In this document: one piece after another, positions 1 to 64,000 of the stretch | Layout: each line of letters begins with the position of its first letter | How positions within the stretch are numbered: the stretch's first letter is position 1 | Origin: Flavobacterium commune | GTDB lineage: Bacteria > Bacteroidota > Bacteroidia > Flavobacteriales > Flavobacteriaceae | Direction of reading: 5' to 3' | Assembly (NCBI RefSeq): GCF_001857965.1 | Contig: NZ_CP017774.1 | Location: 2,790,001 to 2,854,000, forward strand | Length of the DNA stretch: 64,000 nucleotides | Position numbers and translations under genes: made by a program | Notes under the pieces: generated by a model | Database searches by the model: none | Told to the model about the DNA's origin: nothing | What the model saw: only the letters and a program-made list of their open reading frames with translations

Positions 1-205
1 AAATGACTGTCCGCCTAGCGGACTAAATAAAAAAATAGGCCACAGACCTGTCTGCCGACAGGCAGGTGACACTGATTGAACAGATAAAAACGGATTTTTC
101 ATAGCTCTTTGGTAAATCACAATCTGTGATAATCCATTAAAATCAGTTTGATCTCTGTACCATTCTCAATAATTGGTATAAGAAACGGATAGTCATAAAA
201 AGTAA
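1..205. repeat. dispersed intergenic repeat, copy A
   Basis: This stretch upstream of the GH28 gene is clearly homologous, in the same orientation, to 59590-59778: both begin with a GTCCGC..GCGGAC hairpin (9-22 here), followed by AATAAAAAAATAGGCCAC, a TAGCTCTTT block and a TGATAATCC block. Its two halves are also roughly inverted copies of each other (AGATAAAAACGGATT against AATCCATTAAAATCAG). A 29-nt palindromic cassette lies at 41-69, in the left half. The left end may continue beyond the window. No gene and no TAnnTTTG promoter were seen here. Confidence 0.8.
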
Positions 206-216
206 AATAGAGATTA

Positions 217-1893
217 ATGATGATAAAAATTAAAACCAACTTTCTTATTGCTGCGCTAATGTTCTCAGCTATTTCTTGTAGTAATATAGTTTTTGCTCAA
301 AATAAGCCAGCTGTAAAAAGTAATCTTCCTTTCAAAATGCCAGAGGTGCAGATTCCAATATTTAAAGCTGATACTTTGAATATTGTTGATTTTGGAGCGG
401 TTCCAAACACAGAAGAGCTATGCACCAAAGCGATTAACGCGGCAATTATAAAATGTTCTGAGTCCGGTGGAGGAGTAGTTGTTATTCCTGCTGGATTGTG
501 GACTACAGGTCCTATAAAAATGAAAAGTAACGTTAATCTGCATACTAAAAACGGTGCTTTTGTATCCTTTACCAGCGATTTAAATCAATACAAACTGATA
601 GAATCTTATTTTGAAGGAAACAAGGTGCTTCGCTGTGAATCTCCTATTATGGGAGTGGACTTAGAAAATATTGCCATAACAGGAGAAGGGATTTTTGACG
701 GAAATGGTTCGGCTTGGCGTCCGGTTAAAATTGGTAAAATGACCGCTGGACAATGGCAGGAATTAATTAAATCAGGAGGCGTTTTGTCTAAGGATGGTAA
801 AATTTGGTATCCTTCTCAGGGAGCATTAATTGGCAATGAAGAAAAAGATAAACTTCCAAAAATTGCTACGGCTGAAAATATGGAACCATACAAGCAGGCG
901 CTTCGTCCGGTGATGATAAGTTTAGTGAATTGTAAAAAACTACTGTTGGACGGAGTTACTTTTCAAAATTCACCAGCCTGGAATGTCAATCCGTTGCTAT
1001 GCGAACATTTGACTTTAAGAAATTTAACAATCCGTAATCCATGGTATTCTCAAAATGGTGACGGACTCGATATAGAATCCTGCCGGATAGGTACAGTAAG
1101 CAATTGTCGTTTTGATGTGGGTGACGATGCAATCTGTATCAAATCAGGAAAAGACAAAGAAGGACGTGATAGAGGAAAACCAACCGAATTATTTGTTATT
1201 ACCGACTGTGTGGTGTATCACGCTCATGGAGGTTTTACCATTGGTAGCGAAATGTCGGGCGGTGTTAAAAATATATTTGCTAAAAACCTAACGTTTAATG
1301 GTACCGATTGTGGTTTGCGTTTTAAATCTGTCCGAGGTCGTGGTGGTGTGGTTGAAAATATTTGGATGGAAGATATCCGAATGAACAATATCCCTACCGA
1401 TGCCATCAATTTTAACCTGTACTATTTTGAAAAAGCGATTAAAGAAGATCCGCAAACAGGCGAAGTAACTGTTGCTAAAATGCCGGTTTCAGAAACAACT
1501 CCTGCATTTAGAAATATGTATTTCAAAAATATTTATGTCAACGGAGCCAAACAAGCTTTGAAAATTATGGGAATCCCCGAAATGCCTGTTGAAAATCTTC
1601 AATTTACAAATATGATTATTCGCTCGGATTTGGGTATCCAAATGAATTATGCCAGTAAAATTGATTTTCAAAATATTGATTTAAGACTGGACAAACCGGG
1701 TATAGCTGCAAGTTTTTCTAATAGTCAGAATGTAACTGTTGCAAGTTTTAAAGCTAGCGGAGAAAACCAAATGTTCTGGGTGGGAGGTGTCGAAACAAAA
1801 GCGATTTCGTTGCAATCAAATACTAAGAAAATAGTTTTTGATAAGGTGAAATTAACAGAATCAGTTAAAAGTCAGGTAAAAATAATCCAATAA
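217..1893 (+). CDS. GH28 polygalacturonase, exported
   Basis: The product is a right-handed beta-helix glycoside hydrolase of family 28 that hydrolyses galacturonan or rhamnogalacturonan chains of pectin. Seen in the sequence: a signal peptide ending near residue 28 (FAQ), the catalytic motifs NGDGLD (280-285) and GDDA (302-305), HGGF (337-340) corresponding to the family GHG, and RFK (368-370) followed by VRGRGG. These match the family Asp triad, His and RxK positions. The VRGRGG stretch and 558-residue length fit exo-acting Bacteroidota members, but the exact substrate cannot be read. The start may be 217 or 220 (two consecutive ATG). It lies 187 bp upstream of the CE8-PL1 pectinase in the same direction, pointing to joint pectin use. 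Confidence 0.9.
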   Translation: MMIKIKTNFLIAALMFSAISCSNIVFAQNKPAVKSNLPFKMPEVQIPIFKADTLNIVDFGAVPNTEELCTKAINAAIIKCSESGGGVVVIPAGLWTTGPIKMKSNVNLHTKNGAFVSFTSDLNQYKLIESYFEGNKVLRCESPIMGVDLENIAITGEGIFDGNGSAWRPVKIGKMTAGQWQELIKSGGVLSKDGKIWYPSQGALIGNEEKDKLPKIATAENMEPYKQALRPVMISLVNCKKLLLDGVTFQNSPAWNVNPLLCEHLTLRNLTIRNPWYSQNGDGLDIESCRIGTVSNCRFDVGDDAICIKSGKDKEGRDRGKPTELFVITDCVVYHAHGGFTIGSEMSGGVKNIFAKNLTFNGTDCGLRFKSVRGRGGVVENIWMEDIRMNNIPTDAINFNLYYFEKAIKEDPQTGEVTVAKMPVSETTPAFRNMYFKNIYVNGAKQALKIMGIPEMPVENLQFTNMIIRSDLGIQMNYASKIDFQNIDLRLDKPGIAASFSNSQNVTVASFKASGENQMFWVGGVETKAISLQSNTKKIVFDKVKLTESVKSQVKIIQ

Positions 1894-2080
1894 AACATTC
1901 CTGTCGGATTGCTTTTAGAAGGTTTTTTATAATCAAAAAATACTAACACTTAAATCTGAAAAAAATATGAAATAAAAGAATTCTTGAATCAAGTTAATGA
2001 ACCTTCAGAATTGATTTGAAATGATTGAAATTTTTAATTAAGGGTTGATAATAAACTATTTAACTAAACTAAACCAAAAA

Positions 2081-5000
2081 ATGAAAAAAAAATACTTTAT
2101 GTTTCTATTGCTGTTACTCTTTTCAGCAATGGGATTTTCGCAGACAATTCAGCGAATTGAAGCAGAAACTTTTAATACCGCTTCGGGAGCAAGAGCAGAA
2201 ACGAATGCAACTCTTTCGGGTACGGGAAATGTAGGTTACATTAAAAATAATACTTGGATTAAATTTACAGCCCATGTATTTAGTGAATATGACATTCGTT
2301 TTGATGCAAAAGCTTCAGGAACTACAGGAGGTACTATAGAATATAGGTTAGATGCCGCCGATGGTACTTTAATTGGTACCGCAACAGTATCCGGAAGTAC
2401 AGGCTGGACTGATTATAAAATTTTCTCAGCAGCACTTACACCCACAACAGGGACGCATGATTTATATCTTGTTTTTAAACACCCAACAAATACAGGATAT
2501 TTATTCAATTTAGATTATTTTGAAAAAGTAACGAATAATCCTAATGCAGTTACTTATACTTTAACAACTTCGGTAGCTCCTGCAGCTGCGGGAACTATTA
2601 GTGCTAATCCAGCCGGAACTACACTTAATCAGGGAACGGAAGTTACATTGACAGCTAATAAAAATTTCGGATATAAATTTACACGATGGGTAGATGCTAA
2701 TGGAGCCTTAGTTTCAACAGCAAACCCTTATACATTTACAATTAATGCCAATACTACATTGGTGGCGGAGTACGAAACAATTGAAACATACACTCTAACA
2801 GCAAGTTCTCAAGGAGCCTATGGTCTAGGTGAATTTTCTATTGTACCCGCAGGTAAAGATGGTGCTTTTTCGGTTTACGAAAAAGGAACGAATGTTACGA
2901 TAACGGCAATTGAAAATGATGTTATAAAATTCAATAATTGGTCTAATGGATCTACAGCACTAAGTACTGCTGTGACTATAAATAATGATACGAATGTTAT
3001 AGGAACTTTTGACAATGTATCGTTCATAGCCGGCTGGACTTTTAAGAACGATCAATATGCTAACCCTAGAGTTGCCGAATTGTATTCTAAAGTAGAAAAC
3101 AGACCACAGTTATTTGCCTATAATATTGCTGACAATGTTTTTACACCAAACATTCGACTATTAAATCGGGGAGGAGCAAATGGAGTAGGTGTATGGAATA
3201 CTACCAGAGGACAGTTTTTCTATTTTATGACTTCTTTCTCGACAGTTGGATACAAAAACATTAATATTTCATCAGGGCTTATTGGGTATTATTACGGCTG
3301 TGACGAATGGACTTTTCAATATTCATTAGATGGTGTAAACTTTCAAAATATTTCTAGTTTAACAACTATTAATACCAGTTCGATTACGCCTATTGGAGGA
3401 TTATTACCAGTTGAAGCCGAAGGAAAAGAAAAAGTTTATATTAGATGGTTTCCTAATGTAAATGGTACAAAACACGGAAGCGCAACTGATGTAACTGCTA
3501 CAGTTTTATCTAATGTGATGGTTAAAGCGGATGAAGTTTTAGTTGTTGATACAACCGCACCTATTCTTCAATCGAGTATTCCGGCAGCTGCAGCTACATC
3601 TGCAGGAGCGAGCGGTAATATTATATTGACTTATGATGAATCAGTTCAATTTGGCGCAGGACAAGCCACTCTTAACGGTAAAAATCTAAATGCTGAGTTT
3701 GTAAACAAAACGGTGAAATTCAGTTATTTTGGATTGGAATATAATAAACAATATACTTTCAGTTTTCCGGCAGGATACATTAAAGATATTTCGGGTAATA
3801 ATGCTGCCGCATTTGAGTTGACTTTCACAACAATGGCAAAACCAATTCCTGCTAAGCGTACTTTTGATTTGATTGTGGATGCTAATGCAACCGATGAGCA
3901 AGTTACTTCGGGAAAATATGTGAAAACCATAGCCGAAGCATTTAATAAAGCACCTTCTAATTCTTCAACAAAATTTCTTGTATTGATTACCAATGGGACT
4001 TATAATTTGGGTGGTGATGGTACCAATCCGCAAGGAATCGTTTTGCAACTTCCTTCGGGAAAAAATAATGTTTCTTTAATTGCGCAATCAAAGGATAAGG
4101 TTATTCTTCAGGGAAATCCGGGTTGGGGTATTAAAAATGCCGTACTTTCAATTGAAGCCAATGATTTATACATGGAGAATGTAACCATTGAGCACAAAGA
4201 CGGAATCACAACATCTGGTCAGCGACCTGCATTAAATCCTGCAGGAGACAGAAACGTTTATAACGGAGTGAGACTGAGAAGTAAGCAGGATACTCAGGTA
4301 ACAGGAGGTAACAGAAGTTTTTACTATAAATCGACCATCGAAGGTGATGTGGATTTTATTTGCGGAGGCGGAACTCACTGGTTTGAGGAATGTAAATTAG
4401 TTTCGGTTGCAGATGGCTATCTTGTAGCACCAAATCATGATGCCAATGTTCAGTATGGTTATATTTTTAATAACAACACTATTACGGCTACTGGAAGTTA
4501 TTATTTAGGTCGCCCTTGGCAAAATGCACCCAGAGCGGTGTATTTGAATACCAAAATGATAAATGAGCCTCATACTCAGGGTTGGGCTTCTATGGGAACT
4601 GTACCGGCACTTTTTGCCGAATACAATAGCGTTAACGGGAGTGGTGTAAAAGTAAATACCGATAACAGAACCAATATTTTTAATGTAAACGGAGTTCCTC
4701 AAACAGGAAATTACAATCCGGTATTAACTAAGGAGCAGGCGGATGCTTATACAATAGAAAATGTATTAAGCGGAACTGATAAATGGAATCCTCTTGAAAT
4801 AGTCGAACAAATTGCAGCTCCGGCTAATTTGGTTATCAGTAATAATACTCTTAATTGGGATGCGAATCAATATGCTATTTGTTATGTAATTTGCAAAGAT
4901 GGTAAAGTGGTCGCTATTACAACCAATCCTACTTATGTAGATACAGCAACAGCTAGTGGTACTCATGAATATGCAGTACAGTCGGCTAATGCTTACGGAG

Positions 5001-8000
5001 GTTTGAGTAAGGTGAGTACTGTAACTGTGGGAGGAGTAGTAACTTCTTCGATAACTTATAATAATTCTATTGGAAATATAGCGATGTCTAATTTGACTCC
5101 AATACAATATACCGAAGGTACAGCACTAACATTGCCTATACCATCTTTACAGGGTTATACTTTTTTTGGATGGTCAACTTCTGCAACAGTGCCAAATTCG
5201 ATGAAAGAAATTAGTGCTACTGCAACGGGCAATCAAGTGTTGTATGCGTTTTGGGGTGTTAATGGTAATAATCAGCCAGATCCTATTATTAAATCAGGGA
5301 TAACTTATATGAATTCAATAGGTGGTGTGGCATTAACAAATGTAACTCCGAAAGAATATACCGAAGGAACAGTATTAACATTGCCTATTCCAACTTTACA
5401 GGGATATACTTTCTATGGATGGTCAACCTCTGCCACAGTACCTAATTCGATAAAAGAAATTGCATCAACTACTAAAGGAGCACAAACTTTTTATGCTTTT
5501 TGGGGAACAGCAGGAGCAAATGATAAAGGAACTCCAGCTTTTCCGGGAGCTGAAGGTTATGGTAAATATGTAACTGGTGGTCGTGGCGGTAAAGTAATTT
5601 ATGTTACCAATTTGAATGATTCAGGAGCAGGTTCTCTTCGTGATGCCATCAATCAAAGTGGGCCTAGAATTGTTATGTTTAAAGTATCGGGAACTATTAA
5701 ATTAGAAAGTGAATTAAATATAACTGATAATATTACTATTGCGGGTCAAACGGCACCTGGTGGTGGGATTACCCTGAGAGATTATAATGTAAAAGTAAGA
5801 GGTGATAATGTTATTCTTCGTTATTTACGCTTTAGAATGGGAGATGCTAAAAATGTGGAGAATGATGCTTTGGGAGGACGTTTCCAGAAAAACATTATAG
5901 TGGATCACTGCTCTATGAGCTGGTCAACGGATGAATGTGTTTCTTTTTATCAAAATGAAAATTTCACATTGCAATGGTGTGTTATTTCAGAGAGTCTCCG
6001 AAATTCGGTTCATGGTAAAGGAGCTCATGGTTATGGCGGTGTTTGGGGAGGTAAAAATGCTTCCTTTCATCATAATTTGTTAGCACATCATGATAGCCGT
6101 AACCCAAGATTAGGTGAATATGCTAATGATCCTTTTGCCTTAACTGATTTGGTTGATATCCGTAATAACGTTATTTACAATTGGGGAGGTAACAGCTGTT
6201 ACGGTGGAGACGCTATGAATGTAAATTTGGTAAATAATTATTGGAAACCAGGACCAGGAACTTCTAATTCTACTAAAGAACGTATTTTGTCAACAGGAAG
6301 AAGTTTAGATTCTACATCACCACTTTACGGAATTTGGGGTAAATTCTATGTTGATGGAAATTTTGTAAATGGTTCACCACGAACAACACAAGATAACTGG
6401 ACTTATGGTGTTTATAATCAGTTTCATGGTAGTCAGCTTCCTGTTAGTGATGCAGATAAAAAAGCATTCAAAATTGATGTGCCTCACAATCCAGGAGAGA
6501 TAACTACTCACAGTGCAACAAAAGCGTATGAGCTGGTTTTAGATCATGTAGGTGCAAGTTTATATAGAGATGCAGTCGATAAAAGAGCGATTGATGATAC
6601 ACGATCTGGTACTGCAACTATTATGAATGGTGGTAACGGAAGTACAAATGGGTATATTGATACCCAAACTGCTGCCGGTGGATGGCCAGAATTGCCTACT
6701 GCTGAAGCACCAGTTGATACTGACGGTGACGGTATGCCAAATACTTGGGAAACAGAGAAAGGTTTGAATCCTGCAAATGCTACCGATGGTAATTTGAAGA
6801 CACTTGATGGAGGATATACTAATATAGAAGTTTATATCAACAGCATTGTAAATCACATTACAACTAATCAAAATGGTAGTCTGGATGTTTATGTAAATCC
6901 TCAGGATTTTATTGAAAAATACAATAAAGCCGAAGACGGTACCAAGTTTATTATGGCAACAGGTACTTATACAGCTCCTAATGCGCTTTCAGTTAAAAAC
7001 CATAAATATAGATTTGTTCCTGATGCGAATGCAAAACCAGTTTTTGCAGCTTCTTTTTATGCTGATAATACAGCGGTAAATTCTGGTAGCTTTGATTTTA
7101 ATGGTGTTGATTTTGATTTATCAAATGCCAATGCTAATCTTATCCAATTGAAAAATGGAGCTTCTATTTCTGCTATAGAAATTAAAAATGCAACAATCAA
7201 AGGGGTTAAACAAAGTTTATTAGTTACTGAAGGAGTTAGTGAACATCCAATTTCTAAAATTTCATTTGATAATTGTATTATCGATGGAACATCAGTTAAC
7301 GGGTATAATTTTATTCAACCCGATTTGCGTATTGTTACCGAGGTTGCAGTTAAAAATTCGACCATTTATAATTTTGATAAAGGGAATCATTTTATTCTTC
7401 TTCAAAATAAAGATGCGATAGATCAAGCTATCAAAGTTACGGTTGAGAATAACACCATTTTCAATATTGGTAGTCAGGATAACAATGCTTTTGTGACAGT
7501 TGATAATCGTTATAGTAGTGCTTCAAGCTTTACTTTTAAAAACAACATCATGCAGGATGTACGAGAAAATCCTAAAGCCATTTTCATGTTCCGTTCAACT
7601 AACGTTGCCGGTGCCGGAACTACGGTTTTAGATAATAATCTTGTGTTAGGAGTTGTATCTCAGTCGGTAAAGGGAACGGTTTCGGTGGCTGAAACTAATG
7701 TTAAAACACTAAGTGGTTTAGCTATGCCAATGCTTTCGTTTCCAAATCCGGCAGCTGGGGATTTTAGTTTTTCTAAATTTTCACCTTTGGCTACAGCAGG
7801 AATAGGAGGAGTTGCCCTAGGAGATCCTAGATGGCTAAAACCAACGGCTATTTTTTCGCCAATTAGCTTTATGAATGCAATTGATGGACGAACAATTACA
7901 ACACTTTCTCCTTTAGAATATAGAGTAGGAAGCACAACAGTATTGCCAACTCCTGTGTTAGATGGTTATGTGTTTTTTGGTTGGTCAAATTCAGCTACTG

Positions 8001-8545
8001 TGCCTAATGTAATTAAGTCAATTCCTTCAACTGCAACAGGAACTCAGGTGTTTTATGCTTTTTGGGGCGAAGGAGGTAATAATAAACCAATTGTAAACAC
8101 ACCTACAACTTATACCATTTCGTATTTAAACCTGCCTAAATTGGTAATCAATCCAAATGCTAAAACGGTATCGATTGGTACTGTTTATCACTTATTGGAA
8201 GCACAGTGTAGAGGGTATCGATTTATGGGTTGGTATTCGGATGCGGCATATTCAGATGAAATTACATCTTTTGATGTTTCGCAGTCCCAAAATACTACGG
8301 TTTATGCCCGTTGGAAAAAATTAGAGGCGTTTTATGCTTATCCGTCGGTAGCTAAACATAGTGTGACCTTAAAATCATCACTTGAAAATGATACTGTGAA
8401 TATTGTTTCGGCAACGGGTGTTGTTGTAAAACAAATTAATACCAGCAGTCTTGAAACCGAAATTTCGGTAAGTGATTTACCTACGGGTTATTATCTGATT
8501 CAAAGTGCAAAATCAGGTTTGACAACCAAAATTATTATTAAATAA
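2081..8545 (+). CDS. multimodular pectinesterase-pectate lyase, T9SS cargo
   Basis: This 2154-residue secreted enzyme carries two pectin-active modules. Order seen: signal peptide (1-21); CBM6/35-like domain (about 22-150); two InlB-type beta repeats; a beta-sandwich region; a Big_5-like Ig domain (about 490-590); CE8 pectinesterase (about 595-900) with QDT near 735, GDVDFI near 754 and LGRPW near 809; a fibronectin-like segment; two Listeria-Bacteroides repeats; PL1 pectate lyase (about 1150-1540) with VDHCSMSWSTDE and RNPRLG; a DUF4957/DUF5123-like beta-helix (about 1600-1915); another Listeria-Bacteroides repeat; an InlB repeat; and a T9SS type A sorting domain ending KIIIK. An upstream in-frame TTG at 2045 exists, but the ATG at 2081 starts directly at the signal peptide and is preferred. 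CE8 would remove methyl esters and PL1 would cleave the exposed polygalacturonate. Confidence 0.9.
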   Translation: MKKKYFMFLLLLLFSAMGFSQTIQRIEAETFNTASGARAETNATLSGTGNVGYIKNNTWIKFTAHVFSEYDIRFDAKASGTTGGTIEYRLDAADGTLIGTATVSGSTGWTDYKIFSAALTPTTGTHDLYLVFKHPTNTGYLFNLDYFEKVTNNPNAVTYTLTTSVAPAAAGTISANPAGTTLNQGTEVTLTANKNFGYKFTRWVDANGALVSTANPYTFTINANTTLVAEYETIETYTLTASSQGAYGLGEFSIVPAGKDGAFSVYEKGTNVTITAIENDVIKFNNWSNGSTALSTAVTINNDTNVIGTFDNVSFIAGWTFKNDQYANPRVAELYSKVENRPQLFAYNIADNVFTPNIRLLNRGGANGVGVWNTTRGQFFYFMTSFSTVGYKNINISSGLIGYYYGCDEWTFQYSLDGVNFQNISSLTTINTSSITPIGGLLPVEAEGKEKVYIRWFPNVNGTKHGSATDVTATVLSNVMVKADEVLVVDTTAPILQSSIPAAAATSAGASGNIILTYDESVQFGAGQATLNGKNLNAEFVNKTVKFSYFGLEYNKQYTFSFPAGYIKDISGNNAAAFELTFTTMAKPIPAKRTFDLIVDANATDEQVTSGKYVKTIAEAFNKAPSNSSTKFLVLITNGTYNLGGDGTNPQGIVLQLPSGKNNVSLIAQSKDKVILQGNPGWGIKNAVLSIEANDLYMENVTIEHKDGITTSGQRPALNPAGDRNVYNGVRLRSKQDTQVTGGNRSFYYKSTIEGDVDFICGGGTHWFEECKLVSVADGYLVAPNHDANVQYGYIFNNNTITATGSYYLGRPWQNAPRAVYLNTKMINEPHTQGWASMGTVPALFAEYNSVNGSGVKVNTDNRTNIFNVNGVPQTGNYNPVLTKEQADAYTIENVLSGTDKWNPLEIVEQIAAPANLVISNNTLNWDANQYAICYVICKDGKVVAITTNPTYVDTATASGTHEYAVQSANAYGGLSKVSTVTVGGVVTSSITYNNSIGNIAMSNLTPIQYTEGTALTLPIPSLQGYTFFGWSTSATVPNSMKEISATATGNQVLYAFWGVNGNNQPDPIIKSGITYMNSIGGVALTNVTPKEYTEGTVLTLPIPTLQGYTFYGWSTSATVPNSIKEIASTTKGAQTFYAFWGTAGANDKGTPAFPGAEGYGKYVTGGRGGKVIYVTNLNDSGAGSLRDAINQSGPRIVMFKVSGTIKLESELNITDNITIAGQTAPGGGITLRDYNVKVRGDNVILRYLRFRMGDAKNVENDALGGRFQKNIIVDHCSMSWSTDECVSFYQNENFTLQWCVISESLRNSVHGKGAHGYGGVWGGKNASFHHNLLAHHDSRNPRLGEYANDPFALTDLVDIRNNVIYNWGGNSCYGGDAMNVNLVNNYWKPGPGTSNSTKERILSTGRSLDSTSPLYGIWGKFYVDGNFVNGSPRTTQDNWTYGVYNQFHGSQLPVSDADKKAFKIDVPHNPGEITTHSATKAYELVLDHVGASLYRDAVDKRAIDDTRSGTATIMNGGNGSTNGYIDTQTAAGGWPELPTAEAPVDTDGDGMPNTWETEKGLNPANATDGNLKTLDGGYTNIEVYINSIVNHITTNQNGSLDVYVNPQDFIEKYNKAEDGTKFIMATGTYTAPNALSVKNHKYRFVPDANAKPVFAASFYADNTAVNSGSFDFNGVDFDLSNANANLIQLKNGASISAIEIKNATIKGVKQSLLVTEGVSEHPISKISFDNCIIDGTSVNGYNFIQPDLRIVTEVAVKNSTIYNFDKGNHFILLQNKDAIDQAIKVTVENNTIFNIGSQDNNAFVTVDNRYSSASSFTFKNNIMQDVRENPKAIFMFRSTNVAGAGTTVLDNNLVLGVVSQSVKGTVSVAETNVKTLSGLAMPMLSFPNPAAGDFSFSKFSPLATAGIGGVALGDPRWLKPTAIFSPISFMNAIDGRTITTLSPLEYRVGSTTVLPTPVLDGYVFFGWSNSATVPNVIKSIPSTATGTQVFYAFWGEGGNNKPIVNTPTTYTISYLNLPKLVINPNAKTVSIGTVYHLLEAQCRGYRFMGWYSDAAYSDEITSFDVSQSQNTTVYARWKKLEAFYAYPSVAKHSVTLKSSLENDTVNIVSATGVVVKQINTSSLETEISVSDLPTGYYLIQSAKSGLTTKIIIK

Positions 8546-8556
8546 GTTTTAAAATA

Positions 8557-8594
8557 AGGAGGTAAAACTCATGGGCTTTGCCTCCTGCTTTTTT
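8557..8594 (+). terminator. intrinsic terminator after the giant pectinase
   Basis: AGGAGG at 8557-8562 pairs with CCTCCT at 8581-8586, the stem extending inward through TAAA/TTTG, and is followed by a T6 run. It separates the pectinase from the lipoprotein gene. Confidence 0.75.
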
Positions 8595-8624
8595 GAAACT
8601 AAACACAATTAAAACGTAATAATT

Positions 8625-9269
8625 ATGAATACTATAATCAAATTATTTTCGTTGGTTTTTGCTAGTTTATTCATTTCATGTTCAAATGATGAAGTGAATA
8701 ACCAAAATACCAACAATCAAGGTTTTCTTAAAATAGGAGATCAAACCGTTACTTTGGCACAAGCTTATTTGGAAAATTATGGTAAAAAAGGAGATTCCTA
8801 TAATATCGATTTTTCAGCCCGTTCCGAAACGCTTTCAGGAAATAGCAATGCTGCTGCCGCGGTGTATTTTGAATTGTTTTCTTCTCAAGAGAAAAAATTA
8901 GCTAAAGGAAATTACAGTTTGGGCAATTATTCGTCAGCTTTACCCAATACTTATACGCAATGGGGACAATCCTTATTAGGTATCAATATTACATCGACCG
9001 ATAAAGGTTTGATGGTTGCCAATGGTATTAGTATTAAGCCTACAGAAGGTGTTTTTACTGTAACTGAAAATGCTAAAACTTACAAAGTGAATTTCTCTGG
9101 AAAAGGTACAGCCAGTAATTATACTAACGGTAAACTGACATCAACTCAGGAGAATGTTGATTTTTCTATGGAATATAACGGTAATGTTGAACATTATAAT
9201 AGTACCGAATTTACAGCTAAAAAAGTAAATTCTAAAGAACGTATCGAAAAGTTACATACGATTTTTTGA
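8625..9269 (+). CDS. small lipoprotein of unknown function
   Basis: The 214-residue product has a lipoprotein signal peptide with the lipobox LFISC (Cys19), followed by an acidic, Asn-rich linker (SNDEVNNQNTNNQ). The rest looks like a beta-rich single domain. No enzyme motif was recognised. It sits 80 bp after the pectinase, past its terminator and in the same direction, so it may be a surface or periplasmic accessory of pectin use, but that is only a positional inference. Codon use looks like the neighbours. Confidence 0.7.
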   Translation: MNTIIKLFSLVFASLFISCSNDEVNNQNTNNQGFLKIGDQTVTLAQAYLENYGKKGDSYNIDFSARSETLSGNSNAAAAVYFELFSSQEKKLAKGNYSLGNYSSALPNTYTQWGQSLLGINITSTDKGLMVANGISIKPTEGVFTVTENAKTYKVNFSGKGTASNYTNGKLTSTQENVDFSMEYNGNVEHYNSTEFTAKKVNSKERIEKLHTIF

Positions 9270-9295
9270 ATTAGTCAATCTTAATTTTTGAATGC

Positions 9296-9335
9296 AAAAA
9301 AAAATCCCGTCTATTTCGAGACGGGATTTTTTTTA
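9296..9335. terminator. bidirectional terminator
   Basis: TCCCGTCT (9305-9312) and AGACGGGA (9319-9326) form a perfect 8-bp stem with an A-run on the left and a T-run on the right. It sits between two convergent genes (stops at 9269 and 9337) and can serve both. Confidence 0.9.
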
Positions 9336-9336
9336 T

Positions 9337-10116
9337 TTAGATACTTGCAAACAAGTTTTCCATTTTTTCTTTTTCTTCTTCAGCTAAACTGCTGTCAACT
9401 AAAATTCTTCCTGAATGCTCATCGATGATGATTTTCTTTCGGGAAGCAATTTCAACCTGTGTTTGTGGTGGAATAGTGAAGAATGATCCTGCAGAAGCTC
9501 CTCTTTCGATAGAAACAACAGCTAATCCGTTACGAACACTAGAACGAATTCTGTGGTAAGCGGCTAATAATCTGTCTTCGATTTGCTCTTGAAATTCAGC
9601 CGATTTTTGAGTTAAAAATTCTTCTTCTTTAGCAGTTTCTGCCATGATGTCGTTTAACTCTAATTTTTTATGCTTTAAGTGATTTGATTTCAGTTCTAAT
9701 TTTTCTTTAGACTGAGCAATAACTTCTTTTTTATGTTCGATAGAAGCTTTCATTTCTTTCACCTGTTTTTCGGCTAATTGAATTTCAAGTTCCTGGAATT
9801 CGATTTCTTTAGTCAAAGAGTTGAATTCACGATTGTTACGAACGCTTTCTTGTTGTTTAGTATATTTTTTGATGGTTTCTTTGTGCTCATCAATACTATT
9901 CTTTTTAGCTTTTATTTGCTCTTCGATAACTTCAAGTTCACTTTTCAATTTCTCAGAACGTGTGCTTAAACCAGCAACTTCATCTTCTAAATCTTCCACT
10001 TCAAGAGGAAGTTCCCCTCTAACGTTTCTAATTTCGTCAATTCTAGAGTCAATCAATTGTAAATCGTAAATGGCTCTTAACTTGTCCTCTACACTTAATT
10101 CTTTTGTATTAGTCAT
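9337..10116 (-). CDS. DUF164-type coiled-coil protein with degenerate zinc ribbon
   Basis: The 259-residue protein has a long antiparallel coiled coil (about 25-185, rich in Glu/Lys heptads) and a C-terminal segment matching the DUF164 C4 zinc-ribbon fold: GASAGSFFTIPPQTQVEI, SRKKIIIDEHSGRILVD. In the family this part carries two CxxC pairs, but here every Cys is replaced (Ser, Ala, Gly, Asp, His) and no Cys exists in the region. It starts 3 bp after the NIF3 gene stop, so the two are surely co-transcribed, a pairing common in this phylum. Its function is unknown; nucleic-acid binding has been suggested for the family. Confidence 0.85.
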   Translation of the reverse strand: MTNTKELSVEDKLRAIYDLQLIDSRIDEIRNVRGELPLEVEDLEDEVAGLSTRSEKLKSELEVIEEQIKAKKNSIDEHKETIKKYTKQQESVRNNREFNSLTKEIEFQELEIQLAEKQVKEMKASIEHKKEVIAQSKEKLELKSNHLKHKKLELNDIMAETAKEEEFLTQKSAEFQEQIEDRLLAAYHRIRSSVRNGLAVVSIERGASAGSFFTIPPQTQVEIASRKKIIIDEHSGRILVDSSLAEEEKEKMENLFASI

Positions 10117-10119
10117 ATT

Positions 10120-11214
10120 CTATAAGTACTTAACTGGATTTGTATTTTCTTCTGATAAAATGATGGCAAAATTAAGGATTTTTTTCCTAAGAAAATCAAC
10201 AATATAATTTTTTGTATAGCGTTCACTCTCAAAATGTCCAATATCGGCTAAAAGTAAGCTGTTTTCGGCTTCATAAAACTGATGGTATTTCAAATCGGCT
10301 GTTAAAAAAGCATCGGCACCGGACTGAATAGCGTTTTTTATGGCAAAACTTCCCGAGCCTCCCAAGACGGCAACTTTTTTTATGGATTTCCCTAAAAATG
10401 CCGAATGACGGATTCCATCGGCTTGCATTTTATCTTTTACCAAGGCCAGAAAGTCTTTTTCGTCCATGGGACTTTCAAATTCACCGATCATCCCCAAACC
10501 GATATTTTGATGCAGGTTTTGCAAATCATAGATTTCATAAGCCACTTCTTCGTAAACATGGTTTTTAAAAAGTGCTTTTAGGATTTTGGGTTCCAAATAT
10601 TTCTCGAATGTGACTTCGATTTTTATTTCTTCGCTTTCTACAAATTCAAAGCGCTCACCTATTTCGGGATTGCTGTGTTCGTTGCCCATATAAGTTCCAA
10701 TTCCTTTTGAATTGAAACTGCAATCTTCATAATTGCCAATGTTTCCGGCTCCGGCATCAAATAGTGCATTGCGAACCTTCTCGGCATTTTCAGGAATGGT
10801 GTAGGTAATTAATTTTCGAATAAAATTCGGTTTCGGAATCAATACTTTTGTTTTTTTCAATCCCAGGGCATCACAAAATATTTTATTGACTCCATCCTGA
10901 TGATTGTCTAATGCAGTATGAACGGCATAGATGGCAATATCATTTTTTATGGCTTTAATAATCGCCCGTTCTACATAGTTCTTGCCCGTTATTTTCTTTA
11001 AACCCGAAAATAAAATAGGGTGGAAGCAAACCACCAAATTGCAATTCTTGTCAATGGCTTCGTCGATGACATTTTCTAAAGCATCATGACAAACTAAAAC
11101 GCCTGTAGCCTCTGCATTTTGGTCACCAACTAATAGACCAACGTTGTCAAAATCTTCGGCATAGGCTAGAGGCGCCATTTCTTCGAGAACAGAAAGAATT
11201 TCTTTTATTTTCAT
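10120..11214 (-). CDS. NIF3/YbgI-family dinuclear metal protein
   Basis: This is a 364-residue NIF3 family member (annotated elsewhere as GTP cyclohydrolase 1 type 2 homolog). The length fits the long form with a central PII-like insert (about residues 130-240). Visible ligands are His65 in VVCFHPILF, the Asp of HTALDNHQDGVN and His/Glu in GHFESERY near the C-terminus. The family usually has HHP; here the first His is Phe64, so one metal ligand is missing. Biochemical function is unproven across the family. It is first in an operon with the DUF164 gene. Confidence 0.88.
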   Translation of the reverse strand: MKIKEILSVLEEMAPLAYAEDFDNVGLLVGDQNAEATGVLVCHDALENVIDEAIDKNCNLVVCFHPILFSGLKKITGKNYVERAIIKAIKNDIAIYAVHTALDNHQDGVNKIFCDALGLKKTKVLIPKPNFIRKLITYTIPENAEKVRNALFDAGAGNIGNYEDCSFNSKGIGTYMGNEHSNPEIGERFEFVESEEIKIEVTFEKYLEPKILKALFKNHVYEEVAYEIYDLQNLHQNIGLGMIGEFESPMDEKDFLALVKDKMQADGIRHSAFLGKSIKKVAVLGGSGSFAIKNAIQSGADAFLTADLKYHQFYEAENSLLLADIGHFESERYTKNYIVDFLRKKILNFAIILSEENTNPVKYL

Positions 11215-11321
11215 TTGAAAAGGGATTTTTAAAGACTTGGTTTTTCGAATAGCTATAAAACCAAATGAACAAAAACATTTTTTGATTTCAATTCAAAGAT
11301 AAAATATTCTACTTTCGTATT

Positions 11322-12359
11322 ATGAATATTCTTCGAAAAATACTCTTTCCTTTTGCCATTTTATATGGTTTGATAACCGCTATTAGAAATTTTCTTTTTG
11401 ATAAAGGAATTTTAAAATCCTATTCTTTTGATTTGCCCATAATTGCTGTGGGAAATCTAAGTGTGGGCGGAACCGGAAAAACGCCTCAGATTGAATACTT
11501 GATTCGATTGCTTTCCGGTGATTACAAAGTGGCTACTTTAAGTCGTGGTTACAAAAGAAAATCAGAAGGGTTTGTTTTGGCTGATGCCAATGCCAATGCT
11601 GAAATTCTGGGTGATGAACCTTTCCAGTTTTTTCAAAAATTCCCAAATATTCAGGTTGCCGTTGATGCCAATCGTAAAAATGGAATAGAACAGTTACTTT
11701 CAAAAACTCCAAAACCGGATGTGATTTTACTTGATGATGCTTACCAGCACCGAAAAGTAAAAGCCGGATTTTATATTCTATTGACTGCTTATGGTGATAT
11801 TTATGCTGATGATTTTATGCTACCAACAGGAAATTTGAGAGAGAGTAGAAGCGGAGCGCAAAGAGCCGATGTAATTATTGTCACAAAATGCCCTGTAGAT
11901 CTTTCGCTTGACGAACAAAATAGAATTAAGAGATTCCTCCTTCGTCGGAATGACAAGGGGATAAATCAAGAATTGTATTTTAGTTGTATTGCTTATGATG
12001 ATTGTATTTATTCAGAAAACAGTAAGATAGAAATAGGTGAGCTTCAGGGTGAAGCTAAGCTGCTTTTAGCTGGAATTGCTAAGCCGGAGCCATTCTTTTC
12101 GTATTTAAAAAATCCAAATGATGTTTGTTTAACTTATCCGGATCATCATCATTTTTCTGAAAATGATATCCAGGAAATTTTGATTAAAGCTCAGGATTCC
12201 ATCATTATTACTACCGAAAAAGATTATGTACGATTAAAAGGAAGTTTGCCTGTCGAGCAACTTTTTTACTTACCAATACAGAGTTCGTTTCTTTCGAAAG
12301 GAATTGAATTTGATAAAAAAATTAAAAATTATGTGGGAACTGGTACAAGAAACAGTTAA
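11322..12359 (+). CDS. lpxK: tetraacyldisaccharide 4'-kinase LpxK
   Basis: The enzyme phosphorylates the lipid A disaccharide precursor at the 4' position at the inner membrane face (Raetz pathway). Seen: an N-terminal hydrophobic anchor (about 5-25), the P-loop GNLSVGGTGKTP (44-55), the conserved LSRGYKRKS and ILLDDAYQHRKV motifs, and the TTEKDYVRL motif near the C-terminus. Length 345 residues is normal. The end overlaps the next gene (purine nucleoside phosphorylase, ATG at 12331) by 29 nt in another frame, suggesting translational coupling. Confidence 0.95.
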   Translation: MNILRKILFPFAILYGLITAIRNFLFDKGILKSYSFDLPIIAVGNLSVGGTGKTPQIEYLIRLLSGDYKVATLSRGYKRKSEGFVLADANANAEILGDEPFQFFQKFPNIQVAVDANRKNGIEQLLSKTPKPDVILLDDAYQHRKVKAGFYILLTAYGDIYADDFMLPTGNLRESRSGAQRADVIIVTKCPVDLSLDEQNRIKRFLLRRNDKGINQELYFSCIAYDDCIYSENSKIEIGELQGEAKLLLAGIAKPEPFFSYLKNPNDVCLTYPDHHHFSENDIQEILIKAQDSIIITTEKDYVRLKGSLPVEQLFYLPIQSSFLSKGIEFDKKIKNYVGTGTRNS

Positions 12360-13143
12360 TTATATCAAAGGGAAAACAAATTTTGTTCCTGAGTATGGCG
12401 TAATTTTAGGTTCAGGATTAGGGAATTTTACTGCTGATATTCAAATAGAATTTACCTTGCCTTATGCCGAAATACCTAATTTTCCGGTTTCTACAGTTGA
12501 AGGACATAAAGGAGCTTTAGTTTTTGGGACTATTGGTGATAAAAAAGTGGTGGCTATGCAAGGTCGTTTCCATTATTATGAAGGTTATTCGATGCAAGAA
12601 GTTACTTTTCCGGTACGGGTGATGAAATATTTAGGAGTTGAAAAATTGATTGTTTCTAATGCTTCGGGCGGAGTAAATCCAAATTACAAAGTAGGAGATA
12701 TTGTTATTATCAAGGATCATATCAATCTGGTTCCGGAGCATCCTTTGCGAGGGAAGAATGACGAACGTTTTGGTCCTCGATTTGTTAATATGAGTGAGCC
12801 TTATTCGAAAAAAATGATTACTCAGGCAAAAGAATTGGCTCAAAAAAACAATATAGAAGTCAAAGATGGAATCTATCTGGGTTTACAAGGACCAACATTT
12901 GAAACTTTGGCTGAATATAAAATGGTTAAAATTCTGGGTGCCGATTGCGTGGGAATGTCCACCGTTCCTGAGGTTATTGTGGCACGTCACATGGATTTAG
13001 AAACTTTTGGAGTTTCGGTGATTACTGATATGGGTGATGAAAACAGTATCGAAACCATTTCTCATGATGAGGTTTTGGAAGCTGCCAGAAATGCAGAGCC
13101 TAAGGTTCGAAAATTAATCAGAGAATTAATTTTGAGTTATTAA
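12331..13143 (+). CDS. purine nucleoside phosphorylase
   Basis: A 270-residue trimeric-type PNP that splits purine (deoxy)ribonucleosides with phosphate in the salvage pathway. Motifs: GSGLGNF phosphate loop, VEGHKGAL, QGRFHYYEGY, NASGGVNP, GLQGPTFET and VGMSTVPEVIVARHM. A TTG nine codons upstream (12304) is in frame, but the ATG at 12331 gives the usual family N-terminus (MWELVQETVNYI). Its stop overlaps the stop of the convergent histidine kinase (13140-13143). Confidence 0.93.
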   Translation: MWELVQETVNYIKGKTNFVPEYGVILGSGLGNFTADIQIEFTLPYAEIPNFPVSTVEGHKGALVFGTIGDKKVVAMQGRFHYYEGYSMQEVTFPVRVMKYLGVEKLIVSNASGGVNPNYKVGDIVIIKDHINLVPEHPLRGKNDERFGPRFVNMSEPYSKKMITQAKELAQKNNIEVKDGIYLGLQGPTFETLAEYKMVKILGADCVGMSTVPEVIVARHMDLETFGVSVITDMGDENSIETISHDEVLEAARNAEPKVRKLIRELILSY

Positions 13144-15323
13144 TTTTCAAGGTATTTAGATAGCAGATTGTAAAAATCCTTAGGAATAAAAGGTTTGGTT
13201 ATCACATCGTTCATTCCAAAAGAAAGCAGCATTTCTCTGTTTTCATTCAGCGAAATAGCTGTCATGGCAATAATGGGAGTTCCTGAATTGAATTTTCGGA
13301 TTTCCTGAGTAGCAATAGTTCCGTTTATTCCGGGTAAATGCACGTCCATTAGCACTAAATCGTAGTTGTTGTTTTTAAGGGCTTCAATTGCATCTTCACC
13401 ATTATCAATTACTTCGCAAAGAATTTCCTTGTTTTCGAGCATTCTTTTAGTAATCATTTGGTTAATTGCGTTGTCTTCCACTACTAAAATATTCTTGCCT
13501 TTAATTTTAGATAAATCAAAACTGATTTCTTTTTTTGGTTCTGTTGTAGCAAAATTATTGTTTACAGTTAAGGCTAATTCAAATGAAAAACAAGAGCCTT
13601 CTCCTAAGTGGCTTTCTAAATGAATGTCGCTGCCTAATAAGTTTAATAGTTTTTTTACGATGGTTAGGCCCAGACCGGTTCCGCCATATTTTCGGTTAAT
13701 TTCTATTGAACCTTGTGAGAAACTATCAAAAACACTGTCTAGTTTTTCAGGAGGAATCCCAATTCCGGTATCAATTATTTTAAATTGAATAATGGCTTTT
13801 TGTTCCTGTAAATCTTGCAATTTGGCTACAATAGAGACTTTTCCGTTTTTAGTAAATTTAAGTGCATTATTAATTAAATTCATAAAAATTTGAGAAAGCT
13901 TGATAGGATCACCAATTAAATGATTAGGAATCTTTGGATCTATGTCCAGTACAAAAGCATTTTTGTTTTTTGTAGCTACTTCTATTAGAGAGTTTTTAAT
14001 GTCTTCGAGTAATTGTTTTAAATCAAAATTGATACGCTCTAATTCTATTTTATTGGAATCGATTTTATTGATTTCTAAAATATCATTGATAAAAGCAGTT
14101 AAGTAATTTCCGGAATATTGTAAGGAATTAAGGTAGTGTAACTGTGATTTTTTAGGTTTTTCTTCTAATAAAAGATGTGTAATTCCGTTAATTGCGTTAA
14201 GAGGTGTTCTTAGTTCGTGACTTACTGTCGATAAAAAATCAGCTCTTGCATTGGAGGCTTTTTCTGCTTTTTCTTTGGCTTTTATTAGTTCGTTATTTTT
14301 TTCTTTTAATAAAAGATTTGACTTTTTTCGAATGATATTATTTCGATACAACGAAAAACTTAACAGGGATAAAATGGCAATTAATGCAATGGACAGATAA
14401 TTGATTAATCGGGAGAATCTTTCGGTTTTTTCCTGTTCTTTTTTCTTTTTAGCAATAAGAGCCAAATGGTGTTTTCTTTGGTTTTCTTTGAAAGTTTCGT
14501 AGTCGTTAATTCCTAATTTTTCATTGTTGGAAATGGCGATACTTTCTTTTAGATTCAGGTGTAACTTTAAAAAGGCATAAGCATTGCTTTTGTCCAGCAT
14601 TTTATCATAAACAAGACTTATTGCAAGAAGAATATTGGATTTTTGCGTTAGGTTTTGATTTTTTGCATTTAAGTCTAAGGCTTTGTTGAAATAATTTAAA
14701 GCCAAATTATTCCTGTTATTCTCAGCTTCAATTAATCCCATTTGGTACAAAGCTTCCGCTTTAGTGTCTAATATTTCTGGTTTATTGGGCTTTGAAATAA
14801 TGCTATTGAGAATCGTTGCTGCAACATTTTGCTTTTGAGTAGATCGGTAGATAATTGCTTTTTGAAGGTTAATTAAATCATCATTGTCTTTAATTTGTAG
14901 TGCTTTCGAAAGTGCAATTGTTTTCTCGTTGTAGGTTTTAGCTGCTTTAAAGTTGTTATTTTTAATGTAAGCTAATGCAAGATAATAATTAGCTTCGGCA
15001 TATTCGGCTGAAGGGCTTAAGGTTTTAAAAAGCTGGATACTTTCGCTAAGTTTGTCGATAGCATCACTGTATTTTTCCAGATTATAATATAAACGTCCTA
15101 ATTTAGCAAGTTGTATTGCTTCTTCTTTTGTTTTAGAATGTTCCTGAGCGTAATTAATTGCTTTTTGAGTGTATAAAAAAACGTCTTTGTAGCTGTTGGT
15201 TTTTATATTGGTATTGGCTAAACTATTGTAATAGCTAATGCTGTCTGTTTCTGCTATTTGAGAATACAGAACTGAATTAAATAAAATAACTAAAATTAGG
15301 TAGCATTTGATTTGCAATTTCAT
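13140..15323 (-). CDS. TPR-containing hybrid sensor histidine kinase
   Basis: The 727-residue protein has a signal peptide (1-22), periplasmic tetratricopeptide repeats (about 30-275), one membrane helix (305-327), a coiled linker, a HisKA domain with SHELRTPLN (phosphoacceptor His369), a HATPase domain (NLINNALKF, DTGIGIPPEK, GGTGLGL) and a C-terminal receiver domain with acidic Asp617 and phosphoacceptor Asp660 (LVLMDVHLPG). There is no output domain and no response regulator next door, so phosphotransfer probably goes to a protein encoded elsewhere. This TPR-kinase architecture is common in Flavobacteriia. Its signal is unknown. It follows gap by 8 bp and may share its transcript. Confidence 0.92.
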   Translation of the reverse strand: MKLQIKCYLILVILFNSVLYSQIAETDSISYYNSLANTNIKTNSYKDVFLYTQKAINYAQEHSKTKEEAIQLAKLGRLYYNLEKYSDAIDKLSESIQLFKTLSPSAEYAEANYYLALAYIKNNNFKAAKTYNEKTIALSKALQIKDNDDLINLQKAIIYRSTQKQNVAATILNSIISKPNKPEILDTKAEALYQMGLIEAENNRNNLALNYFNKALDLNAKNQNLTQKSNILLAISLVYDKMLDKSNAYAFLKLHLNLKESIAISNNEKLGINDYETFKENQRKHHLALIAKKKKEQEKTERFSRLINYLSIALIAILSLLSFSLYRNNIIRKKSNLLLKEKNNELIKAKEKAEKASNARADFLSTVSHELRTPLNAINGITHLLLEEKPKKSQLHYLNSLQYSGNYLTAFINDILEINKIDSNKIELERINFDLKQLLEDIKNSLIEVATKNKNAFVLDIDPKIPNHLIGDPIKLSQIFMNLINNALKFTKNGKVSIVAKLQDLQEQKAIIQFKIIDTGIGIPPEKLDSVFDSFSQGSIEINRKYGGTGLGLTIVKKLLNLLGSDIHLESHLGEGSCFSFELALTVNNNFATTEPKKEISFDLSKIKGKNILVVEDNAINQMITKRMLENKEILCEVIDNGEDAIEALKNNNYDLVLMDVHLPGINGTIATQEIRKFNSGTPIIAMTAISLNENREMLLSFGMNDVITKPFIPKDFYNLLSKYLEN

Positions 15324-15331
15324 TCAGTACA

Positions 15332-16327
15332 TTAGTTTTTTGTCAAAAGTATTAAATCTATTAATCGCGATGAATAGCCAATTTCATTGTCATACCAACC
15401 TACAACTTTCACCATTTTGTCAATCACCGAAGTAAGTTGAGCATCAAATAAACAGGAATTTCTGTTTCCTAAAATATCCACTGAAACTATTGGGTCTTCG
15501 GTGTAATCGAGTATTCCTTTGAATTCATTTTGCGAAGCTAATTTGAAAGCCTCATTGATTTCTTTTATAGATACCGCTTTTTTTACATTAAAAGTAATAT
15601 CGGTCAAAGAACCATCAGGAACAGGAACACGAATACCGCATCCGCCAATTTTGCCCTCTAAGATAGGGAAAATTTTTGTCAATGCTTTAGCTGCTCCGGT
15701 TGTTGTAGGAACAATCGACTGGCTGGCACCACGGGCTCTACGCAAGTCCTTGTGTGGCTGGTCGTGTAAACTTTGGTCGGTTGTAAAAGAGTGAATAGTA
15801 GTAATGTAAGCTTGCTCAATCCCGCAAAGTTTATCAATTATTTTAATCATTGGAGCGGCATTATTGGTGGTGCAACTCGCATTTGAAATGATTTTTTCGG
15901 TTCCGTCCAGTATATGTTCGTTAACTCCCAAAACTACTGTTTTGATGGTGTCAACTTCTGAAGGTGCTGAAAGAATTACTTTTTTTGCTCCGGCAATAAT
16001 GTGTTTGTTGAGGTCTTCGTACGTTTTGTATTTCCCTGTGGATTCAATTACAAAATCAATGTCTAAATTTTTCCAGTTTAGATTCGAAATATTTTTTTCG
16101 TGAAAAAATAAAAAATGTGTTTCGTCAATTGTAAAGCCTTTTTCGTCAGCAATAACTGTTTGAGGCAAAACACCGTGAATGCTATCGTATTTTATCAAAT
16201 GTGCCATAGTTTGGGTATCGGCAATATCATTGATGGCAACCACTTCTATTTCGGGATGATTTAAAAGTAGGCGAAACAGATTTCGACCAATTCGACCAAA
16301 ACCATTGATGGCAATTCTTGTTTTCAA
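15332..16327 (-). CDS. gap: glyceraldehyde-3-phosphate dehydrogenase
   Basis: This enzyme of glycolysis/gluconeogenesis oxidises glyceraldehyde 3-phosphate with NAD(P). Seen: the Rossmann start RIAINGFGRIGRN, Asp34 after the second strand (usually NAD preference), the active-site SCTTN with Cys152, HSFTTDQ, the HKDLRRARGA phosphate region and WYDNEIGYS. The length of 331 residues is normal. It lies between lipA and the histidine kinase with short gaps (22 and 8 bp), so a lipA-gap-kinase transcript is possible. Confidence 0.95.
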   Translation of the reverse strand: MKTRIAINGFGRIGRNLFRLLLNHPEIEVVAINDIADTQTMAHLIKYDSIHGVLPQTVIADEKGFTIDETHFLFFHEKNISNLNWKNLDIDFVIESTGKYKTYEDLNKHIIAGAKKVILSAPSEVDTIKTVVLGVNEHILDGTEKIISNASCTTNNAAPMIKIIDKLCGIEQAYITTIHSFTTDQSLHDQPHKDLRRARGASQSIVPTTTGAAKALTKIFPILEGKIGGCGIRVPVPDGSLTDITFNVKKAVSIKEINEAFKLASQNEFKGILDYTEDPIVSVDILGNRNSCLFDAQLTSVIDKMVKVVGWYDNEIGYSSRLIDLILLTKN

Positions 16328-16349
16328 ATTTTATGTAAACCTTAGAGAA

Positions 16350-17252
16350 TTAAAGAATGTGTTTTTGTGCTTTGTATGATGAACGAACCAATGGGCCGCT
16401 TTCAACATGGCGGAAACCTAATTCCAAACCAAATTGCTCGTATTTAGCAAATTGTTCAGGAGTAATAAATTCCTTAACCGGTAAATGTTTTTTGCTGGGT
16501 TGCAAATATTGACCAATAGTTACCACATCTACATTGGCAGCACGAAGGTCTCTCATGGTTTGGAATACTTCTTCTTCCTGCTCACCAAGTCCCAACATGA
16601 TTCCGGATTTTGTTCTGTTGATTCCTTTCTCTTTTAAGTAACGCAATACTTCTAAACTTCGGTCGTACTTGGCCTGAATACGCACTTCACGAGTCAGTCG
16701 GCGAACGGTTTCCATATTGTGCGATACCACTTCCGGATTGGCTTCTACGATTCTGTCTATATTTCTTTCGATTCCCTGAAAGTCAGGGATTAAAGTTTCA
16801 AGAGTCGTATTTGGGTTCATACGGCGAATTGCTTTTACCGTTTCTATCCAAATAATAGAACCACCGTCTTTCAAATCGTCTCTGTCCACGCTTGTAATTA
16901 CGGCGTGTTTGATATTCATGATTTTGATGGAACGGGCTACTTTTTCGGGTTCATCCCAATCTACCGTTTCCGGGCGTCCTGTTTTTACACCACAAAAACC
17001 GCAAGAACGCGTACAGGTATTTCCTAAAATCATAAAGGTCGCCGTACCTTCGCCCCAGCATTCGCCCATATTAGGGCAACTTCCTGAAGTACAAATGGTA
17101 TTTAAGCTGTATTTATCAACTAGACCACGAAGTTCAGTGTATTTTTTTCCAATAGGTAATTTTACTTTTAGCCATTTTGGTTTAGCTACGCTCTGTTCGG
17201 CTGCGCCTCGGGTTGCTACTACGGGAGTGGTGTTATCTACAACAGTTTCCAT
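16350..17252 (-). CDS. lipA: lipoyl synthase
   Basis: A radical SAM enzyme that inserts two sulfurs into octanoyl groups on E2 and GcvH proteins. It has both cluster motifs: auxiliary cluster Cys54, Cys59 and Cys65 ([12 protein letters not shown]) and radical SAM cluster Cys80, Cys84 and Cys87 (CTRSCGFC). The closing RSSYKA motif, whose Ser ligates the auxiliary cluster, is present near residue 292. Length 300 residues is typical. Confidence 0.96.
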
Positions 17253-17349
17253 AAATCAATTTTAAGGCTACAAATATACGCAATGTTGATTTAAAAAGAG
17301 TTGTTTTAAGTTGTGAAGCTTTGGTATAGATTTGTTAAAAATAACACAA

Positions 17350-17376
17350 ACAAAAAGCAGCACTAAGGCTGCTGTT
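17350..17376 (-). terminator. terminator of the TonB-type gene
   Basis: AGCAGC (17356-17361) pairs with GCTGCT (17368-17373). On the minus strand the hairpin is followed by a T5 run (A-run at 17352-17356). It lies 24 bp past the stop of the TonB-type gene. Confidence 0.7.
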
Positions 17377-17397
17377 TGTTTGTATGGAGATACGTTG

Positions 17398-18243
17398 TTA
17401 ATCAATTTGTATTGTAATAGGTAGGTTGTAAGCGGTTCTCACAGGTTTAGAATGTAACATCCCCGGAGTCCATTTGGCTTTCATGGATTGTAATACCCTA
17501 ATGGCTTCTTTTTCTAAAAGTGCTCCCGGTTTGTTTAGAACTTTGATGTTGCTCATACTTCCGTCTTTTTCGACTACAAAAGAAACAAAAATGCGAATGT
17601 TACCACTTGCATCAACTGTTGGACTATTAAAATGATTGATAATATAGCGGTAGAATTTTTCTATTCCTCCCGGATATTGCGGTTTACTATCTAACAATTC
17701 AGTGATAATAATCTCGTTACCATTGGTGTTTGTGGTTTCGGTACCGTTGCCTGTTCCGGTTCCGTTAGCAATTCCTTCCGAAGATCCGTTGCCTAATCCG
17801 GTACTTAGAACTCCATCGGTTGGTTTGTCAACAGGATTATTTTTTACTAAGCTAAATTCGACATCTGGAGCTTGCGTGGCATTGACCACTATTGGATTAA
17901 TGAGTTGTTTAGTTTCTATTGCCTCAGTGACTGTTTGTTGTTGGAGTTCAGGAAGAGCCGCCGCTGCAGCCTTCTCTTTTTCTTGTTCCGAATAAATATC
18001 TGTTAGTTCGATTACCGTTTCTGAATTTATCGGAATTGTTGATTCAGTAACATCTTTGGGATGAATAAGATTTAATAAATTGGGCAGAATTGCCAGTGCG
18101 GTGCATAGCAAAATTCCGATGCAAAGGGCATGAAAAGAAGTTTTGGTTGTTTCCTGACGAAGCTGAAAAGCGCCGTACTCTTTGTTTCTGTTTTCGAATA
18201 CCAGATTAATCCAGTTGCTTTCATAAAGACTTAGTTTTGACAT
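17398..18243 (-). CDS. TonB-type energy transducer
   Basis: The 281-residue protein has a cytosolic start with the flavobacterial motif VFENRNKEYGAFQLRQ (15-30), one membrane helix (about 33-55), an Ala/Gln and Gly/Thr/Asn-rich periplasmic linker, and a C-terminal TonB_C domain (about 188-281: PQYPGGIEKFYRYI, FVVEKDGSMSNIKVL, WTPGMLHSKPVRTAYNLPI). It would couple proton motive force to an outer-membrane receptor. ExbB/ExbD are not nearby, and neither is a TonB-dependent receptor, so its partner is unknown. Confidence 0.9.
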   Translation of the reverse strand: MSKLSLYESNWINLVFENRNKEYGAFQLRQETTKTSFHALCIGILLCTALAILPNLLNLIHPKDVTESTIPINSETVIELTDIYSEQEKEKAAAAALPELQQQTVTEAIETKQLINPIVVNATQAPDVEFSLVKNNPVDKPTDGVLSTGLGNGSSEGIANGTGTGNGTETTNTNGNEIIITELLDSKPQYPGGIEKFYRYIINHFNSPTVDASGNIRIFVSFVVEKDGSMSNIKVLNKPGALLEKEAIRVLQSMKAKWTPGMLHSKPVRTAYNLPITIQID

Positions 18244-18395
18244 AATGTATAGATTTAATGGTTAAAGGTTCTGTTAAATCGTATGCGTATGTGGTATTTT
18301 TATTTAGAACGATTAAGTTACGGATTTAATATGTAAAATTCTTAGTTTTTTGAAAATAATTTAGAATAGTTATAAAATAAGTCGTTTCCGGTTTT

Positions 18396-18445
18396 AAAAG
18401 TGAGATGTACTCTTTGATGAGTTGGGTTGTAAATGAGCTGTTTTT
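18396..18445. repeat. degenerate copy of the 20.6-kb repeat
   Basis: This segment (GTGAGATGTACTCTTTGATG followed by GAG-TTGTAAA-GAGCTG-TTTT) resembles 20612-20660 (GTGAGATGTGTTCTTTAATG, then GAG-TTGCAAA-GCTATGTTTTG). It lies in the 318-bp gap between the TonB-type gene and narK. Apart from the terminator at 18461-18503, nothing else was recognised in that gap. Confidence 0.55.
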
Positions 18446-18460
18446 GGTCATAATACCTAA

Positions 18461-18503
18461 AAAAAAAGTTAAGGCTGTCTTTATCGGACAGCCTTACTTT
18501 TTA
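18461..18503. terminator. bidirectional terminator after narK
   Basis: AAGGCTGTC (18471-18479) and GACAGCCTT (18487-18495) form a perfect 9-bp stem, with an A9 run on the left (T-run on the minus strand) and a CTTTTT tract on the right. It lies 66 bp past the narK stop. Confidence 0.85.
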
Positions 18504-18561
18504 AACAATAATGAGAACTTTTGATTTATTCCTAAATATCCTTTGTGGATGTTAAATTATT

Positions 18562-19950
18562 TTATTTTGATTTTACATAAGATACAGCAGGTATTACTTC
18601 GCCGCTTACTTCAATTTCATCTTCTCTGTCTTTAACTGCAAATTTTACAGCTAAAACAATTACTCCGGTTATCAGAATGATAAGTCCTAATATGTAAAAA
18701 GCATTGGTATAGTCGATTAAATCTTTAGTTTGAGAAACACCTGTTTCATCAATTACATCTTTAGTAAATTTAACCGCTTTGGCTTTGAACAAGAAAGCTA
18801 TTAACATTGCTCCAATATTTCCACCTGCACCCACAATCCCGGCAACACTTCCTACTGCTTTTGGATTTACGAAAGGAACTAAACTATACGTTGCACCGTT
18901 TGCCATTTTTAAACTCATTCCGAATAGGAACATTAAAAAGATAGCAACACCTAATTGATCCGTCATACCAAAGAAAATAATTCCGATACCTTCAATAACA
19001 AGCAGCAATGCCAGTAATAAATTTTTACCTGAAAAGCCATAACTTTTACCCACTTTGTCAGCAACAATACCTCCTAATGGTCTGGCAAAAAGGTTGATTA
19101 ATCCAAAAATACCAGCACAAAGTCCTGCTGTTGCTAAACTGGCACCAAAAGTGTCCGTGAAATAAATAGGCGCAAAATTGTCAATAGTGATTTCAACACC
19201 AAAACAAGCAGCATAAGCAATGGTTAAAACCCAGGTACGGTAATCTTTAACAGCCAGCATAAAGGTGTTTTCCTTATTCTCATTTTCAATTCCAAGTTCT
19301 TTATAGTTACCATTTGGTAAATCTTTAGTATATCTGAAATATACAAAAGCAAAAACCAACAACATTACCCCTGGAACAATCATTGCATATCTCCAGCTGT
19401 CTTCCTGTGTACAAAAACCTAATCCTACGAATCCTGATGCAATAAGTGGCATTGTAATATTAGCTAAACCGGCACCTGCGTTTCCAAAACCACCTGCTGT
19501 AGCATTGGCAGTTCCTTTAATAGACGGAGCAAACATTACCGAAGTATGAAACTGCGTGATAACAAAAGAAGCACCAATAACACCGATAGCCAATCTAAAA
19601 AGAAGGAAACTTTCATAAGATTGTGAAGTACCAATTAATAATACCGGTACAGAACATATTATTAATAACCAAGTGTAAGTTAATCTTGGACCAAATTTAT
19701 CGACTAATCGGCCTATTAATAATCGGGCGATGATAGTTGCCGATACAGATGCAATTTGAATGTTACCTAATTGGTCTTTTGTCAGGTGCAATTGTTCTTT
19801 AGCAATTGGCATAAGTGATGCCATACCGAACCATGCAAAAAATGAAAAGAAAAAAGTTAACCAGGTAATGTGGAAGGTACGCATTTGAACGCCTTTGCCA
19901 CTAAAAATGTTTAAACTAGAAAGCGGTTGATTTGTTGAAATTGAACTCAT
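18562..19950 (-). CDS. narK: NarK-type nitrate/nitrite transporter (MFS)
   Basis: The 462-residue protein has about 12 membrane helices and belongs to the nitrate/nitrite porter branch of the major facilitator superfamily. The family signature GGFGNAGAGLAN is present in the fifth helix region and its counterpart GAGGNIGAMLIAF in the second half. The MFS loop motif GRLVDKFGPR and FRLAIGVIGASFVITQ (substrate-binding Arg) are also present. No nitrate or nitrite reductase is in the window, so assimilatory or respiratory use cannot be decided. The extended promoter region carries repeated AAGTAT-like elements. Confidence 0.88.
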   Translation of the reverse strand: MSSISTNQPLSSLNIFSGKGVQMRTFHITWLTFFFSFFAWFGMASLMPIAKEQLHLTKDQLGNIQIASVSATIIARLLIGRLVDKFGPRLTYTWLLIICSVPVLLIGTSQSYESFLLFRLAIGVIGASFVITQFHTSVMFAPSIKGTANATAGGFGNAGAGLANITMPLIASGFVGLGFCTQEDSWRYAMIVPGVMLLVFAFVYFRYTKDLPNGNYKELGIENENKENTFMLAVKDYRTWVLTIAYAACFGVEITIDNFAPIYFTDTFGASLATAGLCAGIFGLINLFARPLGGIVADKVGKSYGFSGKNLLLALLLVIEGIGIIFFGMTDQLGVAIFLMFLFGMSLKMANGATYSLVPFVNPKAVGSVAGIVGAGGNIGAMLIAFLFKAKAVKFTKDVIDETGVSQTKDLIDYTNAFYILGLIILITGVIVLAVKFAVKDREDEIEVSGEVIPAVSYVKSK

Positions 19951-19993
19951 CTTTAAAAAAATTAATTGTTTAGCACTATTTTTTTCTAAGTAT

Positions 19994-20027
19994 CAAACTT
20001 ATGTCTAAGTGTATTACTTATTTACAA
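19994..20027 (-). promoter_or_regulatory. putative narK promoter
   Basis: On the minus strand a TAAGTTTG box (plus-strand 19994-20001) matches the Bacteroidota -7 consensus TAnnTTTG, with TTG 23 nt upstream (20025-20027), at the long end of allowed spacing. The start codon is 44 nt downstream. Flanking AAGTAT-like words at 19988, 20007, 20090 and 20104 could be regulator sites. Confidence 0.45.
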
Positions 20028-20145
20028 GGCAAAATTATTTGCTTTTTTTGGATTAAAAGTTGCTAAAACGCAGCTTTTGAAAAATAATTAAGTATTTATA
20101 CGTAAGTATTTTGTTTAAGTGTCTTTCAACAATCATTTTATACAT

Positions 20146-20180
20146 AAAAAAAAACAGCTTACACCTATTGTAAAGCTGTG
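20146..20180 (-). terminator. orphan minus-strand terminator
   Basis: ACAGCTT (20154-20160) pairs with AAGCTGT (20173-20179), and an A9 run at 20146-20154 gives a T-tract on the minus strand. The nearest upstream gene on this strand ends 625 bp away at 20805, across a block of repeats. Confidence 0.6.
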
Positions 20181-20224
20181 GATAAGTAAATCAAAAAAAT
20201 ATTGAAAGTATACGGGATTCAATA

Positions 20225-20342
20225 GCGTCTGGCTTTAGCCAGATGATGGAAGTAATAATGAATAAGGCTTTAGCCAAAATTGTTTTGATTTGGCTAAAGC
20301 CAATATTGGATTTCTATTTTATAAACAGGCTAAAGCCTGTTC
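20225..20342. repeat. cluster of GGCT(A/T)AAGCC-type hairpins
   Basis: Three palindromes share one core: TCTGGCTTTAGCCAGA (20228-20243), a larger inverted pair GGCTTTAGCCAAAAT / ATTTGGCTAAAGCC (20265-20301) and ACAGGCTAAAGCCTGT (20325-20340). The core alternates between GGCTTTAGCC and its complement GGCTAAAGCC. No coding signal was seen. Confidence 0.75.
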
Positions 20343-20368
20343 CAATTCATTTTTTATATTATTATCCG

Positions 20369-20840
20369 CAATCCTGTCATTGCGAGAGGAACGAAGCAAT
20401 CTCATTCAGTAACTCGACAAAGTTGCTGATTGTTATTGTTGTGGGAACTGAAAACATTTCCGCATATACACAATCCTGTCATTCCGACGCAGGAGGACAC
20501 GAGCGATAGCGAACTGGCGAAGCAATCTCATCTATTAATTCCACAAAGTTGCTCACTGTTGTGGGCACGGAAAACATTTTCACGCGATCGTTGCGTTGAT
20601 ATATCCGAATGGTGAGATGTGTTCTTTAATGAGCCGCGTTGCAAACGCTATGTTTTGTTTTAAAAAGAAGTTAGGTCCTCGTTGCAAACGAGAACCAGAG
20701 GGGGGGGTTAGCCGCAATCTTGTCATTCCGAGCAACGAGGAATCTCATCCAGTAACTCCAAAAGGAATTTGCTCATTATTACGGGCACAAAATGAAATTC
20801 TGCGCTATTGTTGTGTTGATATATCTGAGCGGTCGGGAAA
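20369..20840. repeat. three tandem degenerate copies of an intergenic repeat
   Basis: Three related units start at about 20369, 20469 and 20711. Each begins CAATC(C/T)TGTCATT and contains an AATCTCAT block followed by AAGTTGCT or a related word; the second and third also share GTTGATATATC(C/T)GA near the end. Between units 2 and 3 is a GTTGCAAACG hairpin-type segment. The third unit runs into the 3' end of the gene at 20805. The plus-strand ORFs here have repeat-derived sequence and are not believed. Confidence 0.75.
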
Positions 20841-21461
20841 GCTTTTTTTTCTTTCTTCAATCCAATCTCCGATAAAAATTCTAATCCCTTTTGAAGCTTG
20901 TTGCATATAATAAGTTCCTGCAATTTTTTCTTTAATAGGCACAAATTCATCTGTTTTTCTTATTCCACTTTCAATTGTATTTTTGCCAGATATTTTAACT
21001 GAAGAATAGAAATGTTGATTGCTAAGGTGAATATATCCACTTCCTGCTTCGTATATCTTTTCAGTCCATTTAAAACCTTTGATTTCTTTTATGATTTCAA
21101 TAAGTTTACTGTCTGTTAATCTCTCCTTTTTATTCTTGAAATATTTCATTTTTCTAATGATTTCACCTTTTCGAATATTTTTCGCAAAAGTATCAACATC
21201 AAACTCCGATTGAGTAGATGCAAATAATCTTAATAAACTGTCCAGATTTAATCTCACTAGAGGTGCTGCCGCTATGTAGTTGTTGTCTTTTACTAAGGTA
21301 ATATAACCTCTGTTTAAATTTATTGTTCTATTCAAAATGGAATTGCAGAAAAATGTAAACTCTGTCATTCCATTGGTTTTTATTAAGTTTTTTCCAATCT
21401 CAATAAGCTTGGTGTCTTCATTTTCTAAATCAGACAATAATGTGTTCAATTCTTCCGTCAT
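20805..21461 (-). CDS. uncharacterised helical protein
   Basis: The 218-residue product (ATG at 21461; an in-frame TTG at 21485 is less likely) is soluble and mostly alpha-helical, with no signal peptide. Visible stretches are PLVRLNLDSLLRLFAS (about 80-95), a Lys-rich segment and SGYIHLSNQHFYSSVK. It may resemble DUF5677/HEPN-like proteins, but I do not recognise it securely. The last codons (DISTQQ and stop) lie inside an intergenic repeat unit, so the native C-terminus was probably replaced. Monocistronic, in a repeat-rich gap. Confidence 0.6.
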   Translation of the reverse strand: MTEELNTLLSDLENEDTKLIEIGKNLIKTNGMTEFTFFCNSILNRTINLNRGYITLVKDNNYIAAAPLVRLNLDSLLRLFASTQSEFDVDTFAKNIRKGEIIRKMKYFKNKKERLTDSKLIEIIKEIKGFKWTEKIYEAGSGYIHLSNQHFYSSVKISGKNTIESGIRKTDEFVPIKEKIAGTYYMQQASKGIRIFIGDWIEERKKSFPDRSDISTQQ

Positions 21462-21643
21462 CTTCTGTTTTAAAATTAGGTGCAATTAATATATACTCGC
21501 ATAAATCCCACTAATTTTATGTTAAATCAGCATGTTATACACAAGTTTTAATTTAAGCGAATCATTTTATTCACTCTATACAAATTTAAAAACTTTTCTT
21601 ACTTATAAAAGTAAAAGCAATATTATTTGTTATCACATTAAAA

Positions 21644-21686
21644 AAGAATCTTAATATAACTTAATCCCTTAATGGTTTTAAAAAAA
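21644..21686. repeat. half copy of the CCATTAAG inverted repeat
   Basis: CTTAATCCCTTAATGGT at 21660-21676 matches 24583-24599 at 16 of 17 positions. It lies directly after the stop of the ECF sigma gene, separated by a T-tract on the minus strand (A-run 21680-21688). Only one full arm is present. Confidence 0.65.
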
Positions 21687-21688
21687 AA

Positions 21689-22240
21689 TTACCTACGGTT
21701 GTTGATAATCTCAGCTAATAATTTCTTAGCTCTAAGGAGTTTTACTTTGACGTTGTTGAGAGGTTCGTCAATTTTGTTGGCTATTTCCTGATAGCTCATT
21801 TCCTGAAAATAACGCAGCTGGATTACTTCCTGATAATGCGGTTTTAATTCTTTAATGTATTGCAGTAATTGAGATAAATTTTGCTCCGTAATCAATTCGT
21901 CTTCTTTTGACGGAGTAGTATCGGCAATATTGTAGGCTTTTTGGTCTTCCTGCTCGGTGATTTCCACAAAAAGGCTCGATTTTCTTTTGCGAAGCATATC
22001 AATATACACATTCTTAGCAATCGTAATCAGCCAGGTGTTGAACTGAAATTCAGGATTGTAAGTGGCTATTTTGTCAAAAGCTTTCGAAAAAGTTTCAATG
22101 GTAATGTCTTCGGCATTGGTCTCGTTTTCGGTGCGTTTGAGCATGAATCCATAGACTTCACTCCAATAATGATTCAATAGAAAAGTAAAGGCCGTTTGGT
22201 CTCCTTGTTTGGCTTTTTCTATTTGAGTTTTTATTTCCAA
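21689..22240 (-). CDS. ECF-type RNA polymerase sigma factor
   Basis: The 183-residue protein has sigma region 2 (about 10-85: FTFLLNHYWSEVYGFML, AEDITIETFSKAF, FNTWLITIAKNVYIDMLRKRK) and region 4 (about 120-178: LKPHYQEVIQLRYFQEMSYQEIA, NNVKVKLLRAKKLL). It would direct RNA polymerase to a small regulon. No anti-sigma gene is adjacent. The start overlaps the 3' end of the upstream glycosyltransferase gene by 10 nt, so the two are likely translationally coupled. Confidence 0.93.
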   Translation of the reverse strand: MEIKTQIEKAKQGDQTAFTFLLNHYWSEVYGFMLKRTENETNAEDITIETFSKAFDKIATYNPEFQFNTWLITIAKNVYIDMLRKRKSSLFVEITEQEDQKAYNIADTTPSKEDELITEQNLSQLLQYIKELKPHYQEVIQLRYFQEMSYQEIANKIDEPLNNVKVKLLRAKKLLAEIINNRR

Positions 22241-23337
22241 TTGACTGGTTTTGAAAAAATATTAGTGATAAAGACGTTGATTTGCGTAAAAATAAGTGCA
22301 ATTTCTACAAATGGAAACCAAAATTTAATATCCTTTTCTTTTAATTTTCCTGCGGCAATACCTACTATAATCCAAGCACATAAATAGCGGAAACCGACTA
22401 AACTCAATACCAGAATCCACTGAAATTGGAAAGCTAACAGTAAAGTGGCTAAAACAAGAAACAGCAATTGCGAAGAGAAAAACACTGCTAATTGCATTTT
22501 GTCAAAGAATTTGTAGTGCTTTGCAGTGGCTACATGTCTTCTTTTTTGGGTAAACCAATCTTTGTATGTTGTTTTTGGTGCCGAATAGGTGAAACTTTCC
22601 GGTGCATAAGCTATGGTAGTATTAGAACCCTTTGCCGCTTCGTTAATAAATAAATCATCATCACCGGAGCGCACCTGAATATGATTGATAAAACCGTTTA
22701 CATTAAAAAATTCTTCTTTTTTATAAGCTAAATTTCGTCCCACACCCATATAAGGATGACCTAGTTTTGCCCATGAAAAATACTGAACAGCAGTTAATAT
22801 CGTTTCAAAACGAATAACTTTATTCAGGAAGGAATTGGCAATTTTTTCATAGCCTCCATATCCTAAAACAATAGTTTTATGTAAAGTAAATTGCGAACTC
22901 ATAGCAGTAATCCAATCTTTTGATGTAGGAAAACAATCGGCATCGGTAAATAGCAAATATTCTTTTTTAGCGGCTTTAATCCCTAAGGTTAAAGCATATT
23001 TTTTATTTCCCCAAAAGGCTTCGTTGTTTTGTACTTTAACGAGGCGAATGTTAGAATATTGTTTCTCGAATGCTTCAAAAAGTTCCAAAGTGTTATCGCT
23101 CGAAGCATCGTCGATTAAAACAATCTCAAAATCAGGGTAGTTTTGCTCGGCTAACAGCGGAACATATTTGGCTACATTTTCTTCTTCGTTCTTGGCACAA
23201 ACAATCACTGAAACAGGGATTCTTTTGGGCGTTATTTTTTGTGCTTTGGCAAAAGTAAATTTCCCAAAAACGCCTAAATAATACACAATTTGAACAGCAA
23301 CAACAGCAATAAAAAAGTAAAGAATCAGTATAAGCAT
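22231..23337 (-). CDS. membrane glycosyltransferase family 2
   Basis: The 368-residue GT2 protein has an N-terminal membrane helix, nucleotide-sugar binding Asp76-Asp77 (IVLIDDASSDNT), the metal-binding TDAD (131-134), a QKRRH motif corresponding to Q(Q/R)xRW, and three C-terminal membrane helices. It probably builds or extends a cell-envelope polysaccharide or glycolipid. Sugar specificity cannot be read. It overlaps the ECF sigma gene downstream by 10 nt. Confidence 0.88.
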   Translation of the reverse strand: MLILILYFFIAVVAVQIVYYLGVFGKFTFAKAQKITPKRIPVSVIVCAKNEEENVAKYVPLLAEQNYPDFEIVLIDDASSDNTLELFEAFEKQYSNIRLVKVQNNEAFWGNKKYALTLGIKAAKKEYLLFTDADCFPTSKDWITAMSSQFTLHKTIVLGYGGYEKIANSFLNKVIRFETILTAVQYFSWAKLGHPYMGVGRNLAYKKEEFFNVNGFINHIQVRSGDDDLFINEAAKGSNTTIAYAPESFTYSAPKTTYKDWFTQKRRHVATAKHYKFFDKMQLAVFFSSQLLFLVLATLLLAFQFQWILVLSLVGFRYLCAWIIVGIAAGKLKEKDIKFWFPFVEIALIFTQINVFITNIFSKPVNWK

Positions 23338-23357
23338 CAGAGTTTAATAGGTTTTTA

Positions 23358-23377
23358 ATCCCGAAAGCTTTCGGGAG
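23358..23377. repeat. perfect 16-nt palindrome
   Basis: CCCGAAAGCTTTCGGG at 23360-23375 is a perfect palindrome in the gap between murB and the glycosyltransferase gene. It is not followed by a T-tract on the minus strand, so it looks more like a dispersed palindromic repeat than a terminator. Confidence 0.6.
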
Positions 23378-23461
23378 AGTGCAAAGGTATGAATTGAATT
23401 AGGGATTTGAAAATGATAAAATATGAATTTTAAAAGAAAATTTTCACAATCCCTTTTTGGT

Positions 23462-24475
23462 TTATATCACGTTGACTTCCGCCTCGATGTGAATGCCAAA
23501 AGTCTCAAAAACCGTTTTTTGAATGTCTTTAGAAACAGCCAGAATTTCCTGTCCCGTTGCATTGCCGTAATTCACTAAAACCAAGGCCTGGTTTTTATGA
23601 ACTCCCGCATCGCCAAAGCGTTTTCCTTTAAAACCGGCTTGTTCAATCAACCAGCCCGCAGGAACTTTTACTTCGGTTTCCGAAACTTCGTAGAATTTCA
23701 TCTCCGGGAATTTTTGGTGGATTTTTTCGAAATCAGTTTTTAAAACAATTGGATTTTTGAAAAAACTACCGCTATTTCCCAGTTCTTTGGGATCCGGTAA
23801 TTTACTTTGTCTAATGGCAATCACCGCATTGCTCACGTCTTTTAGTCCCGGATTTTCGATGCCTTTTTTAGCTAGTTCTCCTAGAATATCTCCGTAAGAA
23901 GTATTGATTTTATGGTTGCGTTTGGTTAATTTAAAAATAACCGAAGTAATAATATACTGGTCTTTTGCCTCGTGTTTAAAAATACTTTCGCGGTATCCAA
24001 AATTGCATTCGGCATTGGTGAAGGTTTTTATTTCCTGAGTGGCAATACGCATCGCATCACAGGAAACGAAAGTATCTTTGATTTCGGCACCGTAAGCGCC
24101 AATGTTTTGAACCGGTGTTGTGCCCACATTTCCCGGAATTAGCGACATGTTTTCCAGTCCGCCAAAACCTTGCTCGATGTTCCAAAGTACAAATTCGTGC
24201 CAGTTTTCGCCTGCCTGACTTTCAATCCAAACAAAATCCTCGTCTTCCTTAATGATTTTCTTTCCTTTTAAATCAATGTGAATCACTAAAGCATCAATAT
24301 CCTGAGTCAATAACATATTGCTTCCACCGCCCAAAACGAATTTTTTCTCAGAGGAATGTTGTTCTAAAATCGTTTTCAAATCGGCTATGCTGTGAACAGC
24401 AACAAATTGTCTGGCTTTGGCTTCAATGCCAAAAGTATTGTGGTTTTTTAAAGAAAAATTATTTAGAATTTCCAT
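23462..24475 (-). CDS. murB: UDP-N-acetylenolpyruvoylglucosamine reductase
   Basis: MurB reduces the enolpyruvyl group of UDP-GlcNAc-enolpyruvate with NADPH in peptidoglycan precursor synthesis. Seen: FAD-binding LGGGSNMLL (48-56), IPGNVGTTPVQNIGAYGAEI, GYRESIFK, GNSGSFFKNP (active Ser) and C-terminal EAEVNVI. The ATG at 24475 gives 337 residues and the usual MEILNNFSLKNHNTF start; a TTG at 24514 is in frame but would add an odd leader. Confidence 0.95.
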   Translation of the reverse strand: MEILNNFSLKNHNTFGIEAKARQFVAVHSIADLKTILEQHSSEKKFVLGGGSNMLLTQDIDALVIHIDLKGKKIIKEDEDFVWIESQAGENWHEFVLWNIEQGFGGLENMSLIPGNVGTTPVQNIGAYGAEIKDTFVSCDAMRIATQEIKTFTNAECNFGYRESIFKHEAKDQYIITSVIFKLTKRNHKINTSYGDILGELAKKGIENPGLKDVSNAVIAIRQSKLPDPKELGNSGSFFKNPIVLKTDFEKIHQKFPEMKFYEVSETEVKVPAGWLIEQAGFKGKRFGDAGVHKNQALVLVNYGNATGQEILAVSKDIQKTVFETFGIHIEAEVNVI

Positions 24476-24530
24476 AAAAGAAAGCGCTTTTTTAGTCGTG
24501 AATTGAAGGCTCAAAAGTAAGGTTTTTTGT

Positions 24531-24603
24531 TTTAACCATTAAGAAATTAAGCTAATTTAAGACTTAGAGTTATTTAATGAATCTTAATTCCTTAATGGTC
24601 AAA
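24531..24603. repeat. large inverted repeat after a glycosyltransferase gene
   Basis: Arms at 24531-24551 and 24583-24603 match at 19 of 21 positions, with a 31-nt loop (core ACCATTAAG..AATTAAG). The element starts right after the stop of the gene at 24608 behind an A7 run (T-tract on the minus strand). A half copy is at 21644-21686. Confidence 0.8.
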
Positions 24604-24607
24604 AAAA

Positions 24608-25669
24608 TCAGATGGTATTATTAATCAATTCGTGGTATTTATGAGCAATGATTTTCATATTAATTCTATAATCCACATGTTTTTCAATGAATTTTCGATT
24701 GTTTGTAATGGCTTCGTTTCGAATCGCTTCGTTTTCAAAAGCCCAAAGAATTTCATTGGCCAGCATTTCAATATCGTCAACGGTAATTAATTGTCCGTTT
24801 TCGCGATGGTGAATCCAACTTTGATTTCCTGGAATATCAGAAACTATGGGATAACAACCGCAAGCCATAGCTTCAAACAAAGATGCCGAAACTCCTTCGG
24901 TTACGGGCATGCTGATGTAAAAATTAGATTCTTGCAGCAACTTTGGTAAGGCGGTGTTTGAAATTCTTTCCGTGAAAATTACTTTGTCTTCAATGTTTAA
25001 TTCTTTGATCAATTCCTTTAAAAAAGGAAGTTGTTTGCCGCTGCCGACAATGGTTAAAGAAAAATCAATTCCTTTTTGGTGTAAAACTCCAAAAGCTTTT
25101 AAAATGACTTCATGACGGTACTCGGGCAATAGTGAACGCGTAACAATTGCTGAAATTTTATCGGAATTAGCAGTGTTTTTATTTTCGAATAAGTCTAAAT
25201 CAATTCCTTTTGGTAACACTAAAACTTTAGTCATATCGACTCTGGAATTTTCCATGTGTGCAGCCATAATTGGTCCCCAGGCATGAATAAGCGTCGCTTT
25301 TTTAAATGCGTAATTTTGCAAAATCTTTTTGAAAGGAATGCTGATGGAATTTTCAGGCCATAAATCGGTTTTGCCTTGTTGGGCAATGGCGCTGGGTTTT
25401 AGTCCCGAAAGTGCAGCCAAAAAACCATAACTGGTGGTTCTTTCGGCAATAATCATATCGGGTTTTTGCTGGCGAATTATTTTTCGAATCGTAAAAGGAG
25501 CGAAGCTGAATTCCAGTGTTCTGAGAATTCTGCTCAACAACGAATTATTTGGAGTTTGTAATTCCCAGCTGATAATTTCAAAATCGCCAAATTCCTTTAA
25601 GCCATTTGTCCACGTGATGGCATCGGCACGGTAGGATTCTCCAAGAAAAAGTATTTTTCTTTTTTTCAT
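24608..25669 (-). CDS. glycosyltransferase family 4/1
   Basis: The 353-residue soluble GT-B protein has an N-terminal acceptor domain (KRKILFLGESYRADAITW) and a C-terminal nucleotide-sugar domain with the GT1 signature TEGVSASLFEAMACGCYPIVSD (E..EAMACG). It probably adds a sugar to an envelope glycan. It is monocistronic between two repeat elements (24531-24603 and 25724-25822), so no pathway can be assigned from neighbours. Confidence 0.88.
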   Translation of the reverse strand: MKKRKILFLGESYRADAITWTNGLKEFGDFEIISWELQTPNNSLLSRILRTLEFSFAPFTIRKIIRQQKPDMIIAERTTSYGFLAALSGLKPSAIAQQGKTDLWPENSISIPFKKILQNYAFKKATLIHAWGPIMAAHMENSRVDMTKVLVLPKGIDLDLFENKNTANSDKISAIVTRSLLPEYRHEVILKAFGVLHQKGIDFSLTIVGSGKQLPFLKELIKELNIEDKVIFTERISNTALPKLLQESNFYISMPVTEGVSASLFEAMACGCYPIVSDIPGNQSWIHHRENGQLITVDDIEMLANEILWAFENEAIRNEAITNNRKFIEKHVDYRINMKIIAHKYHELINNTI

Positions 25670-25723
25670 TAGATAGCTTAAATTTTTACCACAAACTAAA
25701 TCGAATTCCTGAATTTTAAAATA

Positions 25724-25822
25724 CGTTTAACCGCAAAGATTAAAGAAAGGTTATTCATTGTCTATAAAAACGCAAAGAACGCAAAGCTTTGCGTAATACT
25801 TTGTGTTCTTAGCGGTTAAAAA
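25724..25822. repeat. inverted-repeat element with CGCAAAG words
   Basis: Outer arms at 25726-25739 and 25807-25820 match at 13 of 14 positions (TTTAACCGCAAAGA type). Inside is a perfect palindrome CGCAAAGCTTTGCG (25780-25793). On the minus strand it follows the DUF2461 gene stop behind a T-tract. It resembles intergenic CGCAAAG repeats I know from other Bacteroidota genomes. Confidence 0.75.
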
Positions 25823-25838
25823 AAAGGGCTAACTTTTT

Positions 25839-26516
25839 CTAAAATTCATCCGTTTCTAAAGCGCGATTCATGAATTCGTTCAATGGTTTTAAAAGGATTA
25901 GTTTTTGACTCATTTTAGGAACAAAATCTTTTTGTAATACTTCGGAAATATCGAATTTTTGAACGGTTTCGAAACTTTTTAATTTCAAAAAATCAATCGC
26001 AGGATGGTCTTTTTCGTAACCTCTGGGTGGATTTTTAAGCAGGCTTTTTTCATTGCGGCTAAAATCGCCAAATTCCCTTTTGAAATTGGGTTCGTTCAAA
26101 ATGGCTTCCAAATCTTCGTAGAAAAAAGCAATTTCTTTTCGGATTTTTTTGAGTTGATCCGGATCTGGCGAATAAAATCCTCCTGCTATAAAACTGGCTC
26201 CTCTTTCAATATGAACATAATATCCTGCGCGATTTGCGTCTTTTAAACCGGAAGACAACCAAACTCCCAAATGCGATTTATAAGGCGATTTGTCTTTAGA
26301 AAATCGAATATCACGATTGATTCTGAAAGTACAATTTTTGATTTCCAGCATTTCCAGAGCCGAATCCATTGGTTTCATTGCATCGAGAAAATCAGCTACG
26401 AGTTGATGGTAGTCTTTTTTAAAAATCTCATAGCGTTTTTTGTTATCCTGAAACCATTCTCGGTTATTATTGTTTCTTAAATCGTCTAAGAATTGTAGTG
26501 ATTCTTTTGTAAGCAT
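25839..26516 (-). CDS. DUF2461 family protein
   Basis: The 225-residue product matches DUF2461 (TIGR02453): MLTKESLQFLDDL, NREWFQDNKKRYE, FRINRDIRFSKDKSPYKSHLG, AGYYVHIERGASFIAGGFYSP. The cytosolic function is unknown. The ATG at 26516 gives the family N-terminus; a longer reading frame back to 26567 overlaps the rhodanese gene and is not preferred. It starts 20 bp after the rhodanese stop, so both probably share a transcript. Confidence 0.88.
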   Translation of the reverse strand: MLTKESLQFLDDLRNNNNREWFQDNKKRYEIFKKDYHQLVADFLDAMKPMDSALEMLEIKNCTFRINRDIRFSKDKSPYKSHLGVWLSSGLKDANRAGYYVHIERGASFIAGGFYSPDPDQLKKIRKEIAFFYEDLEAILNEPNFKREFGDFSRNEKSLLKNPPRGYEKDHPAIDFLKLKSFETVQKFDISEVLQKDFVPKMSQKLILLKPLNEFMNRALETDEF

Positions 26517-26536
26517 TCGTGATGTTTTTTGAATTT

Positions 26537-26926
26537 TTATTTTGCAGTTTTTGATTCGGCGTTCCATTTCAGATAACCGCCATCCAGATTGTATATTTTT
26601 TTAAATCCTAATGCTGATAGTTTTTCGGATGCTTTCAGACTTCGTTTGCCACTTCGGCAATACACATAAACGGCTTTGTTTTTGTTGAGTTTTTCAGTGT
26701 TTTTAACGAAATTTTCGTTTTGCCAATCGATATTTACAGCATTGTCGATATGTCCTTCGCCAAATTCTTCGGGAGTACGAACATCCAGAATTTGTGGTTT
26801 TGGAGTGGATTTTATTTCTTTTGCGAAAGCAGTAACTTCAACCGTTTTGATATTTGTAGTCGTTTGAGCTTTGCCGGAAAATAGTGTGAATAAGAAGATT
26901 AACGAGAATACGATTTTGGATTTCAT
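26537..26926 (-). CDS. exported rhodanese-like protein
   Basis: A 129-residue single rhodanese domain with a signal peptide (1-20, SGKAQ). It has DVRTPEEFGEGHI and the active-site loop CRSGKRS with Cys90. It is likely periplasmic and may act in sulfur transfer or thiol redox chemistry, but the substrate is unknown. It is upstream of, and close to, the DUF2461 gene. Confidence 0.9.
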   Translation of the reverse strand: MKSKIVFSLIFLFTLFSGKAQTTTNIKTVEVTAFAKEIKSTPKPQILDVRTPEEFGEGHIDNAVNIDWQNENFVKNTEKLNKNKAVYVYCRSGKRSLKASEKLSALGFKKIYNLDGGYLKWNAESKTAK

Positions 26927-26988
26927 ATGATTTGAATTTTAATAGTCTCAAAAATAGTTAAAAAGTATAGGTTTTGTTTTGTTTGTAA

Positions 26989-27034
26989 ATTTTTTTTGCC
27001 ACAGATTAACACAGATTTAAACGGATTAATCTAG
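26989..27034. repeat. half arm of the GCCACAG-type dispersed repeat
   Basis: T8 followed by GCCACAGATTAACACAG and AAACGGATTAAT resembles the left arm of the elements at 1-205 and 59590-59778 (GGCCAC, CAGATAAAAACGGATT). It lies in the 380-bp gap upstream of the rhodanese gene. Confidence 0.6.
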
Positions 27035-27087
27035 TAGTAATTGAAATTATTTGCTGTTCAGTAATCGGAATGAAATAATGTCGGTTT

Positions 27088-27301
27088 TTAAAAACATATA
27101 AGTCATATGAGTTTTATTTTAGTTAGTGTCTTACTTAATGGGTATATGGTTTTGTAAATTAGGTCATATAAGGTTTGGCGGTGTTTTTATATGATAATAA
27201 ATTACTAATATGTTAAATTCTTATATGGACTTATATTTCAAAAGTTTAGGCTTTAAATAATTGATTAAGATGATAACTTATATGACTTATATGTTTTAAA
27301 A
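27088..27301. repeat. 210-bp element bounded by TATATGACTTATATG inverted repeats
   Basis: ACATATAAGTCATATGA at 27094-27110 is the inverted counterpart of ACTTATATGACTTATATG at 27276-27293. Related words occur inside (27221-27236 and near 27163). The right end meets the recF stop behind an A-run. The interior has no coding potential. Confidence 0.7.
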
Positions 27302-27305
27302 AAAA

Positions 27306-28385
27306 TTATAAGTTGAATATCTTATAAGATTGCAACGTCGATTTTACAATGGCTTCGGTGCGTTCCGGATGTGTATCTGAAATAAAAAGTTGACCAAAAG
27401 TGTCGGAGTTAACCATTTCTACAATTTTTGCTACTCGGGTCTCGTCTAATTTGTCAAAAATATCATCAAATAATAAAATGGGTTTTACGCCACTTTGTTT
27501 TTTTAGGAATTCAAATTGCGCCAGTTTTAAAGCAATCAAAAATGATTTTTGTTGTCCTTGTGAGCCGAATTTTTTGATGGGATGATTGTCAATTTTAAAG
27601 GATAAATCGTCTTTATGGATTCCCATGCTGGTATATTGCAAGGTTCTGTCCTTATTGATGTTTTCCTGTAAAAGTGTCAATAAATCATTTTCGAACAAAT
27701 GACTTTCATATACTAATTGAACTGATTCCTGCGAACCCGTAATGGCATGATGGTGTTCGTTGAAAATGGGAATAAACTCGGCAATGAATTCTTTTCTTTT
27801 TTCGAAAATGTATTTCCCAAAATCGTTGAGTTGCTCATTATATATAGATAAGGTATCGTTGTCAAAAACATGATTCAAAGCAAAATATTTCAACAGAGCG
27901 TTGCGCTGACTCATTACTTTTTGGTATTGAATGAGTTGTTGCAAATAATGCGAATCGAGTTGGGATATAATGCTGTCAATAAACTTTCGGCGGGTTTCGC
28001 TGCCTTCGATAATTAAATCCCTGTCGGCTGGTGAAATAATCACGAGTGGTATAAATCCAATATGATCGGAGAATTTATCATAAGCTTTGCCGTTGCGCTT
28101 CAGTACTTTTTTTTGTCCTTTTTTCAGGCTGCAAACCAGTTGTTCGCTTCTTTTATTTTTGATGAATTCGGCATCAATTACAAAAAACTCTTCGCCATGT
28201 TTGATATTTTGAACTGCCAGCGGATTAAAATAGCTTTTTCCATAAGATAAATGGTAAATAGCGTCCAGAACATTGGTTTTTCCAATACCGTTTTTTCCAA
28301 CAAAGCAGATTATTTTACCGTCAAATTCGAAATTGGCTTCTGAAAAATTTTTATAGTTGAATAAAGATATTTTTTTTAAATACAT
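27306..28385 (-). CDS. recF: DNA replication/repair protein RecF
   Basis: RecF loads RecA at single-strand gaps during DNA repair. The 359-residue protein has Walker A GKNGIGKT (30-37), the SMC-like signature region [18 protein letters not shown] and Walker [15 protein letters not shown]. The ATG at 28385 gives the family start [14 protein letters not shown]; an in-frame extension to 28499 is probably untranslated. It is not next to dnaA, dnaN or gyrB as in many bacteria, which is usual for Bacteroidota. Confidence 0.94.
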
Positions 28386-28599
28386 TTTGTGGTTTGCTGC
28401 TATTGAGGTATTTGCTGTTTTTGTAGCTGTGTTTAAAAACGGCTGCAAATTATTGAAAAATATCGATATAAATGGCTTTTGAATTTGTTTCTGTGCCAAA
28501 AAAAATCCCGCAGGATTTGAGGATTATTCGTTAAAATAAAAATATTTTCGATTTAGGTATAAAATATTAGTTTTTATGTGTGGGTTTGAATAAAAATTT

Positions 28600-28607
28600 T
28601 ATTTTTG
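28600..28607 (+). promoter_or_regulatory. putative -7 box of the TPR protein gene
   Basis: TATTTTTG matches the Bacteroidota -7 consensus TAnnTTTG and lies 22 nt before the start codon. No well-spaced TTG -33 element was found. Confidence 0.4.
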
Positions 28608-28629
28608 CGGTTCACTAAATTATTTTTAA

Positions 28630-29403
28630 ATGGCTACGTACAATAAAAGAGGATATAAAGCACCAAAAGAGAAAGAAGTTAAAGAGACAGTTGAAGAAGT
28701 TGTAATCGACGAAAAAAACAGCACAACGGCTGAGGTTTTTTCTAAATTAGATGAAACTGCATCAAGAACAGAAGACTGGGTAGCTAAAAACCAAAAAATC
28801 ATTATTGGTGTAGTAGGAGCTATTGCTTTATTAACAGTAGGATATGTAGCTTATCAAAAATTTATTGCTGAACCAAAAGAAGAGGAAGCGGCTAGCGAAA
28901 TGTTTGTGGCGCAACAAAATTTTCAACAGGCCAGTAGCGGTGTTGCAAGTGATTCATTGTACAAATTGGCATTAAACGGTTCTGAAGGTAAATTTGGTTT
29001 TATTAAAATAGCTGACGAATATTCAGGAACTTCAGCTGGAAATTTAGCGAATTATTGTGCTGGTATTGCTTATTTGAATACAGGTAAATTTGCAGAGGCT
29101 ATTGAGTATTTAGGGAAATTCAAATCGGATGATGTTGTTTTGAGTGCTTTGGCAAAAGGAGCAATCGGTGACGCTTATGCAGAGAAAAATCAGCCAAAAG
29201 AAGCTTTAGAAAATTATATAAAAGCATTTGAATCTAATAAAAATGATTTTACAACGCCACGTTTCTTGTTGAAAGCCGGAAAAACAGCTTTGGAATTAGG
29301 AAACAAAGAAGACGCTTTGAAGTATTTTACAGATATTAAAGATAATTATGAGAATGCACCTGAAGCTGCTTCAGTTGATGCTTTGATAGGTTTATCTCAA
29401 TAA
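28630..29403 (+). CDS. single-pass TPR membrane protein
   Basis: The 257-residue protein has a charged cytosolic N-terminus, one membrane helix (about 56-76) and a periplasmic tetratricopeptide region (about 100-257: LANYCAGIAYLNTGKFAEAIEYL, AIGDAYAEKNQPKEALENYIKA, GKTALELGNKEDALKYF). The arrangement is like YfgM, a chaperone-network partner of the secretion machinery, but orthology is not certain. Well conserved next to ribH in Flavobacteriia. It ends at a strong terminator. Confidence 0.85.
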   Translation: MATYNKRGYKAPKEKEVKETVEEVVIDEKNSTTAEVFSKLDETASRTEDWVAKNQKIIIGVVGAIALLTVGYVAYQKFIAEPKEEEAASEMFVAQQNFQQASSGVASDSLYKLALNGSEGKFGFIKIADEYSGTSAGNLANYCAGIAYLNTGKFAEAIEYLGKFKSDDVVLSALAKGAIGDAYAEKNQPKEALENYIKAFESNKNDFTTPRFLLKAGKTALELGNKEDALKYFTDIKDNYENAPEAASVDALIGLSQ

Positions 29404-29417
29404 TATAAAACACATTT

Positions 29418-29468
29418 AAAAATTGGTGATTGCAAGGAATTAATACTTGTAATCACCAATTTTTATTT
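29418..29468 (+). terminator. intrinsic terminator
   Basis: Arms 29420-29435 (AATTGGTGATTGCAAG) and 29446-29461 (CTTGTAATCACCAATT) form a 16-bp stem with one mismatch, followed by a T-tract. Confidence 0.9.
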
Positions 29469-29500
29469 ATAAATTGAAAGTCTAAAAAAATAAATTTGAT

Positions 29501-30076
29501 ATGGCAACGATTAATAAAAATTTATCAGTTTACGATAAGAGTACACTTCCAAGTGCGAAAGATTTTCGTTTTGGAGTTGTAGTTTCAGAGTGGAATGACA
29601 CTATAACAGAAGGTTTGTACAAAGGAGCGGAAGACGCTTTTTTAGACAATGAAGTTCCGGCAGCAAATATTATCCGATGGAATGTTCCGGGAAGTTTTGA
29701 GTTGATTTACGGAGCTAAAAAAATGTTGCAAACTCAAAAAGTGGATGCTGTAATTGCGATAGGTTGTGTGATTCAGGGACAAACCAAGCATTTTGATTTT
29801 GTTTGCGAAGGTGTAACACAAGGAATTAAGGATCTGAATGTGCAAACCGATATTCCGGTAATTTTTTGTGTGTTGACCGATAATACGATGCAGCAATCCA
29901 TTGACAGAAGTGGAGGAATTCACGGAAATAAAGGAACTGAAGCGGCGATTGCAGCAATAAAAATGGCATACATCCGTCAGCAGGCTTCATTGACTCATGA
30001 TTATGTACCGCAAAATTTGTTGACTTCGGGAGCAATTCAGCTCGATGAAGGGACACCTTTAGAATTAAAAGAGTAA
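29501..30076 (+). CDS. ribH: 6,7-dimethyl-8-ribityllumazine synthase
   Basis: RibH condenses the pyrimidinedione with dihydroxybutanone phosphate in the penultimate riboflavin step. Seen: WNVPGSFEL, GCVIQGQTKHFDFVCEGV with the catalytic-type His97, and PVIFCVLTDNTMQQSIDR. At 191 residues it is longer than most (about 155-165), with extra residues at both ends. A TAAATTTG sequence immediately precedes the ATG, too close for a normal leader, so it may be coincidental. Other rib genes are not in the window. Confidence 0.93.
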   Translation: MATINKNLSVYDKSTLPSAKDFRFGVVVSEWNDTITEGLYKGAEDAFLDNEVPAANIIRWNVPGSFELIYGAKKMLQTQKVDAVIAIGCVIQGQTKHFDFVCEGVTQGIKDLNVQTDIPVIFCVLTDNTMQQSIDRSGGIHGNKGTEAAIAAIKMAYIRQQASLTHDYVPQNLLTSGAIQLDEGTPLELKE

Positions 30077-30095
30077 AACTAAATAATTCAAAATG

Positions 30096-30137
30096 AAACC
30101 TATACTATTCTAGCCAAATGGTATAGGTTTTTTTGTT
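30096..30137 (+). terminator. terminator after ribH
   Basis: AAACCTATAC (30096-30105) and GTATAGGTTT (30121-30130) form a 10-bp perfect stem followed by T-rich sequence. Confidence 0.85.
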
Positions 30138-30241
30138 TTATTTATGATTTGCAAATGAAGGAAAGCCAGCCAAAAATTATTAAATTTGCTGGACTTCGTT
30201 ATCCTCGGAATATTAATTACTAAAAACTGAATACTGAAAAA

Positions 30242-32128
30242 ATGTCGAGTATCATCCAATTACTTCCTGATCATGTTGCTAACCAAATCGCTGCGGGTGA
30301 AGTGGTTCAAAGACCGGCTTCGGTGGTGAAAGAATTGCTTGAAAATGCTGTTGATGCTAATGCAACGGATATTAAGTTAATTATAAAAGATGCCGGGAAA
30401 TCATTGGTTCAGGTAATTGATAATGGAAAAGGAATGAATGTAACCGATGCACGGTTGTGTTTTGAGCGTCATGCTACTTCCAAAATTCGCCATGCCGAAG
30501 ATTTGTTTAGTTTGCATACCAAAGGTTTTCGTGGTGAAGCTTTGGCTTCTATTGCGGCGATTGCCCATGTGGAAATGAAAACCAAACAGGATCAGGAAGA
30601 ACTGGGGACGCAAATTGTAATCGAAGGAAGTAAATTTGTTTCTCAGGAATCGGCTGTGTTGCCTAAAGGGACTTCGTTTGCCGTTAAAAATTTGTTTTTC
30701 AATATTCCTGCCCGACGTAATTTCTTAAAGTCGGATACGGTGGAATACCGACATATTATTGATGAATTTCAGCGTGTGGCTTTGGCACATTCCAATATTC
30801 ATTTTACGTTTTATCATAATGGCAGTGAAATGTATAATTTACCCATTTCGACCTTAAGACAACGTGTGGTGAATGTTTTTTCGGGGAAAACTAACGAGAA
30901 ATTAGTTCCCGTTCAGGAAGATACTGAAATTGTAACGGTTCAGGGATTTGTCAGCAAACCTGAATTTGCTAAAAAAAACAGGGGAGAACAGTTTTTCTTT
31001 GTCAATGACCGATTTATAAAAAGTGGTTATTTGCATCATGCGGTGATGGCTGCTTATGACGGAATTTTAAAAGACGGAACCCAACCGAGTTATTTCCTGT
31101 ATTTGACAGTTCCTGCGAACTCTATCGATATCAATATTCATCCTACCAAAACTGAAATCAAGTTTGATGATGAAAGTGCTTTGTATGCTATTTTAAGGGC
31201 TTCGATAAAACACAGTTTGGGGCAGTTTAATGTGGCACCTGTTTTGGATTTCGAAAGAGATGCTAATTTGGATACGCCTTATCATTATAAAGATATGGAA
31301 GGAGCTATGCCTACCATTCAGGTGGATAGTACTTTTAATCCGTTTTCGGATGATAAAGTCAATAAGCATTATGCTGGTTCTAATTTAAGTTCAGCTTCGA
31401 CTTCTGCATACAAAAAACCGGCAGCTACAGCCAGTTGGGAAAGTTTATATGTGGGGTTAAAGCAAGAGCCTGAATTCACAACGGAAACCGAAAGCACCGA
31501 ATTTTCATTCGAAAGTGAAGAAGTTACGGGTTCGTTATTTAATGACGAAGAAGTAGAACACGCCGTTCAGAATGTATATCAAATTCATAAAAAATATATT
31601 GTTTCTCCGATTAAATCTGGAATGGTAATTGTGGATCAGCAACGCGCACATCAGAGGGTTTTGTACGAACAATTTTTGACGAATATGACGGTGCATCAGG
31701 CATCGAGCCAGCAGTTGTTGTTTCCGTTGAATTTGTATTTTTCGTCAAGCGAAATGGAATTAATTGATGAATTGAAGCTTTCCCTTGTCAATACAGGATT
31801 TGTTTTTGAAGATACTAATGATGATCATGTGGTGATTTCAGGAATTCCGGTAAATGTTACCGAGAGTGAGGTTTCAATGCTTTTAGAACAGTTACTGAAC
31901 GATTTGCAGGATGGAATTCCGGAGAATAGTTTTAGTCAAAATGATACTATTGCCAAGTCTATGGCAAAGAGTTTAGCCGTGAAAACAGGAACAAGTTTAA
32001 CCGTTAAGGAACAGGAAAATTTAGTAAATGGTCTTTTTGCCTGTAAAGACCCTAATGTATCGCCTTTTCAAAAACCAACTTTCATCACCATGCGTGTGGA
32101 AGATATAGATAAAAAATTTGCAGTATGA
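30242..32128 (+). CDS. mutL: DNA mismatch repair protein MutL
   Basis: The 628-residue protein has the GHKL ATPase N-terminus (NQIAAGEVVQRPASVVKELLENAVDA, DNGKGM, TKGFRGEAL) and a C-terminal dimerisation domain. The endonuclease motif DQHAxxExxxxE that is usual in bacteria without MutH is degraded to DQQRAHQRVLYE (from Asp465), and the CPHGRP motif near residue 606 reads SPFQKP. It may therefore lack nicking activity. The stop overlaps the ATG of the rhomboid gene (ATGA, 32125-32128). A TAAATTTG box at 30181-30188 could be its promoter. Confidence 0.94.
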   Translation: MSSIIQLLPDHVANQIAAGEVVQRPASVVKELLENAVDANATDIKLIIKDAGKSLVQVIDNGKGMNVTDARLCFERHATSKIRHAEDLFSLHTKGFRGEALASIAAIAHVEMKTKQDQEELGTQIVIEGSKFVSQESAVLPKGTSFAVKNLFFNIPARRNFLKSDTVEYRHIIDEFQRVALAHSNIHFTFYHNGSEMYNLPISTLRQRVVNVFSGKTNEKLVPVQEDTEIVTVQGFVSKPEFAKKNRGEQFFFVNDRFIKSGYLHHAVMAAYDGILKDGTQPSYFLYLTVPANSIDINIHPTKTEIKFDDESALYAILRASIKHSLGQFNVAPVLDFERDANLDTPYHYKDMEGAMPTIQVDSTFNPFSDDKVNKHYAGSNLSSASTSAYKKPAATASWESLYVGLKQEPEFTTETESTEFSFESEEVTGSLFNDEEVEHAVQNVYQIHKKYIVSPIKSGMVIVDQQRAHQRVLYEQFLTNMTVHQASSQQLLFPLNLYFSSSEMELIDELKLSLVNTGFVFEDTNDDHVVISGIPVNVTESEVSMLLEQLLNDLQDGIPENSFSQNDTIAKSMAKSLAVKTGTSLTVKEQENLVNGLFACKDPNVSPFQKPTFITMRVEDIDKKFAV

Positions 32129-32871
32129 TGAATGTTACCGAAACAGTAAAACAATTATTGATAATAAATATTCTGTTTTTTATAGGAACTCTAATAGTAG
32201 GTAATCCAGCTTACGAGATATTGGCAATGTATTTTCCCGAAAATCAGGAATTTCATGGTTGGCAAGTTATCTCGCACATGTTTATGCACGGTAGCTTTAT
32301 GCACATTTTCTTCAATATGTTTGCCTTGTATTCATTTGGTTCTGCGTTGGAACATTTTTGGGGAAGTCAAAAATTTCTTTTCTTTTATATTTCTTGTGGT
32401 TTAGGAGCTGCTTTATTGCATACAGGGATTAATTATTACTATTTTAATGATGCCATCAGTATATTAGGAGAACAGGGTTTTCAAAAAACAGAGATTTTAA
32501 AATTGTTGAATGAAGGAAAAATTGATACACGATGGCAATCGATTTTAACAGCATCAGAATATCAGAATTTTATTAGTGCTTTTGTAGGCACTGTTGTAGG
32601 AGCGTCCGGTGCTATTTATGGAATTGTTGTAGCTTTTGCTTTTATGTTTCCAAATGCAGAGTTGGCTTTGCTATTTATTCCTGTACCAATAAAAGCCAAG
32701 TATTTTGTACCGGGTTTGGTTTTAATCGATTTGTATTTGGGAGTATCCGGACAATCAATTTTTGGAGGAACTGGAATTGCTCATTTTGCACATGTAGGAG
32801 GTGCTTTGTTTGGTTTCTTAATCATGTGGTATTGGAAGAAAAATGAGTTTAACAGCAACCGTTGGAATTAA
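32125..32871 (+). CDS. rhomboid family intramembrane serine protease (first)
   Basis: The 248-residue membrane protein has the rhomboid catalytic dyad: Ser161 in GASG and His223 in HFAHVGGALFGF, with the HMFMHGSFMHIFFNMFAL motif (51-68) supplying the oxyanion region. A hydrophilic insertion of about 45 residues (107-150) precedes the active-site helix. It cleaves membrane-anchored substrates that are not known. Translationally coupled to mutL and followed by a second rhomboid gene. Confidence 0.92.
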   Translation: MMNVTETVKQLLIINILFFIGTLIVGNPAYEILAMYFPENQEFHGWQVISHMFMHGSFMHIFFNMFALYSFGSALEHFWGSQKFLFFYISCGLGAALLHTGINYYYFNDAISILGEQGFQKTEILKLLNEGKIDTRWQSILTASEYQNFISAFVGTVVGASGAIYGIVVAFAFMFPNAELALLFIPVPIKAKYFVPGLVLIDLYLGVSGQSIFGGTGIAHFAHVGGALFGFLIMWYWKKNEFNSNRWN

Positions 32872-32909
32872 TATTTTAAAAGAGAATTAACTTTGATAAA
32901 ACCGGATAT

Positions 32910-33776
32910 ATGAATATTCTAGACGACTTAAAATTGCAATACAAACTTGGAGGAATCGCTAATAGATTAATCTATTGGAATGTAGCTTGCTTTTTGATTT
33001 CGTTGCTTTTTTTCTATCAGTTTCAAGCTGGTTCGTTTGCTTATCCTTCCTGGATTTTGTTGTCAACTTCTCCCGAAGACTTTATTTATAATCCATGGAC
33101 ATTTTTGACTTATGCTTTTTTTCACGATGGATTTTGGCATTTGGTTTTTAATATGATTGTTTTGAATTTTTCAAGTCAGTTGTTTTTAACTTTTTTCAAT
33201 CAGAAACAGTTTTTAGGCTTGTACCTTTTGAGTGCTGTTTTTGCAGGAATTGTTTTTGTGACAACTTATTATTTGATGAATATTAGTGCGCCTATTGTAG
33301 GTGCTTCGGCGGCAATTATGGCAATATTGGTTGCTGTTACCACTTACCAGCCCTTAATGCAAGTACGTTTATTATTGGTAGGGAATGTAAAATTATGGCA
33401 CATTACAGCAGTCTTGCTTATACTAGATTTGATGCAATTGCGTTTGGAAAATATGGGCGGTCATATTTCGCATTTGGCGGGTGCTTTTTTTGGTTTTGTT
33501 TATATCAAGGTTTTACAAAACGGAACCGATATGAGTTTGCTAATTACCAGAATTATTGATTTTTTCGTCAATAGTTTTAGAAAATCGCCATCGACACCTT
33601 TTAAAAAAGTACATAAAAATTATTCAAGGCAGCCTGTTGAAAAACGTGCTTCCAGAATTGTAACAAAAGATAAAGTTCAGCAACAAATTGACGAGATTTT
33701 GGATAAAATCAGTCAGTCAGGCTATGATAGTTTAACAAAAGAAGAGAAAGATTTTTTATTCAAATCAGGGAAATAA
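32910..33776 (+). CDS. rhomboid family intramembrane serine protease (second)
   Basis: The 288-residue protein has rhomboid helices (YAFFHDGFWHLVFNMIVLNF), catalytic Ser133 within GASA (GxSG in most members) and His188 in HISHLAGAFFGF. It ends in a soluble helical tail (about 235-288: DEILDKISQSGYDSLTKEEKDFLF), a tail common in flavobacterial homologs. Only weakly similar to the preceding rhomboid, so it is not a recent duplicate. Probably in the mutL operon. Confidence 0.9.
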   Translation: MNILDDLKLQYKLGGIANRLIYWNVACFLISLLFFYQFQAGSFAYPSWILLSTSPEDFIYNPWTFLTYAFFHDGFWHLVFNMIVLNFSSQLFLTFFNQKQFLGLYLLSAVFAGIVFVTTYYLMNISAPIVGASAAIMAILVAVTTYQPLMQVRLLLVGNVKLWHITAVLLILDLMQLRLENMGGHISHLAGAFFGFVYIKVLQNGTDMSLLITRIIDFFVNSFRKSPSTPFKKVHKNYSRQPVEKRASRIVTKDKVQQQIDEILDKISQSGYDSLTKEEKDFLFKSGK

Positions 33777-33821
33777 TTGTTTGAAGTTTCTTAGTTTTAC
33801 TTTAAGCATAAATAAAAAATA

Positions 33822-34868
33822 ATGAAAAAGCTTTCGTGGTTTAACAGGGGAATGTTTTCTTTAAATATCCTTTTGATAGCCCTTACTTTTATCGCTTATG
33901 TTTTGCCATTTTTGTCACCGAAGATTTTTCCTCTTTTATCGGTGCTGACTTTGTTTATGCCTTTGTTTTTTATATTTAATACTCTTTTTTTTCTGTATTG
34001 GGCCATTCAATTCAAAAAGAGGATGATGCTATCGGGCTTGGTTTTGCTAATGGGGATTACTTTTATTAATAAATTCTATAAATTTTCGAATAAAGAGTAT
34101 CCTGAAACCGATAAGGATTTTGTAGTAATGAGCTACAATGTGCGCTTGTTTAATTTGTTTAAATGGCAAGATAAATCAGATATTCCGGAGACTATTTTAG
34201 AATTTATAAATGATAAAAACCCCGATATTTTATGTGTTCAGGAGTATTCTAATTCAGCTCAAGTTGATTTGAAAGTGTATCCGCACCGTGCTATTTTTAT
34301 GGAAGGAAAGCAAATAAAAACCGGGCAGGCTATTTTTTCGAAATTCCCAATTATTGAGCAGGGTAAAATTTCTTTTCCCAATTCGAATAACAACGTAGTT
34401 TATGCCGATATTAAGAAAGGTAAGGATATTATAAGGGTTTACAATATGCAGCTACAGTCAATCAAGATTTCGCCCGATGTTAATGAGATTTCGGAGAATA
34501 TAGATGTGATTAATAAGCAAAAATCCCAAATGTTGTTTATTCGAATAAGCAAGGCTTTCAAACAGCAACAACAGCAAGCCGAAATTTTAAAAGAAAGTAT
34601 CAGAGAATGTAAATATCCGCTTATTATTTGTGGGGATATGAACAATAGTGCTTTCTCTTATGTGTATCGCATCATTAAAGGCAGTTTAAAAGATGGATTT
34701 GAAGAAGCCGGAAAAGGTTTTGGGCAAACCTATCGTTTTAAGTATTATCCTGCCCGTATAGACTATATTTTTGCCGACAGAATAATGAAGGTCAAAAAGT
34801 TTGAAACCTTCCCTGAATTCGATAATTCCGATCATTATCCGATTATGGCAAAGCTTTCGTTGGATTAG
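33822..34868 (+). CDS. endonuclease/exonuclease/phosphatase family membrane protein
   Basis: The 348-residue protein begins with about three membrane helices (1-85) and continues with an EEP-fold domain: VMSYNVRLFN, DILCVQEYS, PLIICGDMNNS, RIDYIFADR and NSDHYPIMA, so the metal and catalytic Asn/Glu/Asp/His are in place. It could hydrolyse phosphodiesters of lipids or nucleic acids outside the cytosol. The substrate is unknown. Last gene of the mutL-rhomboid-rhomboid group (45 bp gap). Confidence 0.87.
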   Translation: MKKLSWFNRGMFSLNILLIALTFIAYVLPFLSPKIFPLLSVLTLFMPLFFIFNTLFFLYWAIQFKKRMMLSGLVLLMGITFINKFYKFSNKEYPETDKDFVVMSYNVRLFNLFKWQDKSDIPETILEFINDKNPDILCVQEYSNSAQVDLKVYPHRAIFMEGKQIKTGQAIFSKFPIIEQGKISFPNSNNNVVYADIKKGKDIIRVYNMQLQSIKISPDVNEISENIDVINKQKSQMLFIRISKAFKQQQQQAEILKESIRECKYPLIICGDMNNSAFSYVYRIIKGSLKDGFEEAGKGFGQTYRFKYYPARIDYIFADRIMKVKKFETFPEFDNSDHYPIMAKLSLD

Positions 34869-34935
34869 GTTTTTATAGCCAGGAATGCACGAATTATTAG
34901 TGAGAAATTTTACGGTTAAAAAAAAATATCTCAAA

Positions 34936-35562
34936 TTATCGAATAACTAAATGCTGTGTTTTTAGATAATCTACAGTAAATTTTCCTTCGTTAAAAAGTA
35001 AATCTAGAATACTTAAGTTGTTGATGAAACCAAATTTATCATCAAAAACCTGAGTGTAAGGTTCGAATACAGAAGTGTCTTTTTTTCCGTTTACTAAAAA
35101 ACGATAATCCTGAATTTCATTTGAATCTACTTCATGAAAATATTCGGTAGTAGTTTCAAAATCGAATTTAGTACGCATACATTTGGAGATAATCTCGAAT
35201 GCTTCCAGATTCAAATCCATCAGGAAAGTGTGTTTCTTTTCGAAAAAAGGCACAAAATCATCTTCGAAAAATTCAAAGAAAGGAGAGCTTCTGTAAGCGG
35301 CTTCCAGAGATTTAAAATGTTGTTTCTGCCAGTCAAAATCGTTTTCTATCTGAATGTCTTTGGTTTTTTGATGGCTCGTTTTGGAATGTTTTATAGGGAT
35401 ATTTAGGAGCTGGATTCCGTTAGGGCTATAAATATAAGTGCGGTTTCTATTGGTTTGTTTTTGGAAATTATCTTCCATTTCAAAGACGATACTTTCTGAT
35501 TGCAGCATGGCAACAAAATGACTAATCGACGGGAAATAGGAGGGATGTAATAGGGTTTTCAT
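34936..35562 (-). CDS. WbqC family protein
   Basis: This 208-residue protein matches WbqC (HPSYFPSISHF, NRTYIYSPNGIQLLNIPI, KHFKSLEAAYRSSPFFEFF), a family found in O-antigen and sugar-nucleotide gene clusters, with unproven reaction. In Flavobacteriia it is usually encoded after the signal peptidase genes, as here (61 bp). The intergenic AT-rich segment 34869-34935 holds only a decayed GCACGAATTATT-type repeat remnant. Confidence 0.85.
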   Translation of the reverse strand: MKTLLHPSYFPSISHFVAMLQSESIVFEMEDNFQKQTNRNRTYIYSPNGIQLLNIPIKHSKTSHQKTKDIQIENDFDWQKQHFKSLEAAYRSSPFFEFFEDDFVPFFEKKHTFLMDLNLEAFEIISKCMRTKFDFETTTEYFHEVDSNEIQDYRFLVNGKKDTSVFEPYTQVFDDKFGFINNLSILDLLFNEGKFTVDYLKTQHLVIR

Positions 35563-35623
35563 TTGTGAATTGGTCTAAATTTTCAAAGTCATAAGTATTA
35601 AAGAACCATAAAATAGGCACTTT

Positions 35624-37222
35624 TTAACTTTTAAACATTCGGCTATATGTTGTGTTTTTCTCTTTTCTTTTTTTCCAAAAATATTCTCCTACAAAGAAAA
35701 CGGTCAATAGAATTAGGAATATTTTAAAATAAGATTGTGGTTGACCTTCACCATTAACGGTTGTAAAAATTCTGTTCCACCGTATCTTGTTTAATCCTTT
35801 TGCATTAGAATCCCAACTCATCCAGATAAATATTGGTTTTCCTACGATATGATCTTCGGGTGTATAGCCAAAATAACGTGCATCTAGTGAATTATGGCGA
35901 TTGTCACCCATCATCCAGTAATAATTTTGTTTAAATGTATATGTCGTTACTTTTTTATTATTTATATAAATTATGTTGTCTTTTATATTTAGAGTGTTTC
36001 CTTCGTATTCAGAAATAATTTTTTTATAGAATACTAAAGATTTTAAATCTAAATTTACTGTTTCTCCTTCTTTTGGAATGTAAATCGGACCAAAATTATC
36101 ATTAGACCAATTGTTTGTTACAGAAGGTTTTTGGTCCTTAAAATCAGGAAATATTCCGTCTTCAGAACCGTTGTTAATTACTCTGCTTACAGAAGTAATT
36201 CCAGGGACTTTTTTCAATTTTTCCGCTCCGGAAAAAGTTAATGCGTATATTATTAAAGTGTCTCTTGAGCTATTTATAAAAGAGGCTCCGTCAGTTGCAT
36301 TTAATTCTTTTAATAAATATTCGAAATCTATTGGTGTTTTACCATCATAAACTGCTTTGTAGGAGTACTGTGTTTTTGCTCTTTCAGGTAAAATCAATTC
36401 TTTTCCATTGATAAAAACAATTCCATTTTTTATCTCCAGACTGTCGCCAGGAATTCCTACACAGCGTTTTACATAATTTGTTTTTTTATCAATAGGTTTA
36501 TAATGTTTTTTATCAGCAGGAAGATACATGTTAAACAAAGTATCTGTGGGCCAATTAAAAACAACAATATCATTATTATTTATTTTTTGATAACCAGGAA
36601 ATCTTAAATAGGGAAGTTGAGGTTTAGAAAAATATGATTTAATGTTAAAGAAAGGTATAGTGTCGTGAACCATTGGTGCAGCAACTGTTGTCATTGGGAC
36701 TCTAGCGCCATAATTAAACTTACTTACAAATAAAAAATCGCCTATTAATAGGGTTTTTTCTAATGATGCTGTAGGAATTGTATATGGTTGAATAATATAA
36801 GTATGCACTAAAGTTGCTACAATAATAGCAAATAATAGAGAGCTTATTGTATCTCCAGTTTTGCTTTTAGGATGTATGCTTCTTTCTTTATTATACTCTA
36901 ATTTTTGAGTATAATTGATGTAATAGATATATAATCCGCATGTTAGAATTCCTAAGATAGTGTCTAACTGACTGCGTTTTCCAAAATTTCTTAATGTTTC
37001 TAGCCAAATAACAGGAAACATAATCAGGTTTATAATGGGAATGAAAAGTAATAATGTCCACCAGGTTGGACGTTTAATAATTTTCATTAGCACTATAGCA
37101 TTATATATTGGTATTGCTGCTTCCCAGCTTTTTCTACCAGCGGCTTTGTATAATTTCCAAGTTCCTAAAAAATGAACTACTTGAATTACGAGAAAGAAAA
37201 TAAACCACTGGGTTAGTGTCAT
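35624..37222 (-). CDS. lepB: signal peptidase I (second copy)
   Basis: The 532-residue type I signal peptidase removes signal peptides at the outer face of the inner membrane. It has N-terminal helices (1-100) plus the family membrane anchor (about 128-145), catalytic Ser153 (TASLEKTL) and Lys252 (NYVKRCVGIPGD), the MMGDNRHNSLDARYFG box and a C-terminal membrane helix. The domain between Lys and the GDNR box is expanded (about 330-430), as in Bacteroidota. It is a tandem paralogue of the upstream copy. Confidence 0.92.
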   Translation of the reverse strand: MTLTQWFIFFLVIQVVHFLGTWKLYKAAGRKSWEAAIPIYNAIVLMKIIKRPTWWTLLLFIPIINLIMFPVIWLETLRNFGKRSQLDTILGILTCGLYIYYINYTQKLEYNKERSIHPKSKTGDTISSLLFAIIVATLVHTYIIQPYTIPTASLEKTLLIGDFLFVSKFNYGARVPMTTVAAPMVHDTIPFFNIKSYFSKPQLPYLRFPGYQKINNNDIVVFNWPTDTLFNMYLPADKKHYKPIDKKTNYVKRCVGIPGDSLEIKNGIVFINGKELILPERAKTQYSYKAVYDGKTPIDFEYLLKELNATDGASFINSSRDTLIIYALTFSGAEKLKKVPGITSVSRVINNGSEDGIFPDFKDQKPSVTNNWSNDNFGPIYIPKEGETVNLDLKSLVFYKKIISEYEGNTLNIKDNIIYINNKKVTTYTFKQNYYWMMGDNRHNSLDARYFGYTPEDHIVGKPIFIWMSWDSNAKGLNKIRWNRIFTTVNGEGQPQSYFKIFLILLTVFFVGEYFWKKRKEKNTTYSRMFKS

Positions 37223-37260
37223 GATAATTTTATTACAGCTTTATGAACTTTGAATTTAAA

Positions 37261-38838
37261 CTAGATATTGTTTTTCTCTTTTCTCTTTTTCCAAAAATAT
37301 TCTCCAACGAAGAACGCTGCCAATAGAATTAAGAAAATTTTGAAATACGATTGTGGTTGACCTTCGCCATTTACAGTAGTGAAAACTCTGTCCCAACGCA
37401 CTTTGTTGATTCCTTTACCATTCGCATCCCAACTCATCCAGATAAAAACAGGTTTCCCTACAATGTGATCTGCGGGTACATAACCCCAGTAACGGCTATC
37501 TTCTGAGTTGTGTCGATTATCACCCATCATCCAATAGTAGTTTTGTTTGAAAGTATAGCTGTTTACGACTTTCCCATTCAAGCGGATTTCGTTCCCGGTA
37601 ACTTTTAAGTCGTTTTTGTTTCCGTTTTCGTCTTTTTCATAATCAGTAATGATTCTTTTGTAAAAGGGCAAACTCTCTAAAGTAAGCGCTACTGTTTTTC
37701 CTGCTTCCGGGATATAAATAGGGCCTAAATTATCCTGATTCCATTTGTTGATATTTGGAAAAATGCTTGGTTCAACATTCTTTGCGATTTGTTGTTTTAC
37801 AATAGTTATTCCGGCTGTATTTCTTAATCTTTCGGCACTTGCAGCAGTTAATGCTCTAAAATATAAGGTGTCTTTTGCTTCGTTTATAGCTACTCCATCG
37901 GTAACATCCAATTCTCTTAATAGGTTTTCAAAATCAACAGGTGGATTTTTAGTGTCTATTCCTACTGCATAAGAAAATTGAGGTTTTGCACGTTCAGGCA
38001 GTTGTAATACTTTTCCGTTAATGTAGATAGTGCCGTCTTTTATAGCCAAACTGTCTCCCGGAATACCTACGCATCTTTTTACATAGTTGGATTTTTTATC
38101 AATAGGTTTAATCACTCCAGGTTTTCCTTTTTGCTCAAAAAAGTAATGCACGGTGTCAACAGGCCAGTTAAAAACAACAATGTCTGCGCGTTCAATTTTG
38201 TCTTCAATTCCGGGTAATCTTAAATAAGGCAATTGCGGAAAACTCAGGTAGGATTTTCTTTTGGTCATTGGAATAGAGTCATGAACCATCGGCAAAGCAA
38301 CTGTTGTCATAGGAACTCTGGCTCCATAATTTACCTTGCTTACAAAAAGAAAATCGCCTATGAGTAATGATTTTTCTAATGAAGAAGTTGGAATGGTATA
38401 AGGTTGTACAAAATAAGTATGTACAAAAGTAGCAACAATTATTGCGAATAATAGTGAACTTACCGTATCGGCTGTTTTGTTTTTAGGATGAAGACTTCTT
38501 TCTTTGATGTAGTCTAATTTTTGAGTGTAATTGATGTAATAAATATATAATCCGCAAGTTACCACTCCTAAAATAGTATCTAATTGAGAGCGCTTTCCAA
38601 AACTCCTTAATGTTTCTACCCAAATAACCGGAAACATAATCAGGTTGATAATTGGTATAAAAAGCAATAAAGTCCACCAAGTAGGTCGGTTAATGATTTT
38701 CATCAGAACAATAGCGTTATATACAGGTATTGCAGCTTCCCATTTTTTTCTTCCTGCTGCTTCATATAATTTCCAAGTTCCTAAAAAATGAACAACTTGA
38801 ATAATGAGAAAAAACACAAACCATTGATATAGTGTCAT
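37261..38838 (-). CDS. lepB: signal peptidase I (first copy)
   Basis: The 525-residue paralogue is very similar to the downstream copy, with the same layout: N-terminal helices, catalytic Ser153 (TSSLEKSL) and Lys254 (NYVKRCVGIPGD), MMGDNRHNSEDSRYWG and a C-terminal membrane helix (FFVGEYFWKK). The expanded middle domain diverges most (about 290-420). It is 34 bp from dapB and 38 bp from the second copy, so all belong to one transcript. Confidence 0.93.
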   Translation of the reverse strand: MTLYQWFVFFLIIQVVHFLGTWKLYEAAGRKKWEAAIPVYNAIVLMKIINRPTWWTLLLFIPIINLIMFPVIWVETLRSFGKRSQLDTILGVVTCGLYIYYINYTQKLDYIKERSLHPKNKTADTVSSLLFAIIVATFVHTYFVQPYTIPTSSLEKSLLIGDFLFVSKVNYGARVPMTTVALPMVHDSIPMTKRKSYLSFPQLPYLRLPGIEDKIERADIVVFNWPVDTVHYFFEQKGKPGVIKPIDKKSNYVKRCVGIPGDSLAIKDGTIYINGKVLQLPERAKPQFSYAVGIDTKNPPVDFENLLRELDVTDGVAINEAKDTLYFRALTAASAERLRNTAGITIVKQQIAKNVEPSIFPNINKWNQDNLGPIYIPEAGKTVALTLESLPFYKRIITDYEKDENGNKNDLKVTGNEIRLNGKVVNSYTFKQNYYWMMGDNRHNSEDSRYWGYVPADHIVGKPVFIWMSWDANGKGINKVRWDRVFTTVNGEGQPQSYFKIFLILLAAFFVGEYFWKKRKEKNNI

Positions 38839-38872
38839 AGTTCTTTTGAATTAAAGGTTAATTTGGGTTTGA

Positions 38873-39574
38873 TTATTGAATGTTAAGAACATCACGCATA
38901 CTGAAAATCCCCTGTTTTCCGGCTAACCATTCGGCTGCAATTACAGCTCCAAGTGCAAATCCTTCACGGTTGTGAGCCGTATGTTTGATTTCGATGCTGT
39001 CAATACCGGAATCATAAGTTACAGTGTGCGTCCCAGGAACTTCTCCGGTACGAACCGCTTCAATATGAATTTCGTTTTCTTTAGCCTGCTCTAATGTCCA
39101 GTTTTTGTAATCGCTGTTTTCGATAACCCCCTGAGCCAATGAAATAGCAGTTCCACTTGGAGCATCCAGTTTGTGGATATGGTGAATTTCTTCCATAGTT
39201 ACCTTGTATCCATCGATGTTAGCCATCATTTTAGCTAAATATTCGTTTAGACCAAAAAACAAATTTACTCCTAAGCTAAAGTTAGAGCTAGAAATAAAAC
39301 CACCGTTTTTTGCTGCGCACAAAGCAATCATTTCGTCGTAACGGTCTAACCAGCCGGTTGTTCCTGAAACTACCGGTACATTGTTGTTGAAACAGGCCGA
39401 AATATTATCTACAGCAGCCATAGGAACGCTAAAATCAATTGCAACATCAGCAGTTGCAAGTCCGTCGTAGGTGTTGAATTCGTCTTTTTTCAAAACAATT
39501 TCATGACCTCTCTCCAGAGCAATTCTTTCAATTACCTGACCCATTTTTCCGTATCCTAAAAGCGCGATTTTCAT
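38873..39574 (-). CDS. dapB: 4-hydroxy-tetrahydrodipicolinate reductase
   Basis: DapB reduces the dipicolinate precursor with NAD(P)H in lysine and meso-diaminopimelate synthesis. Seen: the Rossmann motif GYGKMG (7-12), SGTTGW, and the active-site HHIHKLDAPSGTA. At 233 residues it is a short family member, normal for this phylum. It sits between the DUF5683 gene and lepB. Confidence 0.94.
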   Translation of the reverse strand: MKIALLGYGKMGQVIERIALERGHEIVLKKDEFNTYDGLATADVAIDFSVPMAAVDNISACFNNNVPVVSGTTGWLDRYDEMIALCAAKNGGFISSSNFSLGVNLFFGLNEYLAKMMANIDGYKVTMEEIHHIHKLDAPSGTAISLAQGVIENSDYKNWTLEQAKENEIHIEAVRTGEVPGTHTVTYDSGIDSIEIKHTAHNREGFALGAVIAAEWLAGKQGIFSMRDVLNIQ

Positions 39575-39630
39575 TTGTGTATTATTTTAAATTAAAAAGA
39601 TATTGAATCAATCAATTCTTTTGTATTCGA

Positions 39631-40194
39631 TTAAAAGTTATAATTAAGGCTAAGCCCTACGTTTGTCTTAAGATTGATATCGTTTCTGTAAAGAGTAGGT
39701 TTTATCGACAGTCGGTCGTCAACATTAAACTGCATTAATGCCGCATCAACATTGGCATCGATGATATTTAAAACATAAAAACCTACGATGAACAAAGTAG
39801 AGAAATCCCGATTTCGCTGGTAAAATTTTTGTCCCGCAATCAATCGGCTGTCATCCAAAAACGAAAATTCATCATCGGTATATCCTTCTAATCTTCGTTT
39901 GTAAGCATCTCTAAATTGATGGTATTTTTTATTGCTGTCTAAATAAAAGTACAGACTGGTTCCAATGGCTCCATAAACCAATGGAATTTTCCAATATTTT
40001 TTATTGTAAGCCTGACCCAAACCCGGTAAAACGGCCGAATAAAATGCTGCTTTTGCCGGTGTTAAAGGATCGATGTCAATTGACTTCAGAGTGTCTTTGG
40101 CTACTGCTTCTTCTGTTTTGGCTGTTTTTTGTGCCAATGCAGAAGTGTTGCTTAAAATAATTAGAAATAGTGCTATGGAAATAATTTTGTTCAC
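39631..40194 (-). CDS. DUF5683 family protein
   Basis: A 187-residue protein with a signal peptide (1-21) and the DUF5683 core: KAAFYSAVLPGLGQAYNKKYWKIPLVYGAIG, RDAYKRRLEGY, FYQRNRDFSTLFIVGFYVLNIIDANVDA. Two to three hydrophobic segments suggest an envelope protein. The function is unknown. Its start codon overlaps the parB stop by one base at 40194. Its place between parB and dapB is conserved in Flavobacteriia as far as I know. Confidence 0.85.
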   Translation of the reverse strand: MNKIISIALFLIILSNTSALAQKTAKTEEAVAKDTLKSIDIDPLTPAKAAFYSAVLPGLGQAYNKKYWKIPLVYGAIGTSLYFYLDSNKKYHQFRDAYKRRLEGYTDDEFSFLDDSRLIAGQKFYQRNRDFSTLFIVGFYVLNIIDANVDAALMQFNVDDRLSIKPTLYRNDINLKTNVGLSLNYNF

Positions 40195-41096
40195 TATCCC
40201 TTAATTAATTCAATAATTCGATTAAAATCGTCTTCAGACTGGAATGGAATAGTAATTTTCCCTTTTCCATTAGTAGCAACTTTGATGTCAACTAAGTTTC
40301 CAAAATAAGCATTAAAAATTCTTTTTTGACTTTCGTTTACATCAAATGAAGCTGCTTTTGTTTTTGCAACAGCTGCTTTTGGTTTTAGACTTTCGTGGTA
40401 GTTTTTTACCAAAGTTTCGGTGTCGCGAACCGAAAGATTCTGACTTACAATTTTTTGGTAAATATCCGTTTGTGCATCCAGATCCTCAATGTTGATGATG
40501 GCTCTACCGTGACCCATACTGATGAAACCGTCACGAATTCCCGTTTGGATAATTGGATCCAGTTTTAAAAGTCTCAAATAATTAGCAATTGTAGAGCGTT
40601 TTTTTCCTACGCGCTCACTCATTTGTTCCTGAGTCAGCTGGATTTCATCCATTAAGCGTTGGTACGAAAGAGCTATCTCGATAGGATCTAAGTCATGACG
40701 TTGAATGTTTTCAACCAATGCCATAACAAGAGATTCATTGTCATTCGCAATTCGGATGTAAGCCGGAACATGAGTTAATCCAACTAATTTTGAAGCACGC
40801 AAACGACGCTCTCCCGAAATTAACTGGTATTTATTGAACTCTAATTTTCGAACAGTAATAGGTTGGATTACACCTAATTCCTTGATGGAAGTGGCTAATT
40901 CTTTTAAAGATTCTTCGTTGAAATTGCTTCTGGGCTGAAACGGGTTGATTTCAATAGCTTCAATTTCAAGTTCAATAATATTTCCAACAACTTTGTCTGC
41001 ATTTTTATCTTCTACAGATTTAATATCGTTTTCAGGGTCTTTTAGTAAAGCCGATAAACCTCTTCCTAAAGCCTGTTTTTTTATCGCTTTCGTCAT
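40194..41096 (-). CDS. parB: chromosome-partitioning protein ParB
   Basis: ParB binds parS sites and spreads as a CTP-dependent clamp for chromosome segregation. The 300-residue protein has the N-terminal ParB/Spo0J domain (about 45-140) with the CTP-binding GERRLRA motif, the central helix-turn-helix (LTQEQMSERVGKKRSTIANYLRLL) and the C-terminal dimerisation domain (about 255-300). It directly follows parA (4 bp). No canonical parS site was found in the window. Confidence 0.95.
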   Translation of the reverse strand: MTKAIKKQALGRGLSALLKDPENDIKSVEDKNADKVVGNIIELEIEAIEINPFQPRSNFNEESLKELATSIKELGVIQPITVRKLEFNKYQLISGERRLRASKLVGLTHVPAYIRIANDNESLVMALVENIQRHDLDPIEIALSYQRLMDEIQLTQEQMSERVGKKRSTIANYLRLLKLDPIIQTGIRDGFISMGHGRAIINIEDLDAQTDIYQKIVSQNLSVRDTETLVKNYHESLKPKAAVAKTKAASFDVNESQKRIFNAYFGNLVDIKVATNGKGKITIPFQSEDDFNRIIELIKG

Positions 41097-41100
41097 ATAA

Positions 41101-41868
41101 TTATTGGATGTTTTTCTTTATAATTTCCTGAGCAAGATGTAAATAATTGGTCGCGCCTTTACTAGTAGCATCATAGTTAATGATACTTTCACCAAAACTA
41201 GGTGCTTCACTCAATTTTACATTTCGTTGGATAATAGTTTCAAAAACCATATCGTTAAAATGCTTTTGTACCTCTTCAACTACCTGATTTGATAAACGCA
41301 ATCTCGAATCGTACATAGTCAATAGTAAACCTTCAATGTCTAAATCAGGATTGTGGATTTTTTGAATACTTTTTATTGTATTTAATAATTTACCCAAACC
41401 TTCCAAAGCAAAATATTCGCATTGAATAGGAATCACTACAGAATCGGCAGCTGTTAAGGCATTTAATGTCAACAGTCCAAGCGAAGGCGCGCAGTCAATA
41501 ATGATATAATCGTAGTCGTCTTTTACACTTTCTAATGCTTTTTTAAGCATGTATTCTCTGTTTTCCTTGTCAACTAATTCAATTTCGATAGCCACAAGGT
41601 CGATGTGAGCAGGAATAACATCAACATTAGGAGCAGTACATGGTACTACAGCTTCTTTTGGAGTATTGCTGTGTTCCAGAATTTGGTAAGTACCAATTTC
41701 TACACTTTCCACATCGATACCTAATCCGGAACTGGCATTTGCCTGAGGATCAGCGTCTATTAATAATACTTTTTTCTCTAAAACACCTAGGGAAGCTGCA
41801 AGATTTACAGATGTTGTAGTCTTTCCAACGCCTCCTTTTTGATTAGCAATCGCAATGATTTTGCCCAT
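41101..41868 (-). CDS. parA: chromosome-partitioning ATPase ParA
   Basis: A 255-residue Soj-type ATPase with deviant Walker A KGGVGKTT (10-17), LIDADPQANASSGLG and IIDCAPSLGLLTLNAL. It works with ParB in segregating origins. It starts an operon parA-parB-DUF5683-dapB-lepB-lepB (then wbqC). Confidence 0.95.
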   Translation of the reverse strand: MGKIIAIANQKGGVGKTTTSVNLAASLGVLEKKVLLIDADPQANASSGLGIDVESVEIGTYQILEHSNTPKEAVVPCTAPNVDVIPAHIDLVAIEIELVDKENREYMLKKALESVKDDYDYIIIDCAPSLGLLTLNALTAADSVVIPIQCEYFALEGLGKLLNTIKSIQKIHNPDLDIEGLLLTMYDSRLRLSNQVVEEVQKHFNDMVFETIIQRNVKLSEAPSFGESIINYDATSKGATNYLHLAQEIIKKNIQ

Positions 41869-42027
41869 TTATTTTGTATAATTTTGAACGGTAAAAATAC
41901 AATTTATTATTGTTTCTAAAAATCTATTTTGTTAACATTTGTTAAAGCTTGATTTGGGGTGTTTTGAGGGATTTTGGTTTGGATTTTAGTCAAATTATAT
42001 AATTTTTATTTTATTTTCAATAATTGT

Positions 42028-42057
42028 TTGCAAAACTTAAAAAAAGTTGTATATTTG
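42028..42057 (+). promoter_or_regulatory. tRNA-Pro promoter
   Basis: TTG (42028-42030) lies exactly 19 nt before TATATTTG (42050-42057), a perfect match to the Bacteroidota TTG-N19-TAnnTTTG promoter. The mature tRNA starts 11 nt after the -7 box. Confidence 0.8.
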
Positions 42058-42068
42058 CAGCCGCGTTA

Positions 42069-42143
42069 CGGGGTGTAGCGTAGCCCGGTTATCGCGCCTG
42101 CTTTGGGAGCAGGAGGCCGCAGGTTCGAATCCTGCCACCCCGA
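42069..42143 (+). tRNA. tRNA-Pro (TGG)
   Basis: A full cloverleaf: acceptor CGGGGTG / CACCCCG with discriminator A, a D-arm with GGTT, anticodon stem CCTGC/GCAGG with loop TTTGGGA (anticodon TGG at 42104-42106), and T-arm GCAGG-TTCGAAT-CCTGC. CCA is not encoded. It reads proline codons CCN, mainly CCA. Confidence 0.97.
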
Positions 42144-42145
42144 CG

Positions 42146-42177
42146 AAAACCTTCTTGTAAACCAAGAAGGTTTTTTT
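42146..42177 (+). terminator. terminator after tRNA-Pro
   Basis: CCTTCTTG (42150-42157) pairs with CAAGAAGG (42163-42170), extended by A/T pairs and followed by T7. It starts 3 bp after the tRNA. Confidence 0.9.
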
Positions 42178-42301
42178 ATTTGTGATAGTGGCATTATTAT
42201 TTTACTGGTGTCTTTATTAGGATTAGAAAAGTTTTCATATTCTTCTATATTAAGATAATAAAAACTGATAATTCTAGTCTCGTTTTCAAATAATAAAAAC
42301 T

Positions 42302-42309
42302 TACTTTTG
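42302..42309 (+). promoter_or_regulatory. putative trxB -7 box
   Basis: TACTTTTG fits TAnnTTTG, 31 nt before the trxB ATG. No clear TTG at the usual spacing. The rest of 42178-42340 holds nothing recognisable. Confidence 0.4.
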
Positions 42310-42340
42310 TGCTGTTTTTAAAATTAAACCTTTAATTATT

Positions 42341-43288
42341 ATGTCAGATACAATCGAAAAAATAAAATGTCTTATTATAGGTTCTGGTCCTGCGGGTTAT
42401 ACTGCAGCAATTTATGCGGCCAGAGCTAATATGAATCCAATATTATACCAAGGAATGCAACCAGGAGGTCAATTGACTACTACTAATGAAGTAGAGAATT
42501 TTCCGGGATATGTTGATGGAGTTACGGGGCCGGAAATGATGATTCAGTTGCAGCAACAAGCGCAACGTTTTGGTGCAGATATTCGTGATGGATGGGCTAC
42601 TAAAGTGGATTTTTCAGGAGATATTCATAAGGTGTGGATTAATGATACTATCGAATTACACTGTGAAACGGTAATTATTTCTACTGGGGCTTCGGCTAAA
42701 TATTTAGGATTACCATCAGAACAACATTATTTACAAATGGGTGGTGGAGTTTCGGCTTGTGCCGTTTGTGATGGTTTTTTCTATAGAAATCAGGAAGTAG
42801 TGATTGTAGGAGCAGGGGATTCAGCTTGTGAAGAAGCGCATTATTTGTCAAAACTTTGTAAAAAAGTAACTATGCTGGTAAGAAGTGAGAAATTCAGAGC
42901 TTCAAAAATCATGGAAGAAAGAGTTCGTAAAACGGAGAATATTGAGATTTTATTAAACCACGACACGGTTGAAGTTATAGGAGATGGTCAGGTAGTGGAA
43001 GCTATCAAAGTATTGAATAAGACTACCAATGAAACTTATGATATTCCAGCGACAGGTTTCTTTGTGGCTATTGGTCATAAACCTAATACTGATATTTTTA
43101 AAGATTATTTAACTCTGGATGAAACAGGTTATATTATTAATACGCCTGGAACTTCAAAAACGAATGTTGAAGGTGTTTTTGTAGCCGGAGATGCTGCTGA
43201 TCATGTATACCGTCAGGCGATTACTGCTGCTGGTACTGGTTGTATGGCTGCTTTGGATGCCGAAAGATATTTGGCTGCTAAAGGATAA
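42341..43288 (+). CDS. trxB: thioredoxin reductase
   Basis: The 315-residue low-molecular-weight flavoprotein transfers electrons from NADPH via FAD to thioredoxin. Seen: FAD-binding GSGPAGYTAAIYAARA, the redox pair CAVC (Cys140, Cys143), NADPH-binding GAGDSACEEA, and the C-terminal FAD motif GVFVAGDAADHVYRQAITAAGTG. Single-gene transcript between the tRNA terminator and its own terminator. Confidence 0.96.
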   Translation: MSDTIEKIKCLIIGSGPAGYTAAIYAARANMNPILYQGMQPGGQLTTTNEVENFPGYVDGVTGPEMMIQLQQQAQRFGADIRDGWATKVDFSGDIHKVWINDTIELHCETVIISTGASAKYLGLPSEQHYLQMGGGVSACAVCDGFFYRNQEVVIVGAGDSACEEAHYLSKLCKKVTMLVRSEKFRASKIMEERVRKTENIEILLNHDTVEVIGDGQVVEAIKVLNKTTNETYDIPATGFFVAIGHKPNTDIFKDYLTLDETGYIINTPGTSKTNVEGVFVAGDAADHVYRQAITAAGTGCMAALDAERYLAAKG

Positions 43289-43302
43289 TTTTTTTTTAGA
43301 AT

Positions 43303-43347
43303 AAAAAAATAGCCTGTTTCATTTTGAGTGGAACAGGCTTTTTTTTG
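43303..43347. terminator. bidirectional terminator
   Basis: AGCCTGTT (43311-43318) and AACAGGCT (43332-43339) form a stem flanked by an A-run on the left and T8 on the right, between convergent trxB and the DUF2807 gene. Confidence 0.88.
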
Positions 43348-43352
43348 TAAAA

Positions 43353-44180
43353 TTATTTTTTAGATATTTTGGCTTTGTCTATAAATTGATTCATCTCGAT
43401 TTTAGCCTCACCATAAAGATCTATTTCCGATTTTTCGCTGGCGTTGATAATAATGTCTTTTTTAGGATTTACAGCTGCTTTGCTTTGTCCTTCAGTAATT
43501 AATTCGATGCTTTTTATATCTAATTTAGAGGCTTCTAATTCTGAATTGTTTTCTAATCGGATGATACTACTATCAGCTTCACCTTCAATTTTAGCCTTTG
43601 TTTTTTGATACATATCTATGGCTAAATCAGTGGTTTTTACTAAGGATTTCAGTTCTGCATTTTTAGTTAATTCGAATTTTATTTTTTCACTGCTTAGATT
43701 CAGCTCAATTTTTGAACTGCCGTCAGCCTGTAATAGAAAATGGGTTGTTTTGGCATTCATGAATATTTTTGAATCGTCAAAAGTTTTGATGTTCAGATTT
43801 TCCGTAAGGATTTCCTGGATTGCATTAACTACAGCTTCATTTTTTGATGTAATACTGTTTAGTTGTTCGGTGTATGTAATTTTTACTTTTAAAGATTTAC
43901 TCTTTACCACATTTTTAGAAGTAGAAAGATGCAGGACGCTATCAGTAACATCAATGTCTATAATGTCAATTAAATTATCATCGGCTTCCAATTTTATTTC
44001 AGGATATTCACCTCTTTCTAATGAAACAATCAGATTGTCTTGTACTTCAATAGCACTGAAGTTTTTGATGTTTTTTTGCTTTGTTACGATTGTTTTTGAA
44101 CCGCTTATTTTTTCTTTTTTCTGAGCTAGAATAATGGTGCTGGATAAAAAGGCCAGAAGTAGGATGCTAAATTTTTTCAT
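43353..44180 (-). CDS. GIN domain (DUF2807) protein
   Basis: The 275-residue exported protein has a signal peptide (1-19, ILAQ) and one or two DUF2807 beta-helix modules (FSAIEVQDNLIVSLERGEYPEIKLEADDNLI, LNSITSKNEAVVNA). It is related to the GIN-domain protein encoded just upstream at 44266-44994, but the terminator between them (44214-44244) suggests its own transcription. The function is unknown. Confidence 0.85.
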   Translation of the reverse strand: MKKFSILLLAFLSSTIILAQKKEKISGSKTIVTKQKNIKNFSAIEVQDNLIVSLERGEYPEIKLEADDNLIDIIDIDVTDSVLHLSTSKNVVKSKSLKVKITYTEQLNSITSKNEAVVNAIQEILTENLNIKTFDDSKIFMNAKTTHFLLQADGSSKIELNLSSEKIKFELTKNAELKSLVKTTDLAIDMYQKTKAKIEGEADSSIIRLENNSELEASKLDIKSIELITEGQSKAAVNPKKDIIINASEKSEIDLYGEAKIEMNQFIDKAKISKK

Positions 44181-44211
44181 GTAAATATTCTTTAGGTTCT
44201 TTACAAATATA

Positions 44212-44250
44212 AAGAAATCGCTTACTTAAATAGTAAGCGATTTCGATTTT
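44212..44250 (-). terminator. terminator of the DUF2807 operon
   Basis: A perfect 12-bp stem, GAAATCGCTTAC (44214-44225) with GTAAGCGATTTC (44233-44244), flanked by A/T-rich tracts. On the minus strand it lies 22 bp past the stop at 44266. Confidence 0.85.
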
Positions 44251-44265
44251 TATATGAATTTATGT

Positions 44266-44994
44266 TTAGTCCGGTTCAATACTTGCTCCGGAACTTGAGG
44301 TTTTTTCAATTTGTTTCGGATTATTGTGGTATTCAATCCGGCTTCCGCTGCTGGCATCAGCTTTTAGACTTAGGATAGGATGAACACTAACTTTTGATCC
44401 GCTTGAAGTTTCCACTGTAATAGTATTTACAAGCAAATCTTCGGCCTCTATCTTGCTGGCACTAGAGGCTTCTGCATCGAGGTTGAGTGCCATTCCTTTA
44501 ATGTCAATTTTGCTGGCGCTACTGCTATTGGCTTTGATGTTATCAATGGATAATTGCGCTTCTATTTTTGCGGCACTCGAAGTGTTTAGACTAATATTTT
44601 CTCCTTTTAAAGTGTTTTTGGTTTTTATTGATGAAGCGCTATTGGCTGTCAATTCCTCGATGACAGGAACGGTTATAAAAACTTTTTGTCCATGATGACT
44701 GCTGTAGCTTCCGTTTTTTCGACTGATAATCAAAACACCATTTCTAACTTTGGTAGTAATACTATTTTGAATATTTTCATCGGCTTCTACTGCAATTCGG
44801 GTTCTGTCAGCCTGTTCAACGATTACTTCGATACCGCTGTTAGCTTCGATACTTTTAAAATTGTCTTCAATATCCCTTTTTTGGGTAACAATATTGCCAT
44901 TACCTTTAATTGAATGATGATGATGGTTGTTGTTGCAGGAAATCAATGTTGCTGCGGCAAAAACAATCAGGCTATTTTTTAAGCTTACTAACAT
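44266..44994 (-). CDS. GIN domain (DUF2807) lipoprotein
   Basis: The 242-residue lipoprotein has lipobox LISC (Cys20) followed directly by NNNHHHH, a natural His run that could bind metal. The rest is a DUF2807 beta-helix with Ser-rich turns (repeated SSASKI, SSGSKV, SSGSRI). The start is 2 bp after the stop of the PspC-domain gene, so the two are co-translated. Role unknown; probably an outer-membrane or periplasmic part of the PspC module. Confidence 0.87.
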   Translation of the reverse strand: MLVSLKNSLIVFAAATLISCNNNHHHHSIKGNGNIVTQKRDIEDNFKSIEANSGIEVIVEQADRTRIAVEADENIQNSITTKVRNGVLIISRKNGSYSSHHGQKVFITVPVIEELTANSASSIKTKNTLKGENISLNTSSAAKIEAQLSIDNIKANSSSASKIDIKGMALNLDAEASSASKIEAEDLLVNTITVETSSGSKVSVHPILSLKADASSGSRIEYHNNPKQIEKTSSSGASIEPD

Positions 44995-44996
44995 AA

Positions 44997-46685
44997 TTAT
45001 TTGGTTTTAATGATAACACCGTCTTTGCCAATTTTTAATTCTTCAATCTGTGTGTCAGAATTGATTATAGTGTCTGTTGTTTGACTTTCAGAAGTAGTTT
45101 TAATTTCCGTATTTTCATTATCAGAACAATTCAAACATGCAGCTTCTGAATGATTTACTTTGTAGATAGCTTCGTCAGTATCGTAATCTAAATCAAAGAA
45201 ATCATCATCAGATTGATCGTAATCATGAACGCTGGAATCTATTTTAAATATAGTGCCTTCGGTTAAAAATAATGTGATTTCTATGTGTTGATTCCTGAAT
45301 TTATTTTTTAAATCTGTTAGTAAATAATTATCAAAAATCAGCTGGTTTCCAATTATTTTATATTGGTAATGAATTTGTTCCGCTTTTTCTCTGGCTTCTG
45401 AAAATGATTTTCCTTTGGCTTCTTTTTCGATTTGGATATACGAATAATTTTCGTTCGATTTTTGTATTCTAAAACGCACCTCATTCGAATAAATAATATC
45501 ATTATTGGTTGAATCCTGAGTGATTTTAAATTCGGAGCGATCATAAATGTCTTTGGCATAATAATCATTGTGCTGGAATTTAATTTGCAAAGTATCCTGT
45601 AACGGAATATTCAACGCTTCTTTTTTAACTACGCGACCATCCATTGCAAAGGCTGAAGCTTGTTTTAATCCCAACGAAACGGCTAAAGCAATAGCGATAA
45701 TCCAAAGCGCCAGCAAAGTGTATTTGGCAATAGACCCAATCGATTTTGTATTAGGAGCTAATAATTTAAAGCCTAATAATGTCAGGAAAAAGAAGGGAAT
45801 ACCAATTGCAAAAAACATTAACAAGCCGAAAGTCCAGATAGGATAATCAGTAAAATTACCTGTTTCTACAAATCCCTGCCATGGAAAATCAATAAAGGTG
45901 TTTGTTCCTAATGTAAAAACGCCTATCAATAAAATGACTAATATGCTGATGCCTGCAATTATTAGCATAATTCCCAGAAATTTAGCTATGATTTTGAAAA
46001 CGCTTAGAATAAAGTTGCCTAATGAATTCCCTACATTCGAAGCATTTTTTTTTATCTGATTACCATATTTGTCGTAATCGGCATTTTTAATTTTTTCAGA
46101 AACATTTTCAAATTCCTGTCTTACTTTTTTTTCGATATTCGAAATATTTACAGGTTCACCAGTCATTTCCAGTTTTTCCGATGTAGTTTTGGCTTCTGGA
46201 GTTACAATCCAAAGAATGATGTAGGCAAATATTCCTGTACCAAAGCCGGCAAATACTAATAAAAGTAAAACCACTCTAATCCATACGGCATCTACATTAA
46301 AGTAATGACCTAAACCGGCTGCAACCCCGCCAATCATTCCTTTTTCGCCATCACGGTATAGTTTTTTTGATTTACCGGTTCCGCTTTGTTGGTAGTTGTT
46401 TTCAAAAGTTTTTGGTTCGTCTTCCAGAATGTAGTCTTCCGGTTGTCCCATGATAGCAATCACTTCATCTACCTCTTTTAAGCCTACAACATGCTTGTCA
46501 CTTTTTTGTTTTTCGCCTAATAATTCGGCAATTCTCATTTCGATATCCTTAATTACTTCATCCTGTCCCGAAGCGTTGTTAAGAGAACGTTTGATAGCGT
46601 CAAAATAGCGCGAAAGTTTTTGGTATGCGTCTTCGTCTATATGAAAAAACACACCACCCAGGTTTATATTTACAGTTTTGTTCAT
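44997..46685 (-). CDS. PspC domain membrane protein
   Basis: The 562-residue protein has a cytosolic N-terminal segment (1-75, MNKTVNINLGGVFFHIDEDAY), a PspC domain (about 107-170: GEKGMIGGVAAGLGHYF, VWIRVVLLLLVFAGFGTGIFAYIILWIVTPEA), four more membrane helices (about 225-345) and a large C-terminal periplasmic region (about 350-562). PspC in E. coli works in the phage-shock envelope response; this larger version is typical of Bacteroidota. The stop-start junction with padR overlaps by 4 nt. Confidence 0.9.
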   Translation of the reverse strand: MNKTVNINLGGVFFHIDEDAYQKLSRYFDAIKRSLNNASGQDEVIKDIEMRIAELLGEKQKSDKHVVGLKEVDEVIAIMGQPEDYILEDEPKTFENNYQQSGTGKSKKLYRDGEKGMIGGVAAGLGHYFNVDAVWIRVVLLLLVFAGFGTGIFAYIILWIVTPEAKTTSEKLEMTGEPVNISNIEKKVRQEFENVSEKIKNADYDKYGNQIKKNASNVGNSLGNFILSVFKIIAKFLGIMLIIAGISILVILLIGVFTLGTNTFIDFPWQGFVETGNFTDYPIWTFGLLMFFAIGIPFFFLTLLGFKLLAPNTKSIGSIAKYTLLALWIIAIALAVSLGLKQASAFAMDGRVVKKEALNIPLQDTLQIKFQHNDYYAKDIYDRSEFKITQDSTNNDIIYSNEVRFRIQKSNENYSYIQIEKEAKGKSFSEAREKAEQIHYQYKIIGNQLIFDNYLLTDLKNKFRNQHIEITLFLTEGTIFKIDSSVHDYDQSDDDFFDLDYDTDEAIYKVNHSEAACLNCSDNENTEIKTTSESQTTDTIINSDTQIEELKIGKDGVIIKTK

Positions 46686-47020
46686 GACTCTGTTTTTTGA
46701 TTTGTTATTAAATTTACAGCATTTGACAATTCAGTCCAAGTGCCATTTAGTTCGTTTAAGAAAGTTTGTCCTGTTTCGGTTAGTCCATAATACTTTCTTG
46801 GTGGTCCGGAGGTTGATTCTTCCCAGCGATAGGTTAACAATCCGTCGTTTTTTAGTCGGGTTAACAAAGGATAAATGGTGCCTTCGACGACTAATAATTT
46901 TGCGTTTTTTAATGTCTCTAATATTTCTGATGTATAGGCATCTTGTTGTTTTAAAACGGATAAGATGCAAAACTCGAGAACACCTTTACGCATCTGTGCT
47001 TTTGTGTTTTCAATGTTCAT
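46682..47020 (-). CDS. PadR family transcriptional regulator
   Basis: A 112-residue winged-helix repressor: GVLEFCILSVLKQQDAYTSEIL, VVEGTIYPLLTRLKNDGLLTYRWEES, GPPRKYYGLTETG. Its gene overlaps the PspC-domain gene by 4 nt and follows the DUF4870 gene by 16 bp. It likely autoregulates this operon in response to an unknown envelope signal. Confidence 0.93.
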   Translation of the reverse strand: MNIENTKAQMRKGVLEFCILSVLKQQDAYTSEILETLKNAKLLVVEGTIYPLLTRLKNDGLLTYRWEESTSGPPRKYYGLTETGQTFLNELNGTWTELSNAVNLITNQKTES

Positions 47021-47036
47021 GATTTGTCATTTTGTT

Positions 47037-47492
47037 TTACTTAATAAAGTTTATCGTGATAGGATATTTGTATTTTTCTCCATTCGAAGCACTGATAGCC
47101 CCAATGATGATTAAGAAAAATTCAGCAATTTTTAATAGAATGATTAATAATACAGCTACAATTCCGGTGGTTATTAGATTAATATTGTCAGCCATATTAA
47201 TTTTTTCGAAAATAACATCCTGATCGTTTAATAGTTCGTTCCAGTCCATACTGCTAAAAACTACTGTTGCAAATGTGGGAACGGCAATAAGAGCAAATAT
47301 TATTGAGTATAATAAAAGACTCAGTTGAAAATTGATGACTTGTTTGCCGTGATAATCAATAAATTCAGATTTGTCTTTTTTACTACTCCAAATTATTATT
47401 GGAAAAATAAAATTTCCAAAAGGGATAAAGTACTGTGAAAGAGCACTTAGGTGAGCTAATGCTGCGGTGGTTTTTTCGGTTTTGGTTTCCAT
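47037..47492 (-). CDS. DUF4870 membrane protein
   Basis: The ATG at 47492 gives 151 residues (METKTEKTTAALAHLSALSQYF); the in-frame TTG at 47522 is less likely. Three to four membrane helices match DUF4870 (FGNFIFPIIIWSSKKDKSEFIDYHGKQVINFQLS). Function unknown. It heads the operon with padR, pspC and the DUF2807 lipoprotein. Confidence 0.87.
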   Translation of the reverse strand: METKTEKTTAALAHLSALSQYFIPFGNFIFPIIIWSSKKDKSEFIDYHGKQVINFQLSLLLYSIIFALIAVPTFATVVFSSMDWNELLNDQDVIFEKINMADNINLITTGIVAVLLIILLKIAEFFLIIIGAISASNGEKYKYPITINFIK

Positions 47493-47519
47493 ATTTTTAG
47501 TGTATAGTAATTTCTTATA

Positions 47520-47527
47520 CAAATATA
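47520..47527 (-). promoter_or_regulatory. putative promoter of the PadR operon
   Basis: On the minus strand TATATTTG matches the -7 consensus exactly, 27 nt before the DUF4870 ATG. Upstream TATTG direct repeats (GTATTGTGTATTG, 47542-47554) might be an operator, but this is a guess. Confidence 0.45.
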
Positions 47528-47642
47528 TGTCTTAAAACAGGTATTGTGTATTGCAAAGTACTTAAAATTAACATATAATTAACAAAAATGAATTCAGGAG
47601 AGCTAACTAATTATTTTGTATATTAGTTTCAAAACCAATTTA

Positions 47643-48095
47643 ATGAAACTTACGGTCGCAAAACTCAATCGCTTTTTGTTATTCAAATTACCATCGGCAT
47701 ACATTTGTGGTGTGCGGGTAAAAGAAATCGATTTTACTAGTTGTAAAGTGTCAGTAAAACACAGATGGATTAACCAGAATCCTTTCAATTCCATGTATTT
47801 TGCTGTTCAGGCAATGGCAGCCGAATTAACCACAGGAGCTTTAGTTATGATGCATATTCAAAACAGTAATCGAAATATTGCCATGCTGGTTGCTAGTAAT
47901 AAAAGTAAGTTTACCAAAAAAGCAACTGGAAGAATTACTTTTGAATGTCAAAATGCAAATCAGATAGAAATGGCTATACAAAATGCAATAACAACTAGGG
48001 AAGGGCAGACTTTTTGGCTAAAATCTATTGGTACAAATGAAAATGGGGAGCAGGTTTCAGAGATGGATTTTGAATGGACTATTAGGTTAAAATAA
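47643..48095 (+). CDS. DUF4442 hot-dog-fold protein
   Basis: The 150-residue protein (ATG at 47643; the in-frame TTG at 47616 adds a poor leader) matches DUF4442, a hot-dog fold family related to acyl-CoA thioesterases: VKHRWINQNPFNSMYFAVQAMAAELTTG. It probably acts on acyl thioesters in the cytosol. No catalytic assignment is certain. Single gene ending at a bidirectional terminator. Confidence 0.82.
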   Translation: MKLTVAKLNRFLLFKLPSAYICGVRVKEIDFTSCKVSVKHRWINQNPFNSMYFAVQAMAAELTTGALVMMHIQNSNRNIAMLVASNKSKFTKKATGRITFECQNANQIEMAIQNAITTREGQTFWLKSIGTNENGEQVSEMDFEWTIRLK

Positions 48096-48126
48096 AAAAA
48101 CACTTCCATTACTGAAAGTGTTTTTT
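48094..48126. terminator. bidirectional terminator
   Basis: AAAAAACACTT (48095-48105) pairs with AAGTGTTTTTT (48116-48126), perfect over 11 bp, between convergent genes. Confidence 0.85.
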
Positions 48127-48144
48127 GGGGAAATTAGGGTTTGC

Positions 48145-51100
48145 TTATTTGATAATTATTTTTTGGTAAAACTCACCTTTATTGGTTTTAATAAGAACCA
48201 GATAGACAGCCCAACTTAGGTTTCTAACAGGGATTTGAATGTGATTTTGATCGCTATCTGTAATTTTCCAATTATCGATATTTTGTTTTAAAATGCTGAA
48301 TAAAGCAACTGATTTAATAGTTACATCTGAAAAATAGTTTCTAATATTTAGCATTTGATTTTCATTAGTATAATAAGTTATAATTCCATTTTCGATAGTA
48401 GTTTCGTTAATGCTGGTTAATCGATTCACAAATTGTAATGAGAAACGCCCAGTATATTCTCCTGCTGCTAATGATATATCCAGATTTGCTATTCTTAAAT
48501 CATGATATGTTTTTGTAACATTGTCATAAAGGAAAATATCAAGATTGTTAGGAACATTTTCTAGGGCATCAATTTTTATGGTTGATTGTCCTTCATTGGC
48601 AATTTTAATTCCTAATGGTATGATTTGTTCAGTACCAAAACTTGGAATTCCCTGGATTATTACAGGAGTGTTTTCTAATTCCCAATACATATCATTGTCG
48701 TTAACGTCAATCATTCGGGCATCATAACCAAAATCAAATTGATTGGTAGTATTAGGATCAGTACCAACGAGTATTTGTCTGTGAGTGGCAATTGGGGAGT
48801 CAAATCCTAATCTGATTTTCATTCGTTTGTCAACAGTTTCTTTGTCAGCAAAAGAATTTTTGTCGTTGGCAACTTTCATAAAAATAGCGTTCCCCGAAGT
48901 TTCTCTAACAAAAGCACGTTGACTGTTTTTAAATGAAAATGTTCCTCCTTGCACAACACCATTTGAAGAAGCATTTATATAGAAAGCCTGTCCTACCGGA
49001 ATATAACGTTGTGGGATTTTTGAACCTGTTGCACCATTGTTTACATTAAGAGGATCGTTAGCAATAGCTGATACACCTCCAGTTAGGGTATAGACCGCAT
49101 AACCTCCTTCGTATTGGGCTAAAACGTGATTGTTTGATAATCCAAAATGATCCCAGAAATATAGTGCACCACCAAAAGTATTTATTGTTCCTTTACAACC
49201 AGTACAATCTTTTAAGTTATCTTTTATAAATTCATCTGCATCTAATGCACTTGGATAGGGATTTCCTATTAAGTAGGTTTGGTTTATCGCAATGAACTTG
49301 TTAATAGTTCCTGAATTAGGTTTTCCGGTAAAGACATAGTTTTGCGTAGCGTTTATGGTAGCCGTTCCGCCAGTTCCTTTCATGGTAAATCCATCAGCAG
49401 CGGCTATAAGTCCTGTACTGGCTTTATATTGCCATTGCCAGTAGTTATCCCAATTTGAATTTGAAGCAGGAGTTAGTGAACTATAAGTCCAAATCCATCG
49501 ATTACTAATTTTAATTGGACTGGAGAGTGGTCCATCAGCAAAATAAGCACCATCACCAAAAGTTATCGCTTTTGGGTTTGACGAATCAGTACCGTCTCTT
49601 AATATATTAAACATCGCATAAGTAGAATTATTAGCAGCTCCGCGATTGCTTACTGGCGAAGACCAGTAATTGTAATTAAAACTGTTTTTCTTGCCTTGTT
49701 GGTCTATTTCGATAAAGCCTGTGCTGCTTTCTTCAAAAATACTTTCGCTGTATTGGGCTAGGGTATAGCGTTTTTGAACCAATTGTGATTCTCCAATTAA
49801 ATCAATTTTTCCATCTAATTTCAAATAATGTGTTATCCATAACCCATGCCCCGGATTAGTTTCATTTTGAGTACCTGAATTTGTAATTATTAATTCATTA
49901 GACAATACAATAAGACCTAATAATGTAAGATCTTGGGTGTTTGATGTAACCTGATGATTGAGTCTAACAATATTCCAATTTATAGGTTGGTTGTTTATTC
50001 CAGAACTATTAGGAACATTCCAGACATCAAAATGAGTCCATGTATTATCAGTATTCCAGGTTTGATTGGAAACTCTGGAAGTGTATGGAATAGGAGCTGT
50101 TTGTTGTTGACTTGAGTTTATATTATGCAGTCTTCCACTAATTCCTTTATATGCTGCCAAATCACCACAGTTGGTATTCATTCGATAATAACCTAAAAGA
50201 TTATTCCATAATAATGGATTGTCTTCTATACCGTTTTGGTCACTATCTGTTCCGTAAATTTTCATTGGAATAACAACACCTCCCACATCAGAACCTGAAA
50301 TATCAATTTCTTGGTTCATCATTTGTCTAATTTGTTCTACTCCAATAGCTTTGTTCCATATTTTAAGTTCGTCAATCCAGCCATGAAAATAGTTGGTTGG
50401 AATGTTCGTTGCTGTTTGATCCATAGCACCCAAAAGTGCTTCAATGTTATTTGAAGTTGCTGTAGGAGTAGCTCCATTTTTCGTAGCTATTTCTAAACCA
50501 TCAACATATAGTTTATAAGTTGATCCATCAAAAGTGACTGCCAAATGATACCATCTGTCAGTACCAATGGAATACGAACCGGATGTTACATTGTTAGCTC
50601 CGGAAGCATTGTACCAATTGAATCTTAGCTGACTATTAACGATGCTTAAATCATAACCACTGTTATTACTTCCGTTATCTTTTCTGGAGAAAACAGTTCT
50701 TGTACCATCAGTTGAATTTGGTTTTACCCAGGCTTCGATACTAAATGCAGCATTGAGATTGTAATTGTCTTTAAAAGAAACATAGTCATTATTACCATCA
50801 AAATCCACCGATTTACAATCAATAACCGTAATGTTTACTTCATCAAAACAACCATTAGTGAGCGTCCATCTCAAAGTGTAGCTACCCGGATCAGCGGTAA
50901 AAACGGCATTTGGGTCTGTTGCGCTGGAAAAAACAGCTGAATTTCCACAAGAAGTAGTACTGGCACTTATAATAGTCCATGTTCCTGTAATTCCAGTTCC
51001 AGGATAGTCGGTGTCTCCCGAAGCTGTATCAGGAACTACATAGAGATTGCTTTTCCAGGCTCCTTTATTGTAATTGGTTACGGCAGAAACGGTATTGTCA

Positions 51101-54100
51101 TAAGCATTTAATTGCAGTGTGTTTTCGCCACAATTACTCGCAAGCGGAATGTAGTCTTCTCCTGCGTAGGCTAAACTGGTGTTGATATTAACATAATTAG
51201 TTCCGGCATCATTATCAGTTCTACAACCATTTACTAAAGTAGTTACACCATATTCTCTAATTCCGGGAGTTACAGGGGTAACAGTTGCTGTTGTTCCAGT
51301 GGCAATTACATTTCCGTCTTCATCTGTCCATTCTAACTCATCATCAACAGTACCAAAAGTAAAACCAACATCGTCTATAGCCCAACCACTTCCAACGTTA
51401 AAAGTTTGGTTATTGGTGCAATTATTAGAAGCATGTTTTGGGAAAGTTACATTGTTACAACTACCTCCACTTGGCCCGGAATTAAATGTAAATCTAACAC
51501 GCAATCCTGCAAGTCCTGCGTAAGGTCCTAAATTGATTGAGGTATATCGAAACGCATCAGCTACAAGATATTGTTTAGTACAGGCAGAACCTCCTGAACC
51601 TTTATAAGCACGAACACCTGTAGTGTTTCCAGCTGTTAGTATGTCATTTTGCATCGTATTCAATGTCACTGTATAAGTATTTCCAGCGTCAAAAGATAAT
51701 TCGATTTTTCCAGAACCACCATTACAGAAATAGTAAGCGGTATAGAATGTTAATATTGCTTCACTGGAAGTCATTCCTATAGTACTGAAAACAGGAGTTT
51801 CTAATGTTGTAATTCTGTTTGCTTGAGCGGCATGTGCAATAGCAAATTTTGTGTTGTCTGAAGTGTCATAATTAATTCCGCTAAAAGTTGTATTTGGATT
51901 GTTGGTAGAGTTGGTTTCTTTCCAAGTTGGCTGTTCATTATTATTTCCACTGGCAGGGAATTCGCCATCTTTGCCATCCACACGCCATCCGTCAGGTTGG
52001 GCATAATTAAATTTTCCTCCTTTACCAAACTGTCCTTCGGGTTGATCGTAAAAACTTTCGGCATTTACAGTTACTGAATCTCCCAGACAAATATCTAAAG
52101 CGGTATGACTCACAATAATAGGCGGTTCATCAGGAGGTAAGAATCTTGCATAGGCTTCGGCAGAAGTTTTAACAAGAGAAGGATTGTCTGCATCGGTAAT
52201 TCTTAGTCTGACAAAAGTATCGCTTGTTAACCCAATTAAAGTATAAGTTAATAAACCAGCAGTATTAGGAATGCTTATCCAGGTTTCGCCATTATCATTA
52301 GAATATTCCCAATTTAAAACATGTGAAGCTTGCAAATTATAAGTCCCAATAGCTTGTAATGTAAATTGGATGTCTTTAGGAACTGTAATTCCACCAGGAC
52401 AGGCTGTAACTTCTACTAATGCGCTTGGCGGTTGCGGGTTATCCGGAATAGGGTTTATTATAACTCCAGTTAAATAAGTAAATAGATTCTTTGGAGGTTC
52501 GACAGTAACGGTTGCTGTACAGCTATTTGAATTTCCATTAACATCTACAGCAGTTAATGTCGTTGTGGCGGTATAAAGGTTAGGGGAATCAGGAAAAGTA
52601 CTAGGAGATACACTCAAAGAGGCAATTCCGCAAGCATCATTTGATCCATTGTCAATATCTGAGGCTTTAATGTTGGCAACTCTGGAAATAGGGTCAATTA
52701 CAACAACAAAATTTTTGCAAATCATTGTTGGAGGTGTATTGTCAACTACTGTAATTACAGCATTACAGCTATTACTGTTTCCATTATTGTCATATACTGT
52801 AAAAACTACATTGTTAGACCCTACATTACTGCAATTAAAAGCATTTGGAGACACCGTCATATTTACAATTCCACAATTATCAGATGAACCGTTATCTAAA
52901 TTTAAAGCTGCGATATTTACAGTGCCGCCTGCACTTAAGTTAGCAGTGTAGTTTTTACATACTGCAGTTGGTGCAATGTTGTCTATTGCACTAACTGTAA
53001 ATGTGCAAGTACTTGTTCTGTTAGCATCATCTCTTGCTGTAAGTGTTACTGTGGTTATGGCAGCAGAAATTAATGTTCCCGGAGTCGGACTTTGTGTAAT
53101 AGTCAGGTTAGTATCACAGTTGTCTGAAGCCGTTGCAAGTGAGGTGTAATCCTGTAAAGAAAATTGACAATTGTTGTTGTAATTAACATTTTGATTTCCA
53201 GGACAACTTATAGAAGGATTCTCATTATCAATTACAGTAATGGTCTGATTACAAGAAGCTGTTAATCCGGCATTGTCTGTTACTGTCCAGTTAACGGTTG
53301 TATTTCCAATAGGGAATTGATAGGTGGCAGTATTAATTATAGTTCCGGATACACTGGCAACCACAGAAGCAATCCCACAGTTGTCGTTTGTTGTAGGTGT
53401 ACCAATGTTTACCGTTGTATAACAGTCACCGGTTCCGTTTGCACTAGTATTAGCGCTGATATTTCCGGGGCAAGTAATTGTTGGGGGAACATTATCTGTA
53501 ACTGTAACAATTTGATTGGCTGTTGCAGTGTTTCCCGAACTATCGGTTACGGTCCAAATTACGGTAGTATTACCTAACGGATAAGTTGTTGATGGATGAT
53601 TGTTAGTTACCGATGCGACAGCACAGTTATCAGCAGTTGTAGGAGTTCCTAAAGCCACTCCGGTTGCAGTACAAGCGGTATTTGTAGTTGTGTTAATTGT
53701 AGGAGGAGCTGTTATTGTAGGTTTGATATTATCAGTTACAGTTATTGTTTTAGATCCTGTGGTAGTGTTTCCGGCAGCATCAGTAACGGTATAATTTATA
53801 GTTGTTACTCCTCTGTTAAAGACATAAGTTCCTATTTGTCCTGATGTAGTTGCTGCATTTGTAGCTCCGCTTAGCGAATAAGAAATTGAAGAACCACTAC
53901 AGTTGTCAGAAAAGGTTGTGTTTGTTACTACAACCGAAGCAGTACAAAGACCAGCATTCGTATTTGCAGTTTGGTTTGCACCAACAGTTAAGGTTGGATT
54001 AGTCAAATCTTTAGCCGTAATCACCACAATTTCAGAATCTATATTTCCGGCAGCATCGGTAGTGGTTACGGTAATATTGATTGTTCCGTTGTGAACGGCT

Positions 54101-57100
54101 GCTTGCGTTGTTCCCGCAGCCGGACTTTGAGTGATGGTAGTTCCTGTACAATTATCGGTAGCTGAAGAACCGTCCACTAGATTTGGAATGGTAACCAAAC
54201 AACTTGCATTTAAAGTTGCATTTTGGTTGGCTTCGGCAGTTAAAACAGGAGCTGTCAAATCTTTAGCCGTAATCACTACAATTTCAGAATCTGTATTTCC
54301 GGCAGCATCAGTAGCTGTTACGGTAACGTTGATTGTTCCATTGTTTACAGCAGCTTGTGTTGTTCCCGCAGCCGGACTTTGAGTGATGGTAGTTCCGGTA
54401 CAATTATCGGTTGCTGATGAACCGTCAACTAGATTTGGAATGGTAACCAAACAACTTGCATTTAAAGTTGCATTTTGGTTGGCTTCGGCAGTTAAAACAG
54501 GAGCGGTCAAATCTTTTGCAGTAATTATCACAATTTCAGAATCTGTATTTCCGGCAGCATCAGTAGCTGTTACGGTAACGTTGATTGTTCCATTGTTTAC
54601 AGCAGCTTGTGTTGTTCCCGCAGCCGGACTTTGAGTGATGGTAGTTCCGGTACAATTATCGGTTGCTGATGAACCGTCAACTAGATTTGGAATGGTAACC
54701 AAACAACTTGCATTTAAAGTTGCATTTTGGTTGGCTTCGGCAGTTAAAACAGGAGCGGTCAAATCTTTTGCAGTAATCACCACAATTTCAGAATCTATAT
54801 TTCCGGCAGTATCGGTAGCGGTTACGGTAACGTTGATTGTTCCGTTGTGAACGGCAGCCTGAGTTGTTCCCGCAGTAGGGCTTTGAGTGATGGTAGTTCC
54901 AGTACAATTATCGGTAGCTGAAGAACCGTCCACTAAATTTGGAATGGTAACCAAACAACTGGCATTTAAAGTTGCATTTTGGTTGGCTTCGGCAGTTAAA
55001 ACAGGAGCGGTCAAATCTTTTGCAGTAATCACCACAATTTCAGAATCTGTATTTCCGGCAGCATCGGTAGCGGTTACGGTAACGTTGATTGTTCCGTTGT
55101 GAACGGCTGCTTGCGTTGTTCCCGCAGTCGGACTTTGAGTGATGGTAGTTCCGGTACAATTATCGGTTGCTGAAGAACCGTCCACTAAATTTGGAATGGT
55201 AACCAAACAACTTGCATTTAAAGTTGCATTTTGACTGGCTTCGGCAGTTAAAACAGGAGCGGTCAAATCTTTTGCAGTAATCACCACAATTTCAGAATCG
55301 TTATTTCCGGCAGCATCAGTAGCGGTTACGGTAACGTTGATTGTTCCGTTGTGTACAGCAGCCTGAGTTGAACCCGCAGCCGGACTTTGAGTGATTGTAG
55401 TTCCAGTACAATTATCGGTAGCTGAAGAACCGTCCACTAAATTTGGAATGGTAACCAAACAACTTGCATTTAAAGTTGCATTTTGACTGGCTTCGGCAGT
55501 TAAAACAGGAGCGGTCAAATCTTTTGCAGTAATCACCACAATTTCAGAATCGTTATTTCCGGCAGCATCAGTAGCGGTTACGGTAACGTTGATTGTTCCG
55601 TTGTGTACAGCAGCCTGAGTTGAACCCGCAGCCGGACTTTGAGTGATGGTAGTTCCTGTACAATTATCGGTTGCTGATGAACCGTCAACTAGATTTGGAA
55701 TGGTAACCAAACAACTTGCATTTAAAGTTGCATTTTGGTTGGCTTCGGCAGTTAAAACAGGAGCGGTCAAATCTTTTGCAGTAATTATCACAATTTCAGA
55801 ATCTGTATTTCCGGCAGCATCAGTAGCGGTTACGGTAACGTTGATTGTTCCATTGTTTACAGCAGCTTGTGTTGTTCCCGCAGCCGGACTTTGAGTGATG
55901 GTAGTTCCGGTACAATTATCGGTTGCTGATGAACCGTCAACTAGATTTGGAATGGTAACCAAACAACTTGCATTTAAAGTTGCATTTTGGTTGGCTTCGG
56001 CAGTTAAAACAGGAGCGGTCAAATCTTTTGCAGTAATTATCACAATTTCAGAATCTGTATTTCCGGCAGCATCAGTAGCTGTTACGGTAACGTTGATTGT
56101 TCCGTTGTGAACGGCTGCTTGCGTTGTTCCCGCAGCCGGACTTTGAGTGATGGTAGTTCCTGTACAATTATCGGTTGCTGATGAACCGTCAACTAGATTT
56201 GGAATAGTAACTAAACAACTTGCATTTAAAGTTGCATTTTGGCTGGCTTCGGTAGTTAAAGCAGGAGCGGTCAAATCTTTTGCAGTAATCACTACAATTT
56301 CAGAATCTGTATTTCCGGCAGCATCGGTAGCGGTTACGGTAACGTTGATTGTTCCGTTGTGAACGGCTGCTTGCGTTGTTCCCGCAGCCGGACTTTGAGT
56401 GATGGTAGTTCCTGTACAATTATCGGTTGCTGATGAACCGTCAACTAGATTTGGAATAGTAACTAAACAACTTGCATTTAAAGTTGCATTTTGATTGGCT
56501 TCGGCGGTTAAAACAGGAGCGGTCAAATCTTTTGCAGTAATCACCACAATTTCAGAATCTGTATTTCCGGCAGCATCGGTAGCGGTTACGGTAACGTTGA
56601 TTGTTCCGTTGTGAACGGCTGCTTGCGTTGTTCCCGCAGTCGGACTTTGAGTGATGGTAGTTCCGGTACAATTATCGGTTGCTGAAGAACCGTCCACTAA
56701 ATTTGGAATGGTAACCAAACAACTTGCATTTAAAGTTGCATTTTGACTGGCTTCGGCAGTTAAAACAGGAGCGGTCAAATCTTTTGCAGTAATCACCACA
56801 ATTTCTGAATCGGTATTTCCGGCAGTATCGGTAGCGGTTACGGTAACGTTAATTGTTCCGTTGTGAACGGCTGCTTGCGTCGTTCCCGCAGCCGGACTTT
56901 GAGTGATGGTAGTTCCTGTACAATTATCGGTTGCTGATGAACCGTCCACTAAATTTGGAATAGTAACTAAACAACTTGCATTTAAAGTTGCATTTTGGCT
57001 GGCTTCGGCAGTTAAAACAGGATTGGTAGTGTCTCCAACTGTGATTATTACAGGAGTTGTGTAAGCCGAATAACAAGCTACTCCATTTAAAATAGATACC

Positions 57101-58149
57101 GTTCTTCTTTGGTAGCTTGTTGTGGAAGTTAGTGTAGGAGGACTGTAGGCTGCCAATGTTGCTCCTCCAATGGTTTGAAAACTGCCACTAGCATTGGTTT
57201 GCCATTGATAAGAAATGGTTCCATCTCCGGTTCCATCCATTGTAGAAGTAAGTGGGTCAGACACTGTTCCACTACAAATCATTTGAGTATTACCAATAGT
57301 TCCCGGAGTAACCACTGATTGTATTGTAACGGTTTTTGTTTCTGTATTAGTAAAACTGCTTCCATCAGTAACACTAAAGGAAATACTGTATTGTCCTGAA
57401 AGCGCAGGTGTAAATGAGGTTGTTGTTGAGGTGCTGTTAGTAATGGCAACCGCATTATTATTTGGGTCTTTTACAGTCCAAAGATAAGTTACACTACCAT
57501 TTGGAGTTCCTGTATATCCACCTGTTAGTGCTATATTAGTTCCATTGCAAAGGGTTGAAGAAAAATCAACAGGGTTTATAATGTTGGCATTTAGTGTTCC
57601 TGATCCGGCAACGATTTCTCCAAATGTTAATACGTCGCTATTACCTGATCCATTACAAACAGCAATTAATTTGTTGTCAATGTATATTTCGGTATTATTG
57701 GAACAGGCCCCTGAAATAGTTCCTCCAGCATCGATTTTAATAACTGCGTTGTTGGGTAAATACAATTGTGTTTTTTGGTTGGTAAAATTTAAAATACCAG
57801 TAGCAGTTAGGTATAAAAGCGGTGTTTTTAAATCAACTTGTTTCGGATTTGAACCTGCTAATAAATTTAAAGTTCCATTAACAATTAAATCTCCTATTGA
57901 AGTTGTAACCAGATTTGTGGAAACCGTAATTGTATGGCTAGAATTAATCGTAACAGCATAGTTTCCATTAGCCTGACCAGGATAATTCAAAGCAGATTCC
58001 CAATTAAGTGTTGTGCCATTGTAAATTTCCCATGAAGAAGCAGATTCCCAATTACCCGTAGCTTTTGATTGGAAATCACCATCTGCCTGACTGTAAGCGG
58101 AAAGGAAATTAAATATAATAAATAGTAAGAATAAGTATTTTTGTTTCAT
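48145..58149 (-). CDS. giant T9SS repeat adhesin
   Basis: This 3334-residue secreted protein has a signal peptide (1-20), beta-rich N-terminal region with a PKD-like and an Ig-like segment (to about 372), twelve 84-residue HYR/Ig-like repeats (373-1380), further HYR-like repeats (about 1381-1860), a segment resembling MAM/jelly-roll modules (about 2120-2290), a LamG-like concanavalin domain (about 2446-2610), a region typical of flavobacterial surface proteins (SSPVSN, LIGNPYPSALDADEFI) and a C-terminal T9SS sorting domain ending KIIIK. It is probably anchored on the cell surface for adhesion, gliding or biofilm. Upstream 58150-58561 shows no clear promoter box. Confidence 0.9.
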   Translation of the reverse strand: MKQKYLFLLFIIFNFLSAYSQADGDFQSKATGNWESASSWEIYNGTTLNWESALNYPGQANGNYAVTINSSHTITVSTNLVTTSIGDLIVNGTLNLLAGSNPKQVDLKTPLLYLTATGILNFTNQKTQLYLPNNAVIKIDAGGTISGACSNNTEIYIDNKLIAVCNGSGNSDVLTFGEIVAGSGTLNANIINPVDFSSTLCNGTNIALTGGYTGTPNGSVTYLWTVKDPNNNAVAITNSTSTTTSFTPALSGQYSISFSVTDGSSFTNTETKTVTIQSVVTPGTIGNTQMICSGTVSDPLTSTMDGTGDGTISYQWQTNASGSFQTIGGATLAAYSPPTLTSTTSYQRRTVSILNGVACYSAYTTPVIITVGDTTNPVLTAEASQNATLNASCLVTIPNLVDGSSATDNCTGTTITQSPAAGTTQAAVHNGTINVTVTATDTAGNTDSEIVVITAKDLTAPVLTAEASQNATLNASCLVTIPNLVDGSSATDNCTGTTITQSPTAGTTQAAVHNGTINVTVTATDAAGNTDSEIVVITAKDLTAPVLTAEANQNATLNASCLVTIPNLVDGSSATDNCTGTTITQSPAAGTTQAAVHNGTINVTVTATDAAGNTDSEIVVITAKDLTAPALTTEASQNATLNASCLVTIPNLVDGSSATDNCTGTTITQSPAAGTTQAAVHNGTINVTVTATDAAGNTDSEIVIITAKDLTAPVLTAEANQNATLNASCLVTIPNLVDGSSATDNCTGTTITQSPAAGTTQAAVNNGTINVTVTATDAAGNTDSEIVIITAKDLTAPVLTAEANQNATLNASCLVTIPNLVDGSSATDNCTGTTITQSPAAGSTQAAVHNGTINVTVTATDAAGNNDSEIVVITAKDLTAPVLTAEASQNATLNASCLVTIPNLVDGSSATDNCTGTTITQSPAAGSTQAAVHNGTINVTVTATDAAGNNDSEIVVITAKDLTAPVLTAEASQNATLNASCLVTIPNLVDGSSATDNCTGTTITQSPTAGTTQAAVHNGTINVTVTATDAAGNTDSEIVVITAKDLTAPVLTAEANQNATLNASCLVTIPNLVDGSSATDNCTGTTITQSPTAGTTQAAVHNGTINVTVTATDTAGNIDSEIVVITAKDLTAPVLTAEANQNATLNASCLVTIPNLVDGSSATDNCTGTTITQSPAAGTTQAAVNNGTINVTVTATDAAGNTDSEIVIITAKDLTAPVLTAEANQNATLNASCLVTIPNLVDGSSATDNCTGTTITQSPAAGTTQAAVNNGTINVTVTATDAAGNTDSEIVVITAKDLTAPVLTAEANQNATLNASCLVTIPNLVDGSSATDNCTGTTITQSPAAGTTQAAVHNGTINITVTTTDAAGNIDSEIVVITAKDLTNPTLTVGANQTANTNAGLCTASVVVTNTTFSDNCSGSSISYSLSGATNAATTSGQIGTYVFNRGVTTINYTVTDAAGNTTTGSKTITVTDNIKPTITAPPTINTTTNTACTATGVALGTPTTADNCAVASVTNNHPSTTYPLGNTTVIWTVTDSSGNTATANQIVTVTDNVPPTITCPGNISANTSANGTGDCYTTVNIGTPTTNDNCGIASVVASVSGTIINTATYQFPIGNTTVNWTVTDNAGLTASCNQTITVIDNENPSISCPGNQNVNYNNNCQFSLQDYTSLATASDNCDTNLTITQSPTPGTLISAAITTVTLTARDDANRTSTCTFTVSAIDNIAPTAVCKNYTANLSAGGTVNIAALNLDNGSSDNCGIVNMTVSPNAFNCSNVGSNNVVFTVYDNNGNSNSCNAVITVVDNTPPTMICKNFVVVIDPISRVANIKASDIDNGSNDACGIASLSVSPSTFPDSPNLYTATTTLTAVDVNGNSNSCTATVTVEPPKNLFTYLTGVIINPIPDNPQPPSALVEVTACPGGITVPKDIQFTLQAIGTYNLQASHVLNWEYSNDNGETWISIPNTAGLLTYTLIGLTSDTFVRLRITDADNPSLVKTSAEAYARFLPPDEPPIIVSHTALDICLGDSVTVNAESFYDQPEGQFGKGGKFNYAQPDGWRVDGKDGEFPASGNNNEQPTWKETNSTNNPNTTFSGINYDTSDNTKFAIAHAAQANRITTLETPVFSTIGMTSSEAILTFYTAYYFCNGGSGKIELSFDAGNTYTVTLNTMQNDILTAGNTTGVRAYKGSGGSACTKQYLVADAFRYTSINLGPYAGLAGLRVRFTFNSGPSGGSCNNVTFPKHASNNCTNNQTFNVGSGWAIDDVGFTFGTVDDELEWTDEDGNVIATGTTATVTPVTPGIREYGVTTLVNGCRTDNDAGTNYVNINTSLAYAGEDYIPLASNCGENTLQLNAYDNTVSAVTNYNKGAWKSNLYVVPDTASGDTDYPGTGITGTWTIISASTTSCGNSAVFSSATDPNAVFTADPGSYTLRWTLTNGCFDEVNITVIDCKSVDFDGNNDYVSFKDNYNLNAAFSIEAWVKPNSTDGTRTVFSRKDNGSNNSGYDLSIVNSQLRFNWYNASGANNVTSGSYSIGTDRWYHLAVTFDGSTYKLYVDGLEIATKNGATPTATSNNIEALLGAMDQTATNIPTNYFHGWIDELKIWNKAIGVEQIRQMMNQEIDISGSDVGGVVIPMKIYGTDSDQNGIEDNPLLWNNLLGYYRMNTNCGDLAAYKGISGRLHNINSSQQQTAPIPYTSRVSNQTWNTDNTWTHFDVWNVPNSSGINNQPINWNIVRLNHQVTSNTQDLTLLGLIVLSNELIITNSGTQNETNPGHGLWITHYLKLDGKIDLIGESQLVQKRYTLAQYSESIFEESSTGFIEIDQQGKKNSFNYNYWSSPVSNRGAANNSTYAMFNILRDGTDSSNPKAITFGDGAYFADGPLSSPIKISNRWIWTYSSLTPASNSNWDNYWQWQYKASTGLIAAADGFTMKGTGGTATINATQNYVFTGKPNSGTINKFIAINQTYLIGNPYPSALDADEFIKDNLKDCTGCKGTINTFGGALYFWDHFGLSNNHVLAQYEGGYAVYTLTGGVSAIANDPLNVNNGATGSKIPQRYIPVGQAFYINASSNGVVQGGTFSFKNSQRAFVRETSGNAIFMKVANDKNSFADKETVDKRMKIRLGFDSPIATHRQILVGTDPNTTNQFDFGYDARMIDVNDNDMYWELENTPVIIQGIPSFGTEQIIPLGIKIANEGQSTIKIDALENVPNNLDIFLYDNVTKTYHDLRIANLDISLAAGEYTGRFSLQFVNRLTSINETTIENGIITYYTNENQMLNIRNYFSDVTIKSVALFSILKQNIDNWKITDSDQNHIQIPVRNLSWAVYLVLIKTNKGEFYQKIIIK
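54010..57033 (-). repeat. twelve tandem 252-bp repeats
   Basis: Exactly twelve units of 252 bp (84 codons) span 3024 bp with no frame break. The conserved core reads TLNASCLVTIPNLVDGSS and TDNCTGTTITQSP. Units differ by few bases; copies 5, 10 and 11 share VNNG instead of VHNG, and copies 6 and 7 share AAGST/GNND. This indicates recent unit and block duplication. Confidence 0.95.
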
Positions 58150-58561
58150 GATTAATCCGATTTAAATTCAAAAAACAATTTTTAAATATTTTATCAAGCT
58201 TTAATAGGGTATGTTTTTTTAGCCTGAATATTTTTTGATAGAGATTAATAGTTTCTCTTCTAGGAAAAAAGGTGAATGTTTTTTTTGAGTAAAATTCTCA
58301 ATAAACAGCTAGGATCAATTCTTGGATTGTTACTATTTAAAGTAATAGTGTAAAATTAAATATTAAACCGCGGTAATTATAGTTTAATCGATGATAGGCC
58401 GTATATCTCGATAAAGTACATTTTATTTGATGGTGGCTTTTTTTGAAAGTATTATTTTACGTTGCTTTGACTTAAAATAAGATTTTTAATACTTTAAGAA
58501 GTGGGTAGTTTTTCAAAATAATAATCCTGAAATCTGTTTTTTTAGAGGAAAGATTTTAAGA
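58150..58561. other. 412-bp non-coding gap
   Basis: The gap upstream of the giant adhesin and downstream of apbE is AT-rich. I see no ORF of note, no strong hairpin followed by a T-run and no TAnnTTTG on the minus strand. It presumably holds the adhesin promoter and leader. Confidence 0.5.
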
Positions 58562-59569
58562 TTATTTATACCTTTTTAATAAATGCTTAGGGAAGTTTTT
58601 AGATTTTATCATTTTCCCTGAATCGGTAATTAGAATAAAATAATAATCAGGATACTGATCTAGTAGTTTTACAGCTTTTTTTTTACCTAAAACCATAGCC
58701 GAGGTACTAAAACCATTAGCAGTTTCAGCATTAGGACCAAAAACGCTTACGCTACACAATCCCGTTGCGGGATAACCTGTAGTTGGATTAATAATATGAG
58801 AATAACGTTTTTCGTTAAAAACAACAAACTTTTCGTAAGAGCCAGAAGTAGTGACAGCTCCTTGTTTCAGGGAAATTGTAGCTAAAATTTGGCTTGGATC
58901 AAAAGGATTTGTGATGCCAATATTCCAAGGTTTTCCGTCAGGCTGTGTTCCCCAAACGCTCATGTCGCCTGTGGCATTTACAATTCCGGATTGGATTCCT
59001 TTGGCAAGCATCATTTGTTGGCATTTGTGGGTGGCATAACCTTCGCCAAGTGCACCGAATCCAATTTTCATTCCTTTTAATTTTAAGAAAATAGTCGAAT
59101 TGATACTGTCTAGGATTATGTTTTTATAACCTACTTTTTCAACTGATTTTTTAATCGCTTCGGGAGTTGGCATTTCGGTCATGGAACCGTCAAATTTCCA
59201 AATACGATCCATGGCGGCAAAACTAATATCAAAAGCGCCATTGGTAATTTCAGAAAAGTGTAAAGCTCTTTTGGTTAATTCAAAAAGTTCTTTGTCCACT
59301 TTTACAGGACGAATCCCTGCATTTTGATTGACTTCTGAAACTTGTGAAGTAGGTTTCCAGTCGGAGATGAGGTGTTCGATACGGGCAATTTCGGCAATGA
59401 TGACATCAATATTTTGTTCGGCAGAAAGAGAATCCTGAGCTACAATATTAATATCAAAACGACCTCCCATGAGCATTGTCGATCTTTTTCGTAACACTTG
59501 CGAATGACAAGAAAAACCAAATAGCAAAAAAGTAAAGAAGCTTATAATTGTTAAGGATTTGGTTTTCAT
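58562..59569 (-). CDS. apbE: FAD:protein FMN transferase ApbE
   Basis: ApbE transfers FMN from FAD to a Ser/Thr of target proteins outside the cytosol. The 335-residue lipoprotein has lipobox FGFSC (Cys21) and the ApbE motifs GAFDIS, GALGEGYA, NATGDMSVWG and TTSGSYEKF followed by HIINPTTGYPA. It is the last gene of a four-gene group, separated from the PepSY reductase by a dispersed repeat (59590-59778). Its likely target is the DUF2271 protein of this operon. Confidence 0.93.
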   Translation of the reverse strand: MKTKSLTIISFFTFLLFGFSCHSQVLRKRSTMLMGGRFDINIVAQDSLSAEQNIDVIIAEIARIEHLISDWKPTSQVSEVNQNAGIRPVKVDKELFELTKRALHFSEITNGAFDISFAAMDRIWKFDGSMTEMPTPEAIKKSVEKVGYKNIILDSINSTIFLKLKGMKIGFGALGEGYATHKCQQMMLAKGIQSGIVNATGDMSVWGTQPDGKPWNIGITNPFDPSQILATISLKQGAVTTSGSYEKFVVFNEKRYSHIINPTTGYPATGLCSVSVFGPNAETANGFSTSAMVLGKKKAVKLLDQYPDYYFILITDSGKMIKSKNFPKHLLKRYK

Positions 59570-59589
59570 TCGTATATTAAATAAAATTA

Positions 59590-59778
59590 ATAACAGTCCG
59601 CTTAAGCGGACACAATAAAAAAATAGGCCACTGATGAGACTGATTGGACAGATAAAAACAGATTTTTTATAGCTCTTTATAAACTACAATCAGCGATAAT
59701 CCGTTAAAATCAGCTTCACCTGCCTGTCGGCAGACAGGTCTGTGTGCCATTCTCAATGATTGATAAGAAAGTCATAAA
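59590..59778. repeat. dispersed intergenic repeat, copy B
   Basis: Homologous to 1-205 in the same direction: GTCCGCTTAAGCGGAC hairpin at 59596-59611, AATAAAAAAATAGGCCAC, TAGCTCTTT, CGATAATCCG and CCATTCTCAAT. The 29-nt palindromic cassette lies at 59716-59744, in the right half and inverted relative to copy A. The element sits between the PepSY reductase gene and apbE. Confidence 0.85.
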
Positions 59779-59779
59779 A

Positions 59780-61954
59780 TTAATAACAATCAGTCAGGAT
59801 TTGCCCTTTGACTTTGTATTCAGAAAGTGTTGTGTTATTTTTAGAAATACAAATAGCGTCTAATACTTTTTCGACATCAAACTGCATGGCCAGTGCACCA
59901 CAAATCATAATTACGCCATCATTTTGCAATAAATTAGCAAAGAAATCAGCGTCAATTTGGATTAAATCCATCACATAATGATGGTTGGCTTCACGGGAAT
60001 ATGCCAGATGAAATTGTGTTAAATATTGTTTTTGCATCATTTCTGAAGCAAAATCCTGATAATGCTTCGTGATTTCAGTTTCTTGGCGAAATCCGGAATA
60101 CAAGTGAATGTAGGTTTTTTTCTTATTTTGTGCAATCATTCCCAGAAAAGGAGCGATTCCTGTTCCATTTGAAATTAGAGCAACCTGGCTTGCTTTTTTG
60201 GGAAAATGAAAAGCGTGATTATTTATAATTTGAGATTTGATTGTATCTCCTGGTTTTAGATTGTATAAAAATCCGGAACCTAAACCGTTAGGATGCAATT
60301 TTACGGCTAATTGAAGATTTCCATTTCTTTTTCCAATAGAGTACAAACGTTCGCGATTGTCATTAGCCGGATAAATAGCCAAGAGATCTCCTGATGTGAA
60401 TTTGCTTCGAATTCCGGCTCTTAAAGTCAATAAAAAAGTTTGGTCGGTTTCTGAAATGATGGTTTTGTCTAAAACCATTAATTGTTGCAATCCCTTAGGA
60501 ATATGATTGTAAACCGATGGAGTAGTGCTTAATGAAATCCCCGTTTTGGCACTCCATAGTTGTACCCAATTGACAAATTCTTCGGCTGATTTATCATTTA
60601 CGGTTTGTAATTCTAACAAGCGATTGGTCCAGGTTTTAGTTTCTAAAAGGGCATCAACTTCTTTGGCATAACCACAAAAATCAGGATAGGATTTGGAACC
60701 AAAACCAATTACAGAATAATTAATAGTTTGATGTTGCGAATTTTTTTCTAAAAGCGATACAAATTTACTGGCATTAGAAGGTGAATCACCTAAGCCATAA
60801 GTGGAAGTGAAAATGAGTAAATGTTCCGCTTTTGGGTAAAGCGTATAATTGTTTAGTTGTGCCAAATGTGCTTTTTCGTCATTATCAATGATTTGTTTCA
60901 AAATAGCATTGGCAAAGCGCAACGAACTTCCGTTTTCTGAGCCTACTAATAAAATATATTTGCTTTCCTCGGCTTTGAATTTATTTTTAATGCGGCTTGC
61001 TCTTCTTTTAAAGGTCATAGCAAATCCCGAATAGATAAAAAACAGAATGTTTAAAGAAGCTAATCCGAGAATAAATGCCCAAATACTATTGGCTCTTCCG
61101 GTGTGTAAGTCCAAACTCAAATCGGCTAATAGGGCTGAGGCAGGGTAAAGTTCTTCTGAAATAATTTCGTTAGAATATTGATTGACTTCTATTTTTCGGT
61201 CTTTTAGTTCGAAAATATAATAATCCTCTTCATCGTCTGAAAAAGGAAATTCTATTTTAGTAACCTCGGCTAAAGGAGTATTTTTTAAATCGAATGTTTT
61301 TTTAGTTTGAGTTGTTGTTGGGTTTTCGGTTTGGTTTTCATTTTCGAAAAGATGAAATCGTTCCATTGATAAATAAGTTCCCGAAAGTGCTATAATCAAG
61401 ATGGGAATTAATGCCAAACGCCCCAATAAAACGTGGTAGTATTGTGCAAAATATTCTTTGATAATTTTAGCGAAGAAGTTGCGTAAACCTCTTTGCCTAT
61501 TGATAACAAGAGCAAAACCTGACATAGCAATTAATACTAATAAAAAAGAATTAATTCCTATAAACAATCGTCCTGTTTCATGTAGAAATAAAGAGCGGTG
61601 AAGTCCGGTAATCCAATTAATAAAATCACTTTTCTTAGTTGGAGTACCAATGATTTTTGCTGTTTCTGGATTGATATACGCATTGACATCGTTTCCATCA
61701 TTATCAATCGCTTGTAAAGTAACAAACTGATTGTGGTCGATACTTAATTCGGTTATTTCGGGATAGCTTTTTCGAAGTTCAGGCAGGGTTTTCCCCAATG
61801 TAATAGCATCGAAATTTTCCACCCGATGGGCAGGTATTTTCTGCTGTATAGCATCTACTGCAAGTATTGTACCTGTAACGGATGCGATAATTAAAAATGC
61901 AGCAGAAAATACCGCCAAAGCGAGGTGTGAGTACCGCCAAAAAGAAAGAGTCAT
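59780..61954 (-). CDS. PepSY-flavodoxin-FNR membrane reductase
   Basis: The 724-residue inner-membrane protein has four helices (about 10-33, 128-150, 178-196, 290-314) with PepSY-type periplasmic segments between them and several helix-border His residues (10, 119, 125, 174, 284) that could bind heme. It continues with a flavodoxin-like FMN domain (about 333-465, GSENGSS) and a ferredoxin-reductase-like FAD/NAD(P)H domain (490-724) with RLYS (536-539), GTGIAPF (597-603) and a C-terminal aromatic residue. It would carry electrons from cytosolic NAD(P)H across the membrane. It is 12 bp from the DUF2271 gene. Confidence 0.9.
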   Translation of the reverse strand: MTLSFWRYSHLALAVFSAAFLIIASVTGTILAVDAIQQKIPAHRVENFDAITLGKTLPELRKSYPEITELSIDHNQFVTLQAIDNDGNDVNAYINPETAKIIGTPTKKSDFINWITGLHRSLFLHETGRLFIGINSFLLVLIAMSGFALVINRQRGLRNFFAKIIKEYFAQYYHVLLGRLALIPILIIALSGTYLSMERFHLFENENQTENPTTTQTKKTFDLKNTPLAEVTKIEFPFSDDEEDYYIFELKDRKIEVNQYSNEIISEELYPASALLADLSLDLHTGRANSIWAFILGLASLNILFFIYSGFAMTFKRRASRIKNKFKAEESKYILLVGSENGSSLRFANAILKQIIDNDEKAHLAQLNNYTLYPKAEHLLIFTSTYGLGDSPSNASKFVSLLEKNSQHQTINYSVIGFGSKSYPDFCGYAKEVDALLETKTWTNRLLELQTVNDKSAEEFVNWVQLWSAKTGISLSTTPSVYNHIPKGLQQLMVLDKTIISETDQTFLLTLRAGIRSKFTSGDLLAIYPANDNRERLYSIGKRNGNLQLAVKLHPNGLGSGFLYNLKPGDTIKSQIINNHAFHFPKKASQVALISNGTGIAPFLGMIAQNKKKTYIHLYSGFRQETEITKHYQDFASEMMQKQYLTQFHLAYSREANHHYVMDLIQIDADFFANLLQNDGVIMICGALAMQFDVEKVLDAICISKNNTTLSEYKVKGQILTDCY

Positions 61955-61966
61955 TTAGCTATGCTT

Positions 61967-62449
61967 TTAAATTTTGCTTAATCTTACGTAGCGGATGTAT
62001 CCTTTTCCTTCCGATTTTGCTGCAATTCCAGCAGTTGTAAGTGGAATTTCTACATCGGAAACATGGTATTTTTGATTTTCAACTGCCGATTCGAAGCGCA
62101 ATTTATATCCTTTATTAATTTTAGAATCATCAATTTCAATTGTTGTCATGCTGCGATCTCCACCAGTAACTGAAGCACCAGTGATAGCACTAATGTTAGA
62201 AGGTTTTTTAGAGTTGAATTTATGCCATTCTTTTAAACTGTTGTACCATTTTTTGTCGTCTCCCATTACGTAAAGTGTTTTTTCGTAATCACCTTTGGCA
62301 TTAATCAAAGAAACTACTACATAAGCGCCTTCGCCAGCATAATTAGACATTTGAAGCATACATTTGTATTTGCTGCTTTGTGCGTTAGTCTGAAAAGAAA
62401 TAAGGAAAATAAATGCGCCAGCTAAGGCTGTTTTAATTAATGAGTTCAT
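61967..62449 (-). CDS. DUF2271 protein with candidate flavinylation motif
   Basis: A 160-residue exported protein with a signal peptide (1-23, TNAQ) and a DUF2271 beta-sandwich. ITGASVTGG at 89-97 fits the ApbE recognition pattern (S/T)GA(S/T), with Ser93 as possible FMN site. The gene lies between the ankyrin gene (4 bp gap) and the PepSY reductase, so it is the natural electron acceptor outside the membrane. DUF2271 has been linked to extracytosolic flavinylation in the literature as I recall; direct proof for this protein is absent. Confidence 0.85.
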   Translation of the reverse strand: MNSLIKTALAGAFIFLISFQTNAQSSKYKCMLQMSNYAGEGAYVVVSLINAKGDYEKTLYVMGDDKKWYNSLKEWHKFNSKKPSNISAITGASVTGGDRSMTTIEIDDSKINKGYKLRFESAVENQKYHVSDVEIPLTTAGIAAKSEGKGYIRYVRLSKI

Positions 62450-62453
62450 TTTA

Positions 62454-63968
62454 TTATTTTAAAATTTCAACAGAAATGTTGTTTTTAGTTAGTGTTTCGT
62501 TTTCTTTGGCTAAGTCGTAAGCACTTTCGTCAAAGTCGGTTTTAATATCTTTTTTGGCACCAATGGACAATAAGTATTTTATAATGGTATCATTGTCTGC
62601 AATCATAACAGCTTTGTGCAAAGCGGTTAATCCGTCTTTGTTTTTGGCATTTATATCAATATTTAAATCGGCTATTTTTTTTAACAAAAGTAAATCATTT
62701 TTTAGTACTGCAAAATGATACAAAGTACTTCCGTCTTTTTGTGCTTCAGCCAGTTTCAAACCATTATCTTGCAATAATTTTATTTTTGTAGTAAAAGGGT
62801 CTGCCTTAGGCGCATTGCTAGATTCTGGACCACGTCCTCCCATCATTTGTGGACGATACGATTGGATTAAATAGTAGCCTAAGTTGTTGTTGTCTTTGTC
62901 CAAAACAGCAATATTAGCTTTTTTGCTCAATAAAAGCTCAACAGTTTCCGGAGTTCCTGACAAGATTGCTATAGATAATGCTGATTCCCCTTTTGCATTT
63001 TGAACGTTGATGTCTTTTACTTTTGGAAGTAATAATTCCAGTGCCTGAGTATCTCTGGCAGCGGCTGCATTCATTAACACCGTATTTCCATCGTTATCAG
63101 CTTTGTTAACCTCAACTCCTTTGTTTAAGAAATAAGTGATAATTTCGGATTGATTGGGTTTGCGCACTAAATAGTGTAATACGTTTTCTCCTTCATTAGA
63201 AACTACACCTGGATTTAGCTTTAAATCATCTGTTAAATATTGAAAAACTTCAATGGTATTCGCTTCACGACGAGAACCCTGAGCAGCAATAATAAGTGCA
63301 TTGTCAGTAGCTTTTACCCCTTTTTGTAAAAGTGTTTTCAAAAGCTCAATATTTCCTGTTCTGGCTGCGTAATTAAAAGCAGTATTACCATTGTTGTCTG
63401 TGTCTTTTAACGAAAGTCCTTTAGCAATAAAATAATTAGTTAGGCTTAGATCTTTGTCATTTGCTATAGCCAAAAGTAAGAGAGTAGCTCCGTCTTTGTA
63501 TTTTTTCTTAACATCTAATCCGGCTTTGAAAAAAGCGTCATACAGGGCTGTTTTTTTTTGACCGGCATTAATGGCAAATGTTATAGGAGTAGTTCCGTGG
63601 CTGTCTTCAAAATGAATATCTGAACCTTTAGCAATTAAATAGTTTACTATTTCCAGATTTCCTTTGCTGGCTGCCCAATGCAGATAGATACGATTATCAT
63701 GAGTTAATTTGCTTACCGTATTTCCTGGTTGTTCCAATAAAAATTTAATAGTTTCATTTGGAGCCTCATTATTAATGGCATAAACCACAGCGTCAAAAGC
63801 CATTGGATTGCTTGCAGAAGGATTACTTCCTTTTGCAATTTCTGCTTTAAGTGCAGTAACATCAGGAGATGTTTTCCAAAAAGACGGTTCTAATAGTGAA
63901 TTTTTTTGTTGAGCTGTAGCAAAGAAAGTAGTAGCCAAAGCAAGAGAAACAAATAGATTTTTCTTCAT
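62454..63968 (-). CDS. exported ankyrin repeat protein
   Basis: The 504-residue protein has a signal peptide (1-19, ATAQ) and about a dozen ankyrin repeats spanning most of its length (e.g. YLHWAASKGNLEIVNYLIAKG, TALHKAVMIADNDTIIKYLLSIGA). It would provide a periplasmic protein-binding scaffold. First gene visible of the ankyrin-DUF2271-PepSY-apbE group; what lies upstream is outside the window (32 bp remain). Confidence 0.88.
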   Translation of the reverse strand: MKKNLFVSLALATTFFATAQQKNSLLEPSFWKTSPDVTALKAEIAKGSNPSASNPMAFDAVVYAINNEAPNETIKFLLEQPGNTVSKLTHDNRIYLHWAASKGNLEIVNYLIAKGSDIHFEDSHGTTPITFAINAGQKKTALYDAFFKAGLDVKKKYKDGATLLLLAIANDKDLSLTNYFIAKGLSLKDTDNNGNTAFNYAARTGNIELLKTLLQKGVKATDNALIIAAQGSRREANTIEVFQYLTDDLKLNPGVVSNEGENVLHYLVRKPNQSEIITYFLNKGVEVNKADNDGNTVLMNAAAARDTQALELLLPKVKDINVQNAKGESALSIAILSGTPETVELLLSKKANIAVLDKDNNNLGYYLIQSYRPQMMGGRGPESSNAPKADPFTTKIKLLQDNGLKLAEAQKDGSTLYHFAVLKNDLLLLKKIADLNIDINAKNKDGLTALHKAVMIADNDTIIKYLLSIGAKKDIKTDFDESAYDLAKENETLTKNNISVEILK

Positions 63969-64000
63969 TATTTTATTATTTTACAATTTTAGACAGGATT

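Follow-up and report, generated by a model that had tools for sequence, protein, structure and literature searches.

The four genes at the locus

Within the window, by which we mean the whole 64,000-nucleotide stretch of Flavobacterium commune DNA that was analyzed, the ORF listing places four ORFs at positions 58562..63968, all on the minus strand. An earlier note on this DNA had described a four-gene module at exactly these positions, and the Pfam domains were as it had named them. The grouping lies far beyond chance, because the order ank-DUF2271-PepSY is repeated across related genomes. The genes and features are as follows.

62454..63968, minus strand: secreted ankyrin-repeat protein (ank), 504 aa (ORF; Pfam Ank_2/Ank_4)
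61967..62449, minus strand: DUF2271 protein, 160 aa, predicted flavinylated electron carrier (Pfam PF10029, 5.4e-40)
62171..62182, minus strand: codons T90-G91-A92-S93, predicted FMN attachment motif with Ser93 as acceptor (sequence, motif conservation)
59780..61954, minus strand: PepSY_TM, flavodoxin and FNR membrane reductase, 724 aa (Pfam)
61925..61927, minus strand: His10 codon, predicted heme ligand (invariant in 122/122 sequences; aligned with FoxB His)
61598..61600, minus strand: His119 codon, predicted heme ligand (invariant in 122/122; aligned with FoxB His)
61433..61435, minus strand: His174 codon, predicted heme ligand (invariant in 122/122; aligned with FoxB His)
61103..61105, minus strand: His284 codon, predicted heme ligand (invariant in 122/122; aligned with FoxB His)
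58562..59569, minus strand: ApbE family FAD:protein FMN transferase by domain, 335 aa, "Asn-type" (Pfam PF02424, 2.7e-79)
58715..58717, minus strand: ApbE Asn285 codon, where ApbEs usually have the Mg-binding catalytic Asp (Asp301 in FmnB; alignment)

The intergenic gaps are 4 b between ank and the DUF2271 gene, 12 b between the DUF2271 and PepSY genes, and 210 b between the PepSY gene and apbE. In the reductase, Pfam identified PepSY_TM (PF03929, 6.4e-33), Flavodoxin_1 (1.4e-14), NAD_binding_1 (PF00175, 2.7e-07), and FAD_binding_6 at 3.9e-04, exactly at the Pfam cut-off. Similarity to NADPH-P450 reductase and to nitric oxide synthase reductase was seen in its C-terminal half. A profile of the transmembrane half matched one solved chain, FoxB (7abw; E value, 4.8e-08), whereas a single-sequence search with the membrane half gave no FoxB match. 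The four invariant His residues are predicted to be heme ligands from their alignment with those of FoxB.

The DUF2271 protein is the sole PF10029 match in its genome and, judged by eye, carries a signal peptide. Its model is beta-rich (pLDDT 75), with TGAS in or beside a low-confidence stretch at residues 80 to 91, and a fold search returned no match at an E value of 0.001 or less. ITGASVTGG does occupy residues 89 to 97, as the earlier note had said. Conservation of [S/T]GA[S/T] in DUF2271 homologs, the lack of which that note had named in advance as refuting its reading, was seen in 26/28, 4/5, 80/80, and 10/10 sequences of four sets; the exceptions read VGET twice and TGET once. The idea that DUF2271 loses the motif when apbE is not adjacent was discarded: five of the six phylum-sample loci without apbE keep TGAT or SGAT, and locus L040 (VGET) is the single departure among them. 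All six genomes have an ApbE elsewhere, and at one of these loci, L032, the sequence stops 1.2 kb past PepSY. The motif of another DUF2271 has been flavinylated experimentally (available portion of PMC8238504), and FMN is attached to its last residue (PMC12052999).

On this basis, cytosolic NAD(P)H would reduce FAD and then FMN in the FNR/flavodoxin part of the reductase. Electrons would then pass through two b-hemes, held by His10/His174 on the cytosolic side and by His119/His284 on the periplasmic side, to the FMN on Ser93 of DUF2271. Such a path, with heme as a query, was the proposal of the earlier note. It appears well supported by the domains, the four FoxB-aligned His residues, and the [S/T]GA[S/T] motif, but in essence it is the PepSY-like flavinylation system that had already been published.

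The ankyrin protein and its probable partner

The ankyrin protein gave an Ank_2 match of 6.8e-45 and, by eye, has a signal peptide at about residues 1 to 20. Its AlphaFold2 model (mean pLDDT 90) consists of helical repeats that form a solenoid over about residues 23 to 504, with a low-confidence insert at 375 to 387, and all 50 fold-search matches listed were ankyrin-repeat structures. Identity as a type IV effector was rejected, since the NCBIfam effector models matched far below their cut-offs, at the level of generic ankyrin similarity.

Orthologues were found in 28 of 395 sampled Bacteroidota genomes, and each of the 28 also encoded DUF2271. The gene adjoins those for DUF2271 and PepSY in 80/80 named Flavobacterium loci and accompanies DUF2271 in 5/5 further order-level loci. 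A relative of the ankyrin is also listed for Flavobacterium johnsoniae. Among sampled genomes of the same genus, 16 (that of the window included) had both ankyrin and DUF2271, 8 had neither, and none had one alone. This strict joint presence argues against an ankyrin that is merely cotranscribed and takes no part in the electron path; we consider mere cotranscription very improbable. F. bizetiae carries an extra ank-DUF2271 pair behind a TonB receptor gene and lipoprotein-like genes, and the 12 kb read there contain no further PepSY gene.

The role of docking partner that the earlier note gave to the ankyrin has thus gained strong support from co-inheritance, and it is DUF2271 specifically that this points to as the predicted binding partner. 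The ankyrin looks obligate for the Bacteroidota version of the system. Its solenoid would act as a periplasmic adaptor for DUF2271, which it may keep close to the reductase or to the iron complex as it comes in. On this view, the role of the secreted ankyrin becomes a direct binding question.

A different function, that of a heme-handling chaperone that loads the PepSY cytochrome or passes on scavenged heme instead of docking DUF2271, was also considered. Ankyrin proteins of P. aeruginosa and C. jejuni are needed for catalase activity, probably via heme binding (cited in the available portion of PMC7567364). The window's ankyrin has an almost invariant His90 within a conserved KxTHDxRxY stretch, in a region (around K87-W98) where the N-terminal repeats are conserved, and at a related locus (L166) a TonB receptor-like ORF and an HmuY-family gene directly precede ank. 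However, the ankyrin tracks DUF2271, also in the F. bizetiae pair, and the same kind of PepSY protein occurs in 8 Pseudomonadota loci that have no ankyrin. We regard a heme chaperone as improbable and favor the DUF2271 adaptor.

An ApbE with Asn at the catalytic Asp column

The absence of the usual catalytic Asp from the operon ApbE is not mentioned in the earlier note. At this Mg-binding column, matched to FmnB Asp301 numbering via the Asp-x-x-Ser-Thr spacing, Asn is present in 101/101 operon ApbEs, whereas Asp stands in 23/23 reference rows; among unfused ApbEs from outside the operon, it is kept in 42 of the 43 examined. A constant Ser follows three residues after the Asn, and the Asn-type rows make up one side of a branch with a support of 100/100. 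Nine of the 12 columns that are invariant across the 23 reference ApbEs are kept in all 101 operon sequences, including Ser242 and His258 of the Asp-Ser-His triad. The protein belongs to the ApbE family by sequence; its predicted role would be that of a dedicated DUF2271 transferase working with Asn instead of Asp.

Alternatively, the Asn-type ApbE might not be an FMN transferase, and DUF2271 of this clade would be unmodified or modified by another ApbE. In FmnB, alanine replacement of the residues that bind Mg, including Asp301, greatly reduced or abolished activity (PMC8906456). An apbE gene lies in the cluster at 78/80 named loci and at 20/26 phylum-sample loci; the other 6 of these 26 operons have none in the stretch read, which suggests that modification in trans may be possible. 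Of the 21 phylum-sample genomes that carry the operon, 17 gave a second ApbE match (E value of 1e-50 or less), that of F. commune included. However, the Asp-type ApbE of F. commune adjoins DUF3570, its likely substrate. Furthermore, the Asn-type protein is the only PF02424 match, with a TGAS DUF2271 alongside, in four genomes (G025, G170, G245, and G549; G025 and G245 are drafts) that were chosen either because a single ApbE was seen in them or, in the case of R. columbina, for their species. FMN_bind (PF04205), a possible second substrate, gave no match in the 6 genomes searched. Together with the kept columns, the genomes that have the Asn type as their only ApbE weaken the idea of a dead enzyme, and we judge it unlikely that the protein has no transferase activity.

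With a functional Asn-type ApbE, the operon could be a self-contained Bacteroidota flavin unit, in which the ankyrin docks flavinylated DUF2271 and shuttles it between the heme reductase and iron complexes, while a private ApbE clade, with its Asn and the constant Ser, transfers FMN. We put this fuller version forward tentatively. If true, the private clade would mean that nature has arrived at a second active-site solution among the flavin transferases. The Asn-type ApbE is a test case for the assumption that flavin transferases cannot do without this Asp.

The probable link to iron and comparison with known systems

The ATTCTAAATA of a conserved promoter element was present in 88 of 111 upstream regions, and the element resembles the Fur box of R. 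anatipestifer, ATTTAGAATTATTCTAAAT (PMC5609570). The window's box lies 61 to 80 b upstream of ank and differs from the published R. anatipestifer Fur consensus at 3 of 19 positions. Four other sites listed in the genome have the form TTTTTA[TC]TTATTCTAAAT. Three of them lie 61 to 71 b before TonB receptor ORFs, two of these in the opposite orientation, and the site of this form at 2754705 precedes no iron gene. Genome-wide, a Fur-like pattern with up to 3 mismatches gave 57+67 sites versus 44+43 in a backward control, a modest excess. A near match, at 1456451, directly follows a ferritin-like ORF.

Iron depletion in R. anatipestifer raised a run annotated as TonB receptor, hypothetical, Ankyrin, Predicted periplasmic protein, and "Nitric oxide synthase," with log2 rises, in order, of 3.31, 3.64, 2.41, 3.06, and 1.05, in cultures harvested at unequal density (OD of 0.6 versus 1.1) and in an RNA-seq in which other TonB receptors fell (PMC5429918). 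B739_0175-0177 of this run were equated with the operon because their gene names and gene order agree, and not through a comparison of sequences; R. anatipestifer has an ankyrin 42% identical to that of the window. The window operon itself has no TonB gene, and the closest TonB receptor found on the same strand lies 3.5 kb upstream. The genome has a strong FeoB_N match (6.4e-52).

Because of the Fur-box-like promoter, the TonB neighbors, and the iron-depletion induction in Riemerella, a ferric chelate is the most likely acceptor, and iron can be named as the probable destination of the operon's electrons. DUF2271 would reduce Fe(III) chelates delivered by TonB receptors, and Fe(II) would enter via Feo. 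The same electron path could instead end on copper, peroxide, or another periplasmic oxidant: a Bordetella PepSY_TM protein supports a heme-copper oxidoreductase (available portion of PMC13038864), and several Pseudomonadota plasmid relatives adjoin metal efflux or P-type ATPase genes. Such an acceptor is unlikely given the promoter, the Riemerella response, and the neighbors of related operons (TonB with lipoprotein-like or HmuY genes, and the ferritin downstream at L166).

We read the operon, with a probability of about 0.7, as encoding a periplasmic reductase of ferric chelates that is induced by iron starvation. It would be the Bacteroidota form of the PepSY-like flavinylation system, with an ankyrin adaptor and a dedicated ApbE. 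Gene order, domains, the conserved His residues and TGAS, co-inheritance, the promoter element, and the Asp-to-Asn change come from sequence, and DUF2271 flavinylation and induction by iron depletion come from other species; from these we infer the electron path, the acceptor, ankyrin binding, and ApbE activity. This gives a likely function to an operon that is common in Flavobacterium and whose genes are annotated as unknown or carry misleading names (e.g., "nitric oxide synthase").

Meheust 2021 showed that ApbE flavinylates DUF2271 and suggested that PepSY-DUF2271-ApbE clusters act as iron reductases (available portion of PMC8238504). The PepSY-like systems described there share with the window ApbE, a DUF2271 with [S/T]GA[S/T], and a PepSY_TM protein, in a subset with an NAD-binding domain; iron reduction was proposed, with Fur control in some species. 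The window has all of these parts: an ApbE gene in the cluster, a TGAS DUF2271, and PepSY_TM (PF03929/PF16357) with an NAD-binding domain. It differs in the Asn of its ApbE. DUF4198, a frequent companion in those systems according to the same portion, was not among the Pfam-checked neighbors here, and the word "ankyrin" has 0 matches in the main text of PMC8238504.

The Xus-type locus of Bacteroides, strongly raised in low iron, combines a TonB receptor, a DUF4374 lipoprotein, and PepSY (available portion of PMC10434189). The lipoprotein-like genes that adjoin the operon in relatives gave no support for a Xus-like identity: three such neighbors (L045, L032, and L061) and one of L163 had no Pfam match, and no credible PDB match was obtained. 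A PF14298 (DUF4374) search of the F. commune genome gave no match, and its control was equally silent.

The siderophore reductases FoxB and HiuB likewise are PepSY_TM proteins with the four aligned His residues (7abw), and their role in freeing iron from siderophores is similar to that proposed here (available portion of PMC13001220, which mentions no DUF2271 carrier). FoxB, a chain of 382 residues, is without the fused flavodoxin/FNR part of the window reductase (7abw).

Pseudomonadota operons of the form PepSY_2-DUF2271-PepSY/FNR-ApbE were compared at 9 plasmid loci. DUF2271, the PepSY reductase, and ApbE stand in the same order in 7/9, and TGAS or SGAS is present in 9/9, as here. In contrast, the ankyrin is missing from 9/9, a small PepSY-domain protein is annotated upstream in its place in 7/9 (two with one gene between), and ApbE keeps Asp in 7/7.

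In the literature searched, supplementary files excluded, we found no description of a constant secreted ankyrin partner of PepSY-DUF2271-ApbE or of an Asp-to-Asn change in a flavin-attaching ApbE. The core PepSY-DUF2271-ApbE machine is already known; what is added here is the ankyrin partner, the probable ferric-chelate acceptor, the His residues aligned with FoxB, and the Asn-type ApbE.

Operon organization and reductase

The four consecutive genes claimed in the earlier note were recovered in place as four minus-strand ORFs, and their Pfam domains agree: ankyrin repeats, DUF2271, PepSY_TM with flavodoxin and FNR, and ApbE. The sequence ITGASVTGG was likewise confirmed at residues 89-97 of the DUF2271 protein. 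Ank and DUF2271 (4 b) and DUF2271 and the PepSY gene (12 b) are near-touching, and 210 b separate the PepSY gene from apbE. The host genome is a single contig, of which the window represents positions 2790001-2854000, and contains one DUF2271 match in total. Named organisms among the best protein relatives of the operon were mostly Flavobacterium. The operon is real, conserved, and largely of a known kind.

An imperfect palindrome, ACCTGCCTGTCGGCAGACAGGT, lies at 59718-59739 inside the 210-b gap; it may be a repeat element or a processing site. A 3334-aa secreted protein (48145-58149, minus strand), with about 12 near-identical repeats as judged by eye, is encoded on the same strand some 0.4 kb downstream of apbE. 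Beyond the window, the operon strand also encodes a TonB receptor together with a small, Cys-rich DUF6660 protein (11482-14017, minus strand, of locus L002), roughly 3.5 kb upstream of ank.

The C-terminal half of the PepSY reductase is similar to NADPH-P450 and nitric oxide synthase reductases. Throughout an alignment of 122 PepSY proteins, nine of them from plasmids (eight Pseudomonadota and Spirosoma), His10, His119, His174, and His284 were invariant (122/122). Comparison of a membrane-half profile with solved chains yielded a sole match at E <= 1, FoxB (PDB 7abw; 4.8e-08), whose His residues align with all four. According to PMC11334425, the structure contains two heme sites, each with a pair of conserved His residues. 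Judging from predicted helices, His10 and His174 would lie on the cytosolic side and His119 and His284 on the periplasmic side.

Co-inheritance of the ankyrin gene and DUF2271

The earlier note had proposed a genome search for co-occurrence. Of 395 genomes sampled across the phylum, 33 contained PF10029 (DUF2271) matches above the cut-off (34 places in total), and 19 more had weaker matches alone. Using the window ankyrin as query (E <= 1e-40), 28 of the 395 genomes were positive, and all 28 were within the 33. Both genes were thus present in 28 genomes, DUF2271 only in 5, ankyrin only in 0, and neither in 362 (Fisher P = 3.8e-38, with genomes treated as unrelated). The five comprise four ApbE-DUF2271 fusions (G150, G190, G383, and G391) and a divergent DUF2271 (G351). 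Same-genus genomes, host included, carried both genes (16) or neither (8), and none carried one only.

A stand-alone, window-like DUF2271 was found in 28 of the 33 loci fetched besides the window, with ank directly upstream in 26 of the 28. One exception (L056) is a second, VGET-type DUF2271 of genome G182, lacking ank and PepSY and located near DUF6607 and TonB receptor relatives; the other (L057) is at a contig end, and in the same genome a pair of ankyrins lies in tandem at a different contig end. Ank was also present in all five added order-level loci. The 80 named Flavobacterium loci, which are close relatives because only the best 80 of 565 confirmed loci were kept, all contained ank, DUF2271, and PepSY (80/80); apbE was present in 78, both misses being short contigs. 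In F. bizetiae, an additional ank-DUF2271 pair lies behind a TonB receptor gene and a lipoprotein-like gene, and the 12 kb read there contained no further PepSY gene. Together these patterns suggest that DUF2271 is the partner of the ankyrin.

The ankyrin gene occurs in two tandem copies close to a contig end in L168 (86-3048), and variant flavinylation sites were seen in the DUF2271 proteins of L040 and L056 (VGET) and L163 (TGET).

In the DUF2271 model (pLDDT 75), confidence is lowest at residues 80-91 and regular structure is lacking as far as residue 98; TGAS is therefore predicted to sit in a loose loop, as expected of an exposed site. The predicted ankyrin structure (pLDDT 90) is built of helical repeats along its whole length, apart from a single disordered insert, and no domain beyond ankyrin repeats was found in the protein. 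Its conserved residues (at least 95% of 34 sequences) cluster in the N-terminal repeats: W31, F58-D59, G82-N83, K87, T89-H90, R93, Y95, and W98-A99.

Outside the phylum, only plasmids were surveyed: 97 records had a DUF2271 match, and the 10 inspected comprised one Bacteroidota (Spirosoma) and nine Pseudomonadota. The Spirosoma plasmid carries ank-DUF2271-PepSY with a divergent TonB receptor and ApbE nearby. None of the nine Pseudomonadota records had an ankyrin match within 5 kb. In seven of them, the annotation has a small co-directional PepSY-domain protein just upstream (PF13670 in 3/3 scanned), with one gene intervening before the DUF2271 run in Shinella and Rhizobium. ApbE follows the PepSY gene in 7/9, and in Janthinobacterium PepSY is a short piece only, near an insertion sequence.

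Upstream element and iron as the probable acceptor

Among 111 regions upstream of ank, which are not independent because most come from one genus, ATTCTAAATA occurred in 88 (0.8 expected from single-letter shuffles) and TACATTTG in 78 (1.1 expected). TACATTTG fits the Bacteroidota -7 element TAnnTTTG. The element in the host is as follows.

2854030-2854048: promoter element ATTTTTATTTATTCTAAAT, 30 b past the window end and ~61-80 b before ank

By sequence likeness it resembles the Riemerella anatipestifer Fur box ATTTAGAATTATTCTAAAT, with mismatches at 3/19 positions; gel shifts in PMC5609570 showed Fur bound to fragments of the promoters tested. The form TTTTTA[TC]TTATTCTAAAT occurs at four other places among the matches listed in the genome. 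Three are found 61-71 b ahead of TonB receptor ORFs, two of them in opposite orientation, and the fourth (2754705) has no iron gene after it. A near match at 1456451 is just past a ferritin-like ORF, as judged by eye. Genome-wide, the excess of the Fur-like pattern over a backward control was modest (57+67 versus 44+43).

In R. anatipestifer CH-1 treated with dipyridyl, PMC5429918 reports B739_0173-0177 (TonB receptor, hypothetical, Ankyrin, Predicted periplasmic protein, and "Nitric oxide synthase") as upregulated by log2 values of 3.31, 3.64, 2.41, 3.06, and 1.05, the two cultures being harvested at ODs of 1.1 and 0.6. Expression of seven other TonB genes fell. We likened the B739_0173-0177 run to the operon by gene names and order. 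An R. anatipestifer-named ankyrin is 42% identical to that of the window, and R. columbina (L164, identified via its ankyrin) has the full ank-DUF2271-PepSY-apbE run. The co-directional order TonB receptor, lipoprotein-like gene, ank, DUF2271, PepSY was found in L032, L047, L061, and L163. In L166, a TonB receptor-like ORF and HmuY precede ank and ferritin follows PepSY, possibly a heme-linked version of the operon. Two TonB types lie near 42 of the 80 named loci (the best 80 of 565 confirmed), as a raw count. The host genome has a strong FeoB_N match. The agreement of the promoter element, the R. anatipestifer induction, and the neighbor genes (TonB, HmuY, ferritin) argues for iron as the acceptor.

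The HmuY-family gene of L166 (5326-6339), behind the TonB receptor-like ORF, overlaps the ankyrin ORF (6320-7909) at its earliest possible start.

Asparagine-type ApbE and relation to published systems

In FmnB, both Mg ions are bound by Asp301, a member of an Asp-Ser-His triad, and activity was greatly reduced or lost when the Mg ligands were changed to alanine (PMC8906456); a review (PMC12052999) gives Ser241, His257, and Asp285 as the conserved residues of Vibrio cholerae ApbE. The catalytic-Asp column holds Asn in 101/101 operon ApbEs (window, 99 loci, and Spirosoma) and Asp in 23/23 references, namely, 7 Pseudomonadota, Escherichia coli, and 15 other ApbEs of Bacteroidota genomes (17 rows from elsewhere, minus the window's own and a fusion). 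Nine of 12 reference-invariant columns, including the triad Ser and His, were kept in all 101; two others vary slightly (14 Thr for Ser, 1 Thr for Pro), and Asp alone is changed throughout. Three residues past the Asn, Ser is found in 101/101, versus Ala in 22/23 references. Further ApbEs from ankyrin-less genomes had Asp in 19/20; the lone Asn is an orphan operon-type apbE in G269 (L215:8593-9594), the sole PF02424 match there, with no listed DUF2271 match. In a tree of 61 ApbE rows, a single branch (100/100) set all 19 Asn rows apart. The ApbE-DUF2271 fusions (L051, L053, L060, and L063) have Gly in this column in 4/5 rows, with one gap. At the position of TGAS in stand-alone DUF2271s, these fusions carry TSAT, AGAT, or SSAT.

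The Asn-type enzyme is the sole PF02424 match, adjoining a TGAS DUF2271, in the selected genomes G025, G170, G245, and G549, three of them chosen because an earlier survey showed one ApbE match; G000 and G359 have two matches each. We infer that the Asn-type enzyme works. A second ApbE match (E <= 1e-50) in 17/21 operon genomes of the phylum sample counts against the sole-ApbE argument. FMN_bind had no match in the six genomes searched. The host's Asp-type ApbE is flanked by a thioredoxin-like gene and DUF3570, and the two types can be read as two private ApbE-substrate pairs.

Méheust et al. (PMC8238504) report a DUF2271 protein flavinylated by its own ApbE, with flavinylation abolished by Thr-to-Ala at the [S/T]GA[S/T] site, and 3220 PepSY-like clusters, 2833 with DUF2271, alongside 1077 PepSY genes that also encode an NAD-binding domain; iron reduction is the role they propose. 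In Caulobacter, a PepSY/DUF2271/DUF4198 locus is among the targets of Fur, and its disruption makes cells less fit in EDTA (PMC12004947); Alteromonas DUF2271/DUF4198 genes respond to iron (PMC7190382). The electron-transfer inference of the earlier note thus matches, in large part, what has been published on the PepSY-like system. None of PMC8238504, PMC11334425, and PMC12004947 mentions "ankyrin" in its main text. The literature searched (main texts, few subscription journals) contained no paper combining ankyrin and DUF2271, linking ankyrin and Flavobacterium iron with PepSY or with ApbE, or treating an asparagine in ApbE FMN transferase. Relative to these systems, and as far as the searches go, the ankyrin as a constant member, the assignment of iron to this Bacteroidota form, and the clade of Asn-type ApbEs are apparently new.
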